NCBI GenBank assembly: GCA_028280105.1
Contig: JANQML010000020.1
Span: 1 to 64,000 of the forward strand
Length of the DNA stretch: 64,000 nt
From: Desulfobacula sp.
GTDB taxonomy: Bacteria > Desulfobacterota > Desulfobacteria > Desulfobacterales > Desulfobacteraceae
Direction of reading: 5' to 3'
Shown here: positions 1 to 64,000 of the stretch, piece by piece
Layout: each line of letters starts with the position of its first letter
Position numbering within the stretch: the first letter of the stretch is position 1
Made by a program: the position numbers and the translations under genes
The notes under the pieces: model-generated
What the model was told of the DNA's origin: nothing
Seen by the model: the letters and a program-made list of their open reading frames with translations, nothing else
The model's database searches: none

Positions 1-553
1 TGGATATAAAAGGCGTTTGAACCCAAACGCAATAGTGAGGCTATGATTTTTTTTTAAAACTGGCTTTGAGCAAAATTGACGTTTTTCTACAGAAACTAAA
101 TAGTATCCAATGCTGGTAATATCCTAAAATTTTGATATTCATTTTTACAGGTATTATATAGTACCAAAAATAGCCAAGGGGGATGTTTTTATCTGCTTTT
201 AATTCATTTGCTTTTAAGATTACTGTATCGATACTTTCATTATTCAAACAGCCGGTAGAAGTTCTTAAAAGCTTTTCCACATGTGGATTGATATCAATGT
301 TCACTTCTGAAGTTCCCGGAACAGCCCGAGAGTGAATGCAATGATATTCTACAACCAGACAGGCCATGGCGTATTGCTTACAAATATGTTTTTGAAAACT
401 CTCACTATAGGGTCCCACATCATTGCCAAATCCATTGACAAAAATCACAAGCCTTTCAACGTTGGTTTTTGGAATACAAATAGTATAATCTAAGGATCTG
501 TTCAGCTCAAAATCACGATGAGCATTAATTGTGAGATAATTATTAAATGCCAT
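1..553 (-). pseudogene. Decayed DUF2920-like protein gene (relative of Campylobacter motility/colonisation-associated DUF2920 proteins)
   Basis: N-terminal half reads ...VIFVNGFGNDVGPYSESF...VVEYHCIHSRAVPGTS, resembling DUF2920. The expected continuation KNEYQNFRILPALDTI is in another frame (reverse complement of about 110-165) and is followed by several stops (tag, tag, taa). Confidence 0.6.
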
Positions 554-586
554 ATAATTCCTCTTAACCGAATAGAAGAACCGTAT

Positions 587-1312
587 TTAATTTGGACTCT
601 TTCTATTTTTTGCAAACTCAGAAAATTCAGATTCAGCTCTTTTATAGCTGTCAATTGTTCCAATGTCTCTGTGATAGTGATAATTATGAAATGTATAAAT
701 TTTGCCGACATATTCCGGCAAAACCTCAGTACTGAAATCAATAGTCTTTTTCCCAAGATTTTTCAGAAAATTTATGACCGATGGCTCCAGAATATAAACA
801 GCTCCGTTTGCCAACCTGCCAGGAGGATCAACAACTTTTTCATGGAAAGCGCAAACAACATTGTCTTGATCCAACTCAACTATGCCACAATGTTCAGGTA
901 TATCCGAATCAAAAGTCATCATGGTAATTTCACATTTTTCAGGGCGCTGGATATGTGCTTTTATAAATGCATCCATATCAAAAAAACTCAGGTTATCCCC
1001 GTGGGCCATCAGCACTCGATCATTTTCAAACACAGCCTTATTTTCCAATAATGTCCCCCCCGTCCCCAGTAATTTTTTTTCATAAACCGGTATGATATTT
1101 TTTTTAAACCGACTCTCTTTAAGATAATCAAAAACCACATCCGACAGGTAATGCAAGTTAACAACAACCGGTTTAATATTGGCAAAATAAAACATTTCAA
1201 GCCAATAATCCATTAAAGGTCTCCCATCAATAGGAACCAGGCATTTTGGAATGGAATCGGTCAAAGGACGTAATCTTGTACCAAATCCGGCAGCCAATAA
1301 AAGAGCTTTCAT
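587..1312 (-). CDS. Sugar nucleotidyltransferase, HddC-like (D-glycero-D-manno-heptose 1-phosphate guanylyltransferase type)
   Basis: MKALLLAAGFGTRLRPLTDSIPKCLVPIDGRPLMDYW: canonical NTP-transferase signature. Confidence 0.8.
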   Translation of the reverse strand: MKALLLAAGFGTRLRPLTDSIPKCLVPIDGRPLMDYWLEMFYFANIKPVVVNLHYLSDVVFDYLKESRFKKNIIPVYEKKLLGTGGTLLENKAVFENDRVLMAHGDNLSFFDMDAFIKAHIQRPEKCEITMMTFDSDIPEHCGIVELDQDNVVCAFHEKVVDPPGRLANGAVYILEPSVINFLKNLGKKTIDFSTEVLPEYVGKIYTFHNYHYHRDIGTIDSYKRAESEFSEFAKNRKSPN

Positions 1313-2793
1313 AAACCAGGCTCTAAAATGAGTTCGTTAATTTTTAAAGGAAGATTGCCTTTTCGGCTAACCTGACAAGCTGCAGCCACAGACCCTAGGT
1401 ATGCACTCTGCCAGATATCTGAACCTGTTGCCAGCGCAAGGGCTGAACAGGTTAAAAGAGAATCTCCCGCACCTGCCGGATCCAAAGGCATCTCGTTCAT
1501 GGCAGACAGTCGATCAGTGCTGAAGCCATCTTCAGAAGGATTGTCCGCATGAATCAGCACTCCTTCCTTATCAAGTGTGATAAATACATTTTTCGCCCAA
1601 GATTTTTTTCTTAATTTTTCAGCCAAAACCACCAGGCCGGAATCAAAATCCTTAATTGCAATCCGGGCTTCTCTTTCCGTAGGCGTCATCAAAATCATAT
1701 TTTCAAACCGGGAGATATCTCCTATTTGAGATGATGACTGGCTATCGGCCACCATCAGTACTCCTTTTTTTTGGGCCTGAATAATAATATCATTCACCAA
1801 TGGTTGAGGAAGGCACCCATAATTAAAATCAGAAAATATAATTAAATCCTGTTCTGAAATGATTTCAAACAACCTTTCTTTTATTTTCCGTTGGATTTCT
1901 TTGCCTATCGGATGCTGACGAAGGTGGTTCACTCTCAAAAGCGTTTTCCCAGAACATCGGTAACGCTGTTTTAATATAGTCGGCCTGCTTTCGTCTTCAA
2001 AAAGATACGCTTTGACACCTGCCGAAGACAGTCTGTTATCTATGAATTTTACGATCTCATCATCACCGTTAATTGAAAAAAAAGAAACATCCGCACCTAA
2101 ATTGCTAGCATGAGCCGCCACAATACCGGCGCCTCCCAGATAAAGGTCAACTCCTACAGGAGATACGACAATGGTGGGATCCTCCTGGCTCATTCCCAAT
2201 GGATCACAGGTAATATACTCATCCACAATCACATCGCCGATAACAACCACTTTCAGCTTGTTAAAATCGTTAAGAACCGCCTTTAGCCCTTTCCAATTGA
2301 TATCATGACGATTCATAAATGCTTTATTTTTTTGAAATGAATTGGATACAATCCTTTGGGTTTCACCTTGTAGGAGTTCTGCCAGTGAATAGCTCATATC
2401 ACCTGAGCTAAACAGAATTTTACCACCGTAGGATTGGACAATTTCCATCTCAGGATTTTCATGACTCTCGTGCTCTTTTCCTTTAACAACGATCTCAGGT
2501 TGAAGCGCATTGATAAAATCAGCAGATTTATCCTTCAATATAAATGCATGATCCACCAGGCTGATAGCGTTAATACCTTCCAACCGAATATCTTCTTTGA
2601 GAAAAGAGGTTTCAACAGAATCACTGAACACGCCGACAACCAGAAATTCACTGCACTCTACTGCAAATCGTAACAACCTTAGGTGTCCAGGATGTACAAT
2701 ATTAAAATTACCGGAAACAAAGGCAATTTTTTTATTCCCGGCTATTTTTCGGATTTCATAAAGCGCTTTTTCTGATTCAGGATGCATACTCAT
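1309..2793 (-). CDS. Bifunctional HldE-like protein in reversed domain order: N-terminal cytidylyltransferase-like domain, C-terminal PfkB/RfaE kinase domain
   Basis: N-terminal IAFVSGNFNIVHPGHLRLL (HxGH nucleotidyltransferase); C-terminal VVVIGDVIVDEYI...GGAGIVAAH...DPAGAGDSLL (PfkB kinase motifs). Confidence 0.85.
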   Translation of the reverse strand: MSMHPESEKALYEIRKIAGNKKIAFVSGNFNIVHPGHLRLLRFAVECSEFLVVGVFSDSVETSFLKEDIRLEGINAISLVDHAFILKDKSADFINALQPEIVVKGKEHESHENPEMEIVQSYGGKILFSSGDMSYSLAELLQGETQRIVSNSFQKNKAFMNRHDINWKGLKAVLNDFNKLKVVVIGDVIVDEYITCDPLGMSQEDPTIVVSPVGVDLYLGGAGIVAAHASNLGADVSFFSINGDDEIVKFIDNRLSSAGVKAYLFEDESRPTILKQRYRCSGKTLLRVNHLRQHPIGKEIQRKIKERLFEIISEQDLIIFSDFNYGCLPQPLVNDIIIQAQKKGVLMVADSQSSSQIGDISRFENMILMTPTEREARIAIKDFDSGLVVLAEKLRKKSWAKNVFITLDKEGVLIHADNPSEDGFSTDRLSAMNEMPLDPAGAGDSLLTCSALALATGSDIWQSAYLGSVAAACQVSRKGNLPLKINELILEPGL

Positions 2794-2873
2794 ATAATTT
2801 TATTTAATTAACGTTCTTCCACTTATATTAAAATATTTTACACGCTCATTGTTTTCGTTACAAATTTTCAAAA

Positions 2874-3539
2874 TCATTTTTTATTACAGGCTAAAACAAA
2901 CAAGTAGTGGCACATATCATAAAAACCCGTATGAACAACCTCGTCATTCATTCCAAAGATAAAGACATTGTGAAATTTTTTTTGAAAAAAATCCCTCAAT
3001 TCCCGGGCATCATATAAGCAAACGTGGCCTTCCCGGCTGGAATCAGAAGCATGAATAGAGGCGCTTTTATTCGGAGTGCCAATGATGCAAACCCCCTGGT
3101 CGTCGAGATTTTCTATAATTGTATCCATAAACGAGCCCTGATTTTCAGGCAAGATATGCTCAATAACATCTAAAGATACTACTGTATTATATTTTCCATA
3201 TCGCTGCCCCAGAAAATTATCACATAAAAAGTTCAAATCCGCATTTGCAAAATTATCTTTAGCCCATTTTATTGATGATTCATCAAAATCTACACCTGTT
3301 ACATGGTCGGTATTTTCTTTTAATAATAACGTCCCCAAACCTTCGCTACACCCCAGTTCCAATACTTTTTTTCCGGATTGCTCTCCAATCAGCCTGGCAC
3401 AAAATTTATACCTTGCCATTGAAAAAAGCAGATAACGCGTATCTTTTTTGACCACATGCGAATAGTATTCCCCCAAGGTTAATCGTTTTTCCGGCTTAGA
3501 TTCGGGACGTACACTTTCCCATATTTGCTTTTCATCCAT
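2874..3539 (-). CDS. Class I SAM-dependent methyltransferase
   Basis: VLELGCSEGLGTLLL, VTGVDFDESSIKWAK motifs. Start chosen at MDEKQIWESV rather than the upstream ORF start, which overlaps the neighbouring gene. Confidence 0.8.
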   Translation of the reverse strand: MDEKQIWESVRPESKPEKRLTLGEYYSHVVKKDTRYLLFSMARYKFCARLIGEQSGKKVLELGCSEGLGTLLLKENTDHVTGVDFDESSIKWAKDNFANADLNFLCDNFLGQRYGKYNTVVSLDVIEHILPENQGSFMDTIIENLDDQGVCIIGTPNKSASIHASDSSREGHVCLYDARELRDFFQKKFHNVFIFGMNDEVVHTGFYDMCHYLFVLACNKK

Positions 3540-3540
3540 T

Positions 3541-4335
3541 TTAGATGTCTTGTCCTTTTTTTTTACACACCAGCACAATCCTTTTTGAATCCCTGCTAAA
3601 CTCTTCTTTGTACCAATTACCATAAACAGCTTGTATTTGCAGCCCTATATCTTCTAACAAATGAATCATCTCGGTCAGCGAGTATGCTCGCCATGAAAAA
3701 GACCATCTTCTTTTAGCTTTAAATCCGAATGTTTCAAACTCTGCCTCCATCCGTGATTTTAATATATCAAAACGCCTCTTAACGATGGTCACTTCCTGAT
3801 TATCGGAATGGCGTATCCAGTCTTTTTCAATCAAATGCCGGACATAAAAATCCCGGTTACCACAATCAAGCACGACTGTACCATTGGGTTTTAAAATATC
3901 TGCCATTGATTGTAGGGTTTTACTGTTTGTTTGATCATCAAAAAAACCAAAAGATGTTCCAATACTATATATAAAACCAAAAGCATTCTTAAACGGTAAT
4001 TTTCGCATGTCTCCGACAATGGATTCAGGATACTGCCCCAAATCTTTGGATTGGGAAACGGCCTCCCGGATAAAACGGATAAAAGTCTGATTAATATCAA
4101 TCCCCCAAATTTTGTATTTTTTTCTTGCAAGGGCAATAGCATATCCACCCGGACCGCAGCATAGATCCAGAACGCGCTGTCCAGGGTCACTCCCGATCAA
4201 AGGGTCAACAAACGATAAAAATGCATCTATTTCTGTTTGAGTCTTAATTGGATTATTGTGATTCAAATGCCCAAGATATGGTGGGTAATGGCTGTTTAAA
4301 TCCCTCCACCATTCTTTATCGATTGCTGGTGTCAC
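3541..4335 (-). CDS. Class I SAM-dependent methyltransferase
   Basis: RVLDLCCGPGGYAIALARKKYKIWGIDINQ motif I. Confidence 0.85.
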   Translation of the reverse strand: MTPAIDKEWWRDLNSHYPPYLGHLNHNNPIKTQTEIDAFLSFVDPLIGSDPGQRVLDLCCGPGGYAIALARKKYKIWGIDINQTFIRFIREAVSQSKDLGQYPESIVGDMRKLPFKNAFGFIYSIGTSFGFFDDQTNSKTLQSMADILKPNGTVVLDCGNRDFYVRHLIEKDWIRHSDNQEVTIVKRRFDILKSRMEAEFETFGFKAKRRWSFSWRAYSLTEMIHLLEDIGLQIQAVYGNWYKEEFSRDSKRIVLVCKKKGQDI

Positions 4336-4531
4336 GAATGCATCCTTTCACATCTGTATTAGTCGTTTAAATCTGGTTAGTATGAACAACATCTCTTTTA
4401 AACACATTGCTTTCCCAAAATTTTTTATTGATACGTATCCAAATAACCAAAACCTGAAATTTACTTTTATCTTCTGGTCAGTTCGACAAACAAACCTTCC
4501 GTGAGATATTGGATTCAGACAAACCATCAGA

Positions 4532-5605
4532 TCATTCAGCGTCTGAGTTCATTCGTATCAGACACCTGCCTGCTATTTCTCCGTTTCGTATTCCATCAAT
4601 TGCGGTATTGATATTTTCTAGATCGAACCGGTCCGATATCAAATCGTTAAGATTCAATTGTCCATGCCGGTTTAACCGTATATACTTCGGGATATCAATG
4701 GATGGATTTGACTCTCCGCCATGCGAACCGGTAATCGTTTTTTCAAAATGGAGCGGCAATGAATAAATATTGATATTATCATGTTTTTTAGGAACACCAA
4801 CCAAAATCGTTTTTCCGGTTGATGCAGTCAACTCATAGCAGAGCTTGATGACTGAAGTGTTTCCAGTATTGTCTACTATCACATCAGCACCTGAATCTCC
4901 AATAATAGAACGAACCTGGTGGTCCACATCTTCTATTGTTGAATTTATCAGATGTGTTGCGCCCAGTTTACGAGCCAGGGCAAGCCTGTTGTCATGAACA
5001 TCAATGGCAATTATTGGATACGCGGAAACCAATGCAGCACCTTGGATGACATTCAACCCGATCCCCCCTGCGCCGAATACCACGATTGATTCACCGATTT
5101 TTAGCTTTGCATTGTTATTAATAACGCCCAGTCCGGTCGTGACTGCACAACCAAAAAGCGATGCAATTTCCATTGGATAGTCATCAGGAATCTTTGTCAC
5201 CCTGTTTTCCGACACAACAGCAAATTCATTAAATGTGGTAACAAACCCGGCATTAATTTTTTTCCCTTTCCACTTGTACTCCGGCAGTGGAGCTTGAATT
5301 CCACTGCCCTGCCGCCAATGCAAAACGACGTTGTCACCCGGAATCAACCGGTTAACACCTCTACCTGTTGCCAGAACCTCCCCCGCCCCTTCATGGCCCA
5401 GTAAATGTGGTAAATAAGGATCATCGCCTTTTACACCATCAATTTCACCTAGTTGGGAACCACAGATCCCGCTGAAATGAATCTTCACCAGAATCTGCCC
5501 GTAATCCAGCTTTCCCGGCAGAGAAATCTCATCGATCTGAAGAGGAGCTTTTTGTTCTACAAGTATAGCGGCTTTCATTGTTTTCGGAATCATCATGTTT
5601 ACCAC
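4532..5605 (-). CDS. Zinc-type medium-chain alcohol/sugar dehydrogenase
   Basis: FSGICGSQLGEIDG, LGHEGAGEVLATG, GAGGIGLNVIQGAAL: MDR family signatures. Confidence 0.85.
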   Translation of the reverse strand: MVNMMIPKTMKAAILVEQKAPLQIDEISLPGKLDYGQILVKIHFSGICGSQLGEIDGVKGDDPYLPHLLGHEGAGEVLATGRGVNRLIPGDNVVLHWRQGSGIQAPLPEYKWKGKKINAGFVTTFNEFAVVSENRVTKIPDDYPMEIASLFGCAVTTGLGVINNNAKLKIGESIVVFGAGGIGLNVIQGAALVSAYPIIAIDVHDNRLALARKLGATHLINSTIEDVDHQVRSIIGDSGADVIVDNTGNTSVIKLCYELTASTGKTILVGVPKKHDNINIYSLPLHFEKTITGSHGGESNPSIDIPKYIRLNRHGQLNLNDLISDRFDLENINTAIDGIRNGEIAGRCLIRMNSDAE

Positions 5606-6274
5606 CTATTCAAAATAAATTAAGGAGTGGTCACCCTTGTAGCCCGTTAATTTAAACCACCACTCCCACTCTTGAGGAGTACAAAACATTTCACATGTCA
5701 CCTGCCAATAGAGCAGATTGACCTTCTCCTGTTCATTTCGGTAGGATTCCACACACAAATAACTGTGTTTCTTACTGACCCTCTGGATCTCCGATAGCGC
5801 ATCAAACAATTCGTTACAATATAGATTATGAAGTGTATTGATCGATATGACCAGATCAAAATGATTATCTTCAAATGGAAGTGTCTTTGCATGACCCTTT
5901 TGCAGAAAAGGCTTGACCTCTTCTTTTGCATTGTCTATGGCATAGTCTGATATATCAATTCCAGTCACCTCAATACCCGGCACCACCTTTGTAAAATCAT
6001 ATAATAAAAAACCTTTACCGCACCCGATATCAAGGACTTTATCCCCTGGCTTCAATCCATAGTGCTCTACCATGGCGGAGGCGACCTTTTCCCATCTGCC
6101 GTCATAATAATACCCGCCGTAGCAAATTTTTCTGTCCCCGTCCCAGTAATCATACCCCCACTCGCGTGCACGTATTGCTGCATCTGCTTTTGGGTGTTCA
6201 TTTATCCGTTTTAGATAATCCCGTTTGGTACTTTTATGAACGGCTGAAATAAAATCAATATAAGCCATATTCAC
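5606..6274 (-). CDS. Class I SAM-dependent methyltransferase
   Basis: KVLDIGCGKGFLLYDF, VTGIDISDYAIDNAK. Confidence 0.85.
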   Translation of the reverse strand: MNMAYIDFISAVHKSTKRDYLKRINEHPKADAAIRAREWGYDYWDGDRKICYGGYYYDGRWEKVASAMVEHYGLKPGDKVLDIGCGKGFLLYDFTKVVPGIEVTGIDISDYAIDNAKEEVKPFLQKGHAKTLPFEDNHFDLVISINTLHNLYCNELFDALSEIQRVSKKHSYLCVESYRNEQEKVNLLYWQVTCEMFCTPQEWEWWFKLTGYKGDHSLIYFE

Positions 6275-7301
6275 TTTCCTTTAAATAATTGATTGCTTTA
6301 TTTAGTTGTATTTTTCTTTTATCTTTGCCAAATGATGCAAATTTTTTTCGTTCCCAATCACAGGCAATAAAATCATTGAGCATAATCAGACACCACTTTA
6401 AACGATACAATGGGATAATCAGTTTAGATTGAATCAGGAGCTTGTCATACCCGGAATCTCCTGTTTGAAGAATTGCTGATATTTTTTCGACAAATCCGTC
6501 AAAGTATGTGATAGGGACAGGAACTTCTGGTTGAGTAAAAAAATCACAAATCAATTTAATTGGATCGTCCCATCCAGCGTATTCGAAATCCATAAAAAAG
6601 AGGGTGCCTTGTTCGTTTAAGATCATATTGTGAAACCCGAGATCCGAAGGAGACAGAATAACACCGCCCCGATCAACTCTTTGGTCCAGCTTTATTCCAG
6701 CATCTTTGGCCGACTGGTCTATTTCCGACTTTAACAGCTCCCACCTGATTTTTATGATTTTATCGATAAATTCTTTTGCTTCCCGGTCTATGTCGTCATG
6801 AGGAGTAATTGAGCTAACACGAAGATACCTTTTCTCAAAAGAATTCAAATGGTCCTGCAGGCTGAAACAATTGTCTGATGAAAAAACAAACGATTGCCCA
6901 CGCAGAGTATTTCGACGGTGGTTAAGCTGGTTTAAAAAATCGATTACCTTATTCAACAAGTCATTATCAATTTCATCAGCCTTTATTTTTCTACCGGAGA
7001 TATATGAAAATAGTCCAAGCTGGTTGATCCGGTCAGCTGCTATCGGTTCGGGTATTGAACGAACATTATTTTCCCATGCAAACAAAGAAAAAGAGAACTC
7101 CGTTCCCAAACGGTCTCTGGTATCCTCTTTTGAATAAAAGTATTCTTTTAAAAAAAAGGGGCAGTGATCTATTTTAAGTTTCCATGCCCTATTGTTGCCA
7201 CCATTACAAATCGGAATCAGCTCGATTTGACCTCTCATACCCAGTTCTTTTAAAATTCCATGAACAGCATGCGGATATTTTCTATTTCTATTGTTTTTCA
7301 T
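6255..7301 (-). CDS. APH/choline-kinase-like phosphotransferase
   Basis: PSDLGFHNMILNEQGTLFFMDFEYAGWDDPIKLICDFF: APH-type catalytic and DFG-like motifs. Start MKNNRNRKYPH chosen to minimise overlap. Confidence 0.7.
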   Translation of the reverse strand: MKNNRNRKYPHAVHGILKELGMRGQIELIPICNGGNNRAWKLKIDHCPFFLKEYFYSKEDTRDRLGTEFSFSLFAWENNVRSIPEPIAADRINQLGLFSYISGRKIKADEIDNDLLNKVIDFLNQLNHRRNTLRGQSFVFSSDNCFSLQDHLNSFEKRYLRVSSITPHDDIDREAKEFIDKIIKIRWELLKSEIDQSAKDAGIKLDQRVDRGGVILSPSDLGFHNMILNEQGTLFFMDFEYAGWDDPIKLICDFFTQPEVPVPITYFDGFVEKISAILQTGDSGYDKLLIQSKLIIPLYRLKWCLIMLNDFIACDWERKKFASFGKDKRKIQLNKAINYLKESEYGLY

Positions 7302-7917
7302 CCCATCTCTTTTGAACCTCATTCGAAAATAAGGTTGTGATATCCTTCCATGATCGAACCGTTTTGAATGTTCGACTGTATACCGGATTGTCATACTGAT
7401 CCAGTGGATCAAAAAGAATTTTTATTATATCTTCTGAAAATCCGGGAAGAGATAGAAATTCGGGCAGATCATCAATGAAATGTGAGCATCCTTCTGCGTT
7501 GATTCTGTCGATTTTTTCCTCTTTGGTCTGTTCGAAAAAAGTATCACATTGGATACCCGCTTGATCCAGCCATTTATATGCAGCTCGATGGAGATTATAT
7601 GGGTGCCCATCATAGGGATACTCGGTTTTATGACTCACGATACAATAACGAAGAGAAACCTTATCACAAAAAGAAAAAAAATTTGTAACATCAGGATAGG
7701 CGGATGCGTCTAATAGCCTTGCACCATAGACATATCCTTGAAGCCGCGTCCAGTCATCTTCCTTTCCGGCCTGCCTTAAAAAGTCCCTTACATAATTTTT
7801 ACCAATGTTCAAGTCCTGTGGAATAATCTTTTTTTCAATCCCAAGTTTGTTAAATATATAATCATAGCAAATAATGGTATTGTCAAAATCAATGCCTATT
7901 TTTATATCAATCGTCAT
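7288..7917 (-). CDS. HAD-superfamily-like hydrolase
   Basis: IKIGIDFDNTIICYD (DxDxT-like motif), conserved C-terminal FIDDLPEFL. Confidence 0.65.
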   Translation of the reverse strand: MTIDIKIGIDFDNTIICYDYIFNKLGIEKKIIPQDLNIGKNYVRDFLRQAGKEDDWTRLQGYVYGARLLDASAYPDVTNFFSFCDKVSLRYCIVSHKTEYPYDGHPYNLHRAAYKWLDQAGIQCDTFFEQTKEEKIDRINAEGCSHFIDDLPEFLSLPGFSEDIIKILFDPLDQYDNPVYSRTFKTVRSWKDITTLFSNEVQKRWDEKQ

Positions 7918-8350
7918 GCTTATTTTCCATCAGCTCTTTGTCATCATTACGGAAAGGACCTGAAGTGACCTCATGAATTACAGCATAATCCGTCAGCACA
8001 CACACTTGATGCCAAAAGCCAGATGAGAGCTTACAGATGAAGGGAAGACCGTCTCCCTGACTCCCCATTTCAATACTGCGGGTCTGGTTTCCGTTATCAT
8101 CAAAAAAAGAGAGCTCAATCCGCCCCTCTATCACGTGATAGGATTCACTTTTGAAAGAGTGTCTGTGAATGGGTATTTCGGTATTTTTCAGCATCACAAT
8201 CACCATTTCCTGAACATCGTCTTCATGGGATTTGTGAAGACAATATCTTGCCCTTAAAAGTTCAGATTGAGCTGCAAGCTTTTTAAGTGTTTGAATATCT
8301 GATTTTTTAATCTCTACAATATTATCGTGCTCTAAAAAGATTGCAGTCAT
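7907..8350 (-). CDS. Cupin-fold protein, WbuC-like
   Basis: ARYCLHKSHEDDVQEMVIVMLKNTEIPIHRHSFKSESYHVIEGRIELSFFDDNG: cupin motifs. Confidence 0.75.
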   Translation of the reverse strand: MTAIFLEHDNIVEIKKSDIQTLKKLAAQSELLRARYCLHKSHEDDVQEMVIVMLKNTEIPIHRHSFKSESYHVIEGRIELSFFDDNGNQTRSIEMGSQGDGLPFICKLSSGFWHQVCVLTDYAVIHEVTSGPFRNDDKELMENKHDD

Positions 8351-9441
8351 TTTTGAAAAAATTCCTTGATACGGTTACAAACCCTTTTTATTTCGTTTTT
8401 ACTGATTTTTTCATTGGCCGGTAGACAGAGTATATTGTTTACTACACGTTTAGCACACTTAAGAGTATCTCGCCTGCAGTCAATAAAAGGCACTTGGGCA
8501 GACATCAATATGGGGTGCTGAATTTTGGTTTCAATGTTATGATTCTCCAGGTATTGTTTTAATTCATCCCTTTTGTCAGTCTGAATTGTATATGTATAAA
8601 ATACATGGGTTTCATCATTGCTTTCACCCGGAACTGTTACGTAATCTTTAAGTAACTCATGATACACTGCCGCATTTTGGCGCCGTTTTTCAATGATCTG
8701 AAATACCTTTTCAAACCGCTGCAGCAAAACAGCGGCCTGAATGGTATCCATACGTCCATTCAATCCTGGAAACAGACATTCTTCCTTGTTTACCGTACCA
8801 TTATATCTTAAAGCGGTAAGCTTGTCATAAACAGCCCGGTCATCGGTCAGTACCAAACCGGCTTCCCCTAAAGCAGCATATACCTTCATGGGATTCATAC
8901 TAAAGCAGGCGACATCTCCGAAAGATCCAGAAAGGTGACCACGATATTCGGCACCAAACGCCTGGGCAGCATCTTCCACGAGATACAACTCGTTCTTATC
9001 TACTATTTTCCGAAGCCGGTCAATGTCACAGACACGTCCGGTGTAGTGAACGGCGACAATTGCTTTTGTCTTTTTTGAAATGAGCCGTTCAACACTTGCC
9101 GGATCAATGTTAAGATCGTTTTTAATATCAGCAAAAACCGGTTTTGCCCCGGTCATAGCTATTGCGTTGGCCGTCGCAACCCATGACAGAGAAGTCGTTA
9201 TCACCTCATCATCTTGGCAAATTCCAAGGCTCTTAAGCCCCATATATAAAGCATCCGTTCCTGAATTCACACCCACACAGTATTTTCTGTTACAAAATGA
9301 TGCAATCTTATTTTCCAATTCGATCACTTCAGGACCATTGATGATCTTTCCGTGAACAAGCACTTTTTTGATTGATGATAAAATTGAATCCAGCTCATCA
9401 CCTTTCTCAAGCCTCAAGTCCAAAAATGGTATCTTGTTCAT
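8347..9441 (-). CDS. DegT/DnrJ/EryC1/StrS aminotransferase
   Basis: IPFLDLRLEKGDE, VGVNSGTDALYMGLK, VEDAAQAFGAEY, FSMNPMKVYAALGEAG. Confidence 0.9.
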   Translation of the reverse strand: MNKIPFLDLRLEKGDELDSILSSIKKVLVHGKIINGPEVIELENKIASFCNRKYCVGVNSGTDALYMGLKSLGICQDDEVITTSLSWVATANAIAMTGAKPVFADIKNDLNIDPASVERLISKKTKAIVAVHYTGRVCDIDRLRKIVDKNELYLVEDAAQAFGAEYRGHLSGSFGDVACFSMNPMKVYAALGEAGLVLTDDRAVYDKLTALRYNGTVNKEECLFPGLNGRMDTIQAAVLLQRFEKVFQIIEKRRQNAAVYHELLKDYVTVPGESNDETHVFYTYTIQTDKRDELKQYLENHNIETKIQHPILMSAQVPFIDCRRDTLKCAKRVVNNILCLPANEKISKNEIKRVCNRIKEFFQK

Positions 9442-9454
9442 TTTTTTGTACCTT

Positions 9455-10918
9455 TTATCGTTTTTCTTCACAAACCAGACCGTTCAATTTTTGTAACGCA
9501 TTTTTGAGTGTATTGCGCCGGATCTCTCGGAGTTCTTCAACACTGACCTTTATCATATCTGCTGTTCTTTTCATTTTTTCATAATCTGTAAAATTAATCC
9601 GATCCCATTCATATGCACGAAGTATGGTCAGGTCATTATGAGAAAACTCATCCGTTTCGATCAATCCACTGCTCCAACTGGAACGGGTATTGAAATGATC
9701 ATACCCGCTTATAAAAGCATTTTCCTTTTCACACAAATCCCAGAGCCTTGTTTTTTTCAGGGGAATGGCTGCAAAAAATCGAACATAGTCTGCATCAATT
9801 TTTTCTGCAAATTTTAAAGTCTGCCTTATTTCATCCCAAGTTTCCGTCGGAAACCCCAGTATAAAATTAGCAGCGATATAGATACCCAGCCTCTTAGATT
9901 CTTTTACAATGGAAATCGTATGATCAAAATCAACCGGTTTACCTTTAATAATCTGTTTAAGAACCCTTTCGGTCCCGGTCTCCACGGCAATTCCTACATA
10001 ATGACAGCCACTTTTTTTCATTAATTTGAGAAGCTCCTTATCCAACTTGAATACAGCCGCATCCTCTGCTATCCACGGCATGTCGAGACCTCTTTCAATC
10101 ATGCCGTTCAGTATATTAACCACCCGTTTCCGATCCAAGAAGAAATTATCGTCTGCAAATACCAACGATTTGATTCCATAGTTCTCTTTTAACCATTGGA
10201 TTTCTTTTAACACGTTATCTGCCGATTTGGGCCGGAATCTTCTTCCTGAGATATGTTCGATTTGACAAAAAGCGCACCCATACGGACATCCCCTGGAAGT
10301 CAGAAGACGGACATAGGGATACAATGGGGGCGCCCCGATTGTTCCCCGCCTGGGTACGATATTACAATACGCTTCAAAGGGTATCAGGTGATATGCCGGC
10401 ATTGGCAGAGAGTCCATATCATCTACGGCATCGGCCATACCTAAATCAATGATACGCCCGTCCTTGCGAAAACAGACTCCCTTTTCCGGAAGCGGATTTT
10501 CACCTTCGATATATCCCAATAATTTACTTAATACACTTTCACCCTCACCGATAATCACGTAATCAATATTATCATCTTTAATTGCCTGATGCGGGTTGAG
10601 GGTTGCGTAAACACCGCCGAAAAGTATTTTAATATTATTGTCAATCCGGTTCACGACTGCAGCCGTTTTATGCCCGGAATCCGCAAATTGATCCATTATT
10701 ACGGTAATACCGACGACATCGGGTGATGAGGCTTTGACCGCTTGCTCCAATTCATCTTCTGAAAGATCCTGAAAATATGCATCAATGATCTCAACCTCGT
10801 ACCGGGATTCAATGGTGGCTGCAAGACAGCACAAACCATAGGGAGGATAGACCCAGTAGGTGTGTTCATCTCCTTGGCTCCAACGATAATTTGGAACTAC
10901 CAATGATATTTTTAACAT
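9455..10918 (-). CDS. B12-binding-domain radical SAM protein
   Basis: N-terminal B12-binding-like fold; LTSRGCPYGCAFCQ (CxxxCxxC); GFPTETWDEIRQTLKFA. Confidence 0.9.
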   Translation of the reverse strand: MLKISLVVPNYRWSQGDEHTYWVYPPYGLCCLAATIESRYEVEIIDAYFQDLSEDELEQAVKASSPDVVGITVIMDQFADSGHKTAAVVNRIDNNIKILFGGVYATLNPHQAIKDDNIDYVIIGEGESVLSKLLGYIEGENPLPEKGVCFRKDGRIIDLGMADAVDDMDSLPMPAYHLIPFEAYCNIVPRRGTIGAPPLYPYVRLLTSRGCPYGCAFCQIEHISGRRFRPKSADNVLKEIQWLKENYGIKSLVFADDNFFLDRKRVVNILNGMIERGLDMPWIAEDAAVFKLDKELLKLMKKSGCHYVGIAVETGTERVLKQIIKGKPVDFDHTISIVKESKRLGIYIAANFILGFPTETWDEIRQTLKFAEKIDADYVRFFAAIPLKKTRLWDLCEKENAFISGYDHFNTRSSWSSGLIETDEFSHNDLTILRAYEWDRINFTDYEKMKRTADMIKVSVEELREIRRNTLKNALQKLNGLVCEEKR

Positions 10919-11034
10919 ATTTTTCTCTTTTACTTGTTATGGTTAATCAGGGCCGATCTTACCCTGTTCCTGACACCATTCACAAGGCACTGTTTCAAAA
11001 CATTCGGATGATCCATCCGAATGATTATGCAGGT

Positions 11035-11967
11035 CTATCGTTTTAGTTTTTGTAAGCATGCAGAAACAATAGCAGGCGCAGTCAAACCGACTTCATTCCT
11101 TTGCCTTGCCTCCATCTGGGCACCGGGTGATGATAAAAATATGTCCGGTGTACCGATCCGACAAAGTCTTGCAGTACCAGGACCGTCTTGCTCACTTTGC
11201 CATTCCAGAACAGCACTGCCCAAGCCTCCCACAAGACTATGTTCCTCAATTGTTGAAACCAAAGAATGGGTTTCAAACATTAGTTTCAAGACCTTTTCAT
11301 CCAGCGGTTTAACAGTATGCATATTGATCAGGCTGACAGAATATCCTTTCACATTAAGCAGTTTTGACGCCTCCACTGCAACGGGGAGAACATTGCCGGT
11401 GCTGATCAAACAAATATCGTGACCATGATCCAGGACAATGGCCTTGCCGATTGTAAAATCAGGATCAGTTTCATGAACCACAGGCTCGTTTTTTTTTCCT
11501 AACCTTAAATAAACCGGACCATTCAAATCCAAGGCAGCTTTGAGTGCCAATCTTACCTCAACGGCATCACCGGGACAGACAACGGTCATTCCGGGAAGGG
11601 ATCTTAGAATGGAGATGTCTTCACAGGATTGATGGGTCGGCCCCAACTCAGAATATGACAATCCGGCCCCAACACCAACGACAATTACGGGAAGGTTGTG
11701 ATAACAGACATCTATTTTGATTTGCTCAAAGCACCTTAACGAGTTAAATGAGGCAATGGAGTAGGTTACCGGCTTTAATCCGCACATGGCCAATCCCGCT
11801 GCCACTGAAGTCATGTTGGCCTCTGCGACTCCGCAATTATAAAACCGATCCGGATGACACTCTTTGAAAGAGTCAAACAATCTGTTTCCCATGTCACCGG
11901 AGAGAAGAACAAGTTCTTTGTTCTCGACGGCAAGATCAGTCATGGCCTTTGCGAATGCATTTCTCAT
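11035..11967 (-). CDS. Transketolase, C-terminal subunit
   Basis: MRNAFAKAMTDLA...LLSGDMGNRLFDSFKECHPDRFYNCGVAEANMTSVAAGLA. Confidence 0.9.
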   Translation of the reverse strand: MRNAFAKAMTDLAVENKELVLLSGDMGNRLFDSFKECHPDRFYNCGVAEANMTSVAAGLAMCGLKPVTYSIASFNSLRCFEQIKIDVCYHNLPVIVVGVGAGLSYSELGPTHQSCEDISILRSLPGMTVVCPGDAVEVRLALKAALDLNGPVYLRLGKKNEPVVHETDPDFTIGKAIVLDHGHDICLISTGNVLPVAVEASKLLNVKGYSVSLINMHTVKPLDEKVLKLMFETHSLVSTIEEHSLVGGLGSAVLEWQSEQDGPGTARLCRIGTPDIFLSSPGAQMEARQRNEVGLTAPAIVSACLQKLKR

Positions 11968-12785
11968 AACACCCCCAACTCTTTTTTAGCAGCCAGAACC
12001 TCATTTGGAGTCGGAATCCGGTAATGCCAGTTATTGTCATCTTCCATAAAAGAAACCCCTTTTCCTTTTACAGTATGAGCGATAATTGCAGTGGGTTTCT
12101 CAGGATCATTCCCAATGGTTGAAAAAACTTGAATTAGTTTACCAATATCGTGCCCATCGACTTCTTTAACCTGCCATCCAAACGCCTTCCATTTGTCCGA
12201 TAACGGCTGTAATCGCATAATATCAAAGCTTCTACCTGTGGCCTGCCATTTATTAAAATCAATAATGGTGCATACTCGATTAAGGGCTTTTGCCGGTGCA
12301 AACATCGCAGCTTCCCACACAGATCCTTCATTGCACTCTCCATCGCTCAGTAATGTGTAAACTGCATACTGCTTTTGTTTTATTCTTCCGGCAAGCGCCA
12401 TTCCCAAACCAATTGATAACCCATGTCCCAAAGATCCGGTTGCAGCCTCTATACCCGGCAAATTTCTGGGACCCGGATGTTCATCAAGTAATGAGTCCTT
12501 TCTACAATATGTCTCCAACAAGTCTTTTGGGATTATATTTTTAAAGGCAAGACTTGCATAAAGAGCGGAGGCGGCATGCCCTTTGCTCAATATAAACCGA
12601 TCTCGGTCGGGATCTGCCATATCATTGGAATTTATTTGCAATATACTCCAGTAAAGAACAACCAGAATATCCACGCATGAGAGAGCAGAACCCAGATGGG
12701 CCGCACTGCCAGCATGACTCATTTCCACCAGCTTGGCCCGGATCTGTCGCGATTTCTCTTCTAACTGAAAAATTTTATTTTTCAT
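11964..12785 (-). CDS. Transketolase, N-terminal (ThDP-binding) subunit
   Basis: RFILSKGHAASALYASL, GSLGHGLSIGLGMALA, LLSDGECNEGSVWEAAMFA. Confidence 0.9.
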   Translation of the reverse strand: MKNKIFQLEEKSRQIRAKLVEMSHAGSAAHLGSALSCVDILVVLYWSILQINSNDMADPDRDRFILSKGHAASALYASLAFKNIIPKDLLETYCRKDSLLDEHPGPRNLPGIEAATGSLGHGLSIGLGMALAGRIKQKQYAVYTLLSDGECNEGSVWEAAMFAPAKALNRVCTIIDFNKWQATGRSFDIMRLQPLSDKWKAFGWQVKEVDGHDIGKLIQVFSTIGNDPEKPTAIIAHTVKGKGVSFMEDDNNWHYRIPTPNEVLAAKKELGVL

Positions 12786-12914
12786 TATGGTATCCTAAAA
12801 AAACTAAATAAATAGAGCGAATTAATTTTAATTTCCCCTATAAACAAATGACTTATAATAAATTAAAGAATACTATTTATTGTCACACGAATCTTTAGAC
12901 TTATAAATTTTTTT

Positions 12915-14336
12915 TTATGTAATCGTCTGATGAATTTTTTTTGCAAGATAATCATATGAAAATCTATTTTTTATTCGATCAAAAACGCCATCCCTGTTTT
13001 CAGGTATTTTTTTCAAAGCCTGCTTCAACTCATCTCTTGTTTTAAAAAAAAGATATTGATTCTTCCATAAAGGGTCTGGTGAGATTGGCCTGGAATCATA
13101 TACAATAGGAATTGCCCCACATGATGCCGCCTCAAACAATCTTTGAGTCTGAATATTGCCGCCCTGGCATGCCAGAGCATATTTGGTTGAACGATAAATA
13201 TCAGCTACGTCTCGTCCATGCTCAACTTCTCCTTTGAAAAAGGGTAGAACGACTTCATTCTGTTCCCAATGTCTCCCGTAGATTTCTACATCGATAGTCG
13301 ATTCTTCACATAACCATTGAACCGTAATATCTCGGATGGCATCGTGTAAAATCAGATTGAGGCCAGTATCATAATCCACCCCGTGTTTTTCGGTAAGGAT
13401 TCTTACTCTGTCATATGTAAAAAAAATCCCATCTTCCAACAGAGCCATCATTTCTTTTTTAAGAGACAACGATCGTGAACCCGACGGATAAATTTTAAAA
13501 TTAGTTGAACCAATGAACACCACTTTTTCTTTACGTTCAATATTCGGATTGGGGCAGAAAATATCTGCGTCAATAGACATCTCCTGCCTGAAGATTGGTG
13601 TGATTTGCTTTCTGATCCAAAAATCATCAAAATTCCTACAATACGAGAATACAATATCTCTATCCCGCACGTATAATGCATCCGGTTTAACTAAGTCCGG
13701 CATGGGGTCCTGCCACCAGACGATGTTCCAAGTCTTTTCATTTAGAAACTCATTGTACATATGATTGATGTTAATAGTAAGATGAGGATTAAATTCATAA
13801 ATCGCTTTCATTCTCATGTCTTTATGTAGAATCTGAAGATCATCCTCTTCGATCATCAATTTTACATCGTATCCAAGTTTTTTCAGTGCCCGTGCAATAC
13901 CTTTTGAAGTATATTGAATAACCGAGGTATGACGAGAAGTCATTAAAAACGCCCGCTTAACCGGATCATCAAAATTCGGAGATTGACGAATGATCATCTT
14001 TTTATACTGTTGCCGTCGTCTCTCTCTTTCTTCATTAACTTGTTCAAACATATGGTTAACATTGTATTGAGTCTCTTTTTGCAGAGTTTCAGAAAAATCA
14101 GTGCCGCTAAAATTGACAAAAGTAGGATGCCGGTAAGGGGTATCGACGAAGTAATCAAAGATCCGGTCCATGGGGACACCAATCAAAGTTTCCGGATTGT
14201 TTACCAAAGGTTCACCATTATAGTAGCAAAGTTGCCTTCCTTTCCCTTTATCTGGCAATTTAACGAAATTTCCCTGTAATGCCACTTGTTTTGCCACTTC
14301 AAAACCAAAAAAATAAGTATCTTTAAAGTTGCTCAT
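12915..14336 (-). CDS. CgeB-like glycosyltransferase family protein
   Basis: C-terminal EVEHGRDVADIYRSTKYALACQGGNIQTQRLFEAASCGAIPIVYDSRP resembles the CgeB/DUF3880 glycosyltransferase C-terminus. Confidence 0.7.
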   Translation of the reverse strand: MSNFKDTYFFGFEVAKQVALQGNFVKLPDKGKGRQLCYYNGEPLVNNPETLIGVPMDRIFDYFVDTPYRHPTFVNFSGTDFSETLQKETQYNVNHMFEQVNEERERRRQQYKKMIIRQSPNFDDPVKRAFLMTSRHTSVIQYTSKGIARALKKLGYDVKLMIEEDDLQILHKDMRMKAIYEFNPHLTININHMYNEFLNEKTWNIVWWQDPMPDLVKPDALYVRDRDIVFSYCRNFDDFWIRKQITPIFRQEMSIDADIFCPNPNIERKEKVVFIGSTNFKIYPSGSRSLSLKKEMMALLEDGIFFTYDRVRILTEKHGVDYDTGLNLILHDAIRDITVQWLCEESTIDVEIYGRHWEQNEVVLPFFKGEVEHGRDVADIYRSTKYALACQGGNIQTQRLFEAASCGAIPIVYDSRPISPDPLWKNQYLFFKTRDELKQALKKIPENRDGVFDRIKNRFSYDYLAKKIHQTIT

Positions 14337-15015
14337 GTTTTATCATTACCTCGAACAATTTGAAATCCAGCTCAGTATCAATATCCAGACAGCGTTCATA
14401 TGGGATCTCATATCCCAGAGTTTCTGGAGAATAAAAAGACCGGTTTTCCCTGAACCATTTCGATTCAGCAATATAAACGGCACCAGTTGGGATTCGGGTT
14501 TCAGGCAGATCCTGTCGTCTTTGATCAAAATATTCCCATCCCATTAACGGGGCTAACCGATTATCTTTCTCAGTTTTAAACATCCAGTAGGGGCTTTTTT
14601 CCGGTGAAGTAACAGTAACAAGAGATTTACCCCGTTGATTAATTATTTGCCGGATACATCCGTCGATGTCTTCTGTTTGGGTAAGCGGGGATGTGGGTTG
14701 TATCAACATGACGTGATCATATCCAGTAACCTGATCCATGGCATGCAGGATCACGTCTCTGATCAGGCTGTCATCCTGGGCAAGGTTATCAGGCCTTACA
14801 AAAGGGGTTTCACACCCGTATCTTTCCGCAATCTCAATTATATGCGAATCATCACTTGAAAGAACCAGCCGATCCAAATGTGCTGATTTCAAGGCAGCTT
14901 GAATGACCCAGGCAATAAGGGGTTTTCCTCCTGCTAACTTTATATTTTTCCGAGGTACCCCTTTGGAACCACCACGTGCAGCAATGACACCTAATATTGT
15001 TTTATCTTTTAACAT
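14323..15015 (-). CDS. Acylneuraminate (nonulosonate) cytidylyltransferase, NeuA/LegF-like
   Basis: LGVIAARGGSKGVPRKNIKLAGGKPLIAWVIQAAL; LVTVTSPEKSPYWMFK. Confidence 0.9.
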   Translation of the reverse strand: MLKDKTILGVIAARGGSKGVPRKNIKLAGGKPLIAWVIQAALKSAHLDRLVLSSDDSHIIEIAERYGCETPFVRPDNLAQDDSLIRDVILHAMDQVTGYDHVMLIQPTSPLTQTEDIDGCIRQIINQRGKSLVTVTSPEKSPYWMFKTEKDNRLAPLMGWEYFDQRRQDLPETRIPTGAVYIAESKWFRENRSFYSPETLGYEIPYERCLDIDTELDFKLFEVMIKHEQL

Positions 15016-15050
15016 CCTTTCTCGCTTTACAGCCTTTGAACTTCAGTTTT

Positions 15051-16115
15051 TCAGTGAACAAAAATCTCACCATAGTCTCCTTCGGCAATTTCGAAATCTC
15101 TTTTATGTCCAATATCCATCCAATATTCCCGGATTTGAAAAATCACAGATTTCATATCCTTTTCCAGCATTGAATCAAAAAGATCTGTCATATCATAATA
15201 TATATCCTCGGGTACTAAATCGAATACCTCTGGCTGAAAGGCATAGATCCCACCGTTGACAAAAAAACGCTGTACCGGTTTTTCATTCAGCCGCACCAGT
15301 TTATTTCCTTCCAGCTCAACCACACCATAAGGGATTTGCATGTTGTATTCGCGAACACACATGGTGGCACAGGCTCCTCCCAGATTATGATTATTGGTAT
15401 GAAATTCCAAAAGATGTTTAAAATTTACTTTTGTTAATAGATCGCCATTCATGACCAAAAATGGGAGTGACGGTTTTTCCGGCAGTAACCGAATACTCCC
15501 CGCCGTCCCCAAACGTTTTGTCTCTCTGATGTATTGAATTTTCACTCCCCATTTGGACCCATCTCCAAAATAGGATTCGATCATTTCAGCCTTATAATTT
15601 ACAGAGATATAAAAATTCTCAAAACCACTGGAGATAAAACCTTCTAAAATAGTTTCCAAAACCGGCGTTCCACCGATCTTCAACAACGGCTTGGGGCAGG
15701 CATCCGTCATGGGGCGCAATCGGGTTCCAAGTCCTCCAGCCATAAGAATCACAGGGTGTTTCATTTTTTTTTCGGACAAAATATCCTGAAGTGTGTGGAG
15801 ATGAACCACGATACCGTCCCGATCCACTACCGGCAGCTGATTTATCGATTGATCCTTCATGATCCGATGCAAGGTTTCCAGGTCATCATCTACAGATGCG
15901 GTCAACGGTGATACGTAATATATCCGCTTTACCGGTTCATCCAAAGAAATCCCTTTTAATATTCCCCTTCGAATATCCCCGTCTGTTACTGTCCCCAATA
16001 GTTTGCCGATTGCATCCACAACCAATGCGATTTGAAGAGCAGTTTTATCGATTACTTTTATGGCTTCCCGTATTTGGGTATCAGGACCAATGGTTGCCTT
16101 TCTCCAGTCTTTCAT
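15051..16115 (-). CDS. ptmE: CBS-domain plus NTP-transferase, PtmE-like (aminosugar-1-P guanylyltransferase type)
   Basis: Tandem CBS region (TDGDIRRGILKG) then PVILMAGGLGTRLRPMTDACPKPLLKIGGTPVLETIL. Confidence 0.8.
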   Translation of the reverse strand: MKDWRKATIGPDTQIREAIKVIDKTALQIALVVDAIGKLLGTVTDGDIRRGILKGISLDEPVKRIYYVSPLTASVDDDLETLHRIMKDQSINQLPVVDRDGIVVHLHTLQDILSEKKMKHPVILMAGGLGTRLRPMTDACPKPLLKIGGTPVLETILEGFISSGFENFYISVNYKAEMIESYFGDGSKWGVKIQYIRETKRLGTAGSIRLLPEKPSLPFLVMNGDLLTKVNFKHLLEFHTNNHNLGGACATMCVREYNMQIPYGVVELEGNKLVRLNEKPVQRFFVNGGIYAFQPEVFDLVPEDIYYDMTDLFDSMLEKDMKSVIFQIREYWMDIGHKRDFEIAEGDYGEIFVH

Positions 16116-16133
16116 AAAATTTTTATTCCTTAT

Positions 16134-17315
16134 TTAGTTGATCAAATCATGAAATTGTTTCCTGATTATATTATCTAATCGAACCGATCCCAAGATTTGT
16201 TTAATTATTTTTACCGTACCTTCTTTTTCATAAGGATTCATTACTGTACCGACATATTTACTGAACTTTGGGGAAATCGCCTTTGATATGGCTCTGACGA
16301 TGTCATCTTGAACCGCATCACAATCAATGATACTTGCCGCCTTGACTCGTCCATCCTGCCGAGTGCCGATATTGACCGTGGGCACCTTGAGTGAAGGAGC
16401 CTCAATGATACCACTGGATGAATTACCTACCACGGCAAGACAATGATTTAAAGCACTCAGGTATTTGATCTGTCCCAGAGAGGTGACGGCAACCGCATTT
16501 TTTCGTAGATCGCAAAACCTATCCACCTGTTCGTTAATCAATCGTCCCTGTTCGTCTGCGTTTGACTTGGTAAAAATTAAATTCATTTTCGGAAACTGAT
16601 CCAAAGCACCAAACAAATTCTTTAATTGACTCAAAGCACATATATGACCCAAAGTTTCCGGATGATAGGTCAACAAAAGTGTTTTTTCATGTATCGATAT
16701 ACCTGTATCCTTCTCAAAAGATTCTCTGGACAACAGATCAAGGTTCTTGATATTTTCCACACCCAACGCTCCCACATAAAACACGGTTTCGGGAGATTCT
16801 CCCATTTGTATTATCCGTTGGCGATAGGACTCTGTGCTGGTAAAATGTAAATGGCTCATTTTTGTGATACTATTTCGGAATTGATTATCCATAGCCCCTT
16901 TTGTTATTTCACCACCATGGATGTGTGCAATGGGAATCTGATGAATCAGGGCTGCAGTTGCTGCTCCGAACGTCTCAAAACGATCTCCCAGAATGACCAA
17001 AAGATCCGGTTTGAGCCTTGCAAAGGCCTCTCCAAAACCAATCAGGCCCAACCCCATTGACTTGCAGACTCCAATAGAAGAATCAGCACTCAAAAGAATC
17101 TCCACTTTTTCATCCACCTTGAACCCGTCGTCCTCGATCTCATTACAGGTAAACCCATATTCAGGTGAAAGATGGGTCCCACTGATTAGAATCTGCAGAT
17201 TAAAAAAAGGATCATCTTCAAGTGCCGACATCAATGGTTTCAAAAGACCGTATTCTGCCCTTGATCCGGTAAAAACAGTTACTTTCAAATCAGATCTGTC
17301 ACGCTGAGAGTTCAT
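16134..17315 (-). CDS. neuC: UDP-N-acetylglucosamine 2-epimerase (hydrolysing), NeuC/LegG-like
   Basis: KVTVFTGSRAEYGLLKPLM; HIHGGEITKGAMDNQFRNSITKMSHLHFTSTESYRQRIIQMGE. Confidence 0.9.
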   Translation of the reverse strand: MNSQRDRSDLKVTVFTGSRAEYGLLKPLMSALEDDPFFNLQILISGTHLSPEYGFTCNEIEDDGFKVDEKVEILLSADSSIGVCKSMGLGLIGFGEAFARLKPDLLVILGDRFETFGAATAALIHQIPIAHIHGGEITKGAMDNQFRNSITKMSHLHFTSTESYRQRIIQMGESPETVFYVGALGVENIKNLDLLSRESFEKDTGISIHEKTLLLTYHPETLGHICALSQLKNLFGALDQFPKMNLIFTKSNADEQGRLINEQVDRFCDLRKNAVAVTSLGQIKYLSALNHCLAVVGNSSSGIIEAPSLKVPTVNIGTRQDGRVKAASIIDCDAVQDDIVRAISKAISPKFSKYVGTVMNPYEKEGTVKIIKQILGSVRLDNIIRKQFHDLIN

Positions 17316-17318
17316 CAG

Positions 17319-17933
17319 CTACCCTTTCATCAAGGTGTTATCCGGTATATCCTTATATACAGAAACCCCTGAAGCCACCACCACATGAGCCCCAACCTTT
17401 ACCCCTTCCCTGATCACAACACGACTGCCGACAAAGGTGTGGTCTCCAATCCGAACTCCCCCGTTGACAACCGAACCGGTCGAAATATGAGAGTGTTTAC
17501 CAATTTTCACATCATGCTCAACAATGGCACCTGTGTTAATAATGCAGTTGTCGCTGATATCGGCTTCTGCGTTAACCATTGCCCTGTGCATAATAATAGT
17601 CCCCACCCCTATTCGTGAATGTACAGACACATACGCCAGAGGTGATATCACACGAGCAAAAATCCCCCCTGCCGCGTCAACTTTATTAAACAATTCATCT
17701 CGTAAACAGCTCGTTTTGATCTGGCCCAAAGTTACCAGAAAGTGTTTAGCGTCATTAAACAAAAAATTTAATTGGGAATCATTACCGATTACAGGGTACC
17801 CTAAAATTTTATTTCCCCTTGGAATTGATTTATCCAGAATTCCAGCAACCCGGTATTTTCCTTCTTGTTCAATCACATCAATACATGACCTGCAATGTCC
17901 ACCGCCACCGATGAGAATAAGATCTTTTTTCAT
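17319..17933 (-). CDS. NeuD/PglD-like sugar O/N-acetyltransferase
   Basis: LILIGGGGHCRSCIDVIE followed by hexapeptide repeats (GVGTIIMHRAMVNAEADISDNCIINTGAIVEHD). Confidence 0.9.
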   Translation of the reverse strand: MKKDLILIGGGGHCRSCIDVIEQEGKYRVAGILDKSIPRGNKILGYPVIGNDSQLNFLFNDAKHFLVTLGQIKTSCLRDELFNKVDAAGGIFARVISPLAYVSVHSRIGVGTIIMHRAMVNAEADISDNCIINTGAIVEHDVKIGKHSHISTGSVVNGGVRIGDHTFVGSRVVIREGVKVGAHVVVASGVSVYKDIPDNTLMKG

Positions 17934-19072
17934 TGTCTCACACTGCTGGGAATATTGACAATCCGTTTTTCAAAATCCCGGGCGGTTTCCAGAGAGTCTG
18001 CTGTACAATTTTTATACATTGGAAGACTTGAAATGAGTCGCCAAACGGGCCGGGCTAATATTCCGGCACAGTTGGCCTCTTCTAAGAAACGATCCCGCAT
18101 TTTTTCGTCTTCCGCCAATACCGCATTCAACCAGTAGTTGGAACGGCAACCCTTGGGCTCTAAAAAAAAATCAAGGACCGAATCCTTAAAAAATGAGGCA
18201 TAAGCGGCAGCTAAAACTCTCTTATTTTCAACAAAATCGGAAAGGTTTTCCATCTGAGCACAGGCCAGGGCTGCATTCAGGTTCGGCATCCGGTAATTAT
18301 ACCCAATCTGGTCATGGATGAATTCATATCCCGCAGAAATCCTCGCCGTAGTCGAAAGATGTTTAACAGTTCTTGCCAGCGTTTTATTATTGGATACAAT
18401 AACCCCTCCGCCCCCGGAAGTTACAATTTTATTTCCATTCAGGCTAAAAGTACCGCAGACTCCGAAACTTCCAGTGTGCTGTTCGAGATAAAAACTGCCA
18501 AGTGATTCTGCACAATCCTCTATGACAGGAAGATTATACTCGGAACAGATTTCAACAATCCGGTCCATTCTGCAGGCATGGCCGAAAATATTTACCGGCA
18601 GGCAGGCACGGATAGGTTTCCGACTTTCTTTATTGATCAGCCGATTATCTTTGAACGTTGTATGGCGGTGAATAAATTGTTCCAGGGCTTCAGGAGATAG
18701 TCCTAAAGTATCTTTTTCAACATCAAGAAATATCGGCTCGGCTCCACAATATGATATGGCATTAACCGTTGCCACAAATGTCAGAGGCTGAGTAATCACG
18801 TAATCCCCATATCCGGTGCCGACTGATACAAGAGCAGTATGGAGCGCGGATGTACCATTTGATACGGCACAGGCATATTTAATACCGGTAAAATCGCTAA
18901 CCATGGTTTCAAATCGGTTTACGTATTCCCCCACAGATGAAACAAAGGTTGAATCTATAGCAGCATTTACATATTCTCTCTCCTTACCCTTAAAACAAGG
19001 TTCATGAAGGGGAACTGTCTTCCTATAAGAATATATATCCTTTATAAACTTTATCTCTTTTTCAAAGCTCAT
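17930..19072 (-). CDS. legC: LegC-family aminotransferase
   Basis: VPLHEPCFKGKEREYVNAAIDSTFVSSVGEYVNRFE; LNGNKIVTSGGGGVIVSNN. Confidence 0.88.
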   Translation of the reverse strand: MSFEKEIKFIKDIYSYRKTVPLHEPCFKGKEREYVNAAIDSTFVSSVGEYVNRFETMVSDFTGIKYACAVSNGTSALHTALVSVGTGYGDYVITQPLTFVATVNAISYCGAEPIFLDVEKDTLGLSPEALEQFIHRHTTFKDNRLINKESRKPIRACLPVNIFGHACRMDRIVEICSEYNLPVIEDCAESLGSFYLEQHTGSFGVCGTFSLNGNKIVTSGGGGVIVSNNKTLARTVKHLSTTARISAGYEFIHDQIGYNYRMPNLNAALACAQMENLSDFVENKRVLAAAYASFFKDSVLDFFLEPKGCRSNYWLNAVLAEDEKMRDRFLEEANCAGILARPVWRLISSLPMYKNCTADSLETARDFEKRIVNIPSSVRQ

Positions 19073-19110
19073 TGCAGCAGTGATCCTTATCCGATTCAGT
19101 TTTTGATCTG

Positions 19111-21969
19111 TTATTCTGAATTTTTTCTCAACTGGAGTAGAGCTTCTTCAGCAGCTTTTACCTGGCCGGTCCCAAGGTAGCATTTGGCTATTTTTTTTAA
19201 AATGTTCTTATTCTCAGGCAGTGCCATTAAATTTTGCTCATAAGCAGCCAACGCATCATTAAAATTCCCACCGGCCAGTAGGTTGTCACCTATATTTTCC
19301 CAATATCCGGCATATTTCCTGTCCAGACGTACAGCCTCACTCAGTGAAGCGACGCCGCTATCAAAATCATGAACGGCAAAGCAAACATCAGCTCTCAAAA
19401 GGTGGTATTCCGGATTGTTTGAAACATAGATAAGCATTTCGTTAAATATATTCAGCGCAGGTTTCATTTCCCCGTCAACCACCAACATATTCCCATACCA
19501 TTTAAAAAATAATGCGCACAAGTGATTTCCCAGCGCCCTCCGGACAACAGAATACGTCATAATATCCCTGCACCAAGCCTTTCCCAAATTACGTGCAATT
19601 TTCCAGTTGTCAGACATGCCTTCCCTTTCAGAAACAGCCGTTTCAATGGCTTGAATATCAACCGTTGCCGATTCTGTAAGCTGTTTGATAAGCTGAGGAT
19701 GCTGCCCACCACTGTATCTTAATCCTTTGATCAACATCCTTCGGGTTGTATTCTCATCTTTACCGTTAAAAAAATCGGCATGCCCAATATATGAATCGCC
19801 CAAATCCATTCTGAATTGTCGAATCCGTTTTTCAAATTTTGAATCTTTTTTCTCAACAGTTCTGAAAAGGTTTTCAGCCTCTTGAAATTTATTTTTAAGC
19901 AAACTGAGACATCCCCTGTAAAACCATAAAATCAGTGAATCCTTCAAGTCTTTGTCATATTTTTTACAAACCGTTTCAAGCAACGCATATTCACCATGGG
20001 AAAAATAATGTTGCATCAGAGTCAGGACGTCATCCTTTCTCGATTTACTGTGACTGAGTTTTTTTTGAATTTTCTGCTCGACTTCAATAAAACGGATCAG
20101 CTTTGGCAATTCTACAGAAAAATCCTTTAACTCAACTTTACGGATCTTGTTGATATAATTAAGTCGCTCAAGGCTTTTAATCATCCAAGCCACATAATTA
20201 TCAGGATCTCCAGCCAATTTCTCAATGTCAAATTTCTGACGTTCACTTTTCTGAAGCCCGGTCATCGTTACTTCATCTAGAATTCCCCATAATTTTGTAT
20301 AAGCATCAATCTTTTCATGGCATTTATCAATATCATTCAACTTTTTTTGAAGTGTTAGGGGCAAGTCTGCAAATTGCCGATACCTCTCCCCTTTGTTTTT
20401 TTTAAAGATTCTAATTGTTCTTTTCTGAATCGTGTCTGCCTTTTCAATCTCTTTGAGCAGGCTTTTGGCATCTTTGATAAATTGCTCATAATTTTTCACA
20501 AAAACATCCGGATTCAATGGGGGGGATACTGCATTAGCGATCTTTGCCCCAATATCCATTTTGTTCTGACAATAGGTCCGGATCACCTCTTCAAGATCCA
20601 TGGGCTCAGTACCTTCGATTCTCGCTCCCTGGAATGTGGCGTTGATATAAACCCCGGGATATTTACGAATCAGATCTTCAAAATAGAGTTTAAAATTAAG
20701 CATTTTCCGATCCGTGGGCACTTTCCCACCATTGATCTCTTCTACCCAGATCATATCCCTTGATTTCAACAAATTTTGAACGGCTCTGTTCTGGTTCAAA
20801 GACGTATGAAGGGCATGACTAGCGCCCGTTGTATAAGACAAATCCTGCCCCACAAAAACAATGGGTGAGCATCCCATTAAAATGGCTGCGACCAGGTTAA
20901 GGTGTGCCACTGTTGACGCTCCGCCAGTGGGTAGGGTTCCGTTCATCATCTGCATCAACCAGAATTCCATATTCCGCCCCGCAAATGTCCAGAATATTCT
21001 CTCAGGGGAAAACATTTTTGATACTTTAGGCGCCACCCAGCAGGAGGCAATCAATGACGTATCAGATACGTGAGGCAAGGCATCGGCAAATTTTTCATAA
21101 ATCAATTCATAAGGATCGATAGCCGTCATAAAATCCGGGCTGATCCCGTTCGAAACAAGGGCCGGTAAGACTGAATCCACGGCCAGGATTAAAGCATTAT
21201 CTTTTACCTCTTTTAGAAATTGAATATTCTTGTCCAAAGATGGGCCTCCAGCCACTAGAATGGCCGGAAAACCTTTGAATTGACCCATCAAATCCTGGAC
21301 GATACAGTTATGATACATCCCAAGCATATTCTTTACCCGGTTTTGGGTATACACCTTACCGCCACCAAGAAGTGCACCACCACCCAAATTGTATTGATTT
21401 GCACAGGCAAAAACTTCCTTGCTGAGTGTTTCGTAGGCCTTCTGATCCAAGGAAAATGTCGGTATGTGCTTTAAGTCATGAATATTTTCCAATTGAAGTG
21501 CCAGATTCGCCGGTGAAAGAACGGCTTCAATGTCAGGTTCCGGGTCCAGACTCAGGATCAACCGGGGATCGGTTAGCATTTCCGTCAAATCCAAATGTCT
21601 CAAACCCGCATCAAAGGCATCTGGAGAAAGATCAAATACAGCCAAATATCGGATATTGTTTCGCCGTTCTAATATAGCTGCCGGTGTATAGCCCAAACCC
21701 ATTCCAATCAGCAAAACCACACCGTCTGCATCTTCGGAAATCATCTCCAAAAAAAGAGGGATCTCTTTTTCAGGGTCATTTTTATCATGAAGAAAATGAA
21801 CACGACCATCGGCTAACCTGACCATAAGATTGGCTTTTCCTTCATGGGTAAAAAAAACCTCTGTTTCAAAAGAGGGGGTATAGTTTTTCATCTTTTCCCA
21901 AAGGTCTGGGCGGTACTTTTTGAGTACTGCCATATTGATGTCATAATAATTGGATTCCTGAATATCCAT
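19111..21969 (-). CDS. Motility accessory factor Maf (DUF115, flagellin nonulosonate transferase family) with C-terminal TPR region
   Basis: FPAILVAGGPSLDKNIQFLKEVKDNALILAVDSVLPALVSNGISPDFMTAIDP: DUF115/MptE-like core. C-terminal TPR-like NKFQEAENLF...GNFNDALAAYEQNLMALPENKNILKKIAKCYLGTG. Confidence 0.88.
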   Translation of the reverse strand: MDIQESNYYDINMAVLKKYRPDLWEKMKNYTPSFETEVFFTHEGKANLMVRLADGRVHFLHDKNDPEKEIPLFLEMISEDADGVVLLIGMGLGYTPAAILERRNNIRYLAVFDLSPDAFDAGLRHLDLTEMLTDPRLILSLDPEPDIEAVLSPANLALQLENIHDLKHIPTFSLDQKAYETLSKEVFACANQYNLGGGALLGGGKVYTQNRVKNMLGMYHNCIVQDLMGQFKGFPAILVAGGPSLDKNIQFLKEVKDNALILAVDSVLPALVSNGISPDFMTAIDPYELIYEKFADALPHVSDTSLIASCWVAPKVSKMFSPERIFWTFAGRNMEFWLMQMMNGTLPTGGASTVAHLNLVAAILMGCSPIVFVGQDLSYTTGASHALHTSLNQNRAVQNLLKSRDMIWVEEINGGKVPTDRKMLNFKLYFEDLIRKYPGVYINATFQGARIEGTEPMDLEEVIRTYCQNKMDIGAKIANAVSPPLNPDVFVKNYEQFIKDAKSLLKEIEKADTIQKRTIRIFKKNKGERYRQFADLPLTLQKKLNDIDKCHEKIDAYTKLWGILDEVTMTGLQKSERQKFDIEKLAGDPDNYVAWMIKSLERLNYINKIRKVELKDFSVELPKLIRFIEVEQKIQKKLSHSKSRKDDVLTLMQHYFSHGEYALLETVCKKYDKDLKDSLILWFYRGCLSLLKNKFQEAENLFRTVEKKDSKFEKRIRQFRMDLGDSYIGHADFFNGKDENTTRRMLIKGLRYSGGQHPQLIKQLTESATVDIQAIETAVSEREGMSDNWKIARNLGKAWCRDIMTYSVVRRALGNHLCALFFKWYGNMLVVDGEMKPALNIFNEMLIYVSNNPEYHLLRADVCFAVHDFDSGVASLSEAVRLDRKYAGYWENIGDNLLAGGNFNDALAAYEQNLMALPENKNILKKIAKCYLGTGQVKAAEEALLQLRKNSE

Positions 21970-22119
21970 CAAATCACTCCCGGCTGAGTTTATCCGTTGA
22001 AACTCCTGTAATCTTTTGTAACAAAGTCTCTCATAAAAACCAACAATACCATAATTTTTTCTCCTGGCTATTTTTCCCACAAGCAATATATAGGCCACAC
22101 TTATCTTTTATTTTTTTTC

Positions 22120-22146
22120 TAAAGTCCTCATAGAAATTGCCGATTC
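22120..22146 (+). promoter_or_regulatory. Predicted sigma-28 (FliA) promoter of flagellin 1
   Basis: TAAA-N15-GCCGATtC, close to the enterobacterial consensus TAAA-N15-GCCGATAA; about 160 nt upstream of the ATG. Confidence 0.75.
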
Positions 22147-22196
22147 TTAATTTTAGTTCGATTGTGATGATTTTCACACAAAATGAACGAAAAGGC

Positions 22197-22239
22197 GGTG
22201 ATAGTGAATAATTTCATCGATTTGAAAAACACAATCACC
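22197..22239 (+). other. Hairpin in flagellin 1 5' leader
   Basis: ggtgatagtg ... cacaatcacc inverted repeat (9 of 10 paired). Confidence 0.5.
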
Positions 22240-22260
22240 AAAAGCAGTATAGCAAGTCCA

Positions 22261-22300
22261 GGGAAAGGATTCCCGGATTTCAAACAAACTACATGGAGGT
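22261..22300 (+). promoter_or_regulatory. Candidate CsrA-binding leader overlapping the Shine-Dalgarno of flagellin 1
   Basis: Hairpin GGGAA-AGGA-TTCCC (GGA in loop, 22261-22274) and CTACATGGAGGT (22289-22300) resembling the CsrA SELEX-like consensus; second GGA is within the SD, ATG at 22307. Confidence 0.6.
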
Positions 22301-22306
22301 TTAACT

Positions 22307-25300
22307 ATGGCCCTTAGAATCAACACCAACGTGGCGGCATTAAATGCCCACAAAAACATGATCAGCAATGACAACATGCTTTCCAACTCTCTGGCAAAGC
22401 TTTCATCCGGCCTACGAATCAACAAAGCCGCAGATGATGCTTCCGGCATGTCCATTGCCGATTCACTGAGAGCTCAGTCAATGGGGCTGGGACAGGCAAT
22501 TAAAAATGCAAATGACGGTATCAACATCGTTCAGACGGCAGATGCCGCCCTTGCAGAGTCTATTAATATTGTCAATATCATCCGGACCAAAGCCATTCAG
22601 TCTGCCCAGGACGGCCAGACCACGGTTTCCCGATCTGCGATTCAGGCTGACATTGACAAACTAATGGAACAGCTCGATAATATTGCCGAAACAACAACTT
22701 TTAACAACCAAAAACTATTATTTGGCAACTTTACGAATAAAAAATTCCAGATCGGTGCATACTCAGGGGAAACCGTCAATATCTCCATTGCCTCATCACA
22801 GTCCAACAAAATGGGGCATGTAAAATCAGGACAGCTCAGTGTTGTAAACGATGCCGCCGGAAAGGTTGAACTGAGCATATACAGTAATCTGCAAGACAGG
22901 GATTTTCTCATCGAATCCGTAGATCTGCAATATAACAACAAATCCGAAAACGGTATCGGCAGCCTGGCAGATGCAATCAACATCCAGAGCGGCGCACTGG
23001 GAATTAACGCAACCGCTATTGTAACATCCACAACCCAGTTGACTGTTGCGGCAGGAACAACAGATTCCGGTTTCAAGATAAACGGTGTTACCATCGGTGT
23101 CATCCCGGATGTTTTGGACAACGATTCTGACGGTGCACTGGTTAAGGCCATCAACCTTAAAAGGGCCCAACATGGTGTTGTGGCCAGCACTGAGAACGGA
23201 TATCTTTCACTGACCTCGACCGATGGAAGAGCAATCAAAGTTGATACAGGGGGAGCCGGTACCGAAGCTGTTTTAAGGAACACTGATATGTCGACATTCG
23301 GTTACCTGCAATTAAACCAGCAGGGATCGGCTGAAATTGTTGTTTCCAATATCGGCGGAGGGAGTTCTATGGCCCTGACAACCGACCTTGAAGTGGCCCA
23401 GGATACAGCAGCCACAACAGGAGATGCCACCATCACCGCCGGTTCCACACTGGCAGCCGGTTCTATTCTCGGCGCAGGCTGGGCAAGTGATCAGGATATT
23501 ACAGGAACCCAATTCCAATCCGATGTCACCACCACCCAGACATCAACCCTGGAATCCGGAACCACGCTTGGTCTGAACTCAATCTTGGGTACTGGCACCG
23601 AGATTGCCGCAGGTAGTGAATTTAAAGGCGATGGACAGGTGGAAGAGATATTGAACACCACCGGATCCAACACCATTGCCAACGGGTCTATACTAAAAGC
23701 AGGTTCTATTTTGCTTGCAGCTGCCACAGAAGCCATTGACGCCACCATCACGGTTGACGAAACCAACAGCACCACCGGTTCCGCCATCCTGAGTTCCGGA
23801 TCGACACTCGCCACCGGTACAGTTTTGGCTACAGGCCAGAATCTAGGCTCCGGCCTTTCCGGCTTAAGCCTTACCATTAACGCCACCGGTACGACTACGA
23901 GCACTTCAGTGGTCAGTTGCGGATCTACCCTGGCAGCAGGAACTGTATTGGCTGCGGGACAGAATCTGGGCTCCGGTCTTTCCGGTTCAAGCCTTACCAT
24001 TAATGCCACCGGTACGACTACGAGCACTTCAGTGGTCAGTTGCGGATCTACCCTGGCCTCCGGTACAGTGCTTGCCGCCGGCCAAAACCTGGGCTCCGGT
24101 CTTTCCGGCCAAGCATTAACCATTAACGCCACCGGCACTACAACAGCCAATTCAATAATCAGTTGCGGATCTATCCTGGCCTCCGGCACAGTGCTTGCCG
24201 CCGGCCAAAACCTGGGCTCCGGCCTCTCCGGTCAAGCATTAACGATTAATGCTACAGCGGCTACGACAGGCACGTCTGTCATCAGTTGCGGGTCCACTTT
24301 GGCCGCCGGTACAGTATTAGCCGCTGGCAGTAACCTGGGTTCCGGATTATCCGGACAAACCCTTAAGATTAACGCTACCGGCCCCACCACAGGCGCCTCT
24401 GTAATCAGCTGTGGATCCACATTGGGCATTGGTACCGTTTTGGCTGCAGGCTCTTCAACGACCTCCGGACTTGGCGGAACCATTACTATTGGCCAGACCA
24501 CAACCAGTCAAATTTCTACCCTGGCAACAGGTTCAATTCTCAAAGCCGGGACGACTTTCGGTGCTGGTAGAACCCTGGGTTATGATGTTACCATTGAGGC
24601 TACAAATGGCACCACAACAGCAGGCGGTACTTTGGTTGTAGGATCCACACTGAAGGCTGGAAGTGTGCTTGCGGCAGGATCATTCGTAAATCAGGATATC
24701 ACAACCACCACCGGAACCATCTCTGCGGGAACAACGCTGACAAGTGCCGTGACCCTGTCCGGGGATACCGTATTGTCAAACAGTACTTCAACATTAGGTA
24801 CAGGTTCCACTTTGGCAGACGGCACGATTCTGAAAGCCGGTTCTTCAGTAAATGCAGCAATCACCACCAAATCAGATATTACTGCGACAGGCACTATTAC
24901 ACTGGCAGCAGGGGATATCATTGGGCAGGGAAGCTCCATAACCGCGAACTCCGTTATCGGCGGTGATGCGACCCTGACCCAAGCGTATGCCATGACTGTG
25001 GGTGACGAAGCCTACACGTTGAAAGCAGGCTCTTCTCTTGGCCAGGATTCTCTTATAAACGCAAATATCGGTGAAACTGCCAGAACCAAGATTGAAGCGG
25101 ACATTACTTTGGCCAGCAGCGTGAACATGACGGTTGGCAACGAGGCATATACACTGCTCACAGGATCTTCCCTGGGGCAGAACTCCGTCATCAACGCAAA
25201 TATCGGTGAAACTGCCAGAACCAAGATCGAAGCGGACATTACTTTGGCCAGCAGCGTGAACATGACGGTTGGCAACGAGGCTCTTACACTGCTTACAGGA

Positions 25301-26593
25301 GCCTCATTGGGACAGAATTCTGTCATCAATGCAAATATCGGTGACGATGCCAGGACTCAGATTGGTGCAGATATCACTCTGGCCAACAGCGTGACCATGA
25401 CAGCTGCAAATAACGAAATCACCATAAATGCAGGTGCATCTTTTGGCAATGGCACGATTATCAACGCCAATGTTGGAAATAGTGCACGCACCCGTATCGG
25501 TACGGACATCACCCTTTCCACCGGTGTTGTTATGGACGTTTCTAATGACGGTTTCACCGTTAATGCCGGTTCTAAATTCGGCCAGAATTCCATTCTGACT
25601 ACCGGGAGTACCACAGGTGGTGCCAGCGTGACCCTGCTTGCCGATGCCACATTCACGGATGCAACCACCCTGGATGCCGGATCCAGATTTGCCGGGAACA
25701 GTACCCTGGCTTCGGGATCTATCGTTACCAGTGACGCCACTCTGGCAGCCGACATGACCCTGGGCGGAACCATGACCTTTGAGTCTAAATCCACTCTGGC
25801 ATCCGGCTCCACGATTTCCGCCACTTCCGGCACATCAATCAAACAAGGTTCTGTGATTGGCGGGGATGCCACTCTGCTCAACGGCATTACCCTGAACAAT
25901 GACATGACGCTGAAAGCCAACTCTGTTATTGCCAGGGATTCCGCACTGAAAGACGGATCCGCCATTGCCACAGATATTATTCTGAAAAATGATGAAACCG
26001 TGAGTGCGGACACCGACATGAAGCTGAAATCAGGTTCCATCATGAAGGCCGGTTCGACAATTGCCGAAGGGACCCTTGTAACCACCAGCTTCACCGGCAC
26101 GGACGGCAACACCTATGCAGCTGGTACTATCATGAGCACCACTGCAACCACGGCGTCAGATCTGACTCTGACTGCGGATATGACCCTGCAAAACGGATCC
26201 GTGATTAAAGCCGGTTCCACCTTGTCCGCCAATACGGACGCAGCAGGCGCAGACACAACCATCGGTGAGACCACACTGAGCAAACTCTCTGATGTGGATG
26301 TCCTGAGCCAGGAAGGGGCTCAAATTGCCATATCCGTTGCTGAAGCGGCATTGCAGGATCTGGATAAAATCAGAGCGGATCTGGGTTCGGTTCAGAACCA
26401 GCTTGCATCAACCATTGCCAACATTACGGTGACCAAGGTAAACGTCCAGGCGGCGGAATCTTCAATCCGTGATGTTGACTTTGCCGAAGAATCTTCCAAC
26501 TTCACCAAACTGCAGATCCTGGCGCAGGCAGGAACATTTGCAATGGCCCAGGCCAATGCAAGTGCTCAGAACGTGTTGAGCTTACTCCAGTAA
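22307..26593 (+). CDS. Giant flagellin (1428 aa), repeat-rich variable domain
   Basis: N-terminal MALRINTNVAALNAHKNMISNDNMLSNSLAKLSSGLRINKAADDASGMSIAD and C-terminal SSIRDVDFAEESSNFTKLQILAQAGTFAMAQANASAQNVLSLLQ are canonical flagellin ends; about 1000-aa insert. Confidence 0.97.
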   Translation: MALRINTNVAALNAHKNMISNDNMLSNSLAKLSSGLRINKAADDASGMSIADSLRAQSMGLGQAIKNANDGINIVQTADAALAESINIVNIIRTKAIQSAQDGQTTVSRSAIQADIDKLMEQLDNIAETTTFNNQKLLFGNFTNKKFQIGAYSGETVNISIASSQSNKMGHVKSGQLSVVNDAAGKVELSIYSNLQDRDFLIESVDLQYNNKSENGIGSLADAINIQSGALGINATAIVTSTTQLTVAAGTTDSGFKINGVTIGVIPDVLDNDSDGALVKAINLKRAQHGVVASTENGYLSLTSTDGRAIKVDTGGAGTEAVLRNTDMSTFGYLQLNQQGSAEIVVSNIGGGSSMALTTDLEVAQDTAATTGDATITAGSTLAAGSILGAGWASDQDITGTQFQSDVTTTQTSTLESGTTLGLNSILGTGTEIAAGSEFKGDGQVEEILNTTGSNTIANGSILKAGSILLAAATEAIDATITVDETNSTTGSAILSSGSTLATGTVLATGQNLGSGLSGLSLTINATGTTTSTSVVSCGSTLAAGTVLAAGQNLGSGLSGSSLTINATGTTTSTSVVSCGSTLASGTVLAAGQNLGSGLSGQALTINATGTTTANSIISCGSILASGTVLAAGQNLGSGLSGQALTINATAATTGTSVISCGSTLAAGTVLAAGSNLGSGLSGQTLKINATGPTTGASVISCGSTLGIGTVLAAGSSTTSGLGGTITIGQTTTSQISTLATGSILKAGTTFGAGRTLGYDVTIEATNGTTTAGGTLVVGSTLKAGSVLAAGSFVNQDITTTTGTISAGTTLTSAVTLSGDTVLSNSTSTLGTGSTLADGTILKAGSSVNAAITTKSDITATGTITLAAGDIIGQGSSITANSVIGGDATLTQAYAMTVGDEAYTLKAGSSLGQDSLINANIGETARTKIEADITLASSVNMTVGNEAYTLLTGSSLGQNSVINANIGETARTKIEADITLASSVNMTVGNEALTLLTGASLGQNSVINANIGDDARTQIGADITLANSVTMTAANNEITINAGASFGNGTIINANVGNSARTRIGTDITLSTGVVMDVSNDGFTVNAGSKFGQNSILTTGSTTGGASVTLLADATFTDATTLDAGSRFAGNSTLASGSIVTSDATLAADMTLGGTMTFESKSTLASGSTISATSGTSIKQGSVIGGDATLLNGITLNNDMTLKANSVIARDSALKDGSAIATDIILKNDETVSADTDMKLKSGSIMKAGSTIAEGTLVTTSFTGTDGNTYAAGTIMSTTATTASDLTLTADMTLQNGSVIKAGSTLSANTDAAGADTTIGETTLSKLSDVDVLSQEGAQIAISVAEAALQDLDKIRADLGSVQNQLASTIANITVTKVNVQAAESSIRDVDFAEESSNFTKLQILAQAGTFAMAQANASAQNVLSLLQ
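23798..24440 (+). repeat. In-frame tandem repeat, 123-bp (41-aa) period, five full units plus partial
   Basis: Gly codon of CGS/SGS motif at 23798, 23921, 24044, 24167, 24290, 24413: constant 123-nt spacing. Unit is GSTLAAGTVLAAGQNLGSGLSGQALTINATGTTTGTSVISC-like. Confidence 0.93.
25013..25540 (+). repeat. In-frame tandem repeat, 135-bp (45-aa) period, four units
   Basis: INANIG/INANVG motif Asn codon at 25058, 25193, 25328, 25463: constant 135-nt spacing. Unit includes SSLGQNSVINANIGETARTKIEADITLASSVNMTVGNEAYTLLTG. Confidence 0.93.
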
Positions 26594-26625
26594 CATAAAC
26601 CCATAATCAGTTTACCTGGTTAATC

Positions 26626-26665
26626 ACCGCCTCCCGTCAGTTTTTGCCGGGGGGCGGTTTACTTT
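26626..26665 (+). terminator. Predicted intrinsic terminator after flagellin 1
   Basis: accgcctcccg - loop - cggggggcggt stem followed by a T-rich tract. Confidence 0.7.
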
Positions 26666-26793
26666 TAAAATAAAACCTAATGTTTTCTCTGAAACCATCC
26701 GATATTTAATATTAGATCTAACTATTGGATGTGCATGTTTTTTGCATACTATCTGTCTGATGATAGAAATGAATAGTCGGAAAGGAGAATAAA

Positions 26794-28497
26794 ATGGCAT
26801 TGGGATCCATTACAAGCTTAGGTGTGGGTTCGGGATTTGAGCTTCAGGATATCCTTGACAAACTAAGGCAGACCGATGAAATTACGGTCAATTTAAAAAA
26901 GGCCGAAAAGACCCGGCTTGAGGCGCAGGTAACCGAATTCGACAGTATCAACGCCAGGTTGATCCAGATGAAATCCAGCGCCCTTTCTCTGTCCCTTGAA
27001 TCCAATTTTCTGGAACGGTCGGCAGGGGTTTCAGATGAAGAGATTATCTCGGCTGATGTGATTTCTGGCACGGAACTGTCCTCCTATAACATTGATGTAA
27101 AACGCCTGGCGTCCAAAAGTTCATTCCAGAGCATCGGGTTTGAAAAACAGGACTCTATTTTTTATGCAGCCCCGGTTTTGGAATTTACCACACCGGATGA
27201 GCCGGTGGTTACGGAAAAAACAATCCTGGCGTTTACCATCGGCCAAGGGGAGGAACAAAAAAATATCTCTGTCGATATCGCGGCAGGGTCCAACCTTAAA
27301 GAGATCGCCAAAGCCGTCAACTCGGCAGCGGACAATCTGGATGAGGATGGAAACGCCTATGCAAAGGCAACTGTGGAATTCCGTGCAGATGAAGAGAACC
27401 CTGGTGCAAGCAAATATTATATCCGCCTTGCCGCATCAGATGAAAATTCCCTGAACGACAACCGGATTTCGGTTTCACAGGGTGCAGATTTGGTTGCACC
27501 TGATTTTGTATCCTCCTATAAAACCGGTACCGACGCAGATCCGGTTTACATTTCCGTTCCCCATGGCGCCACTGCCCAGGATCTGGTCTCCCTGATCAAC
27601 GAAGATCCAAACAATACCGGGATGACAGCCTCCCTGATTGAAGACGGTACGGCAGAGAATCCGTACCATATTACGCTGACGGCAAAAGAATCCGGTGAAG
27701 ATAATCGCATCGAACTCGAATCCAACTTGAGTTCGGTAATGACGGAAAAACAAGGGGCCGAAACCTCTTTAAATGCCTCGTTCAGTATTGACGGAATTGA
27801 CTATCAACGGCAGAGCAATGACGGGTTGGAATCTTTGATACAGGGGGTTACCCTGAATCTGAATAAAGTCGGAGAATCCCAACTGACCATATCACCTGAT
27901 TTAGACGATATGAAAGAAAAGATAACCCAATTGGTTGATACCTACAATGAATTAATCCAGGACATCAGTTCAAAAATAAAATATGACAGTGATGAGGAAA
28001 AAGACGGGGTTTTGTCTAATTCGAGTTCCGCTAAAGCCCTTACTTTTGAACTTTCAGCCCTTATTGCAACCGATGTCAACACCAAAACCGACATCACCTC
28101 ATTATTGGATCTGGGTATCGAATCAAACCAGGACGGCACCCTCAATCTGGACTCAAAAAAGCTGGATGCGGCATTTTCCGCTTCCATTGACGATGTCACC
28201 CGGCTCTTTATCGGAGACGAAGATGCGGAACTCAAAGGACTGGGTGATATTTTAAACGACAGGTTAACGGAACTGACACACACTTCCGGTCTGATAAACG
28301 GGGAAAAATCTGCCGCTGAGGGAAAAATCAGCCGCTTGGAAACCAATATCGTGGTTGCGGAAGAACGGTTGGACAAACGGTATGAAATGCTTGCCCTGCA
28401 ATTTGTCCAACTGGATGCCTTTATCGGAACCATGAACACACAATCACAATACCTTACAAGCGTCTTTGATGCATTTAACAATTCTCAAAACAATTAA
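26794..28497 (+). CDS. fliD: Flagellar filament cap protein FliD
   Basis: SITSLGVGSGFELQDILDKLR N-terminus; C-terminal RLDKRYEMLALQFVQLDAFIGTMNTQSQYLTSVF. Confidence 0.95.
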   Translation: MALGSITSLGVGSGFELQDILDKLRQTDEITVNLKKAEKTRLEAQVTEFDSINARLIQMKSSALSLSLESNFLERSAGVSDEEIISADVISGTELSSYNIDVKRLASKSSFQSIGFEKQDSIFYAAPVLEFTTPDEPVVTEKTILAFTIGQGEEQKNISVDIAAGSNLKEIAKAVNSAADNLDEDGNAYAKATVEFRADEENPGASKYYIRLAASDENSLNDNRISVSQGADLVAPDFVSSYKTGTDADPVYISVPHGATAQDLVSLINEDPNNTGMTASLIEDGTAENPYHITLTAKESGEDNRIELESNLSSVMTEKQGAETSLNASFSIDGIDYQRQSNDGLESLIQGVTLNLNKVGESQLTISPDLDDMKEKITQLVDTYNELIQDISSKIKYDSDEEKDGVLSNSSSAKALTFELSALIATDVNTKTDITSLLDLGIESNQDGTLNLDSKKLDAAFSASIDDVTRLFIGDEDAELKGLGDILNDRLTELTHTSGLINGEKSAAEGKISRLETNIVVAEERLDKRYEMLALQFVQLDAFIGTMNTQSQYLTSVFDAFNNSQNN

Positions 28498-28529
28498 TTA
28501 TTTAAGATTAAGACAGAAGGAGACAATTA

Positions 28530-29003
28530 ATGTCAGCCGCTAAAAGTATGAACACTTATTTAAACAACCACTATGAAGGAATGACGCCTGAAAAGCTGAT
28601 TCACATGTTGTATAAAGGCGCCCTTGACCACCTGGCTTGTGCAAGGGAGGGGGTTGTCGAAAAAGATCCTAAAAAACGCGGGGAACATTTAAGCAAAGTT
28701 ATCTCCATCATATCGGAACTGAATACCAGCATCGACCCCAAAGCGGATGATGAATCGACTCAATTTTTAAGAGGGTTATACGCCAGTATGCTGGCGGAGC
28801 TACCCAAAGTCTCCATTACCAATGATCTGAAAACCATAGACCTTACTCGGTCTTACCTAGAGAAATTAAATGAAATCTGGGAGACCCAGGTATTGAAAAA
28901 AACAAATCAGACCCCAAAAAACCGTGTTAAAAAAAGACCGGTTTCTTATGGCCGTGGATATGAATCAGGCAGCGCAGGCGGTCCCAAATCAATTTTTGCC
29001 TGA
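28530..29003 (+). CDS. fliS: Flagellin export chaperone FliS
   Basis: MNTYLNNHYEGMTPEKLIHMLYKGALDHL...; position after fliD. Confidence 0.92.
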   Translation: MSAAKSMNTYLNNHYEGMTPEKLIHMLYKGALDHLACAREGVVEKDPKKRGEHLSKVISIISELNTSIDPKADDESTQFLRGLYASMLAELPKVSITNDLKTIDLTRSYLEKLNEIWETQVLKKTNQTPKNRVKKRPVSYGRGYESGSAGGPKSIFA

Positions 29004-29017
29004 AAAGAGAGAGTGCC

Positions 29018-29410
29018 ATGAAAACACCGTATAAAAAACTCAACCAGACCCTGAAAGAATATAAATTATTGCAGGACAAACAATCGGCTTGTTTTGAAAC
29101 CGAATTGCTGCCGGATATAAAAACGTTAAACTTTGAAAGGACAAAAGTATTCGCCTGTTTGAAAAATGAACTTGACCACTTTCTAAACATGCGTCATTAT
29201 GATGGAAACTGGGCGGAATGCCTGGTGTTTTATCAGACCGAACTGGGCATAATAATGGCAAAGGATCAAATCCTTAAAAAGGCCATTGCCGGTTACAGGG
29301 ATGAATTAAGACAGCATATGTGCGACACCAGCAAACAGAAGACAGCGATTCACGGATATGCCCGAACCACCCGATTAACCGACAGACAAACGATACGTTT
29401 TTCAGGATAG
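29018..29410 (+). CDS. Small flagellar protein, possible FliT-like chaperone
   Basis: 130-aa predicted helical protein between fliS and flaG; assignment by position only. Confidence 0.5.
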   Translation: MKTPYKKLNQTLKEYKLLQDKQSACFETELLPDIKTLNFERTKVFACLKNELDHFLNMRHYDGNWAECLVFYQTELGIIMAKDQILKKAIAGYRDELRQHMCDTSKQKTAIHGYARTTRLTDRQTIRFSG

Positions 29411-29421
29411 GAGGAAAAACC

Positions 29422-29796
29422 ATGAATGTTAACACTGTAAAAGCCGTCACAGACACGGTACTTTCAGGGCCGCCCCTGACTGAAACAGGGGCTGGAAATG
29501 AAATAAAAAATACACCGCGGGATCAAGAAGCGGATGTTGAAAAAAAACAAAAGGAACAGAGCGCACCTCCGGCGGAAGAGCTCAAAGAGCTGGCCGATAC
29601 ATTGAACGATTACATGGATGATCTTCAGACCAATCTGGGATTTTTCATCAATGAAGAGTTGAACAATGAGGTCATTGTAGAGATTAAAAACAGAAAAACC
29701 GATGAACTGGTAAAACAGATTCCCTCTGAAGAGATGGTGGCGATCCGGGAAAAAATGGCCGAATTAACCGGACTGCTTCTGGATAAAAGCGTATAG
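29422..29796 (+). CDS. flaG: FlaG family protein
   Basis: LADTLNDYMDDLQTNLGFFINEELNNEVIVEIKNRKTDELVKQIPSEEMVAIREKM. Start at MNVNTVKAV preceded by GGAGG. Confidence 0.92.
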   Translation: MNVNTVKAVTDTVLSGPPLTETGAGNEIKNTPRDQEADVEKKQKEQSAPPAEELKELADTLNDYMDDLQTNLGFFINEELNNEVIVEIKNRKTDELVKQIPSEEMVAIREKMAELTGLLLDKSV

Positions 29797-29819
29797 TTAT
29801 TCTTTTCGCCGGAGTCTTA

Positions 29820-32800
29820 TTATCCCTGCTCAGTAAACAAACTTAATAAATTTTCAGCCCGGATACTCGCATTTTTAATTGAAAAATTAGCTGTTTCCTG
29901 AAGTATTGTTATCTTGGAATAATTGAGCATTTCCTCTGACAAATCAACATCCCTGATGGATGACTCCGACGCATACAGATTAATCTGGTTGGCTGTTATC
30001 CCGGCGATTGCTGAAGATAACTGGTTGTGAACCGAGCCGAGTTGTGAACGAAGATGACCCAAGTCTTTTAATGCTGCATCCGCTATCTCTATCGCATCCT
30101 GTGCCTCGTTACCGGACAGGACCTGTATATCCGACAATTTGGAAATTGCCAAACCGTTTAACCGGGTATTAACCGACTCTTTTTCCAAATTTACATTAAG
30201 AATGCTTCCGGCTGCGATCCTTGAACCGGATTCAATGGACATGGGCCAATCGATCTGGGTGCGCTCAATGGTAATGGTGTCTTCTAGAAACGTACCGGGT
30301 CGGTATACATCACCCGTAACGGAAACAATCTCATTGGTTAAAAAAGTTCCTTGGGCGATGATGCTGCCCCCTTTTAATACAGACCCTTTACCCAGACTCA
30401 TTTGAGTGCCCTGGGGAACCTCTTCCGTTAAAAGGGTTTGTATGGTTCCACCAATACTAGATCCATTGCCGAGTAAAGAATCGGCTCCGAGTTCAGAACC
30501 CTTTGCCATATAAAAATCATCTATAAGCATTAAATCTCTTGCCAATCGGGCTTCCCCCCCTACCCGTGTCCCGGCAATGATTTTCGAATCCGCCCTGTTT
30601 GCAATCACTGATGTCTCATCCAAAACAGTGTTTTCACCAATGGTCATATGTTCCAACAGCTCAAGTTTTAGATATATAGATGTCCCTCTTTCCAGCTCAG
30701 TTCCGTTTCCAAGCTCTGACCCCTCACCAAGTACAAGATCCGTGGCAAGGGTCATATTACTAGCCAGGCGAACGGACTCCTGAAGCACCATGGAAGAGAT
30801 CAGCTCAGCATCCGCCCATATAAATGAATTATACTTAATCTGACTCCCTGATCCTAACTTTGAACCGGTCGTCAAAGTCATATCCGCATCAAGCAACATT
30901 CCCGATGCCAGGATTAATTCATCTTTTGCTAAAAGGCTGTTGTTTTCAAGTAGGCTGCCGGTTGCAATTGTAGAACCCGATGCAAGAGTCATTGTATTAT
31001 TGAGGACCATTCCTGAAATAAGAACGGTATCATCCGCCCCTATTGTCGAACCGTCATGGAATACCGAGCCTGAGGCAATATCGGAACCGATCTCAACATC
31101 CATATTTGTAATCACACTCATGTCTGATGCCAGCACGGCATCATCCGGCCCAATCACAGAACCTGAATTCAGTCGGCTCAAAGCAGAAATGGTTGAACCG
31201 GTAGTCAAAGTCATTGCACCTGCCGTCAAAGTCATTATTGACGATAACGTTGCCAGGTCCGGGCCGATCTGGCTGTTGATTCCTAAGGTACTTCCATTAA
31301 AAATGGTTGACCCCGTTCTCAAGGTAAATGCCCCGGTAATATTCATATCAGAAGCCAGAGTCACGCTGTCGCTACCGATGACAGTTGTTGCAGCAAGACT
31401 ACTGTTAGAACCGATTGTGGATCCGGTCGTCAGGGTCAGCGCACCGGTTACATTCATGTTCGAGGCAAGGGTGGCTTTGTCCGCGCCAATGACCGATGTG
31501 GCAGCCAAGGTACTGTTCCCGGCAATGGTTGAGCCGACGGCCAGCGTCATGGGGCCTGCAAGATTCGTCATATCAGAGGCCAAGGTGGCTTTATCTGCAC
31601 CAATGACGGAACCGGTTGTCAAGCTGCTGCCCCCGGCAATACTTGAGCCGACCGTTAAAACCAGTGGGCCGGTCAGATTGGTCATATCGGATGCCAAGGT
31701 GGCTTTATCCGGCCCGATAACGGAACCGGTTGCAAAGATACTGTTGGCTGCAATTGTTGCTCCTGTGGGTATTGTCATAGCAGCCGTTGTATTTAGATTC
31801 GCACCGAGAGTCACCCCATTCGGACCGGTATTGGAATCGGTTGCCAGGATGGATCCGTTGGCAATAGAACCGGTTTGAACAGGAAAATTCTGATTGATAT
31901 CCGTTGTTACATCCGCACCCAATGGTGCACCTGTGCCAAGGATATTCCCTCCTGTTGTACTCAATGTAAATCCGGCTTCGAGCACCGTACCTGCCCTGAG
32001 CACGGTTCCGGCACCGAGTGTGATAACATCTCCCGGCGTTCCGGTTGAACCCACCGCTCCAATGGTTGCAGCCCCTTTTATGATTGTTCCCGTGGAAAGA
32101 AAAGACCCAGTTATAAGTGTTGAGCCGTTAGCCACCGTATAATTACCTGTTGTGTTGATGGAATTCACAACTGCCGAATCTGTGAGATTGGTGCCGGCAC
32201 CCAGAATGGTTCCGGTTACAAGCGTTGAATTGTTGCCGATAGTATAATTTTCCGTGGTGTTAGGAACGGCGTTGACCACTGCTGTATCCGTCAAAACCGT
32301 GTTATCTCCCAACACTGAACCTGCCCGTAATGTGGAATTATTGGCAATGGTATAATTTTCCGTTGTATTGGCGACCAGATTTACCACAGCCGCGTCTGTT
32401 AAAACGGTATTATCCCCTAAAACGGTATTGGTTCTTAAGGTGCTCCCATTGGGAACAATGAGGTTCCCTGTCAGATTCACGGCATTGACCACAGCCGGAT
32501 CGGTTAATGTTGTATTGGTGGATAAAATAGAATTAGCAGTCAGGGTGCTTCCGTTGCTTAGAGAATAATCCCCAGTGATCGGTCCGATTGTATTTACCGT
32601 TGCCGCCCCAGTAAGAATGGTATTGGCTCCAAGGACAGAATTGGATGTAAGATATGAGCCATTGGCCATTGTGTAATCACCCGTTGTGCCTGCAATTTGG
32701 TTGACAACGGCATTTCCTCCCAGAGTTGTTCCATTCACCAGCATGGTATTTGTGGCAAGGGAGGAACCCGCAGTCAGGGAGTAAACCCCTGTAGTGGTAT

Positions 32801-34484
32801 TAATATTGCTTACAACAGCGTCACCTTGCAGGACAGTGCCTGAGCGGATAATTGTTCCGGCAGTCAATGTAGTGCCGGTGGTGATTCGCCCTTCTCCGTC
32901 CAAAGGGCCTGTTTGAGTAACCTTGGCAGTACCTTGCAGCACACTGCCCGAGGCTAATAATGATCCTTGGGAAAGGACCGAGTTCTGTCTGACGACGCTG
33001 AGGTCCGTTGTTTCATCTGTTGAGGCAATCGTTCCATCTCCCTTAAATAGGGTACCGGCACTGACGATGTTCCCGGCCAGCAATTCCGTTCCTTTCCCGA
33101 GAAGGCTATTTTTTGCAAGTACTGACCCGTTTTTTATAAGGCTTTCCGCATCGGTACTCCCCTGACCGGCCACCGTAATTCTGTCGCTGATTTCATTTTG
33201 AGTCAACAAAATAGACGTTTGAGCGAGCATAGAACCTTTGGGTAAAATCGTCTGATCTGAAATATGAATATCATTCTGAAACTGTGTCCCATAAAGGGTT
33301 TGATCTGTAATCCAAGGGTAATTTAAATACGTATTCTTAGCAAGAATACTTCCTGCCCCAATTTCCGCTGAGGTAGTCATTGCTGCAGTTTCGGCTAGTC
33401 CAATGCCCTTATCAGAAACAGATACGGGTTTCCCTTCTCCTATATTTCGGATGTCAAAATCCACGGAGCCGCGTGCCTTAAGCCGTAGTCTTCCGAATGT
33501 ACTCAGTTCGGTCCCTTTAAACACGGGGCCAAGCTCTTCGCCGGTTTCCACTTTGATGCCCCGGCCGTCAACAGATGTCAGGGTCAGCCGTCCCCCATTT
33601 TCAATGGAGGCCAACACACCATGATTAGGCGTTCTCAAATTGATTGCTTTGACCAATGCCCCATTCGAATCGTTCTCAGAGACGGCGAATCCTCCTATTT
33701 TGACACCGTTAATCGAAAAATCAGGAGAAGTAAAACCGGCTCCGATATTCAGATCTGTTGTAGAAATAACTTCAGAAACAGCCCGAACCCCTGTTTCATC
33801 AGAAGATCGATTGAATAAATCGGCCAGACCGGCCAGACTATTTTCCACGGAATTATCAAATGCAAGATTGACCGCCTCGATTTCAATAAAACGATTTGTT
33901 TGTCGACTCCTAATTCCCAAGTGAAGGATACCTTCCTTAGTACTGTCCAGTGAAAGTTCCCCTGTGGTAATATGCCCTATTTTATCAATAGTCGCCGCAC
34001 CAATGGACAGGTTCAGCCGTTCCCCGGAAAAGGCGCCGATCTGTACAAATTTATCGGTGAACCCGCCGGATAAAAGCTTCTGCCCGTTGAACGAGGTGGT
34101 CCTGGCGATCATATCAAGTTCTTCCAGCAGCTTTTGAATATCTGCCTGGATCGCCTTTCTGCTGGTAACGGTCTGCCCGTCCTGGGCTGCCTGGATGCTT
34201 TTTGTTTTTACGATGTTGATAATATTGACGGCCTCTTCGAGCGCGGCATCTGCAATCTGGGTAATGGATATGGCATCGTTTGCATTCCGGATGGCCTGTC
34301 CCAGTCCCCGGGCCTGGGAATGGAGCGAGTCGGCAATGGACATCCCCGAACTGTCGTCGGCTGCTTTATTAATTCTGAGCCCGGAACCGAGCCGTCCAAT
34401 GGATGCCGTACTTTTTGCCTGATTTTTATTCAAAAAGAGACTCGAGTTCAGCGCAGATATATTTGTATTGATACTGAGAACCAT
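29820..34484 (-). CDS. Giant flagellin (about 1554 aa), hexapeptide-like repeat insert
   Basis: MVLSINTNISALNSSLFLNKNQAKSTASIGRLGSGLRINKAADDSSGMSIADSLHSQ and C-terminal ESSIRDVDLSEEMLNYSKITILQETANFSIKNASIRAENLLSLF. Confidence 0.97.
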   Translation of the reverse strand: MVLSINTNISALNSSLFLNKNQAKSTASIGRLGSGLRINKAADDSSGMSIADSLHSQARGLGQAIRNANDAISITQIADAALEEAVNIINIVKTKSIQAAQDGQTVTSRKAIQADIQKLLEELDMIARTTSFNGQKLLSGGFTDKFVQIGAFSGERLNLSIGAATIDKIGHITTGELSLDSTKEGILHLGIRSRQTNRFIEIEAVNLAFDNSVENSLAGLADLFNRSSDETGVRAVSEVISTTDLNIGAGFTSPDFSINGVKIGGFAVSENDSNGALVKAINLRTPNHGVLASIENGGRLTLTSVDGRGIKVETGEELGPVFKGTELSTFGRLRLKARGSVDFDIRNIGEGKPVSVSDKGIGLAETAAMTTSAEIGAGSILAKNTYLNYPWITDQTLYGTQFQNDIHISDQTILPKGSMLAQTSILLTQNEISDRITVAGQGSTDAESLIKNGSVLAKNSLLGKGTELLAGNIVSAGTLFKGDGTIASTDETTDLSVVRQNSVLSQGSLLASGSVLQGTAKVTQTGPLDGEGRITTGTTLTAGTIIRSGTVLQGDAVVSNINTTTGVYSLTAGSSLATNTMLVNGTTLGGNAVVNQIAGTTGDYTMANGSYLTSNSVLGANTILTGAATVNTIGPITGDYSLSNGSTLTANSILSTNTTLTDPAVVNAVNLTGNLIVPNGSTLRTNTVLGDNTVLTDAAVVNLVANTTENYTIANNSTLRAGSVLGDNTVLTDTAVVNAVPNTTENYTIGNNSTLVTGTILGAGTNLTDSAVVNSINTTGNYTVANGSTLITGSFLSTGTIIKGAATIGAVGSTGTPGDVITLGAGTVLRAGTVLEAGFTLSTTGGNILGTGAPLGADVTTDINQNFPVQTGSIANGSILATDSNTGPNGVTLGANLNTTAAMTIPTGATIAANSIFATGSVIGPDKATLASDMTNLTGPLVLTVGSSIAGGSSLTTGSVIGADKATLASDMTNLAGPMTLAVGSTIAGNSTLAATSVIGADKATLASNMNVTGALTLTTGSTIGSNSSLAATTVIGSDSVTLASDMNITGAFTLRTGSTIFNGSTLGINSQIGPDLATLSSIMTLTAGAMTLTTGSTISALSRLNSGSVIGPDDAVLASDMSVITNMDVEIGSDIASGSVFHDGSTIGADDTVLISGMVLNNTMTLASGSTIATGSLLENNSLLAKDELILASGMLLDADMTLTTGSKLGSGSQIKYNSFIWADAELISSMVLQESVRLASNMTLATDLVLGEGSELGNGTELERGTSIYLKLELLEHMTIGENTVLDETSVIANRADSKIIAGTRVGGEARLARDLMLIDDFYMAKGSELGADSLLGNGSSIGGTIQTLLTEEVPQGTQMSLGKGSVLKGGSIIAQGTFLTNEIVSVTGDVYRPGTFLEDTITIERTQIDWPMSIESGSRIAAGSILNVNLEKESVNTRLNGLAISKLSDIQVLSGNEAQDAIEIADAALKDLGHLRSQLGSVHNQLSSAIAGITANQINLYASESSIRDVDLSEEMLNYSKITILQETANFSIKNASIRAENLLSLFTEQG
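31290..31760 (-). repeat. Second repeat block in giant flagellin 2 (VIGxDxxTLASDM, about 36-38 aa period)
   Basis: Repeated SVIGPDKATLASDMTNLTGPLVLTVGSSIAGGSSLTTG-like units in the translation. Confidence 0.85.
32095..32800 (-). repeat. In-frame tandem repeat in giant flagellin 2, 108-bp (36-aa) period, about seven units
   Basis: GVYSL/GDYTM/GDYSL/GNLIV/ENYTI/ENYTI/GNYTV anchors; measured anchors 32781, 32673, 32565 (108 nt apart), 32350, 32242 (108) and 32137 (105). Confidence 0.9.
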
Positions 34485-34489
34485 CCGGG

Positions 34490-34945
34490 TCACTCCGCGG
34501 GTTGTCTGGAAATCGCCTTTAATACGTCATATTGATGGGAGTAGTCTGAATCGCAGATGGCCATCTGAATCACTTCCTTTGTCTTGAGATTAACCACCAG
34601 CGGCCCCATGAGATTGGCCGTTATGCTCTTTTCCTTTTCTTCTTCCTTGATATTGATCACCACAAAAAGCAGCAACTCTTTAGATGTCACCCCTTTCCAG
34701 GCCCGGCTCTGGATGAGTGGGTTTAAATCCACCTGGTAATCGGGTTTAAAAACTTTTGGGTTCATTACGATCAGGGCGAGATCCGGCGTTTCAATGGATT
34801 GAAACCAGCAAAAAGGCGCTGTTTTTGGGTCTTCAAGCAGTACAAACCGCTCAAATCCTGAAAACCCGGGCAGGCCTTCGGGCATGCTCAGGATTTTCTC
34901 TTTATCAATCTCAACTTCCCCAAATTTTCTGGTATTAATTTTCAA
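34490..34945 (-). CDS. fliW: Flagellar assembly factor FliW
   Basis: FGEVEIDKEKILSMPEGLPGFSGFERFVLLEDPKTAPFCWFQSIETPDLALIV. Confidence 0.95.
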   Translation of the reverse strand: MKINTRKFGEVEIDKEKILSMPEGLPGFSGFERFVLLEDPKTAPFCWFQSIETPDLALIVMNPKVFKPDYQVDLNPLIQSRAWKGVTSKELLLFVVINIKEEEKEKSITANLMGPLVVNLKTKEVIQMAICDSDYSHQYDVLKAISRQPAE

Positions 34946-34950
34946 ACCAT

Positions 34951-35193
34951 TTACTCCTTTGAAAGCGTATTTTTTAACAGATCAACTGCCTCTGAAATCT
35001 CTTCTATCTCTTTTGAGGCGGATGCAATATTTTCATTTTGTATCTTTTCAAAGACTTCCATTCTTAAAATGTTGACATCCCGGGGTGCTTTAATGCCTAT
35101 CTTAACGGTGCTGCCCTCAATCTCTAAAATACTGACAACAACATCTTTTCCGATCATTATTTTTTCATCTAGTTTCCTGGTAAGAACAAGCAT
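34951..35193 (-). CDS. csrA: Carbon storage regulator CsrA
   Basis: MLVLTRKLDEKIMIGKDVVVSILEIEGSTVKIGIKAPRDVNILRMEVFEKI. Confidence 0.97.
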   Translation of the reverse strand: MLVLTRKLDEKIMIGKDVVVSILEIEGSTVKIGIKAPRDVNILRMEVFEKIQNENIASASKEIEEISEAVDLLKNTLSKE

Positions 35194-35207
35194 GAATTAA
35201 ATTTTTC

Positions 35208-38200
35208 CTATCTTAAATAGTCAACAAGGCTTAAGCTAAGCACCTTTGAAGTGGAACTCAAGGCGGCCTGGTATGCGGTTTCAATATTTTTCAGGTTCAT
35301 GATGGACTCGATCATATCGGCATCCTCAATATTGGACCGCCTCTCTTTGAGTGTAAAACCGACTTGGGCGTTGATATTTTCCCTGACCACCAGGCGGTTG
35401 TACTTCATGCCCGCATCAACGATCAGTGATGTTGTATTATCATAATGCGTGTCCAGACGGCCGATGGTCTTTCCGATACCGTCTCGATCATTATCGGCTA
35501 AATATTGTTTCAAATCAATCAATGTATTAAAAATACCCCATTCCACCTCTCTGTTGCTCTGTGCGGGACTGTATATATCGTCATCAGGATCAAATCCGAG
35601 GATGGTGCCGATGGTCTGGCCCGAGCCCCCTTCCGATGCCGGGGCGTTATCTCCGGATTGCCAGACCAGCTGGAGTTCATCTAATTTTACACCATCTTCT
35701 TTTATGCTGAACCGTTTGGTCTGGCTGTCCCACGATACCGAATAATCTATAATATTACCATTGGCACGGGACTCGGCTTCAAGTGCCTCTTCCACTTCCT
35801 GGGCCAGTTCATCGTGACTGGTGTAAGTTTTCTGTTCAATGGAGGCCGTTAAAAATCCGGCCCTTCCCTGCCCGCCGGCAACAATCTCTTTAAAGTCGAT
35901 TTTATTGTTGGTTCCGTCAATCACGATATTGACGACATCTTCATCGCTTTCAGAGAACCGGACGCGGGTATCGGTAATGCTTGACAGACCCAGCTGTTGA
36001 GCTGCATTGGATCCGGAATAATCACCTGTCTGCCACAACAGATCAAATCCCTTAATACTTGAATCGCTGCCCTTAATCATAAAACCGTCATTGCTATCGT
36101 ATATCACCTCATAGGGTATACTGTTGGGGGATGCCGCTCTCATCTCCGTCTGGATGGCAGCGGCCACCTGGCTTAAATCATTGTAATTTCCCGCCGGTAT
36201 TTCGATATTCATTTCATTGGAGACGGTTCCGTCAATGCGGATCTCACGAAAGTCGATCCGGTTGTTTGTCGAATCAAACGAGAGCCATGTGGGGGCACTA
36301 CCGCTGCTGCTCGAATGGGAGGTAGCCCCGGTATCATCCAGGGAGGTATCATAGCCCAGAATATCTCCGATGGTATGCTGATTATTGGCACCGGTGTCCC
36401 ACAGCAGCTTAAGTTCATTTAACGCCGTTCCGGCGGTTGTCCGGAGAATATCAAAATGGTTGCCGGCCTCATCATATGAGACATCATAGACCACCGTATT
36501 CCCGGTTTCCTCGGACACCTTATTCATGGCCTGTTCCAGTGCATCTTCCAGTTCATGCACACTGGTATAGGTTCCCTGGGGAATGGAGGCCTGAAGGGTT
36601 GTGGATACGCCAGCCGTATTCACCTCTTCAAAATCGATCATGTTATTGGTGCCATCGATGGTGACAGAGAAAATCGACATTCTCATGGGATCGGTATCGC
36701 TATTGAACGGTCCCAACCCGGCACCGGTATCATCCAGCTCCGGGTCATATCCCAGGGTCTCACCAATGGAAGAGGACCGCCCGTCACCGGTGTGCCACAG
36801 GAGATTAAAATCCGTTAGAGCCGCTCCCCCGGTCTGCTGGATCGCAAACTGGCTCAGGGCCGGGTTGTATGAGATATTATAATTATACGCAGAAACCGAT
36901 TCCATGGCTGCCTCAACCGCAGCAGCCAGGTCCGCCATTGTTTCGTATGTTCCGTTTGGGATAATCGCCTGAAGGCTTGTAGACGCCCCCCCGGTGGACT
37001 CTGCAAAATCCAGCCGGTTATTTGTATTGTCGATGATGATGGCACTGTGAGGGTATGAAATCGTGTCATCCAGCGGATGATACCCCAGGGTTTGGGCCGA
37101 GGCCGTGGTTGCCGACCATTGAATCTCCAGCTCATTTAAATCCGTTCCATTCTCCCGGATATTGAACCGGCTGTTCACGGCATCGTAGGAAACCGTATAA
37201 TCGATGGTGTTGGCACCGGATGTGGGTGCGGCACTCGCACTTTCCATGGCCTGTTCAATGGCCCGGGCAAGTGCGTCCATATCAGAATATGTGACAGCCG
37301 CACCGCTGGTATTAAAATTGGCGGTCAGCGTCTGCTGGAGCCCTGCCGCATTTGTCTCAATAAAATTGATGGTATTGTTTCCGCTGGTTCCAATGGTGAT
37401 GTCCGTGACAAACGCGGCCTGAAAATCGGACACAGGGGGTGCCTGAACAATATTGCCGCTGTTAAAACCGATATCATGACCCACTGAGGTATCCGTGGTT
37501 ATGGGTTCAATTTCAAATTCAATATAATCTCCGTCTGCCACCGGTGTATCAAATGAGATCCTGATATCGGTTACGCCCTCGTCATTCAGGGCAATATCAA
37601 CACCGCGGGATGTACCGGAAAACTCTGTGGGCATCTCATAACCGGGATTGTCCGCCACCCGCCATTTCTTATCTGCCTTGTCCCAGGTGAGGCGAATGGG
37701 TGCAGGACCGTCCTCATCAGTTGTACGGATCGTCAATGCACTCTCTCTTACCACATCAACATCAATGTCCATGGGATCGATATCCGATGATCCCTGAATA
37801 TTGTAGACATATGCATCATTGCCTGAGTCCCACATGAATTCCGTACGAATATACCCGTCATAGCTGCCGTCTTCCCGGATTGAAAATTTTTGTGTGATCT
37901 CGTCAAAATCAACCTCATACCGGGCACCGTATCCATGGGATGCGGATTGTTCGTTTAATGCATTTCGAATCACTGTTTCCAGTTCCGATTTTCCATAGGA
38001 TCCCTGGGGGATGCGGGCTATCAGTATTCTTTCAGACGTATCACCGTGGCCGTTATCCTGCTTAAAAACAATGGTATCATTTGTCGATTTGATCTCAATC
38101 TCCTGATCCCAAAAGGTCGTATCCCCGGTCCTGCCCACGGTCACACTGCTCCCCCTGTCCGTTAGTACGTCAAAGGCGGTGGAATTGCCATTATAGAGGA

Positions 38201-38663
38201 CCTTGTTCAACACCCTGTCATAGGTCAGGGCGGCTTTATCGGTATCTGTTCCGCTGAAAATATAGTTTCCGTTGATCTGGGTATTTCCCAGAGAGACAAT
38301 CAGCTCAATGGCATCATCCACCCGCTGAATGGCCTCTCTTCGTTGTTTTGCTGTGGTTGAGTCATTCGCCAAACCGCTAATATCTTGCTTGTTAAGTTCG
38401 ACGATGATATCATTGATGCTTCCTAACGCCTCCTCAATACTTCGAATCCAGGATTTTCCCATATTGACGTTTACCGCAGTCTGATCGATGTTTCCCAGGG
38501 TGTTGTTTATCGTCAATACCTGGCTCAGCCCTAAAGGATCATCTGAAATGTCATTTAATTGTTTGGTGGTGCTGGCAACTTTGTTTGCATTCTCAAGATC
38601 ACCGGTCATCAGACCCAACCGATAGGTTGAATTGACATATGTCGAAAGATTGGGAACTCTCAT
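35208..38663 (-). CDS. flgL: Oversized hook-associated protein FlgL (1151 aa)
   Basis: MRVPNLSTYVNSTYRLGLMTGDLENANKVASTTKQLNDISDDPLGLSQVLTINNTL N-terminus; C-terminal NIEDADMIESIMNLKNIETAYQAALSSTSKVLSLSLVDYL; multiple internal module copies. Confidence 0.93.
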   Translation of the reverse strand: MRVPNLSTYVNSTYRLGLMTGDLENANKVASTTKQLNDISDDPLGLSQVLTINNTLGNIDQTAVNVNMGKSWIRSIEEALGSINDIIVELNKQDISGLANDSTTAKQRREAIQRVDDAIELIVSLGNTQINGNYIFSGTDTDKAALTYDRVLNKVLYNGNSTAFDVLTDRGSSVTVGRTGDTTFWDQEIEIKSTNDTIVFKQDNGHGDTSERILIARIPQGSYGKSELETVIRNALNEQSASHGYGARYEVDFDEITQKFSIREDGSYDGYIRTEFMWDSGNDAYVYNIQGSSDIDPMDIDVDVVRESALTIRTTDEDGPAPIRLTWDKADKKWRVADNPGYEMPTEFSGTSRGVDIALNDEGVTDIRISFDTPVADGDYIEFEIEPITTDTSVGHDIGFNSGNIVQAPPVSDFQAAFVTDITIGTSGNNTINFIETNAAGLQQTLTANFNTSGAAVTYSDMDALARAIEQAMESASAAPTSGANTIDYTVSYDAVNSRFNIRENGTDLNELEIQWSATTASAQTLGYHPLDDTISYPHSAIIIDNTNNRLDFAESTGGASTSLQAIIPNGTYETMADLAAAVEAAMESVSAYNYNISYNPALSQFAIQQTGGAALTDFNLLWHTGDGRSSSIGETLGYDPELDDTGAGLGPFNSDTDPMRMSIFSVTIDGTNNMIDFEEVNTAGVSTTLQASIPQGTYTSVHELEDALEQAMNKVSEETGNTVVYDVSYDEAGNHFDILRTTAGTALNELKLLWDTGANNQHTIGDILGYDTSLDDTGATSHSSSSGSAPTWLSFDSTNNRIDFREIRIDGTVSNEMNIEIPAGNYNDLSQVAAAIQTEMRAASPNSIPYEVIYDSNDGFMIKGSDSSIKGFDLLWQTGDYSGSNAAQQLGLSSITDTRVRFSESDEDVVNIVIDGTNNKIDFKEIVAGGQGRAGFLTASIEQKTYTSHDELAQEVEEALEAESRANGNIIDYSVSWDSQTKRFSIKEDGVKLDELQLVWQSGDNAPASEGGSGQTIGTILGFDPDDDIYSPAQSNREVEWGIFNTLIDLKQYLADNDRDGIGKTIGRLDTHYDNTTSLIVDAGMKYNRLVVRENINAQVGFTLKERRSNIEDADMIESIMNLKNIETAYQAALSSTSKVLSLSLVDYLR

Positions 38664-38676
38664 ATCATTTCTCCTG

Positions 38677-41600
38677 CTATCTCATGGAAATAAGCGTATT
38701 TAACATCTCATCGGAAACCGTCAACAGCTTGGAAGCGGCTGAGAATGCATGCTGAAATTTCATCAATCTGATCATCTCTTCATCCAGAGATACGGCTGAA
38801 ACGGCATTTCTCTGTTCCGTGATACTGTTGACCATGATATCGGCAAAATCCTTTGCGTTTTTAATGCTTCGCGATTCAATACCCAAAGAGCCCATCATCT
38901 GTGTAAAATACTCGTCAATGGAGGCATTGGCAATACTGGACTCCGGTTCTTCCCCTCTTTGATAGGTCCATATTTTCATCTGCTGTGTGATATGCTGGGC
39001 AGCGGCAATCGCCCTTGCATTGGTACCATCCCCTTCGCTCAAATGGCCGGTCTCACTGTCAATTGCCGAAGCGGCAATCAGACGGGTATCCGACAACTTG
39101 TCGTTCACTTCCATGGTCATGGCATCGACCCCTTTAAAGAAGGTGTTGATGCCTGCCGCCGCCACCAAACCCGATGCTGATGAATCATTGTCGGAAAAAG
39201 CAAATCCGATATCTTCTGAATCATGTTTTTCAAAATCGAATTCCAGATGGCCTGCCCCGGTCACCCGCTCATTAAATTCAATCCGGATGTCTGCCAGGCC
39301 ATCGCCGGTAAAATCAACACCAAATCCGTCATCATCCCCGCCCTCGGGAATCAGTTGCAGATTCCCGCCGGTGGGGTCATTGGAATAGCTCCAAAAACCG
39401 TCTGCAGACCGTTCAAACCGAAGGTCCGAAGCCTTAAAATCAATGGCGCTCCAATCCGTTACAACAATGGAAACATTTGTTTCGTCGAACCCGTTTTCTC
39501 CGGAGTATTGTTCGTTTTTCATGGCATGATAGGTTTCGGATGCTTCAAATTTCAACCGGTTGTCCAATGTTGCAACCGCTTTCATACCAAAGGCGTCTTT
39601 GTTAAACTGATCGGCAAAAGAATCGATGGTCCAATGCCAGTCAGACAATTTCTCTCCCGTGGGCCGGCCGTCTGTGGTTTCAAACTGCGGCAGGCCGGTG
39701 TCACCTGTGGTGATGGTGAACACATCATCCGCCACCAGCGTACCGTCGGCAAAATTCAGTGTCATTCCGTCAACATCCACCACTACGGGAGATTTCGGTG
39801 TAAAGGGCGGATCATGGCCTTCGATTGTAAATGTCCCGGTTTCCACACTATTGGTCCACTCAATGACAAGAGGGGGATCATTTCCCGATGGCAGGTGCCC
39901 GACTTTTCCGCCTGAAACCACCCTGAAACGATAGATATCATTGATACTGTTGGCCCGGCCCGTTATATGGAAATCAAGGGGATCAGGATTACCCGTTGTA
40001 TCCGTATTGATCACCATGGTATTTCCGGCAACCAGGCTGCCCTTTGAGATATCAAACGACACCGTCTCAATACCGGATTCGGTAATGACAACCTGACCTT
40101 CATCTTCAACGGTAAGCAGACCGGAGGCGCCGGTGCTGATCCCGTCCGTGTTCAGGCGTTCCCACAGGATCGTTCCGGTATCATTGTACAGTGTAGAGGT
40201 CGTTGAATTCCGGAAGCTTCTTGCTGGGTCCGCCTCTATGCGGTCATTTTCAGGCTGATTACTTCCCTTTCCCGTTCCGGTCCGAACCTGAATCTCGGCA
40301 TTGCTGCCAAAACTGTCTGTAAAATTGTCAATGGTGATGGGATCATCCAAAGAGCTGTCTTTAATGACGGAAACGGAAGTGCCGGTTCGGATGACCTGAT
40401 AATCGGTGCTTAGCCCCGCTGCCAGCTCTGCTTCTATAAGTGTTGCCAGCGCAAGATCAGACGTACCGCCGGCTGAAGTGGTTGAAAATGAAATGGTGGT
40501 GCCGTCCAGATCAAACGAGATGGTTTCACCGGCGGCCGTGGATGATGTGAATCCGGTAAACCCGCCATCTCCTCCCAGGGTGATAATCGAACTGCCGACC
40601 TTTGCCAGGCTGCTGTCAAACAGCCCGCCTGATCCGGCTCCGGAAACATTGGTTTGAATATTCATACCCGGTTCCATTACCACTGTCAGAGTACCGGTAA
40701 TCACCGCTGTTTTGTTAACAGCCCCGGCGGTTGACTCATTGATGGTTACCTGGGTGTCCTGGCCGGAAAAAATAAGGTCATCCCCTGAAGTGGTGTCTGC
40801 ATTGTACCGCGCCGTGTCGTTTGCCGCGGCTGTAAAGTCGAGAATCGAATCGACATTACCCGCATCCGCGGTTGTTCCGGAGAGCGATGTAATGGTGATG
40901 GCGGCATCGTCTCCCGAATCGTTGCCCGCATCCCGGACCCGGATGTCCGAACCGTCCGTGCTTCTGATTTTAACGGAGTTGGTGGACGCATCTTTTTCAA
41001 CCACAAAAGGCGTTCCGGAAAGCGCTTCGGCAATTTTATCGCCGAAAACGGCAGCCAGCTCTGCCTGATCGGTTGTATCAATATCGGACAGATCAACGGA
41101 AACAGATGTAGTGCTTGCCGCCGATGTTCCAGACATGGAATCAATCGTAAAGGTAACCACATCACCTTCATTAAAATTGGTAAAATTGCCTAAAGAGATA
41201 CCGGCATTATCCGTCACATTAAAATCCTGTACCCCCAGGGTTTTTCCGGAACTGCTTTTTATGGTCGAACCGCTGACGACCAGATCATTATCCGCATTGG
41301 TGTCATTAATTTTCTCGGCGACCGATAAAAGCGCATCTTCGAATTGTTCCAGAAGCGTCCCGATGGAAGAATCCCTTGTAAAGCTGACCGGTTCGATAAT
41401 ACCGTCCACATACAATGAAAACGACACGATATCTCCATCCTCGGCATTGGTTATGGATCCCGTATTAAATGTTCCTTCGGTTTCAGATGCAAAGGCTTCA
41501 ACCCCACCGACAGCGTTCAGCGCCTCGGCGACAGATGCGGCAGAGCGCCGGGCATGGCCGCCGCTGTCCCTGACATTAATCACCTGGGTGCCGTCCGGGC

Positions 41601-42936
41601 CGCCGAAAACACGCAGGGTTTGATCTGCAATGGCCCGGTCCAACGTCATTGCAACCGTAGTTGCAGCACCGGAAGTCAACGTCAATCCCCACATCCGGCC
41701 CAGTCCGTCACCATCGGTTTCAGTCACCTCTTTATTACCAAGGACGGCGTCATCAACAACGGTTAACCGGTATTTATACGGCAGTTCACTGGGTGCCCGG
41801 CCCTGCCAGTTGGAAATTCTTGCCTCGGATATCCCCATGTCGATACTGATTTTATTATATTGGGTATCACTGGTGCTCGTATCCTCCACCCACATATTGA
41901 AATCCTTGGAATAATCAATTTTTATTCCAAAATCAAAACTGGACAGCCAGCGGCTGTCGTCGGTTGAATAATCGCCGGTAATCGGCTCGTCAAAGTAACT
42001 GCTCCCGATACCCTGGGAATGCTGGTAGTTGATTGCCCAGATCATCTCCCGTGACAACTCATTCACTTCGGCACGATATTTGGGAATAATGGTATCTCTC
42101 ATTTCAAGTAACCCGCCGATTCTGCCGCTGGTGATATCATCGGAAATAATCTGTTCTCCGGAAGCTGAATTCTCCCATGCCACTTCTTTCTCCACCATTG
42201 TCAAACGGTACATCTCCACCTTTGAAACAACGGTAAAGTTGCCTGCGGCATTCACGGTCACCGTCCCGTCGGAGTGTTCATAGGTAGTGATATCAATCAA
42301 CTCACCCATTTCATCCAGCAACCGGTTTCTCAAATCCCTCTGATCATTTGCCGTTCGGTTGATCTCGTTTCCTGCAATTTTTCGATTCAGGTCGGCAATT
42401 TGTGCTGACAGGGTATTCACCCGCCCCACTGCCGCACTGATGTCCTGGGTAATATCATTTACCATGTCATCCATTTTTAAAACAGCAGACTCAAAATTGG
42501 TGGCGATTCTTTCTCCGCTCTCAAAAACAGCGATTCTTTCCGACGGCCCGCCCGGATTAAGAGAAATATTCTGCCAGGATTTCCAGAAGTCTGTCATTGC
42601 AACGCTGATACTGCTATCAGAGGTAATATCAAAGAATCCTTCCAAAATCCTCATATAGGATTCCTGCTCGTCAAATGATGCCTGGATGGAGATTTCAGAT
42701 GTCAGCCGTCTTTCCAGCAAGTTATCCACATTCTGCCGAACCTGCTCCATATCCACACCGGTCCCGAAAAGGAACCCGGCATATTCAGCCGGCGTGCGGT
42801 TAAAATGTTCGGCCCTTTGAACGCTGTAGTCGGGATTATTAACGTTGGCAATATTCTGGCCTGTAATGTTCAAACCGTATTGCTGAGCCGCAATCGCCGT
42901 TCTCGCTATACTGAGGGTGGAAGATATGCCGGACAT
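38677..42936 (-). CDS. flgK: Oversized hook-associated protein FlgK (1419 aa)
   Basis: SSTLSIARTAIAAQQYGLNITGQNIANVNNPDYSVQRAEH; C-terminal ISEQRNAVSAVSLDEEMIRLMKFQHAFSAASKLLTVSDEMLNTLISMR-type ending. Confidence 0.95.
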   Translation of the reverse strand: MSGISSTLSIARTAIAAQQYGLNITGQNIANVNNPDYSVQRAEHFNRTPAEYAGFLFGTGVDMEQVRQNVDNLLERRLTSEISIQASFDEQESYMRILEGFFDITSDSSISVAMTDFWKSWQNISLNPGGPSERIAVFESGERIATNFESAVLKMDDMVNDITQDISAAVGRVNTLSAQIADLNRKIAGNEINRTANDQRDLRNRLLDEMGELIDITTYEHSDGTVTVNAAGNFTVVSKVEMYRLTMVEKEVAWENSASGEQIISDDITSGRIGGLLEMRDTIIPKYRAEVNELSREMIWAINYQHSQGIGSSYFDEPITGDYSTDDSRWLSSFDFGIKIDYSKDFNMWVEDTSTSDTQYNKISIDMGISEARISNWQGRAPSELPYKYRLTVVDDAVLGNKEVTETDGDGLGRMWGLTLTSGAATTVAMTLDRAIADQTLRVFGGPDGTQVINVRDSGGHARRSAASVAEALNAVGGVEAFASETEGTFNTGSITNAEDGDIVSFSLYVDGIIEPVSFTRDSSIGTLLEQFEDALLSVAEKINDTNADNDLVVSGSTIKSSSGKTLGVQDFNVTDNAGISLGNFTNFNEGDVVTFTIDSMSGTSAASTTSVSVDLSDIDTTDQAELAAVFGDKIAEALSGTPFVVEKDASTNSVKIRSTDGSDIRVRDAGNDSGDDAAITITSLSGTTADAGNVDSILDFTAAANDTARYNADTTSGDDLIFSGQDTQVTINESTAGAVNKTAVITGTLTVVMEPGMNIQTNVSGAGSGGLFDSSLAKVGSSIITLGGDGGFTGFTSSTAAGETISFDLDGTTISFSTTSAGGTSDLALATLIEAELAAGLSTDYQVIRTGTSVSVIKDSSLDDPITIDNFTDSFGSNAEIQVRTGTGKGSNQPENDRIEADPARSFRNSTTSTLYNDTGTILWERLNTDGISTGASGLLTVEDEGQVVITESGIETVSFDISKGSLVAGNTMVINTDTTGNPDPLDFHITGRANSINDIYRFRVVSGGKVGHLPSGNDPPLVIEWTNSVETGTFTIEGHDPPFTPKSPVVVDVDGMTLNFADGTLVADDVFTITTGDTGLPQFETTDGRPTGEKLSDWHWTIDSFADQFNKDAFGMKAVATLDNRLKFEASETYHAMKNEQYSGENGFDETNVSIVVTDWSAIDFKASDLRFERSADGFWSYSNDPTGGNLQLIPEGGDDDGFGVDFTGDGLADIRIEFNERVTGAGHLEFDFEKHDSEDIGFAFSDNDSSASGLVAAAGINTFFKGVDAMTMEVNDKLSDTRLIAASAIDSETGHLSEGDGTNARAIAAAQHITQQMKIWTYQRGEEPESSIANASIDEYFTQMMGSLGIESRSIKNAKDFADIMVNSITEQRNAVSAVSLDEEMIRLMKFQHAFSAASKLLTVSDEMLNTLISMR

Positions 42937-42939
42937 GGT

Positions 42940-43443
42940 TTAAACCTCGGTACTTATTAAACGGATGGGGTTCTTTTGGTCCGATGACTGGCCCGAAGGG
43001 TTGTACTGCCCGGCACTTTCCGGGTTTCCGCTTTGAGAAAAAATTTCATCGATCACTGCCAGTGAGTCCTGAACGTATTGTTTATTTGCAGCGGCAATGG
43101 TAAAGACTTCTTTTTTGTGCAATTCCACCCCCAGCGCCATCTGCCTTAGCTTTGATTTTGATACCGATGATATTGGCAGCTTTTGTATAAGATCGGAAAG
43201 ACTGAACGTCTCTTCGTCTCCGACGGGCCCGGCAGAATTTGATTTCAAACTCTTTTTTAACTCGATATAGCCCCGCTCTATATTATGACAGATCTCTTTT
43301 TTCTCACCGATGGTTTTCCATAGCGCATCCGAATCCATCTCAACGATCTGCTTTTTTTCCTTTTCAACCACCGATTGAAGGGCTTCATACAAACCCAATT
43401 GTTTTTCAAGAAAATCTTCTATTCTGTCGGCAAGTTTTTCCAT
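42940..43443 (-). CDS. flgN: FlgN family chaperone
   Basis: LEKQLGLYEALQSVVEKEKKQIVEMDSDALWKTIGEKKEICHNIE; immediately upstream of flgK. Confidence 0.85.
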   Translation of the reverse strand: MEKLADRIEDFLEKQLGLYEALQSVVEKEKKQIVEMDSDALWKTIGEKKEICHNIERGYIELKKSLKSNSAGPVGDEETFSLSDLIQKLPISSVSKSKLRQMALGVELHKKEVFTIAAANKQYVQDSLAVIDEIFSQSGNPESAGQYNPSGQSSDQKNPIRLISTEV

Positions 43444-43530
43444 CTTCCCCCCCTGACAATTGGAGTCCGTTCTTTTTATTAGGAATATTTTTCCTGTTTA
43501 TGTTGAATCCGCGTCTGTAATGGCTTAATG

Positions 43531-43546
43531 AGCAATATCTATACCA
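43531..43546 (-). promoter_or_regulatory. Predicted sigma-54 promoter upstream of flgN
   Basis: Reverse strand TGGTATAGATATTGCT: GG and GC with 10-nt spacing, matches TGGCACG-N4-TTGCW core. Confidence 0.55.
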
Positions 43547-43644
43547 GTCGCAAGATTCAGCCAGCAGGACCAAATCGCCGGAAAAACACAACAATAAATG
43601 GTGATATGAAGGGAAAAAGAGATACCCGATACGACAATACCGGG

Positions 43645-43950
43645 TTATTCAGAGTCTTTTAACTGGTCATATAGAAATTCTTTGATACCGATGGAAGCCC
43701 CTTTGGAAAGGTGATCGGAAAGGTGTTGATCCTGCATGGACCGATAGATATCGGTTGCATTGGTTTCTTTGAAGAGCGCGTTCCCCGGAAGAGAGGTGCG
43801 CATGGATTTGAGCATGGTGGTAATCATGATGGACTCAAAACCGGCAGCCGCATCTTTGAGCTTTTTTTCCTTATCCGGATCCAGGCTTTTTTGTTTCACC
43901 CGGTCCAGATTGGCTGTGGACAAATTCTGTTTAACAACATCAAAGTCCAT
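43645..43950 (-). CDS. flgJ: FlgJ N-terminal-type rod-binding protein (no muramidase domain)
   Basis: KLKDAAAGFESIMITTMLKSMRTSLPGNALF...IYRSMQDQHLSDHLSKGASIGIKEFLYDQL. Confidence 0.85.
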   Translation of the reverse strand: MDFDVVKQNLSTANLDRVKQKSLDPDKEKKLKDAAAGFESIMITTMLKSMRTSLPGNALFKETNATDIYRSMQDQHLSDHLSKGASIGIKEFLYDQLKDSE

Positions 43951-43986
43951 CCTGCCTCCGTTTTATATTCCCCCCGGTATGGAGGA

Positions 43987-45087
43987 TTACATGATTTCAA
44001 GTTCGGCCTGCAGTGCACCGGCCGCTTTAATACTTTGAAGAATACTGATCAGATCCTGGGGATTGACACCCAGGGAATTCAGACCCCGAACCAGCTCTCC
44101 GATGGTGGATGTTCCCGGCAGGTCCATAACCCGTTCCAGTTCAGGCTCGTCCGGATTGTCATTTATCGTCACGGACAGATCCCCATGGGCAATGGCCACC
44201 CTGGATATGGTCACGTCACTGCCGATCACCACGGTCCCTGTCTTTTCATTGACCACCACTTTTGCAACCGTATCCGGTATAACGGTCAGCATCTCAATAT
44301 CGGCGATAAATTCAGCCACATTCTCTTCCCACATATGCTCGGGAATATTTAAATGGATGGCACTGGCATCAATGACTTTGGCCACCCCCTCCCCAATGGA
44401 CCCGTTAATGGTGTCCGCCATCCGCCGGGCCGTTGTAAAATCCGGCCGTGACAGGGAAAGGATTAAATTGCGTTTACCATCCAGTTTAAAGGGGATCTCC
44501 TGTTCAACCGATCCCCCGTTCACCACCCGGGCCACCTGAAGATGGCTGTCACGCGGGTTGGCACCGCTGGGGATGGCCAGGGTCACCGCACCGCTGGCAA
44601 GTGCATAGATATTACCGTCCACCCCTTTTAACGGCGTGACCACCAGGTTGCCGCCCTTAAGGCTTGAGGCATCCCCGAGGGAAGAGACTACCACATCGAT
44701 CTTGTCCCCGATTCGGGCGAACGGCGGTATATCGGCTGTAACCATGACGGCGGCAACATTTCTGACGTTAATATCGGCCTGGTCTACAAAGATATTCATC
44801 TTCCCCATCATGTTGGCAAGTGCCTGCCGGGTAAAACCAATTCCCGCCTTATCGCCGGTTCCGTTCAGTCCGACGATCAGGCCGTACCCGATCAGCTGAT
44901 TGGACCGGATGCCTTTAATGCCGGCAAGATCTTTGATTCTTGCCGCATGGGCGCTGGTAATAAAGCTGCCCATCAATAAAAGGATCACTATCCGGAGCAT
45001 CAGCGTATTATTTTTTTCTGCATCGTTTACGTTCCTTTTGTAAACGGATCTATTGTATTGCATAAGCAGATCCGTTACCACGGCCAT
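43987..45087 (-). CDS. flgI: Flagellar P-ring protein FlgI (start uncertain)
   Basis: ARIKDLAGIKGIRSNQLIGYGLIVGLNGTGDKAG; signal peptide MLRIVILLLMGSFITSAHA internal to the ORF, so the start may be nearer 45000. Confidence 0.95.
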   Translation of the reverse strand: MAVVTDLLMQYNRSVYKRNVNDAEKNNTLMLRIVILLLMGSFITSAHAARIKDLAGIKGIRSNQLIGYGLIVGLNGTGDKAGIGFTRQALANMMGKMNIFVDQADINVRNVAAVMVTADIPPFARIGDKIDVVVSSLGDASSLKGGNLVVTPLKGVDGNIYALASGAVTLAIPSGANPRDSHLQVARVVNGGSVEQEIPFKLDGKRNLILSLSRPDFTTARRMADTINGSIGEGVAKVIDASAIHLNIPEHMWEENVAEFIADIEMLTVIPDTVAKVVVNEKTGTVVIGSDVTISRVAIAHGDLSVTINDNPDEPELERVMDLPGTSTIGELVRGLNSLGVNPQDLISILQSIKAAGALQAELEIM

Positions 45088-45797
45088 ATATTATCGATCA
45101 GCCGGACACCCCAGCCGGGTTTCTGTTTGTCTGCAAGCGCCCCTTTGCCATAGTATTCAATCCGGGAATCGGCTAAAAAAGTCGATTTGACCCGGTTGTC
45201 GGCAGAGATGTCCTGGGGCCTGATAATACCGGATACGGTGATATACTGGACCTCATTATTGACCTTCATGGCCCGGCGGCCGAACAGGCTTAATGTGCCG
45301 TTGGGAAGCACCTCCGTAATCCTTGCTGCAATGGATGCCGTAATATGACCGGATCGGTCACTCTCTGCCTCTCCTTCAAACTCGTTCGTAAAATCGGTTT
45401 CTATCAGCCTTGTATTGCCACGGCCGCCCAGGGTTGTGGCAACCCCGCCCAGATTAAACTGAGGCACCCCGATATCCATTGAGGTTTCCCGGGACGCCTC
45501 CGTGTTTACATCCATGCCTGAAGAGGTGTTTTCAATGATATCAACGATTACGGTATCCCCCACCCGGGTGGCTGTGGAATCTTCGAACATCGATCCGCCC
45601 TGGTTCACCCAAAGCGACCCTTCAGCCGCCCGTTGCGGGGTAAACTGAGGCTGCAGAACCGGTTCGGCCGAAAGGCCTTGGGGAATAACCGGTCCGGTCG
45701 CCGTTTCCGGGCGCCCTGCGGCACAGCCCGCAAACCCGAGGCAAAGCAATGCCATCCATAAAAGACCCGTTTTTACCCATGCCGGTGATATCTTCAT
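45075..45797 (-). CDS. flgH: Flagellar L-ring lipoprotein FlgH
   Basis: GSLWVNQGGSMFEDSTATRVGDTVIVDIIENTSSGMD; lipobox-like LCLGFAGCAAG. Confidence 0.95.
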   Translation of the reverse strand: MKISPAWVKTGLLWMALLCLGFAGCAAGRPETATGPVIPQGLSAEPVLQPQFTPQRAAEGSLWVNQGGSMFEDSTATRVGDTVIVDIIENTSSGMDVNTEASRETSMDIGVPQFNLGGVATTLGGRGNTRLIETDFTNEFEGEAESDRSGHITASIAARITEVLPNGTLSLFGRRAMKVNNEVQYITVSGIIRPQDISADNRVKSTFLADSRIEYYGKGALADKQKPGWGVRLIDNIWPW

Positions 45798-45799
45798 AC

Positions 45800-46813
45800 T
45801 TAATATATAACCTCCACCTTTGATTTGCCTTTTACAATTCCCCGGACCGCTTTTCCGGAGCCGATGTTTTCGACCCGTATCAGGGCATCCTGATGTCCGT
45901 TTTCCATACAGACACCGGATGTAACAATCCGGAGCGTCTCATTTTTTACAACCAGGCTAACCACATCCCCCTTTTTAACCAGATAGGGCGCCTTAAAAAA
46001 ATCATCGCGAACGGGCTCTCCCTTTTTTATGTTATTTTTCAGCTGTTTTCCTTCAATTACCCGAAAGTCCTTAATAAAGGTATGACCCAGGTCAAAAACA
46101 TTCATTTTTTCAAAATAAAAATCATCCCTGGATACGGCCTGTCCTTTTTTCAGGGGACGCCCGGCCAGAAGAACGGATTCATAAACAGCCACCTGCCCCT
46201 TAACACTCAGCCGGTCCGTTTTTACACGGTCAACCGTGAGGTCCAGAAAAAAGGAGAGGCGCCCTTTGCCGTCCACCATCTGCGGCTTGGTTATGTTAAA
46301 CCGGACCTCACCCCGGGGATAGAGCTCGAGCCCCCGGACGTCAAACCTGAGAATTTCGTAGGATCTATCCGGAAAACGGTTGGCCAGTTGCTGTTCGACA
46401 AAGTGCCGGACATCTCTTTCCGAGACAACCTGGCTCATCCGCTTTACATAGATCCGGTCCGGGGATGAAACGGCAACCCGGTCCGGTAAATACCGTTGGC
46501 TCCGGATGATGGAAACAATTTTTTTCTTATCAAAGACTTTGATTTCATCGGGTTTGGGTGATGACCCGATCTCCAGTTTTTCCAAAGATTCCGTTATTAA
46601 AGGATTGGCCCGGATATCTGATATCTGGCCAAGCATCACGGTATCGGAATTGATCCGGTTGTTTTCCTTGAGCACAATCGTCACAGACGGAGTCAAAACC
46701 GGGTTCTCCGATGCATCCATCCGGTCCGGATAAATAATGATCAGTAAGAATCCACTGAAACCCATCCAAAAAAGAGTCAGGAAAAAATTAATATGTCGTC
46801 CGAGTATTCCCAT
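45800..46813 (-). CDS. flgA: Flagellar P-ring chaperone FlgA
   Basis: C-terminal SAF-like VLLAGRPLKKGQAVSRDDFYFEKMNV...VKKGDVVSLVVKNETLRIVTSGVCMENGHQDALIRVENIGSGKAVRGIVKG. Confidence 0.92.
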   Translation of the reverse strand: MGILGRHINFFLTLFWMGFSGFLLIIIYPDRMDASENPVLTPSVTIVLKENNRINSDTVMLGQISDIRANPLITESLEKLEIGSSPKPDEIKVFDKKKIVSIIRSQRYLPDRVAVSSPDRIYVKRMSQVVSERDVRHFVEQQLANRFPDRSYEILRFDVRGLELYPRGEVRFNITKPQMVDGKGRLSFFLDLTVDRVKTDRLSVKGQVAVYESVLLAGRPLKKGQAVSRDDFYFEKMNVFDLGHTFIKDFRVIEGKQLKNNIKKGEPVRDDFFKAPYLVKKGDVVSLVVKNETLRIVTSGVCMENGHQDALIRVENIGSGKAVRGIVKGKSKVEVIY

Positions 46814-46816
46814 ATA

Positions 46817-47599
46817 TTATCGTTTTAATCCGGTTGCGGTGCTGAGCATGGAGTCGGCTGTCTGGATCGACTTGGAATTGGCTTCATAGGCCCGCTGACC
46901 CGATATCAGGCCAACCAGTTCCTCAACAACGGAGACATTGGACCCTTCAAGAAAATTATTCACCACTGTCCCGGCACCCTCCTCACCGGGGGTTCTTTCA
47001 ACCGGGTCTCCTGACCCTTCAGTGGGCCGGAACAGATTATTCCCCACGGCAAAGAGTCCTGCCGGATTGATAAAGGTGGAGACCAGTATATTTTCCGTTA
47101 AAAGAATATCTTCCTCAGCGCCAAAAGCTGTCAGGGTACCGTCGTCCTGAACCGTTACCGTAATCGTTTCCACGGGCAAAGCGATTTCAGGCTGCAGCCG
47201 GTCACCGCCCGGGGTGGTTAAAAATCCTTCACTGTCCAGGGTAAAATTGCCTGCCCGGGTGTAGAGGTCTTCATCGCCATGGGTCACCCTGAAAAAACCA
47301 TTTCCCTGGATGGCGATATCCAGCTGATTATCGGTCTGGATAAAATCACCCTGGGTAAATAATTTCTGGACACTGGTGGGCTTCACCCCGAAACCGATCT
47401 GGATGCCCGTCGGCACCTGACCGCCGCCGGGTGTGGTCTGCCCGGCCACCTGCATGGTCCGGTACATCAGATCTTCAAAATTAGCCCGGGACTTCTTAAA
47501 CCCGGTTGTACTTGAGTTGGCCAGGTTATTGGCCACCACATCGGTTTGAAGCTGCTGTGCATTCATCCCGGTCGCGGCTGACCACAGGGATCGTATCAT
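46817..47599 (-). CDS. flgG: Flagellar distal rod protein FlgG
   Basis: MIRSLWSAATGMNAQQLQTDVVANNLANSSTTGFKKSRANFEDLMYR. Confidence 0.96.
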   Translation of the reverse strand: MIRSLWSAATGMNAQQLQTDVVANNLANSSTTGFKKSRANFEDLMYRTMQVAGQTTPGGGQVPTGIQIGFGVKPTSVQKLFTQGDFIQTDNQLDIAIQGNGFFRVTHGDEDLYTRAGNFTLDSEGFLTTPGGDRLQPEIALPVETITVTVQDDGTLTAFGAEEDILLTENILVSTFINPAGLFAVGNNLFRPTEGSGDPVERTPGEEGAGTVVNNFLEGSNVSVVEELVGLISGQRAYEANSKSIQTADSMLSTATGLKR

Positions 47600-47617
47600 A
47601 TCATTTCTCCTGTAGAA

Positions 47618-48310
47618 TTAACGAAGTGTTCCGACATCATTGACAGCCTTACCGTCCACTTCATCAAATGTCATTATCATTTTGCTAAAGGTCTCGTACA
47701 TGCGTTGATAGTCAATCATCCGGACCATCTCCTCCACCACAACCACATTTGCCTTTTCAAGGGCCCGGTGCTGTACCGACACCTGGTCCGCAGGGATTTC
47801 CAGGGTGGTCTCCCCTTCAAAAAAGAGCAGGTTCTGTCCGTCTCGTTTCAACTGTCTCAGATCATCAAAGGTAACGATATCAAATATATCAACGACTTCG
47901 CCGGCAATGGAGATCTCCCCGGCGTGGTTCACGCCGATATCCTGTTCGCCATTCACTGCATCAATGGCAATGGCACCGCCCTGCCCTAAAACCGGATTGC
48001 CATTTTGATCCACCAAAATGCCGTTATTATCCAATGTGAAATTGCCGTTCCGGGTATACTTGATCCCTTCAGGGGTGTCGATTTTAAAAAACCCCTCCCC
48101 GGAAAGGGCCACGTCAAATGGGTTTCCCGTGGTGACAATGGCACCCTGGGTATACTCCTTATTCATCTGCGCCTTAAATTTATCATCAAAGCTGACGCGA
48201 TCTTTTTTAAACCCCGTGGTATCAGCATTGGCCAGGTTGTTGGAAACCGCCTCCAGTTTTCTTTCCTGACGCAAACCACCCTGTACGGGCCGGGTCAATT
48301 CAAGAATCAT
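47618..48310 (-). CDS. flgF: Flagellar rod protein FlgF
   Basis: SNNLANADTTGFKKDRVSFDD...GNPFDVALSGEGFFKIDTPEGIKYTRNGNFTLD. Confidence 0.9.
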   Translation of the reverse strand: MILELTRPVQGGLRQERKLEAVSNNLANADTTGFKKDRVSFDDKFKAQMNKEYTQGAIVTTGNPFDVALSGEGFFKIDTPEGIKYTRNGNFTLDNNGILVDQNGNPVLGQGGAIAIDAVNGEQDIGVNHAGEISIAGEVVDIFDIVTFDDLRQLKRDGQNLLFFEGETTLEIPADQVSVQHRALEKANVVVVEEMVRMIDYQRMYETFSKMIMTFDEVDGKAVNDVGTLR

Positions 48311-48403
48311 ATGGTGATCTTCTCCTCAAAGGTGATTGCAGACTTTAACGTCAAAATATCTGTTACTGCGTGTGTTATATGAACCAGTTTGTAATAGGGA
48401 TAT

Positions 48404-48419
48404 TGCAATATGAATGCCA
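48404..48419 (-). promoter_or_regulatory. Predicted sigma-54 promoter upstream of flgF-G-A-H-I-J
   Basis: Reverse strand TGGCATTCATATTGCA: near-perfect TGGCACG-N4-TTGCA with correct spacing, about 94 nt upstream of the flgF start. Confidence 0.7.
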
Positions 48420-48704
48420 TCGTTATTTTGACGGAACCTGTGGGCCCGCCAAACCGGTTGAATTCCTGAAACAGCAGAAATATAAAGGATGAATAAGAAT
48501 GAAACCAACTGAATTAAAAGCTGTTTCATAGAAAAACGGGGGAAATGATCAACCGCCCATTCACGGTTGTGTATACCTAACCACCCTGCAGAGGCGCCAA
48601 AAAACCAACAGATGCCTTTATTTTTTTTGACGTAAAAGAGAATTTTTTGCCTACCGGTTTTTACCGGATTGGGGATCCTGCCCCGGCATTTGGGTTTATT
48701 GGCC

Positions 48705-48974
48705 TTAAGGCCGTTTGGAATTGGCTGAATAAACAAATGCCAGAAGCTCGGCTACAGCCACGTAGATTTCAGAAGGAATCTCTTCATCAATCTCAAGAGA
48801 CGAAAGCACTTCGATTAAATCCGGATCATCCTTGATGGGAATATCGTGCGCTTTTGCCAGTTCAATAATCTTTTGCGCAATCTTGCCCTGCCCTTTTGCA
48901 ACCACTCTGGGGGCATCCTCTTTTTGCCGGTCATACCTGAGAGCAACAGCCTTTTTGGGATATTCTTTTGCCAT
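48705..48974 (-). CDS. FlhB-like protein consisting of the FlhB C-terminal cytoplasmic (post-NPTH) region only
   Basis: KKAVALRYDRQKEDAPRVVAKGQGKIAQKIIELAKAHDIPIKDDPDLIEVLSSLEIDEEIPSEIYVAVAELLAFVY. Confidence 0.9.
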   Translation of the reverse strand: MAKEYPKKAVALRYDRQKEDAPRVVAKGQGKIAQKIIELAKAHDIPIKDDPDLIEVLSSLEIDEEIPSEIYVAVAELLAFVYSANSKRP

Positions 48975-48980
48975 GCGCTT

Positions 48981-50042
48981 TTACACCACGATATTGAAAA
49001 CCGAAGCATCGCCGGTTTTTACAAGGGATTCGACAAGGCTCCCGGGTTGTGTTTCTTCAGGCCGGGCCAGGCAGCATTCTATCTTTCGGGCATGGTAGGC
49101 CTGATCCAGCAGTTTTGATTTCAATTCCGGAATCAAAGACTGAATATAATGCCGGGTTTCCTCATCAGCCAAAAGGAACCGGCCGGAAAGCTCCTGTTTA
49201 TAGATTGAAAAATCAGCTCTCAACGGACCCAGCCGGGTCATATCGAGTAAAAAAGAGATGTTGATCACTTTATCTGTTTCATTCCGGTCCGAGTCACCGG
49301 AAACGCCGGTATCAATCATCAACTGGCCGAAACGAAATCCGGGATCGCTGAAAACCGGGAACGGCAATAAATATCGTCCGGATTCGGAGCTGTGATGATT
49401 GAGCAGCTGAAAATTTTCCAAACTCTCAAAAAACGATGCTGCCATGTTCATTGCACCCGGCCTGCCCGGCCCTGCCTTTATGAGTTCCCCATGGATATGG
49501 GCCTTGAGGTCCTGTTGTGCCAGCCCGTCCATGACGGTCTTTAATGCCGTTGAACCGGTCCCTTCCGATATGATCCGGGCAATCTTATTCTCCAGGGTTA
49601 TGCCGCTTTTTTCGATCAGACGGGGTAAAAAATCGATATCTGCTTTGCCGGATTTAAGGGCCATCTCTTTTAAAAGCCCGTTTGCCAGAGGCAACCGTGC
49701 CCGGGTAATATCGGGAATAGAATCGGTTTGAGAAAAAAAACCAACCAGCGAAGAGATCTGTCGTGATGTCATTTCCCGGACCGGACCGATCAGTTTAAGA
49801 GTGATGCTCTCCTTTGCGCGAGTCACTTTGAGTTGAACCTCTTCTCCCGGGGTCAACAGCATGGCGGTTTTGGCCTCAATCAACCGGCCGTCGAACAAAA
49901 GCTGGGCCTTGCCTTGGGGAAGAGAGGCAACCACCTTGGCCGTGATAACCTGATTTTTAGTGAATGATGGAAACTGACTCTTTTTTCCGGTACCGGTCTT
50001 GAGGACTATCTCGGAAGATGAGATATGGACACCGGAGATCAT
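48981..50042 (-). CDS. FliK-like hook-length-control family protein
   Basis: Position next to the FlhB-like gene; N-terminal AKVVASLPQGKAQLLFDGRLIEAKTAMLLTPGEEVQLKVTRAKESITLKL and C-terminal LDMTRLGPLRADFSIYKQELSGRFLLADEETRHYIQSLIPELKSKL (FliK C-domain-like). Confidence 0.7.
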   Translation of the reverse strand: MISGVHISSSEIVLKTGTGKKSQFPSFTKNQVITAKVVASLPQGKAQLLFDGRLIEAKTAMLLTPGEEVQLKVTRAKESITLKLIGPVREMTSRQISSLVGFFSQTDSIPDITRARLPLANGLLKEMALKSGKADIDFLPRLIEKSGITLENKIARIISEGTGSTALKTVMDGLAQQDLKAHIHGELIKAGPGRPGAMNMAASFFESLENFQLLNHHSSESGRYLLPFPVFSDPGFRFGQLMIDTGVSGDSDRNETDKVINISFLLDMTRLGPLRADFSIYKQELSGRFLLADEETRHYIQSLIPELKSKLLDQAYHARKIECCLARPEETQPGSLVESLVKTGDASVFNIVV

Positions 50043-50626
50043 GAATGGCGCTGCTCCATTTCAAGAAACTTTTTTTTCAGATCAATCACCATGGTTACCT
50101 CCCCTTTGGGAACGGATAATTGCCGGGCAATATCATCCGGGGAAAATCGTTGTTCATACAATTCAATAATACGGTGCTGCTGGTCGAGAACGGCCGAAGA
50201 GGAAGCGTCCGGATTTAAGGCCGGGGCTGCCAAGGAGACGGGAGAGGGTTTGTTCAATTGCTCCAGAAGTTTGTTCTGCTGGGTTTCGGCCCGGGACAAG
50301 AGCAGGTTGATGTTGATGATCCGGTCGTCCAAGGCGTGATTGAGCGCCTTTAACAATCTTTTTTTTTCTTTGACCTGTTCATCAAATGCGATGGCGGTTT
50401 TTTTGGATTCCCGCATCAACGGTTCAAGCATTTTAATGATATCGGTTGCGGAGTTGGAGGCATGACGCCTTTCGGCATGGGCATCTTCTTCCTGCCGATT
50501 ATTCTCTTTGGCAACGAACTTTAACCGGTTTATTTTTTTTGCCTGAACAAATAAAATGACCACCAGCAGAAACTGAAATATGAAAAGGGTTGCGATCCAA
50601 AATTCATTTGAGAATAATATGATCAT
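50039..50626 (-). CDS. Membrane-anchored coiled-coil protein with C-terminal helix-turn-helix-like segment (DUF2802/DUF6115-like), flagellar cluster
   Basis: N-terminal TM (FWIATLFIFQFLLVVILFVQ); C-terminal IIELYEQRFSPDDIARQLSVPKGEVTMVIDLKKKF. Confidence 0.55.
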   Translation of the reverse strand: MIILFSNEFWIATLFIFQFLLVVILFVQAKKINRLKFVAKENNRQEEDAHAERRHASNSATDIIKMLEPLMRESKKTAIAFDEQVKEKKRLLKALNHALDDRIININLLLSRAETQQNKLLEQLNKPSPVSLAAPALNPDASSSAVLDQQHRIIELYEQRFSPDDIARQLSVPKGEVTMVIDLKKKFLEMEQRHS

Positions 50627-50925
50627 GCTGTTGTGTCCAGCAACCTGCCCGTTGCATCCGGGTCCTGATCCAACTCTTCCTGCCGTCTCTTCCGTTTCTC
50701 TCTCTCCTGCTGCTCCCTTTTGGCTTGAGACTCTTTTTCTTTTTTCGCCCGAAGCCGCTCTCCCGCTTCAAACTCCTGAACCGTTGTATTCTTAATCCGA
50801 TCCCTGATTTCCTGTTGAGCAGCAGCCTGTTCCGGAGACGGTTTGGGTGAATGAGACTGCTGAGTCAGTTCCTGGGCAGCACCGGATTGCTGAATCACAA
50901 TATTATGTCCTGGTACTGTCGTCAT
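50623..50925 (-). CDS. Small charged protein of unknown function in flagellar operon
   Basis: Start/stop overlap with neighbours; lysine/glutamate/arginine-rich C-terminal half. Confidence 0.5.
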   Translation of the reverse strand: MTTVPGHNIVIQQSGAAQELTQQSHSPKPSPEQAAAQQEIRDRIKNTTVQEFEAGERLRAKKEKESQAKREQQEREKRKRRQEELDQDPDATGRLLDTTA

Positions 50926-50939
50926 TTGAAACCTTAATT

Positions 50940-52895
50940 TTAGCTGGCCTTAAACATTTTAAAACTGACCCGTTCAATATAATGAACCGGTAATACCTTT
51001 TTCAAAGTCATTTCAACCACCTCCAGCATATCTGCTTCCGTTACCTCATGTCCCTCGTCAGCGGCCAGACTTTTTCTCAACGAGTCGTAAATCAGGTCAC
51101 GGTAAAAGGAGAGATTATCATTAATTTCATGATAAGCCCTTTGATCGGAATAATCAATAGAGATATCTGCTGTAATATAAGAGAGTTCTCTGGACTGGAG
51201 AGGTGCCAGAATAACGAAATCCTCCAGAACCAGATTACCGGGTTTCCGATCTATCCTCACCTCTTGAAGATCAATGGTCACCGTATCAACGACAATCTCT
51301 CTATGGGTTTGTGCCGGTATTCCGGCAACAGGAGACGCAGTGACCGCTTCGGATCCGGGATCAGATGAAAAAAAGAAAAAATAGGACACCGGCACCACAA
51401 TGCCCAGAACCAGTAGCCCGGAAGCGCAGGCAAGGACCAGCCTGGACTTTAAAAACCCTGTTTTGCTTTTCTTTTTTACCTTTTTCTTTTCTGATTCGGC
51501 AACCGGTTCGTCATCATCCCCTTCAAGGACCACCGGTTCTTCCCCTTCTTCATCACCGAAGTCCTCGTCAAACTCGTCACCCAGATCCCCGTCGTCTTCC
51601 ATATCCATCATATCACCCAGCAGATCTTCATCTTCCTGATCCGCCGCCATCAGAAGCGTGTCAATATCGTCCTGTGAAATGAGAATATCGTCATCGTCGT
51701 CATCATCCGTTTCCATCAGCAGGGCATCAATATCATCCTGGCTGACATCGTCATCTTCATCAAAATCCAGGCTGTCAAGATCATCGGTACTCGTCCGCAA
51801 CAGGTCATCCGTATCATCGAGGTTGACCACCTCGTCCCCTTTGGAGTCATCCTTTAAAATATCGTCCAGCGAGTCGTCCACAGGTTCGGGAACAATTGAC
51901 AGATCCTCTTCAGAGTCAAGATCCAGATCAGACAGGGGATCTCCGGCACCATCTGCCGGTTCTTCTGCAGGTGTATCATCAAAATTTTTAATCAAATCGT
52001 CCAGGGTCTCCTGGGTAATCAGACACCCTTCAACAGCAACGGCTTCAGTGTCGTCAATCACAACATCAGCGGGGTCTTCTTCTGTAGAATCAGCCGCCTT
52101 CACTTCCTCAGCGGCCGGTTCCGGACCGGCCGCATCCGTCTCATCCGGATCGGAATCTAAAACCGGCTCCGGCCCGGATTGATCATCAGGTTCATCACCG
52201 GATTCGCCAGACGCTTCAGGTTCGGTCTGTTCAGGTCCGGGCGGATTGTCTGCCTCCGAGCTGTTCATCAAATTGTTGATATCATCCTGAGAGATCATCT
52301 CAAACGCATCGTCTTCATCCGGCTCCGGCGATGAGCCGGTATTCATCATGGCATCGATATCATCCTGGGAAAGTTCACCGGTCTCTGCCTCAATCTCAGG
52401 CTCGGGTTCAGGTTCAGGTTCAGGGGCATCCGGCGTATTTGAATTCATCAGGCTGTCAATATCATCCTGGGAGAGTTCCCCCGGCTCTTCCGAAGCGTCC
52501 GGCTCATCCGGTTCAGATGAATTCATCAGGCTGTCGATATCATCCTGTGAAATCAGCTCCATCTCATCGTCGTCCAAACCGTCATCGGACGGTATATCAT
52601 CTTCGGCACCTGTCGAAGGGTTTGAATTCATCAGATTGTCGATATCGTCCTGGGACAATTCGCCCAAATCGTCGGTCTCCAGTTCGGTTTCAGCCGGGGC
52701 TGTTTCAGCCGGATCATCCAGAGCAGGCCCGTTCATCAGAGAATCAATATCGTCCTGTGAGAGCTCACCCAAGTCATCTGAATCTTCACTTGAAATCAAA
52801 TCCTCGGCCTCTTCTATGGATGATGAATCCAAAAGCTTGTCAATATCATCCTGGGAGATTAGACTTTCCTCTTCTTCTATGGTTGGATCCGACAT
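50940..52895 (-). CDS. Membrane protein with FliL-like periplasmic domain and cytoplasmic array of FliM-like SQDDIDxLL/M motifs
   Basis: Nine SQDD(I)(D/N)xLL/M motifs plus one degenerate; single TM after EKKKVKKKSKTGFLKSR; C-terminal FliL-like domain ...LEDFVILAPLQSRELSYITADISIDYSDQRAYHEIND...HYIERVSFKMFKAS (tentative). Confidence 0.75.
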   Translation of the reverse strand: MSDPTIEEEESLISQDDIDKLLDSSSIEEAEDLISSEDSDDLGELSQDDIDSLMNGPALDDPAETAPAETELETDDLGELSQDDIDNLMNSNPSTGAEDDIPSDDGLDDDEMELISQDDIDSLMNSSEPDEPDASEEPGELSQDDIDSLMNSNTPDAPEPEPEPEPEIEAETGELSQDDIDAMMNTGSSPEPDEDDAFEMISQDDINNLMNSSEADNPPGPEQTEPEASGESGDEPDDQSGPEPVLDSDPDETDAAGPEPAAEEVKAADSTEEDPADVVIDDTEAVAVEGCLITQETLDDLIKNFDDTPAEEPADGAGDPLSDLDLDSEEDLSIVPEPVDDSLDDILKDDSKGDEVVNLDDTDDLLRTSTDDLDSLDFDEDDDVSQDDIDALLMETDDDDDDDILISQDDIDTLLMAADQEDEDLLGDMMDMEDDGDLGDEFDEDFGDEEGEEPVVLEGDDDEPVAESEKKKVKKKSKTGFLKSRLVLACASGLLVLGIVVPVSYFFFFSSDPGSEAVTASPVAGIPAQTHREIVVDTVTIDLQEVRIDRKPGNLVLEDFVILAPLQSRELSYITADISIDYSDQRAYHEINDNLSFYRDLIYDSLRKSLAADEGHEVTEADMLEVVEMTLKKVLPVHYIERVSFKMFKAS

Positions 52896-52910
52896 GATCG
52901 ACCTCTTTTC

Positions 52911-53657
52911 TTAAGTTACATAATCCTGAAGCCCGGCCTTTAATTTAACAAGAATCGCCGTATGGATCTGACAGATTCTTGATTCCGTCAGTGTAAGCAC
53001 TTCCCCGATCTCTTTTAGCGTCAACTCCTCATAATAATACAATGAGACAACCATCTGCTCTTTTTGGCTCAATTTTTTTATATTTTTTGCCAGAACATAT
53101 TTCAGTTCCTGTTTATCAAAACTGTCTGCCGGGTCATCCTCTCCTTTAACACCGGTTTGAAACCGAGTCTTTGAATAGGTATCGTTTTTTTTGGTTTTGA
53201 TAAATTCATCCAGGCTTAAAATGGAAGCACCGTGGATATGGGTCAGCATATCATAGTAAGCTTCCAGACTGACACCCAGCTCCTGGCTGATGTCGTCATC
53301 CGTAGCCGATGCGCCTTTTCGGTCTTCCACGCTTTTAACCGCTTTGGCAATATCCTGAATTTTCTTCCGCATGGACCGGGAATAGGTGTCCATACTCCGC
53401 AATTCATCCAGGATGGCTCCTTTTATCCGGTACTGGGCATAGGTTTTCAGACTGACATGTTTAGAAGGATCATACTTATCCACCGCATCAATCAACCCCA
53501 AAGACCCGGCAGATAACAGTTCGTCAAAAAAAACACTGGACGGCAGTCGCATGGCGAAACGGGAGGCAATATGCTTAACCAGGTAAGCGTATTCCACGAT
53601 TGTTTTTTCCCGCCACGTTTCATCTTCGATTTTATTTGCCGGGTACTGTTTTTTCAT
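52911..53657 (-). CDS. fliA: Flagellar sigma factor FliA (sigma-28)
   Basis: YAYLVKHIASRFAMRLPSSVFFDELLSAGSLGLIDAVDKYDPSKHVSLKTYAQYRIKGAILDELRSMD; LTLKEIGEVLTLTESRICQIHTAILVKLK. Confidence 0.96.
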   Translation of the reverse strand: MKKQYPANKIEDETWREKTIVEYAYLVKHIASRFAMRLPSSVFFDELLSAGSLGLIDAVDKYDPSKHVSLKTYAQYRIKGAILDELRSMDTYSRSMRKKIQDIAKAVKSVEDRKGASATDDDISQELGVSLEAYYDMLTHIHGASILSLDEFIKTKKNDTYSKTRFQTGVKGEDDPADSFDKQELKYVLAKNIKKLSQKEQMVVSLYYYEELTLKEIGEVLTLTESRICQIHTAILVKLKAGLQDYVT

Positions 53658-53676
53658 ATGACACTATGCGTTTCCC

Positions 53677-54570
53677 TTATTTTACCGCCTGAAAAACCCG
53701 GTTCATAAAAAAAGTCAGATTACCGCTGGAATGCGGCCGTTCCGGGGCTGTTTCAAGTTTGGATGAAATATTCTTAATCGCTTTGGCAGCAGGGGAATCC
53801 GGCGCATTATCCATGATCAGGCTCCGTTTTTGGACCGACCGCTGCAACTGGCGGTCAAAGGGAATAAATCCGGTATACTCCAGAACCACATTCCCTAAAA
53901 ACTTATCCAGAGCCCCGCTCAATGACGCATAGACCCGCTTGGCTTCCTCCGGTGTCTCCACCATATTGACGACCAGTTTAAAATACCGGGTGCCGTATTC
54001 CTGTGACATCACCTTCATCATGGCATAGGCATCTGTAATCGAAGTCGGTTCCTTGGTTGCGATGACCAGGCATTCATCACAGGCGGAGTTAAAATAAAGA
54101 ACATTGGATGATATGCCGGCCCCGGTGTCCACGAGTATGATATCGGCTTGGTCTGCCAACGTCTCAAATTCGCTTAACAGGGTCAGTTTTTCCCCTTCAT
54201 TGAGTTGGGTGAAATTTGCAAATCCCGATCCGCCGGGAAGGATTTTAACGCCGTGATCAGATGTTACCATGACCTGATTCAACGTTTTTTCAGCAGAGAT
54301 CACATGTTTGATATTATAGTCGGGACGCAGATTAAAAATAATGTCAATATTTGCAAGCCCCACATCCGCATCAATAATGACCACCCGGTTACCGGCCCGG
54401 GTCAATGCCACGGCCATGTTTCCCACCAGGTTGGTTTTACCGACGCCCCCTTTCCCGCTGGTCACGGCAATCACCCGCGGTAATTTTTCTTTGCCAGATC
54501 CCATATGTAAATTATCCCTTGAAAGTACGTTTTTTTTTACAGCCTCTCGAAGTCCTCTTGCTTGGTCCAA
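53677..54570 (-). CDS. flhG: FlhG/FleN MinD-family ATPase
   Basis: RVIAVTSGKGGVGKTNLVGNMAVALTRAGNRVVIIDADVGLANIDIIFNL; N-terminal LREAVKKN. Confidence 0.93.
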   Translation of the reverse strand: MDQARGLREAVKKNVLSRDNLHMGSGKEKLPRVIAVTSGKGGVGKTNLVGNMAVALTRAGNRVVIIDADVGLANIDIIFNLRPDYNIKHVISAEKTLNQVMVTSDHGVKILPGGSGFANFTQLNEGEKLTLLSEFETLADQADIILVDTGAGISSNVLYFNSACDECLVIATKEPTSITDAYAMMKVMSQEYGTRYFKLVVNMVETPEEAKRVYASLSGALDKFLGNVVLEYTGFIPFDRQLQRSVQKRSLIMDNAPDSPAAKAIKNISSKLETAPERPHSSGNLTFFMNRVFQAVK

Positions 54571-54571
54571 G

Positions 54572-55729
54572 TTATTTCTCTCCTCCGGGCCCGGCCCCCA
54601 AAATAATTTTCAGCAACTGCTGTTTGTCGGGAACAATCAGATCCTCGGGAACCCTTTGTCCGTTGGCGATCAAGGATACAGGCAGGCGTATCTCGCTGAT
54701 CTGATCCAGTATTTTGCCACATCGCCTGGTTTCATCGATCTTTGTAAAAACGATAGTCTCCGGGTTGAATACGGAAAATGCAGATGCCGCATCCTTCATA
54801 ATAGTCGATTCAGATGTAACACTCAAGACCAAATGAGTGGAAATCCTGAAATCGGTCTTTATCAACTGGAGTATTTCATCAATTTTCGGTTTATCCAGAT
54901 GACTGTGGCCGGCGGTATCGATCAGCACCATGTCCGAAGATTTCATCCGGTCAAGCGCATGGACCAGGTCCTGACTGCTGAAAGCCGGAACACAGGGCAG
55001 TCCCATGATCGACGCATAGGCTTTGAGCTGTTCAAATGCGCCCACCCGGTAATTGTCAATGGAAATCAGGCCGACCTTCATTTTTTTGGTAAAGGTCAGA
55101 TTGGCCGCCAGCTTGGCCAGTGTGGTGGTTTTCCCGACACCGGTGGGACCCACAAAGGCGGCCACATGAGGAATTCCCGCCGGTTTGTCCCGGGTGAAAT
55201 AATCCCGCGTGGCAATCTCCTCCATGCATTGCCCCATGACATATTTTTTCAACGATTTGATTTTTGCCTTCTGCTCCTTGTTTTCATCCATGAGGCCGGA
55301 GGCGTTCTGTATCAACCGGGCTGCAAGCGGTTCGCTCACACCGGCCCGCAGCAGGGAGGCAAGAATGCCCACGGATTCAAAATGGTTACAGACCATATTC
55401 TGCATTCCTGTGCCAAAACCGGCAATGGATATCATATCTTTAATGTCTGCAATATCATCTCTGATATCTGCCATGGCATCCTCTGATGCGCCTCCCTCAA
55501 CCGGTTGTGATCTTTTGAAGGCATCGGGCCGGATCAGCGGAGGGCCTGTATGAGCCGGAATTTTTTCCGGCACGGCCGCTTCAACTTCAAACATCGGTTT
55601 TGCATAAGGATCCCGGGGTGTTCGTGGAATTTTCCGGGTATTGAGAATCATGGCATCCGCGCCCATCTCCTCTTTGATACTCGCAATGGCCTGTTGAATG
55701 TTACTGGCTTTAAACACTTTCCTGTTCAT
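54572..55729 (-). CDS. flhF: Flagellar biosynthesis GTPase FlhF
   Basis: MNRKVFKASNIQQAIASIKEEMGADAMILNTRKI; VAAFVGPTGVGKTTTLAKLAANLTF SRP-type GTPase. Confidence 0.96.
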   Translation of the reverse strand: MNRKVFKASNIQQAIASIKEEMGADAMILNTRKIPRTPRDPYAKPMFEVEAAVPEKIPAHTGPPLIRPDAFKRSQPVEGGASEDAMADIRDDIADIKDMISIAGFGTGMQNMVCNHFESVGILASLLRAGVSEPLAARLIQNASGLMDENKEQKAKIKSLKKYVMGQCMEEIATRDYFTRDKPAGIPHVAAFVGPTGVGKTTTLAKLAANLTFTKKMKVGLISIDNYRVGAFEQLKAYASIMGLPCVPAFSSQDLVHALDRMKSSDMVLIDTAGHSHLDKPKIDEILQLIKTDFRISTHLVLSVTSESTIMKDAASAFSVFNPETIVFTKIDETRRCGKILDQISEIRLPVSLIANGQRVPEDLIVPDKQQLLKIILGAGPGGEK

Positions 55730-57821
55730 TCTTCAAACTTACCTTTCCACTTGCCTGTAAATTAATATCATCCACTATCTCCGCGTGTGAAACCACGAAA
55801 ACACTGGGCAGGGACGGTTCAATCAATTTTCTTAAATGTCTTCTCAGGGCCGGAGATGTCATGACCACCGGCTGTGCGTTTAATGCAACCTGATGCTCCA
55901 CCTGCTTTGAAACCGCTTTGACCACCTCGTCAATCAACACCGGATCAAGCGCCAGATAGGAACCGTGTTCCGTATGTTTGACATTTTTAGCCAGGATCTC
56001 TTCAAGGTTCCGATCCAGGGTGATGACCTGAAGCACCTTCCCGTCCTGGAGATAAGGGGCCAGCATCCCCTTTGCGATCCGCTGCCGGACATACTCGGTG
56101 AGCAGATCCGGATCTTTCCCCATGGGGGCGTAATCGGCCAGGGTTTCAACAATCGTGAGCAGGTCACGAATGGAGATCCTTTCCCGGAGCAGATTCTGCA
56201 ATACTTTTTGAACCGCTCCCAGGCTGAGCAGACCGGGTATCAGTTCTTCCACAGACTTGGGACTGGTTTTGGCAAGGTTATCCATCAGGTGCTGGACATC
56301 CTGGCGCCCCAGGAGGTCACAGGCATTATTCCGAACGATCTCAGTCAGGTGGGTGGCAATGACGGTGGAGTTGTCCACCACGGTGTATCCGGCAAATTTG
56401 GCCTCTTCCTCCCTGTCCATGGGAATCCATTTGGCCGGCAGATTAAACGCGGGTTCAATGGTGTCAATGCCTTCAATATCACCGGCATTCCCACCCGGAT
56501 CCATTGCAAGGAAATGGTTGACCATCAGCTCGGTCCCGGCCGTTTCCACCCCTTTGATCAGCAGCCGGTACTGGGCCGGGTTCAGATTCAGGTTATCCCG
56601 GATATGAATCGGCGGAATGATGATTCCCATCTCTGTTGCAAACTGTCTCCTGATGGCCCGTATTCTTCCCAACAGGGTTCCGTCCTGCTGTTTATCCACC
56701 AGAGGAATCAGTCCGTATCCGACCTCCAATTCGATGGTATCCAGGTTCAGGAGATGATCGACATCTTCGGGCTGGCCGGAGGCCTCTTCTTCGGCCTGGG
56801 CCTGTTCGTCCGCGATCTGTTCCTCTTTACTGCCCTTGTCCCCTCTTAAAAAGTACCAGGCAAGCGTCCCGATCACAAGCCCCAGTGTCATGAACGGAAC
56901 GGACGGCAGCCCGGGAATCAGGCCCATGGAAAAGACAATCACCGCACCGACAAATACCGGGGTGGCGCTTGAAAAAAGGTGGCTGGCAAATTCCTGCCCC
57001 ATTTTCATACTGGAACCGGACCGTGAAACCAAAAGGCCGGCTGCCGCCGATATCAGGAGGGCAGGGATCTGGGATACCAGGCCGTCCCCCACGGTAAGCA
57101 GGGTGTAAACGGAGAGGGCTTCACCCATCTCCATTCCCTGCTGCATCACACCTATGATAAATCCGCCGACAATATTAATCAGCGTGATAACAATACCAGC
57201 AATGGCGTCCCCGCGAACAAATTTGGAGGCACCGTCCATGGCACCGTGAAATTCGGATTCCCTGGCAATGGCCTGCCGGCGCTCTCCGGCTTCCACTTCA
57301 TCAATCATTCCCGCATTCAGATCCGCATCAATGGCCATCTGCTTTCCGGGCATGGCATCCAGGGTAAACCGGGCGGCCACCTCTGCGATCCGGCCGGCAC
57401 CCTTGGTAATAACCAGAAAGTTGATCAAGACCAGAATGATGAAGATAACCAGGCCCACTACATAGTTTCCGCCCACCACAAAGGCCCCGAACGATTTAAT
57501 GATGGCACCGGCAGCCATGGGGCCTTCGGAACCGTTTAACAGGATCAGCCGGGTGGAGGCCACATTTAACGAGAGCCTGAAAAGGGTGAGAACCAGGAGA
57601 AGGGAAGGAAAAATGGCAAATTCGAGCGGCTTTTTCGTGTACATCGTGGTGATCAGAACCACGATGCCGAACGAAATATTCAATGCCAGGAAAAAGTCCA
57701 GGATCATCGGATGCAACGGCAGGATCATTGCCATCAAAATACCGATAAAGGCAACAATCATTAAAATATCGGACGATTCTCTTTTTAGCCCTTCAATAAG
57801 CGCTGATTCACCTGCTGCCAT
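55710..57821 (-). CDS. flhA: Flagellar export protein FlhA
   Basis: LPLHPMILDFFLALNISFGIVVLITTMYTKKPLEFAIFPSLLLVLTLFRLSLNVASTRLIL; DAMPGKQMAIDADLNAG. Confidence 0.98.
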   Translation of the reverse strand: MAAGESALIEGLKRESSDILMIVAFIGILMAMILPLHPMILDFFLALNISFGIVVLITTMYTKKPLEFAIFPSLLLVLTLFRLSLNVASTRLILLNGSEGPMAAGAIIKSFGAFVVGGNYVVGLVIFIILVLINFLVITKGAGRIAEVAARFTLDAMPGKQMAIDADLNAGMIDEVEAGERRQAIARESEFHGAMDGASKFVRGDAIAGIVITLINIVGGFIIGVMQQGMEMGEALSVYTLLTVGDGLVSQIPALLISAAAGLLVSRSGSSMKMGQEFASHLFSSATPVFVGAVIVFSMGLIPGLPSVPFMTLGLVIGTLAWYFLRGDKGSKEEQIADEQAQAEEEASGQPEDVDHLLNLDTIELEVGYGLIPLVDKQQDGTLLGRIRAIRRQFATEMGIIIPPIHIRDNLNLNPAQYRLLIKGVETAGTELMVNHFLAMDPGGNAGDIEGIDTIEPAFNLPAKWIPMDREEEAKFAGYTVVDNSTVIATHLTEIVRNNACDLLGRQDVQHLMDNLAKTSPKSVEELIPGLLSLGAVQKVLQNLLRERISIRDLLTIVETLADYAPMGKDPDLLTEYVRQRIAKGMLAPYLQDGKVLQVITLDRNLEEILAKNVKHTEHGSYLALDPVLIDEVVKAVSKQVEHQVALNAQPVVMTSPALRRHLRKLIEPSLPSVFVVSHAEIVDDINLQASGKVSLKNEQESV

Positions 57822-57889
57822 TGATTCCCCTTATGAATGTTGACGGGCTGCTTGACACTGCCTGCCAAATTATTGTCGTTCGACCGGTC

Positions 57890-58051
57890 TTAGGCATCGA
57901 GTAAAAATAACCTATCCCTCTTACTTGTCTTTTTATCCGTATTCTTCGTTGGGAAAAGGCTCACATAGCTCGTTATGCGCGCCTTTTCCCGCCTTGAATA
58001 CGAATAAAAATTCGGCGCAATATGTAAAGGTTATTTCCACTCACTGCCTTA
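57890..58051. repeat. About 160-bp nested palindromic element (MITE/REP-like or structured leader) between flhA and rtcA
   Basis: Outer arms taggcatcgagtaaaaataacct / aggttatttccactcactgcctta; middle tttttatccgtattc / gaatacgaataaaaa; inner gggaaaaggc / gccttttccc. Confidence 0.75.
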
Positions 58052-58083
58052 GCAGACTTAAAGAGGATAAAAAGGAAAATACC

Positions 58084-59094
58084 ATGCTAATGATTGACGG
58101 AATGCTTGGAGAGGGCGGCGGACAAATTCTGAGGACCTCCCTTGCCCTCTCCCTGGTTACAGGCAAACCTTTTATAATAAAAGATATACGGGCAGGGAGA
58201 AAAAAACCGGGGCTGATGCGGCAGCACCTGACCTGTGTCAGCGCCGCAGTCAAGGTGGGCAATGCAGCGGTAGAAGGTGCGAACATCGGTTCACAGTCGC
58301 TTAAATTTGAGCCGGGCGCCATAAATCCGGGCAGTTATCGTTTTGCAATCGGAACGGCAGGAAGCTGCACGCTGGTCCTTCAGGCAATCCTGCCGGCATT
58401 GCTGATTGCAGGCGGACCATCCGAAGTCATACTGGAAGGCGGTACCCACAACCCGTATGCCCCGCCCTTTGATTTTCTGGATCAGGCATTCCTGGGGATT
58501 ATCAACAAGATGGGACCGGTCGTTTCAGCATCCTTGATCCGCCCTGGGTTCTACCCGGCAGGCGGAGGTAAATTCAAGGTAGAGATTCATCCCTCCCCTC
58601 TTGAAAAAATGGATCTCACCCGGCGGGGTGAAATATTGAATAAGACGGCAAAGGCGTTTGTGGCAAACCTGCCTGAAAAGATTGCCGCAAGGGAGATTAA
58701 AATCGTCAGAAAGCTGTTGGGCTGGGAAAACTGTGAAGTTATGAACGTCCCGGACTCGCATGGGCCGGGCAATGTATTGACCCTCACCGTGGAAAGCGAA
58801 AACATCACAGAGGTGTTTACGGGGTTCGGGGTCAAAGGGGTGACGGCTGAAACGGTCGCCAAAAGATGCGTGGGCCGGGTAAAAAGCTATCTGGCCGCTG
58901 ATGTGCCTGTGGGGAAATATCTTGCGGATCAGTTGCTGATACCTTTGGCCATGGCCGGAGCCGGCACATTTATTACCCAGCCGCCCAGCCGTCATACAAT
59001 GACAAATATTGAAATAGTCAAACAATTCTTAGACCTGAATATCAGCTGCACGGAAATGGATGATCACCGCTGGCAGATATCAATCGGGAATTAA
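58084..59094 (+). CDS. rtcA: RNA 3'-terminal phosphate cyclase RtcA
   Basis: MIDGMLGEGGGQILRTSLALSLVTGKPF; HGPGNVLTL. Start at MLMIDGML, the ORF extends upstream through the palindrome. Confidence 0.95.
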   Translation: MLMIDGMLGEGGGQILRTSLALSLVTGKPFIIKDIRAGRKKPGLMRQHLTCVSAAVKVGNAAVEGANIGSQSLKFEPGAINPGSYRFAIGTAGSCTLVLQAILPALLIAGGPSEVILEGGTHNPYAPPFDFLDQAFLGIINKMGPVVSASLIRPGFYPAGGGKFKVEIHPSPLEKMDLTRRGEILNKTAKAFVANLPEKIAAREIKIVRKLLGWENCEVMNVPDSHGPGNVLTLTVESENITEVFTGFGVKGVTAETVAKRCVGRVKSYLAADVPVGKYLADQLLIPLAMAGAGTFITQPPSRHTMTNIEIVKQFLDLNISCTEMDDHRWQISIGN

Positions 59095-59108
59095 AGGGCT
59101 GCATAAAC

Positions 59109-59213
59109 AGGCTTTAAGATACTGTTTTTTGGCAAGGCCGGAGGAAAAAGCCGTATCGCAATACTGCGACGACCGGTAACACAGTCCAAAAACATTATCT
59201 TGAAGTCTTAAGG
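59109..59213. repeat. Palindromic element between rtcA and rtcB
   Basis: Outer arms gctttaagatactgttttttgg / ccaaaaacattatcttgaagtc (imperfect); inner tcgca-atac-tgcga hairpin and gccgg/ccggt complementarity. Confidence 0.6.
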
Positions 59214-59225
59214 AGAAATTAAAAA

Positions 59226-60428
59226 ATGGAATGGATAAAAAAAGAAGAGAAATACAAGGTCCCTATCAAGTCATGGTGTGCAAATATCGAAACGCTTGCA
59301 ATGAAACAGGCCGAAGATCTGGCCATGCATCCCGTTGTTTTTCACCATGTATCACTGATGCCTGACTGCCATCCGGGTTACGGCATGCCCATCGGCGGGG
59401 TAATTGCCGCTGACAATGCTGTTATCCCCAATGCCGTGGGTGTGGATATCGGCTGCGGTATGGGGTCTGTCAGAACCGATCTCCCCGTATCAGAAACCAG
59501 CAGGGAAGATTTAAGAAAGGTTGTTGCACTGGTTAAAAAATATGTGCCCTGCGGGGAAGGAAGAGCCCATAAATCAGGACAGGCATGGGAAAACCTCGAT
59601 GATATTGAAGCCTATGAAAAAAGAGGATGGTACTCGTCCCATGTCAAGAAACTGGCCTTTAAAAATTTAGGCAGCCTTGGCGGCGGCAACCATTTTATTG
59701 AAATCCAGGCCGGTGATGACGGCCGGGTCTGGCTGATGATCCACTCCGGTTCACGGCATCTGGGCAATGTCATAGCCCGTTTTTACAATGAGATTGCCGT
59801 TCAACTGAATAAAAAGTGGCACACGGACACACCGGGAACCGACTTGGCTTTTCTGCCGGCAGATACAACAGAGGGTCAGGATTATATCAATGATATGAAT
59901 TTTGCACTCTCCTATGCCCGGGAAAACCGCAGAAGAATCATGATGCGGTTTAAAGACGCCTTTACAGAGGTCTTCCCGGACACCGAATTTGCCGATGAGG
60001 TGAATATTCACCATAACTATGCTGCCCTGGAAAATCATTTCAATAAGAATGTGTGGGTTCACAGAAAAGGGGCAACCTCGGCCAAACAGGGAGAGACCGG
60101 CATTATTCCCGGCTCAATGGGAGCACCGTCCTTCATTGTCGAAGGTTTGGGCAATCCGGAGTCGTTCATGTCCTGCTCTCACGGTGCAGGGCGGGTCCTG
60201 GGGCGGATGCAGGCAACCCGGGAACTCACGCCGGAAGACTGCGATAAGGCAATGCAGGGCATTGTTTACGACCGCTGGAATAAGGTCAGACGTGGCAAAG
60301 CCAAGGGCATGTACGACCTTGGGGAAGCGCCCCAGGCATATAAAAATATTGAAGATGTCATTGAAGCAGAGCTTGATTTGATCAGACCCCTGCACAAGCT
60401 TCGCCCCCTGGGGGTTGTAAAAGGATAA
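59226..60428 (+). CDS. rtcB: RNA-splicing ligase RtcB
   Basis: MPDCHPGYGMPIGGVIAADNAVIPNAVGVDIGCGMG; SLGGGNHFIEIQ; GAGRVLGRMQA. Confidence 0.97.
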   Translation: MEWIKKEEKYKVPIKSWCANIETLAMKQAEDLAMHPVVFHHVSLMPDCHPGYGMPIGGVIAADNAVIPNAVGVDIGCGMGSVRTDLPVSETSREDLRKVVALVKKYVPCGEGRAHKSGQAWENLDDIEAYEKRGWYSSHVKKLAFKNLGSLGGGNHFIEIQAGDDGRVWLMIHSGSRHLGNVIARFYNEIAVQLNKKWHTDTPGTDLAFLPADTTEGQDYINDMNFALSYARENRRRIMMRFKDAFTEVFPDTEFADEVNIHHNYAALENHFNKNVWVHRKGATSAKQGETGIIPGSMGAPSFIVEGLGNPESFMSCSHGAGRVLGRMQATRELTPEDCDKAMQGIVYDRWNKVRRGKAKGMYDLGEAPQAYKNIEDVIEAELDLIRPLHKLRPLGVVKG

Positions 60429-60432
60429 GCCC

Positions 60433-60470
60433 ATCCCGGGGATCATCATCCCGGGATATAGATTTGTTGA
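60433..60470 (+). terminator. Possible terminator after rtcB
   Basis: Perfect 8-bp stem ATCCCGGG / CCCGGGAT with 9-nt loop; only a weak T tract follows. Confidence 0.45.
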
Positions 60471-60588
60471 TTTGAATCGAACAGGTGAGCACATGCTCAA
60501 ATGACGATGGACGGTTCTGAAATCGAGCGTTTTTTCAACTTTTATTTTTTATGAGACCATCAAACTTTAGGCTATACAAAAAAAGTTA

Positions 60589-60617
60589 TTGACACCCATC
60601 TTAAAATGTCATATAGC
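60589..60617 (+). promoter_or_regulatory. Candidate sigma-70 promoter upstream of the AT/AMP-ligase genes
   Basis: TTGACA-N17-TATAGC; GTCAT-ATAGC-ATGAC inverted repeat overlaps the -10. Confidence 0.5.
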
Positions 60618-61116
60618 ATGACGACACTGGCAACCACTGTGGGGTTTCCAGGTTAATCATATCTCAAGATTTTGCCTGTCTAAGCGCGGCAAAGTTATCT
60701 TTGGACCACCATCAGGGGGTCTGTTCAGGGCACTGAGAAACTGGGTTTTCGGTCCGTTTATATATCGTCTTCCAGTTCCGGTTCATCTTCCGGATGTTCT
60801 GCCAAAGCAATGCGGAATCGTACTATCACATTACAATCAGTAAGGTCCTACAGATCCATTGCAAAGGCAATCCTGAACTCATCCCCGTGCCCAGGGTTGT
60901 AAGATAGATATCGCGGCCTCTGGACAATTTAAAGGTTAAAAGCACTTCACTATAGCAAATGACAAAAATATGTTCCGAAAAATCCGTTGATAAGAATACC
61001 AATTCAGTAAAAAATACTGAAAACTTAAGCGTCATTTGCTGTGCAACCACCCAAGTTAAAAATTGAATCGGAACGGAATTTTGAGAACAACTATAATCAA
61101 CAGGAGAAATCGAAAA

Positions 61117-62778
61117 ATGAGATCCGTTCGCCAATACCTCATCGAGGAAATCGCCCTGATACGCGGGCTCAGTCCCGAGGAAATCGATATGGAGGTTCCG
61201 TTTTCGCGTATGGGGATAAAACCGGTGGATCTGGCAGCCATTACAGACCGCCTTGCAAAGGAGATCCGGCGAGACCTGCCCGCCACTCTCGGGTTTGATT
61301 GTCCGAGTATATCCGCTGTTGTTTCCTTCCTTGAAAAAGAAGATGATGAAAGCCGGGACGATTACAGGGAATCCGGTTCCGGCGCCGGTGCTTACCCGAC
61401 CGTGGAGGATCCATCGGTCAGGAAGACGCCCGGTAACAGACCCAGGCCCGGGTTTCATCTCTTAACGCTTTCTGCCGGGGATAAAAAGGAGCTGGACGCG
61501 CTGACCCGTGATTATGGGGCATTCCTTGTGCAGCACCCGGGAATTGATCCCGCAGATTTCTGTTACACAGCCCATTCGGGGTGTACGGATTTGCCGTGGC
61601 GTGCAGCCGTATCCGGTAAAGATATCCGGGAACTGGCAAGGGGACTTGAGCATCTGAAAACCAATACCCAGTCTCCGGATGTATGGAAAACCGCCAAAGG
61701 GGTTTCTCCCCGGAATCCGGCCTTTGTATTTACCGGTCAAGGTTCCCAGTATCCGGGCATGGGGCGGGAACTATACCGTCTGCAGCCTGTTTTCCGGGAG
61801 CAGATGGACCGGTGCAACGCCATCCTGGCCCAATCCCAATCCATCGCCCTGAATCATCTGATCTACGGACAAAATGATCCGCAATTGCTTGATCAGACCG
61901 CCAACACCCAGCCCGCCCTGTTTTCCCTGGAATATGCCATGGCCCAAATGTACCGGTCATGGGGGATTGAGCCTGCTTTTGTCATGGGACACAGTGTGGG
62001 GGAATTTGTCGCAGCCTGCATGGCCGGTGTATTCAGCCTGGAAGACGGGTTGAAGCTGATTTCGGCCAGGGGACGGTTGATACAGGCCCTGCTCCGGGAA
62101 GGAAAGATGGTGGCCTGCCTTTGTGCCCTGGATCTTGTACAGGATTTGATCGCACCCTATGGCCATGATCTTTCCGTTGCCGCGGTCAACGGCCCGGCCA
62201 ATACGGTGGTTTCCGGAAGAAACGGGGCTGTGGAGCAGGTCTGCAGGCGTCTGGAGCAAAATGCGGTCCCATGGGTTCCCCTGAAAACCTCCCACGCCTT
62301 TCATTCGGTGTTGATGGAACCCATGATCCAGGCGTTCAGGGAAGTGGCGGAAACGGTTCGTTATGAATCGCCCCAAATCCCCTATGTCTCCAATGTAACC
62401 GGTGACCTGGTTGACGACGACACGGTCTGCTCGCCCGACTACTGGTGCAGGCACCTCCGCTCGGCCGTCATGTTCGAGGCCGGTATCCGTGCGTTATACC
62501 AGGCAGGGTGCCGTTTATTCCAGGAAATCGGACCATCTCCTGTATTATCCGGGATGGGCGCTGCTGTTCTGCCCCGGGAATCGGCGCAATTCATCCCCTC
62601 TCTCCGGCGGGGGGTGCCGGAGGAGAAGGCAATATGCACCGGACTGTCCATGCTTTATGTGCAAGGGGTTAATATCGACTGGAAAGCGTATTCAACGCCT
62701 TTTGACCCTGCCGTCATCTCCGTTCCCCGTAGTCCTTTCCGAAAAAAAGAGACCGGTTTAACGGGGATGACCCTTTGA
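61117..62778 (+). CDS. Discrete malonyl-type acyltransferase (PKS AT) with N-terminal degenerate acyl-carrier-like domain
   Basis: AT motifs FVFTGQGSQYPGMGREL, GHSVGEF, SHAFHS. N-terminal ACP-like ...IDMEVPFSRMGIKPVDLAAITDRLAKEIRRDLPATLGFDCPSISAVVSFL. Start MRSVRQYLIEE chosen (ORF opens at 61063). Confidence 0.85.
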   Translation: MRSVRQYLIEEIALIRGLSPEEIDMEVPFSRMGIKPVDLAAITDRLAKEIRRDLPATLGFDCPSISAVVSFLEKEDDESRDDYRESGSGAGAYPTVEDPSVRKTPGNRPRPGFHLLTLSAGDKKELDALTRDYGAFLVQHPGIDPADFCYTAHSGCTDLPWRAAVSGKDIRELARGLEHLKTNTQSPDVWKTAKGVSPRNPAFVFTGQGSQYPGMGRELYRLQPVFREQMDRCNAILAQSQSIALNHLIYGQNDPQLLDQTANTQPALFSLEYAMAQMYRSWGIEPAFVMGHSVGEFVAACMAGVFSLEDGLKLISARGRLIQALLREGKMVACLCALDLVQDLIAPYGHDLSVAAVNGPANTVVSGRNGAVEQVCRRLEQNAVPWVPLKTSHAFHSVLMEPMIQAFREVAETVRYESPQIPYVSNVTGDLVDDDTVCSPDYWCRHLRSAVMFEAGIRALYQAGCRLFQEIGPSPVLSGMGAAVLPRESAQFIPSLRRGVPEEKAICTGLSMLYVQGVNIDWKAYSTPFDPAVISVPRSPFRKKETGLTGMTL

Positions 62779-62848
62779 AGGTGTCTCAACCGTTGGACAG
62801 GCAGGACGCAGCGACCTTTGTTAAAATTTAAATACAGGATATAGAAAA

Positions 62849-64000
62849 ATGACGCATCACCAATGTTATCCGGATCATACAGCAGAGACCTACCAGGCGC
62901 TTGGATATTGGGAACCGATGACGCTTGGCCGGCATCTTGAAAACTGGGGCCGGAAGTTTGACGGCAGAACAGCCCTTGTTGAAGGGGAGAGGCAGATTAC
63001 CTATGGGGAGTTCTGCCAAGATGTCAGGGAAACAGCCCTGGGATTTTTGGAGATGGGCATCCAAAAACAGGATAATGTGGTTGTCCAGCTACCCAACTCC
63101 ATCTTCTTTGTCACCACCATTTTCGCCCTGTTCAGGCTCGGTGCCGTTCCCGTCCTGGCAATGCCCGCCCACAGGGAGGCGGATCTGGACGGCATCTTTG
63201 AAGTGGCAAAGCCCACGGCCTATATCGTTGCCCACACCCATCTCGGGTTCAACTACGGGCCGATGGCCGAAGGGCTCATGAAAAGGCATGCCTGCGTAAA
63301 ATATCTGGTCAGGCAGGGTGCTGATCAGGATATCTCTACCCGGAACAGTTCCGGGTCAGCGCTTCTGGATAATGACCCTCCCTCATATACGGACACGGCA
63401 CTGCTGCTGCTGTCCGGAGGGACGACCGGAACACCCAAGCTGATCCCAAGGACCCATGCGGATTATGCTTATAACGCCAGGGCTTCCGCCCTTAAGTGCA
63501 ACATGAATGAAACTTCCGTTTATCTGGCGGTTTTGCCGGTGGCCCATAACTTTCCACTGGCCTGTCCCGGCATCATCGGGACTTTTTTTTCAGGCGGCAC
63601 AGTGGTGTTCAGCAAGACCACAAGCCCTGACGAAACATTTCCGCTGATTGAAAAACATGGGGTGACCATTACCGCATTGGTGCCGGCAATGGTCAATCTA
63701 TGGCTCCAGGTCCTTGAATGGGAAGAGGCCGATCTGTCAAGCCTTGAAATTCTCCAGGTCGGCGGATCTCCCCTTGACGAAAACCTGGCCCGCCAGATCA
63801 TGCCCAAAATGAACTGCAGGCTTCAACAGGTATTTGGTATGGCCGAAGGTTTGCTTTGCTACACCGATCCCAGGGACCCGGACCATTTGATCCTCTCCTG
63901 CCAGGGCAAACCTCTGAGCCCCCATGACGAGATCCGGGTCATTGATGAAAACGGAAACCGGGTCAGCCCGGGGCAAAGCGGGGAACTCCTTGTCAGGGGA
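62849..64000 (+). CDS. Aryl-acid AMP ligase (DhbE/EntE/YbtE-like), truncated by window end
   Basis: Own translation from ATG 62849: LLLLSGGTTGTPKLIPRTHADYAYNARAS; VLPVAHNFPLACPGIIGTFFSGGTVVFSKTTSPDETFPLIEKHGVTITALVPAMV; LQQVFGMAEGLLCYTDPRD. Confidence 0.92.
   Translation, partial: MTHHQCYPDHTAETYQALGYWEPMTLGRHLENWGRKFDGRTALVEGERQITYGEFCQDVRETALGFLEMGIQKQDNVVVQLPNSIFFVTTIFALFRLGAVPVLAMPAHREADLDGIFEVAKPTAYIVAHTHLGFNYGPMAEGLMKRHACVKYLVRQGADQDISTRNSSGSALLDNDPPSYTDTALLLLSGGTTGTPKLIPRTHADYAYNARASALKCNMNETSVYLAVLPVAHNFPLACPGIIGTFFSGGTVVFSKTTSPDETFPLIEKHGVTITALVPAMVNLWLQVLEWEEADLSSLEILQVGGSPLDENLARQIMPKMNCRLQQVFGMAEGLLCYTDPRDPDHLILSCQGKPLSPHDEIRVIDENGNRVSPGQSGELLVRG

Follow-up and report, generated by a model that had tools for sequence, protein, structure and literature searches.

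The window, by which we mean the whole stretch of 64,000 nucleotides of Desulfobacula sp. DNA analysed here, holds a run of flagellar genes in the order flhA-flhF-flhG-fliA-FliL2-orf100-DUF6115 protein-fliK-like-small flhB-like-flgF-flgI. FliL2 is the name coined in the present analysis for the window's second FliL. The order around its slot recurs in related genomes wherever contigs extend far enough. In the window flhG stands two genes upstream of FliL2, and a ribosome-binding-like stretch, AAAAGAGGTC, lies directly upstream of the FliL2 start. The genes and protein features concerned are listed below, each with its basis.

54572..55729, minus strand: flhF, SRP-type GTPase (Pfam)
53677..54570, minus strand: flhG, MinD-like ATPase and candidate partner, starting MDQARGLR, a DQAxxLR motif (Pfam, sequence)
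52911..53657, minus strand: fliA, flagellar sigma factor, upstream neighbour of FliL2 across a 15-nt gap (Pfam)
50940..52895, minus strand: FliL2 gene, a FliL paralogue of 651 aa with a putative docking-motif array, probably cytoplasmic (ORF list, translation)
51492..52895, minus strand: N-terminal acidic tail, residues 1-468, with all motif copies inside (translation, composition)
52827..52859, minus strand: motif 1, ISQDDIDKLLD (translation)
52731..52763, minus strand: motif 2, LSQDDIDSLMN (translation)
52626..52658, minus strand: motif 3, LSQDDIDNLMN (translation)
52521..52553, minus strand: motif 4, ISQDDIDSLMN (translation)
52443..52475, minus strand: motif 5, LSQDDIDSLMN (translation)
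52341..52373, minus strand: motif 6, LSQDDIDAMMN (translation)
52263..52295, minus strand: motif 7, ISQDDINNLMN (translation)
51990..52022, minus strand: variant motif LITQETLDDLI, residues 292-302, conserved in position among close relatives (translation, relatives)
51714..51746, minus strand: motif 8, VSQDDIDALLM (translation)
51648..51680, minus strand: motif 9, ISQDDIDTLLM (translation)
51462..51491, minus strand: Lys-rich stretch EKKKVKKKSK, residues 469-478, N-terminal to the transmembrane helix (translation)
51369..51440, minus strand: single transmembrane (TM) helix, residues about 486-509 (TM prediction, translation)
50943..51368, minus strand: extracytoplasmic linker and FliL/SPFH domain, about 142 residues after the TM helix (family alignment, fold)
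50623..50925, minus strand: orf100, conserved small neighbour, no Pfam family (Pfam, relatives)
50039..50626, minus strand: DUF6115 protein related to FipA (DUF2802) (Pfam, family scan)

FipA, which combines an N-terminal TM helix with DUF2802, is known from gammaproteobacteria as a polar recruiter of FlhF. At the level of family profiles the DUF6115 neighbour groups with FipA, DUF2802 being matched by 19 of its 20 family members. The FipA-type G/E/L spacing (+0/+16/+19) is present in DUF6115 relatives (e.g. L045, L061), and the window protein itself (50039-50626, minus strand) carries R/E/M at the positions of FipA's conserved G/E/L. FipA recruits FlhF, and its conserved residues are G110/E126/L129 (PMC11620751). 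The small, charged orf100 product has conserved ends (MTTIPxxNIVxQQG ... GRLLDTxx), and its gene occupies the slot between FliL2 and the FipA-like gene throughout the array clade described below. Elsewhere in the window lie two giant flagellins (22307-26593, plus strand, 1428 aa; 29820-34493, minus strand, 1557 aa), with inserts of long degenerate repeats of the type TGSxLAAGTVLAAGxxLGSG, and two unusually long hook-junction proteins with repeated internal domains, one FlgL-like (1151 aa; 35208-38663, minus strand) and one FlgK-like (1419 aa; 38677-42936, minus strand).

A divergent second FliL and its motif array

Taken alone, the window protein gave no convincing FliL match in single-sequence Pfam and NCBIfam scans. 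In an alignment of the C-domains of 38 FliL2 family members (alignment A1), 30 of the 38 matched Pfam FliL (PF03748) at E<0.05, the best at 3.3e-10, and the family profile matched solved FliL chains in the PDB with E values of 5.5e-10 and 7.1e-10. The closest PDB folds to an AlphaFold2 model of the FliL2 C-terminal domain (mean pLDDT 87) are H. pylori FliL (7sgn; TMt 0.71-0.77) and then stomatin SPFH domains. The domain is a genuine, though diverged, FliL/SPFH domain; the FliL-like character claimed in an earlier sequence-only reading of this DNA is upheld through family alignment and fold, the single protein being scoreless. A Glce_b_sandwich match (E 0.007), found in one family member only, was set aside as chance, and a Pfam scan of FliL2 found no FliM/CheC-like or SPOA domain.

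The canonical fliL of the same genome (221 aa) lies on contig C2 beside fliM, fliN, fliO and fliP, and FliL2 is a second FliL apart from it. The predicted cytoplasmic part of FliL2 is about 470-480 residues long, not short, and hence marks the protein as a FliL paralogue or variant rather than a canonical FliL. No prior description of a FliL with tandem docking motifs was found in the freely accessible literature searched, within which FliL2 with its array is an undescribed FliL variant; the same reading had known of no such system either.

The tail is acidic, with 113 D and 70 E within residues 1-480, and is probably disordered. Because a Lys-rich stretch precedes the TM helix, the positive-inside rule places the tail on the probable cytoplasmic side of the membrane; the single TM helix after a Lys-rich stretch that had been claimed for this protein is found at residues about 486-509, after residues 469-478. 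Within the tail are nine copies of the motif Φ-SQDDI[DN]-x-L-[LM], each N-terminal to the single TM helix, the SQDDI[DN] cores starting at residues 14, 46, 81, 116, 142, 176, 202, 385 and 407. Translation confirms the nine (L/I)SQDDIDxL(L/M) copies and the additional LITQETLDDLI reported for 50940-52895. When the tail residues were shuffled 20,000 times, the mean was 0.0002 motifs and the maximum 1, against 9 observed. Pairwise codon differences between the six-residue cores of the copies comprise 80 synonymous and 8 non-synonymous changes, and Tandem Repeats Finder detected no DNA repeat array under the motifs except for a 29-bp run with a 6-bp period. Taken with the shuffling result, this synonymous excess and the lack of a DNA repeat array mean that the motif is maintained by protein-level selection. 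The codon differences and the repeat search likewise rule out that the copies arose by recent DNA duplication.

The N-terminal peptide of E. coli FliM, ILSQAEIDALL, has I at position 5. FliM of the window genome begins MSEILSQDEVDSLLDG, in keeping with the proposed likeness between the array and the FliM N-terminus; the array fits the docking pattern hydrophobic-[ST]Q-x-[DE]-[ILV]-D-x-L-L, and its LL end is as in FliM. Every cognate FliM peptide recovered in the order has E at position 4 and V at position 5. Of 252 array copies tallied with a loose skeleton pattern, 208 carry D at position 4, 247 carry I or L at position 5, and 1 has V there. At the sequence level the array motif departs from the cognate FliM motif throughout (D4/I5 versus E4/V5), which rules out that the array is a copy of it. 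In the window genome the pattern is matched in FliL2 (nine times), FliM (once) and two other places (L011, L012), the L011 match lying within a malate/lactate-dehydrogenase-like frame; five further genomes gave one match only beyond the FliL2 gene region. At the end of contig C189 of G068, two matches adjoin that genome's flhG and are read as the N-terminus that its FliL2 is missing.

Distribution and origin of the array

Relatives were searched for in 146 genomes of the order, with the TM helix and C-terminal domain of FliL2 only as the query. They were found in 27 of the 146 genomes, and 26 of these 27 proteins carry the motif, including matches as weak as E 9e-4; strict motif copies in this survey are N-terminal to the TM helix in 100% of cases. 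FliM is present in 26 of the 27 FliL2 genomes versus 52 of the other 119. A motif census of 49 sequences (two of them halves of one gene split across contigs) recorded at least one copy in 38 and at least two in 34, with 226 strict copies in the 38 sequences, 1 to 15 per ORF, at a median spacing of 36 residues. The residue before S/T, left free in the search pattern, is I/V/L/F/M in 100% of array copies.

A tree of FlhG (84 rows) unites the motif-bearing FliL2s (32 arrays, 2 single, 1 degenerate) in one clade with 100/99 support, spanning 18 family-level labels as well as named Desulfobacteraceae; no complete motif loss was seen inside this clade among the genomes sampled. The neighbouring group in the tree comprises twelve FliL2s without the motif (92/60). 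Motif-free FliL2 is further found in less closely related members of the phylum, and FliL2 is absent altogether from another lineage of the same order. Short FliL2s with a single N-terminal motif were also found (L045, L048, L102). Close relatives (Desulfobacteraceae, Desulfobacula and Desulfotignum MAGs) have 3-13 copies by the strict pattern; in the Desulfobacteraceae relatives the first, last and LITQETLD copies hold their position and the middle copies expand, L206 having eight near-identical middle units of about 22 aa and L210 five. Judged from these comparisons, namely the survey, the one supported clade and the lack of complete loss, the array is a clade-defining, selected feature with a single origin. 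Its explanation as a strain-specific expansion is ruled out by the order survey and the FlhG tree. A search for SQDDID across the order, which the sequence-only reading had suggested, thus found the motif in all but one of the FliL2 proteins detected through the TM helix and C-domain, and it is retained in close orthologues, where its absence would have spoken against that reading.

FliL2 tails without the FliM motif occur in other lineages (L170-L174, L177-L182, L186, L189). They share other short acidic motifs, among them KVELDKADLPIL (L180, L189), VELDLDDAPFL (L177-L179) and DDELWEDxxxxxxLFEE (L171, L173). These shared motifs suggest a general role of the FliL2 tail as a docking platform.

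Candidate partners of the array

The FliL2 tail is very likely a docking array. The FliM N-terminal peptide has two documented partners, CheY, its classical ligand, and FlhG. Our first choice, held tentatively and at somewhat less than an even chance, is that FliL2 is a motor-held multivalent scaffold whose likeliest client is CheY-P, a plausible partner that the sequence-only reading had also suggested, forming a local reservoir or antenna beside the switch. It is established that CheY binds the EIDAL motif of FliM (PMC6946799). A canonical stand-alone cheY stands exactly between fliA and FliL2 in L170, L171, L173, L174, L180, L181, L182 and L186, all outside the order, and this position directly before FliL2 leans towards CheY as the partner; within the array clade no cheY adjoining FliL2 was found, and this, like the constant difference between array and cognate FliM motifs, speaks against CheY-P.

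The array may instead dock FlhG, gathering it at the membrane close to the pole or the motor and so controlling FliM/FliN delivery to the C-ring, FlhF turnover and flagellar number, so that FliL2 would count FlhG or act as its sink; we regard this as a real possibility, close behind the first choice. FlhG binds the C-ring via the FliM N-terminus in monotrichous bacteria (PMC12826062), FlhG of Geobacillus and Shewanella binds FliM/FliY (PMC7226244), and the operon to which FliL2 belongs, flhF-flhG-fliA-FliL2-orf100-fipA-like, is one for flagellar positioning, FipA being the recruiter of FlhF (PMC11620751). Wherever the contig extends there, flhG is encoded beside FliL2. However, it is equally present with motif-free FliL2 and in the clade that lacks FliL2, so the presence of FlhG is not enough to demand an array; and it is the gene of the classical ligand, cheY, that adjoins FliL2 in other lineages. 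Among array genomes, CheA is missing in only G002 and G102. Of these, G102 (84% completeness) encodes 2 MCPs and has a congener with CheA, so only G002 counts as a discriminator. In this genome, at 92% completeness, no match to CheA, CheW or MCP was found, yet FliL2 with two motif copies and the FliM motif are both kept, which leans towards FlhG over CheY-P, although the argument is that of one incomplete genome. Because FlhG binds the same region of FliM and FliL2 has flhG, flhF and FipA-like neighbours, motif identity cannot decide whether the scaffold serves CheY-P or FlhG. On the sequence evidence as a whole we weigh CheY-P slightly above FlhG as the client, and both could be true. As a separate observation, FliM retains its N-terminal motif in G002 and G094, both lacking detectable CheA and CheW, a hint that the FliM peptide may have a chemotaxis-independent role.

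We consider it quite unlikely that the array docks some other motor-associated partner, such as a specialised CheY-like regulator, a CheY-P phosphatase or an assembly factor. Such a partner would explain the systematic D4/I5 versus E4/V5 difference between array and FliM across the order, and in one genome (L118) a response regulator with TPR repeats stands between fliA and FliL2. Yet E. coli FliM carries I5, so the array motif falls inside the known FliM range, and no alternative partner of the motif is documented in the literature searched. Far less probable still is that the array is a product of drift, a repetitive acidic linker expanded by slippage and serving no specific partner. The middle of the tail does expand and contract, as the eight units of L206 and the five of L210 illustrate, but the motif cores are under purifying selection by their excess of synonymous changes, the motif stays while the linkers diverge, the first, last and variant copies are fixed in place across Desulfobacteraceae, and neither complete loss in the clade nor more than one motif on shuffling was seen.

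For the preferred CheY-P scaffold, the following mechanism can be envisaged. The periplasmic FliL/SPFH domain and TM helix would anchor FliL2 to the flagellar motor, where it would probably form a complete or partial ring close to the stators, and the long acidic tail would present many FliM-type docking peptides in the cytoplasm. Rings of FliL around the stators have been proposed (PMC6426602), and motor output can be restrained or modulated through FliL's N-terminal region (PMC10127578). The tail would thereby act as a membrane-anchored multivalent scaffold, concentrating next to the C-ring whichever protein binds the FliM N-terminus; if CheY-P is bound, the array may be a local reservoir that raises and buffers CheY-P near the switch, and changes in copy number in the middle tail would tune its valency. 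A bolder version, which we think unlikely, has FliL2 rings wrapping each motor in hundreds of FliM-like sites as a high-avidity store of both CheY-P and FlhG, coupling switching to flagellar number through one shared peptide.

The FliM N-terminal peptide is a classic CheY-P tether and also a site for FlhG, and here a clade of bacteria carries up to 15 or more copies on a second, membrane-anchored FliL, with no loss among the genomes sampled. Binding of CheY-P, if true, would mean that motor switching draws on a large nearby reservoir, an arrangement that is not known from model motors; binding of FlhG, if true, would provide a new scaffold for the control of flagellar number. With either partner FliL2 would offer a natural test of multivalency at the motor, and the cytoplasmic tail of FliL would emerge as an evolvable docking platform.

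FliL2 beside known systems

FliL2 shares with FliL (PF03748) a single TM helix, an extracytoplasmic FliL/SPFH fold and a place in a flagellar operon. It differs in that it follows fliA, whereas canonical fliL adjoins fliM, and in its tail of about 470 residues with putative docking motifs, compared with 17 residues in Vibrio FliL (PMC6426602). Like the FliM N-terminal peptide, the array copies are short linear motifs of the form hydrophobic-[ST]Q-x-[DE]-[IVL]-D-x-L-L, but they occur many times over in a membrane protein that has neither FliM/CheC-like nor SPOA domains, and with D4 and I/L5 in place of the cognate E4 and V5. The EIDAL motif is also found sporadically in FliN/FliY. The polar landmarks FipA and HubP are likewise membrane proteins encoded or interacting with FlhF/FlhG, and FliL2 adjoins a FipA-like gene; unlike them, it has a FliL fold and a motif array instead of a DUF2802 or LysM-type domain. 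FliY of the Bacillus type is a flagellar protein with an EIDAL-type N-terminus and a reported binder of FlhG (PMC12826062), but it is soluble, belongs to the C-ring and carries one motif, in contrast to FliL2, a membrane protein whose tail can hold up to 15 or more.
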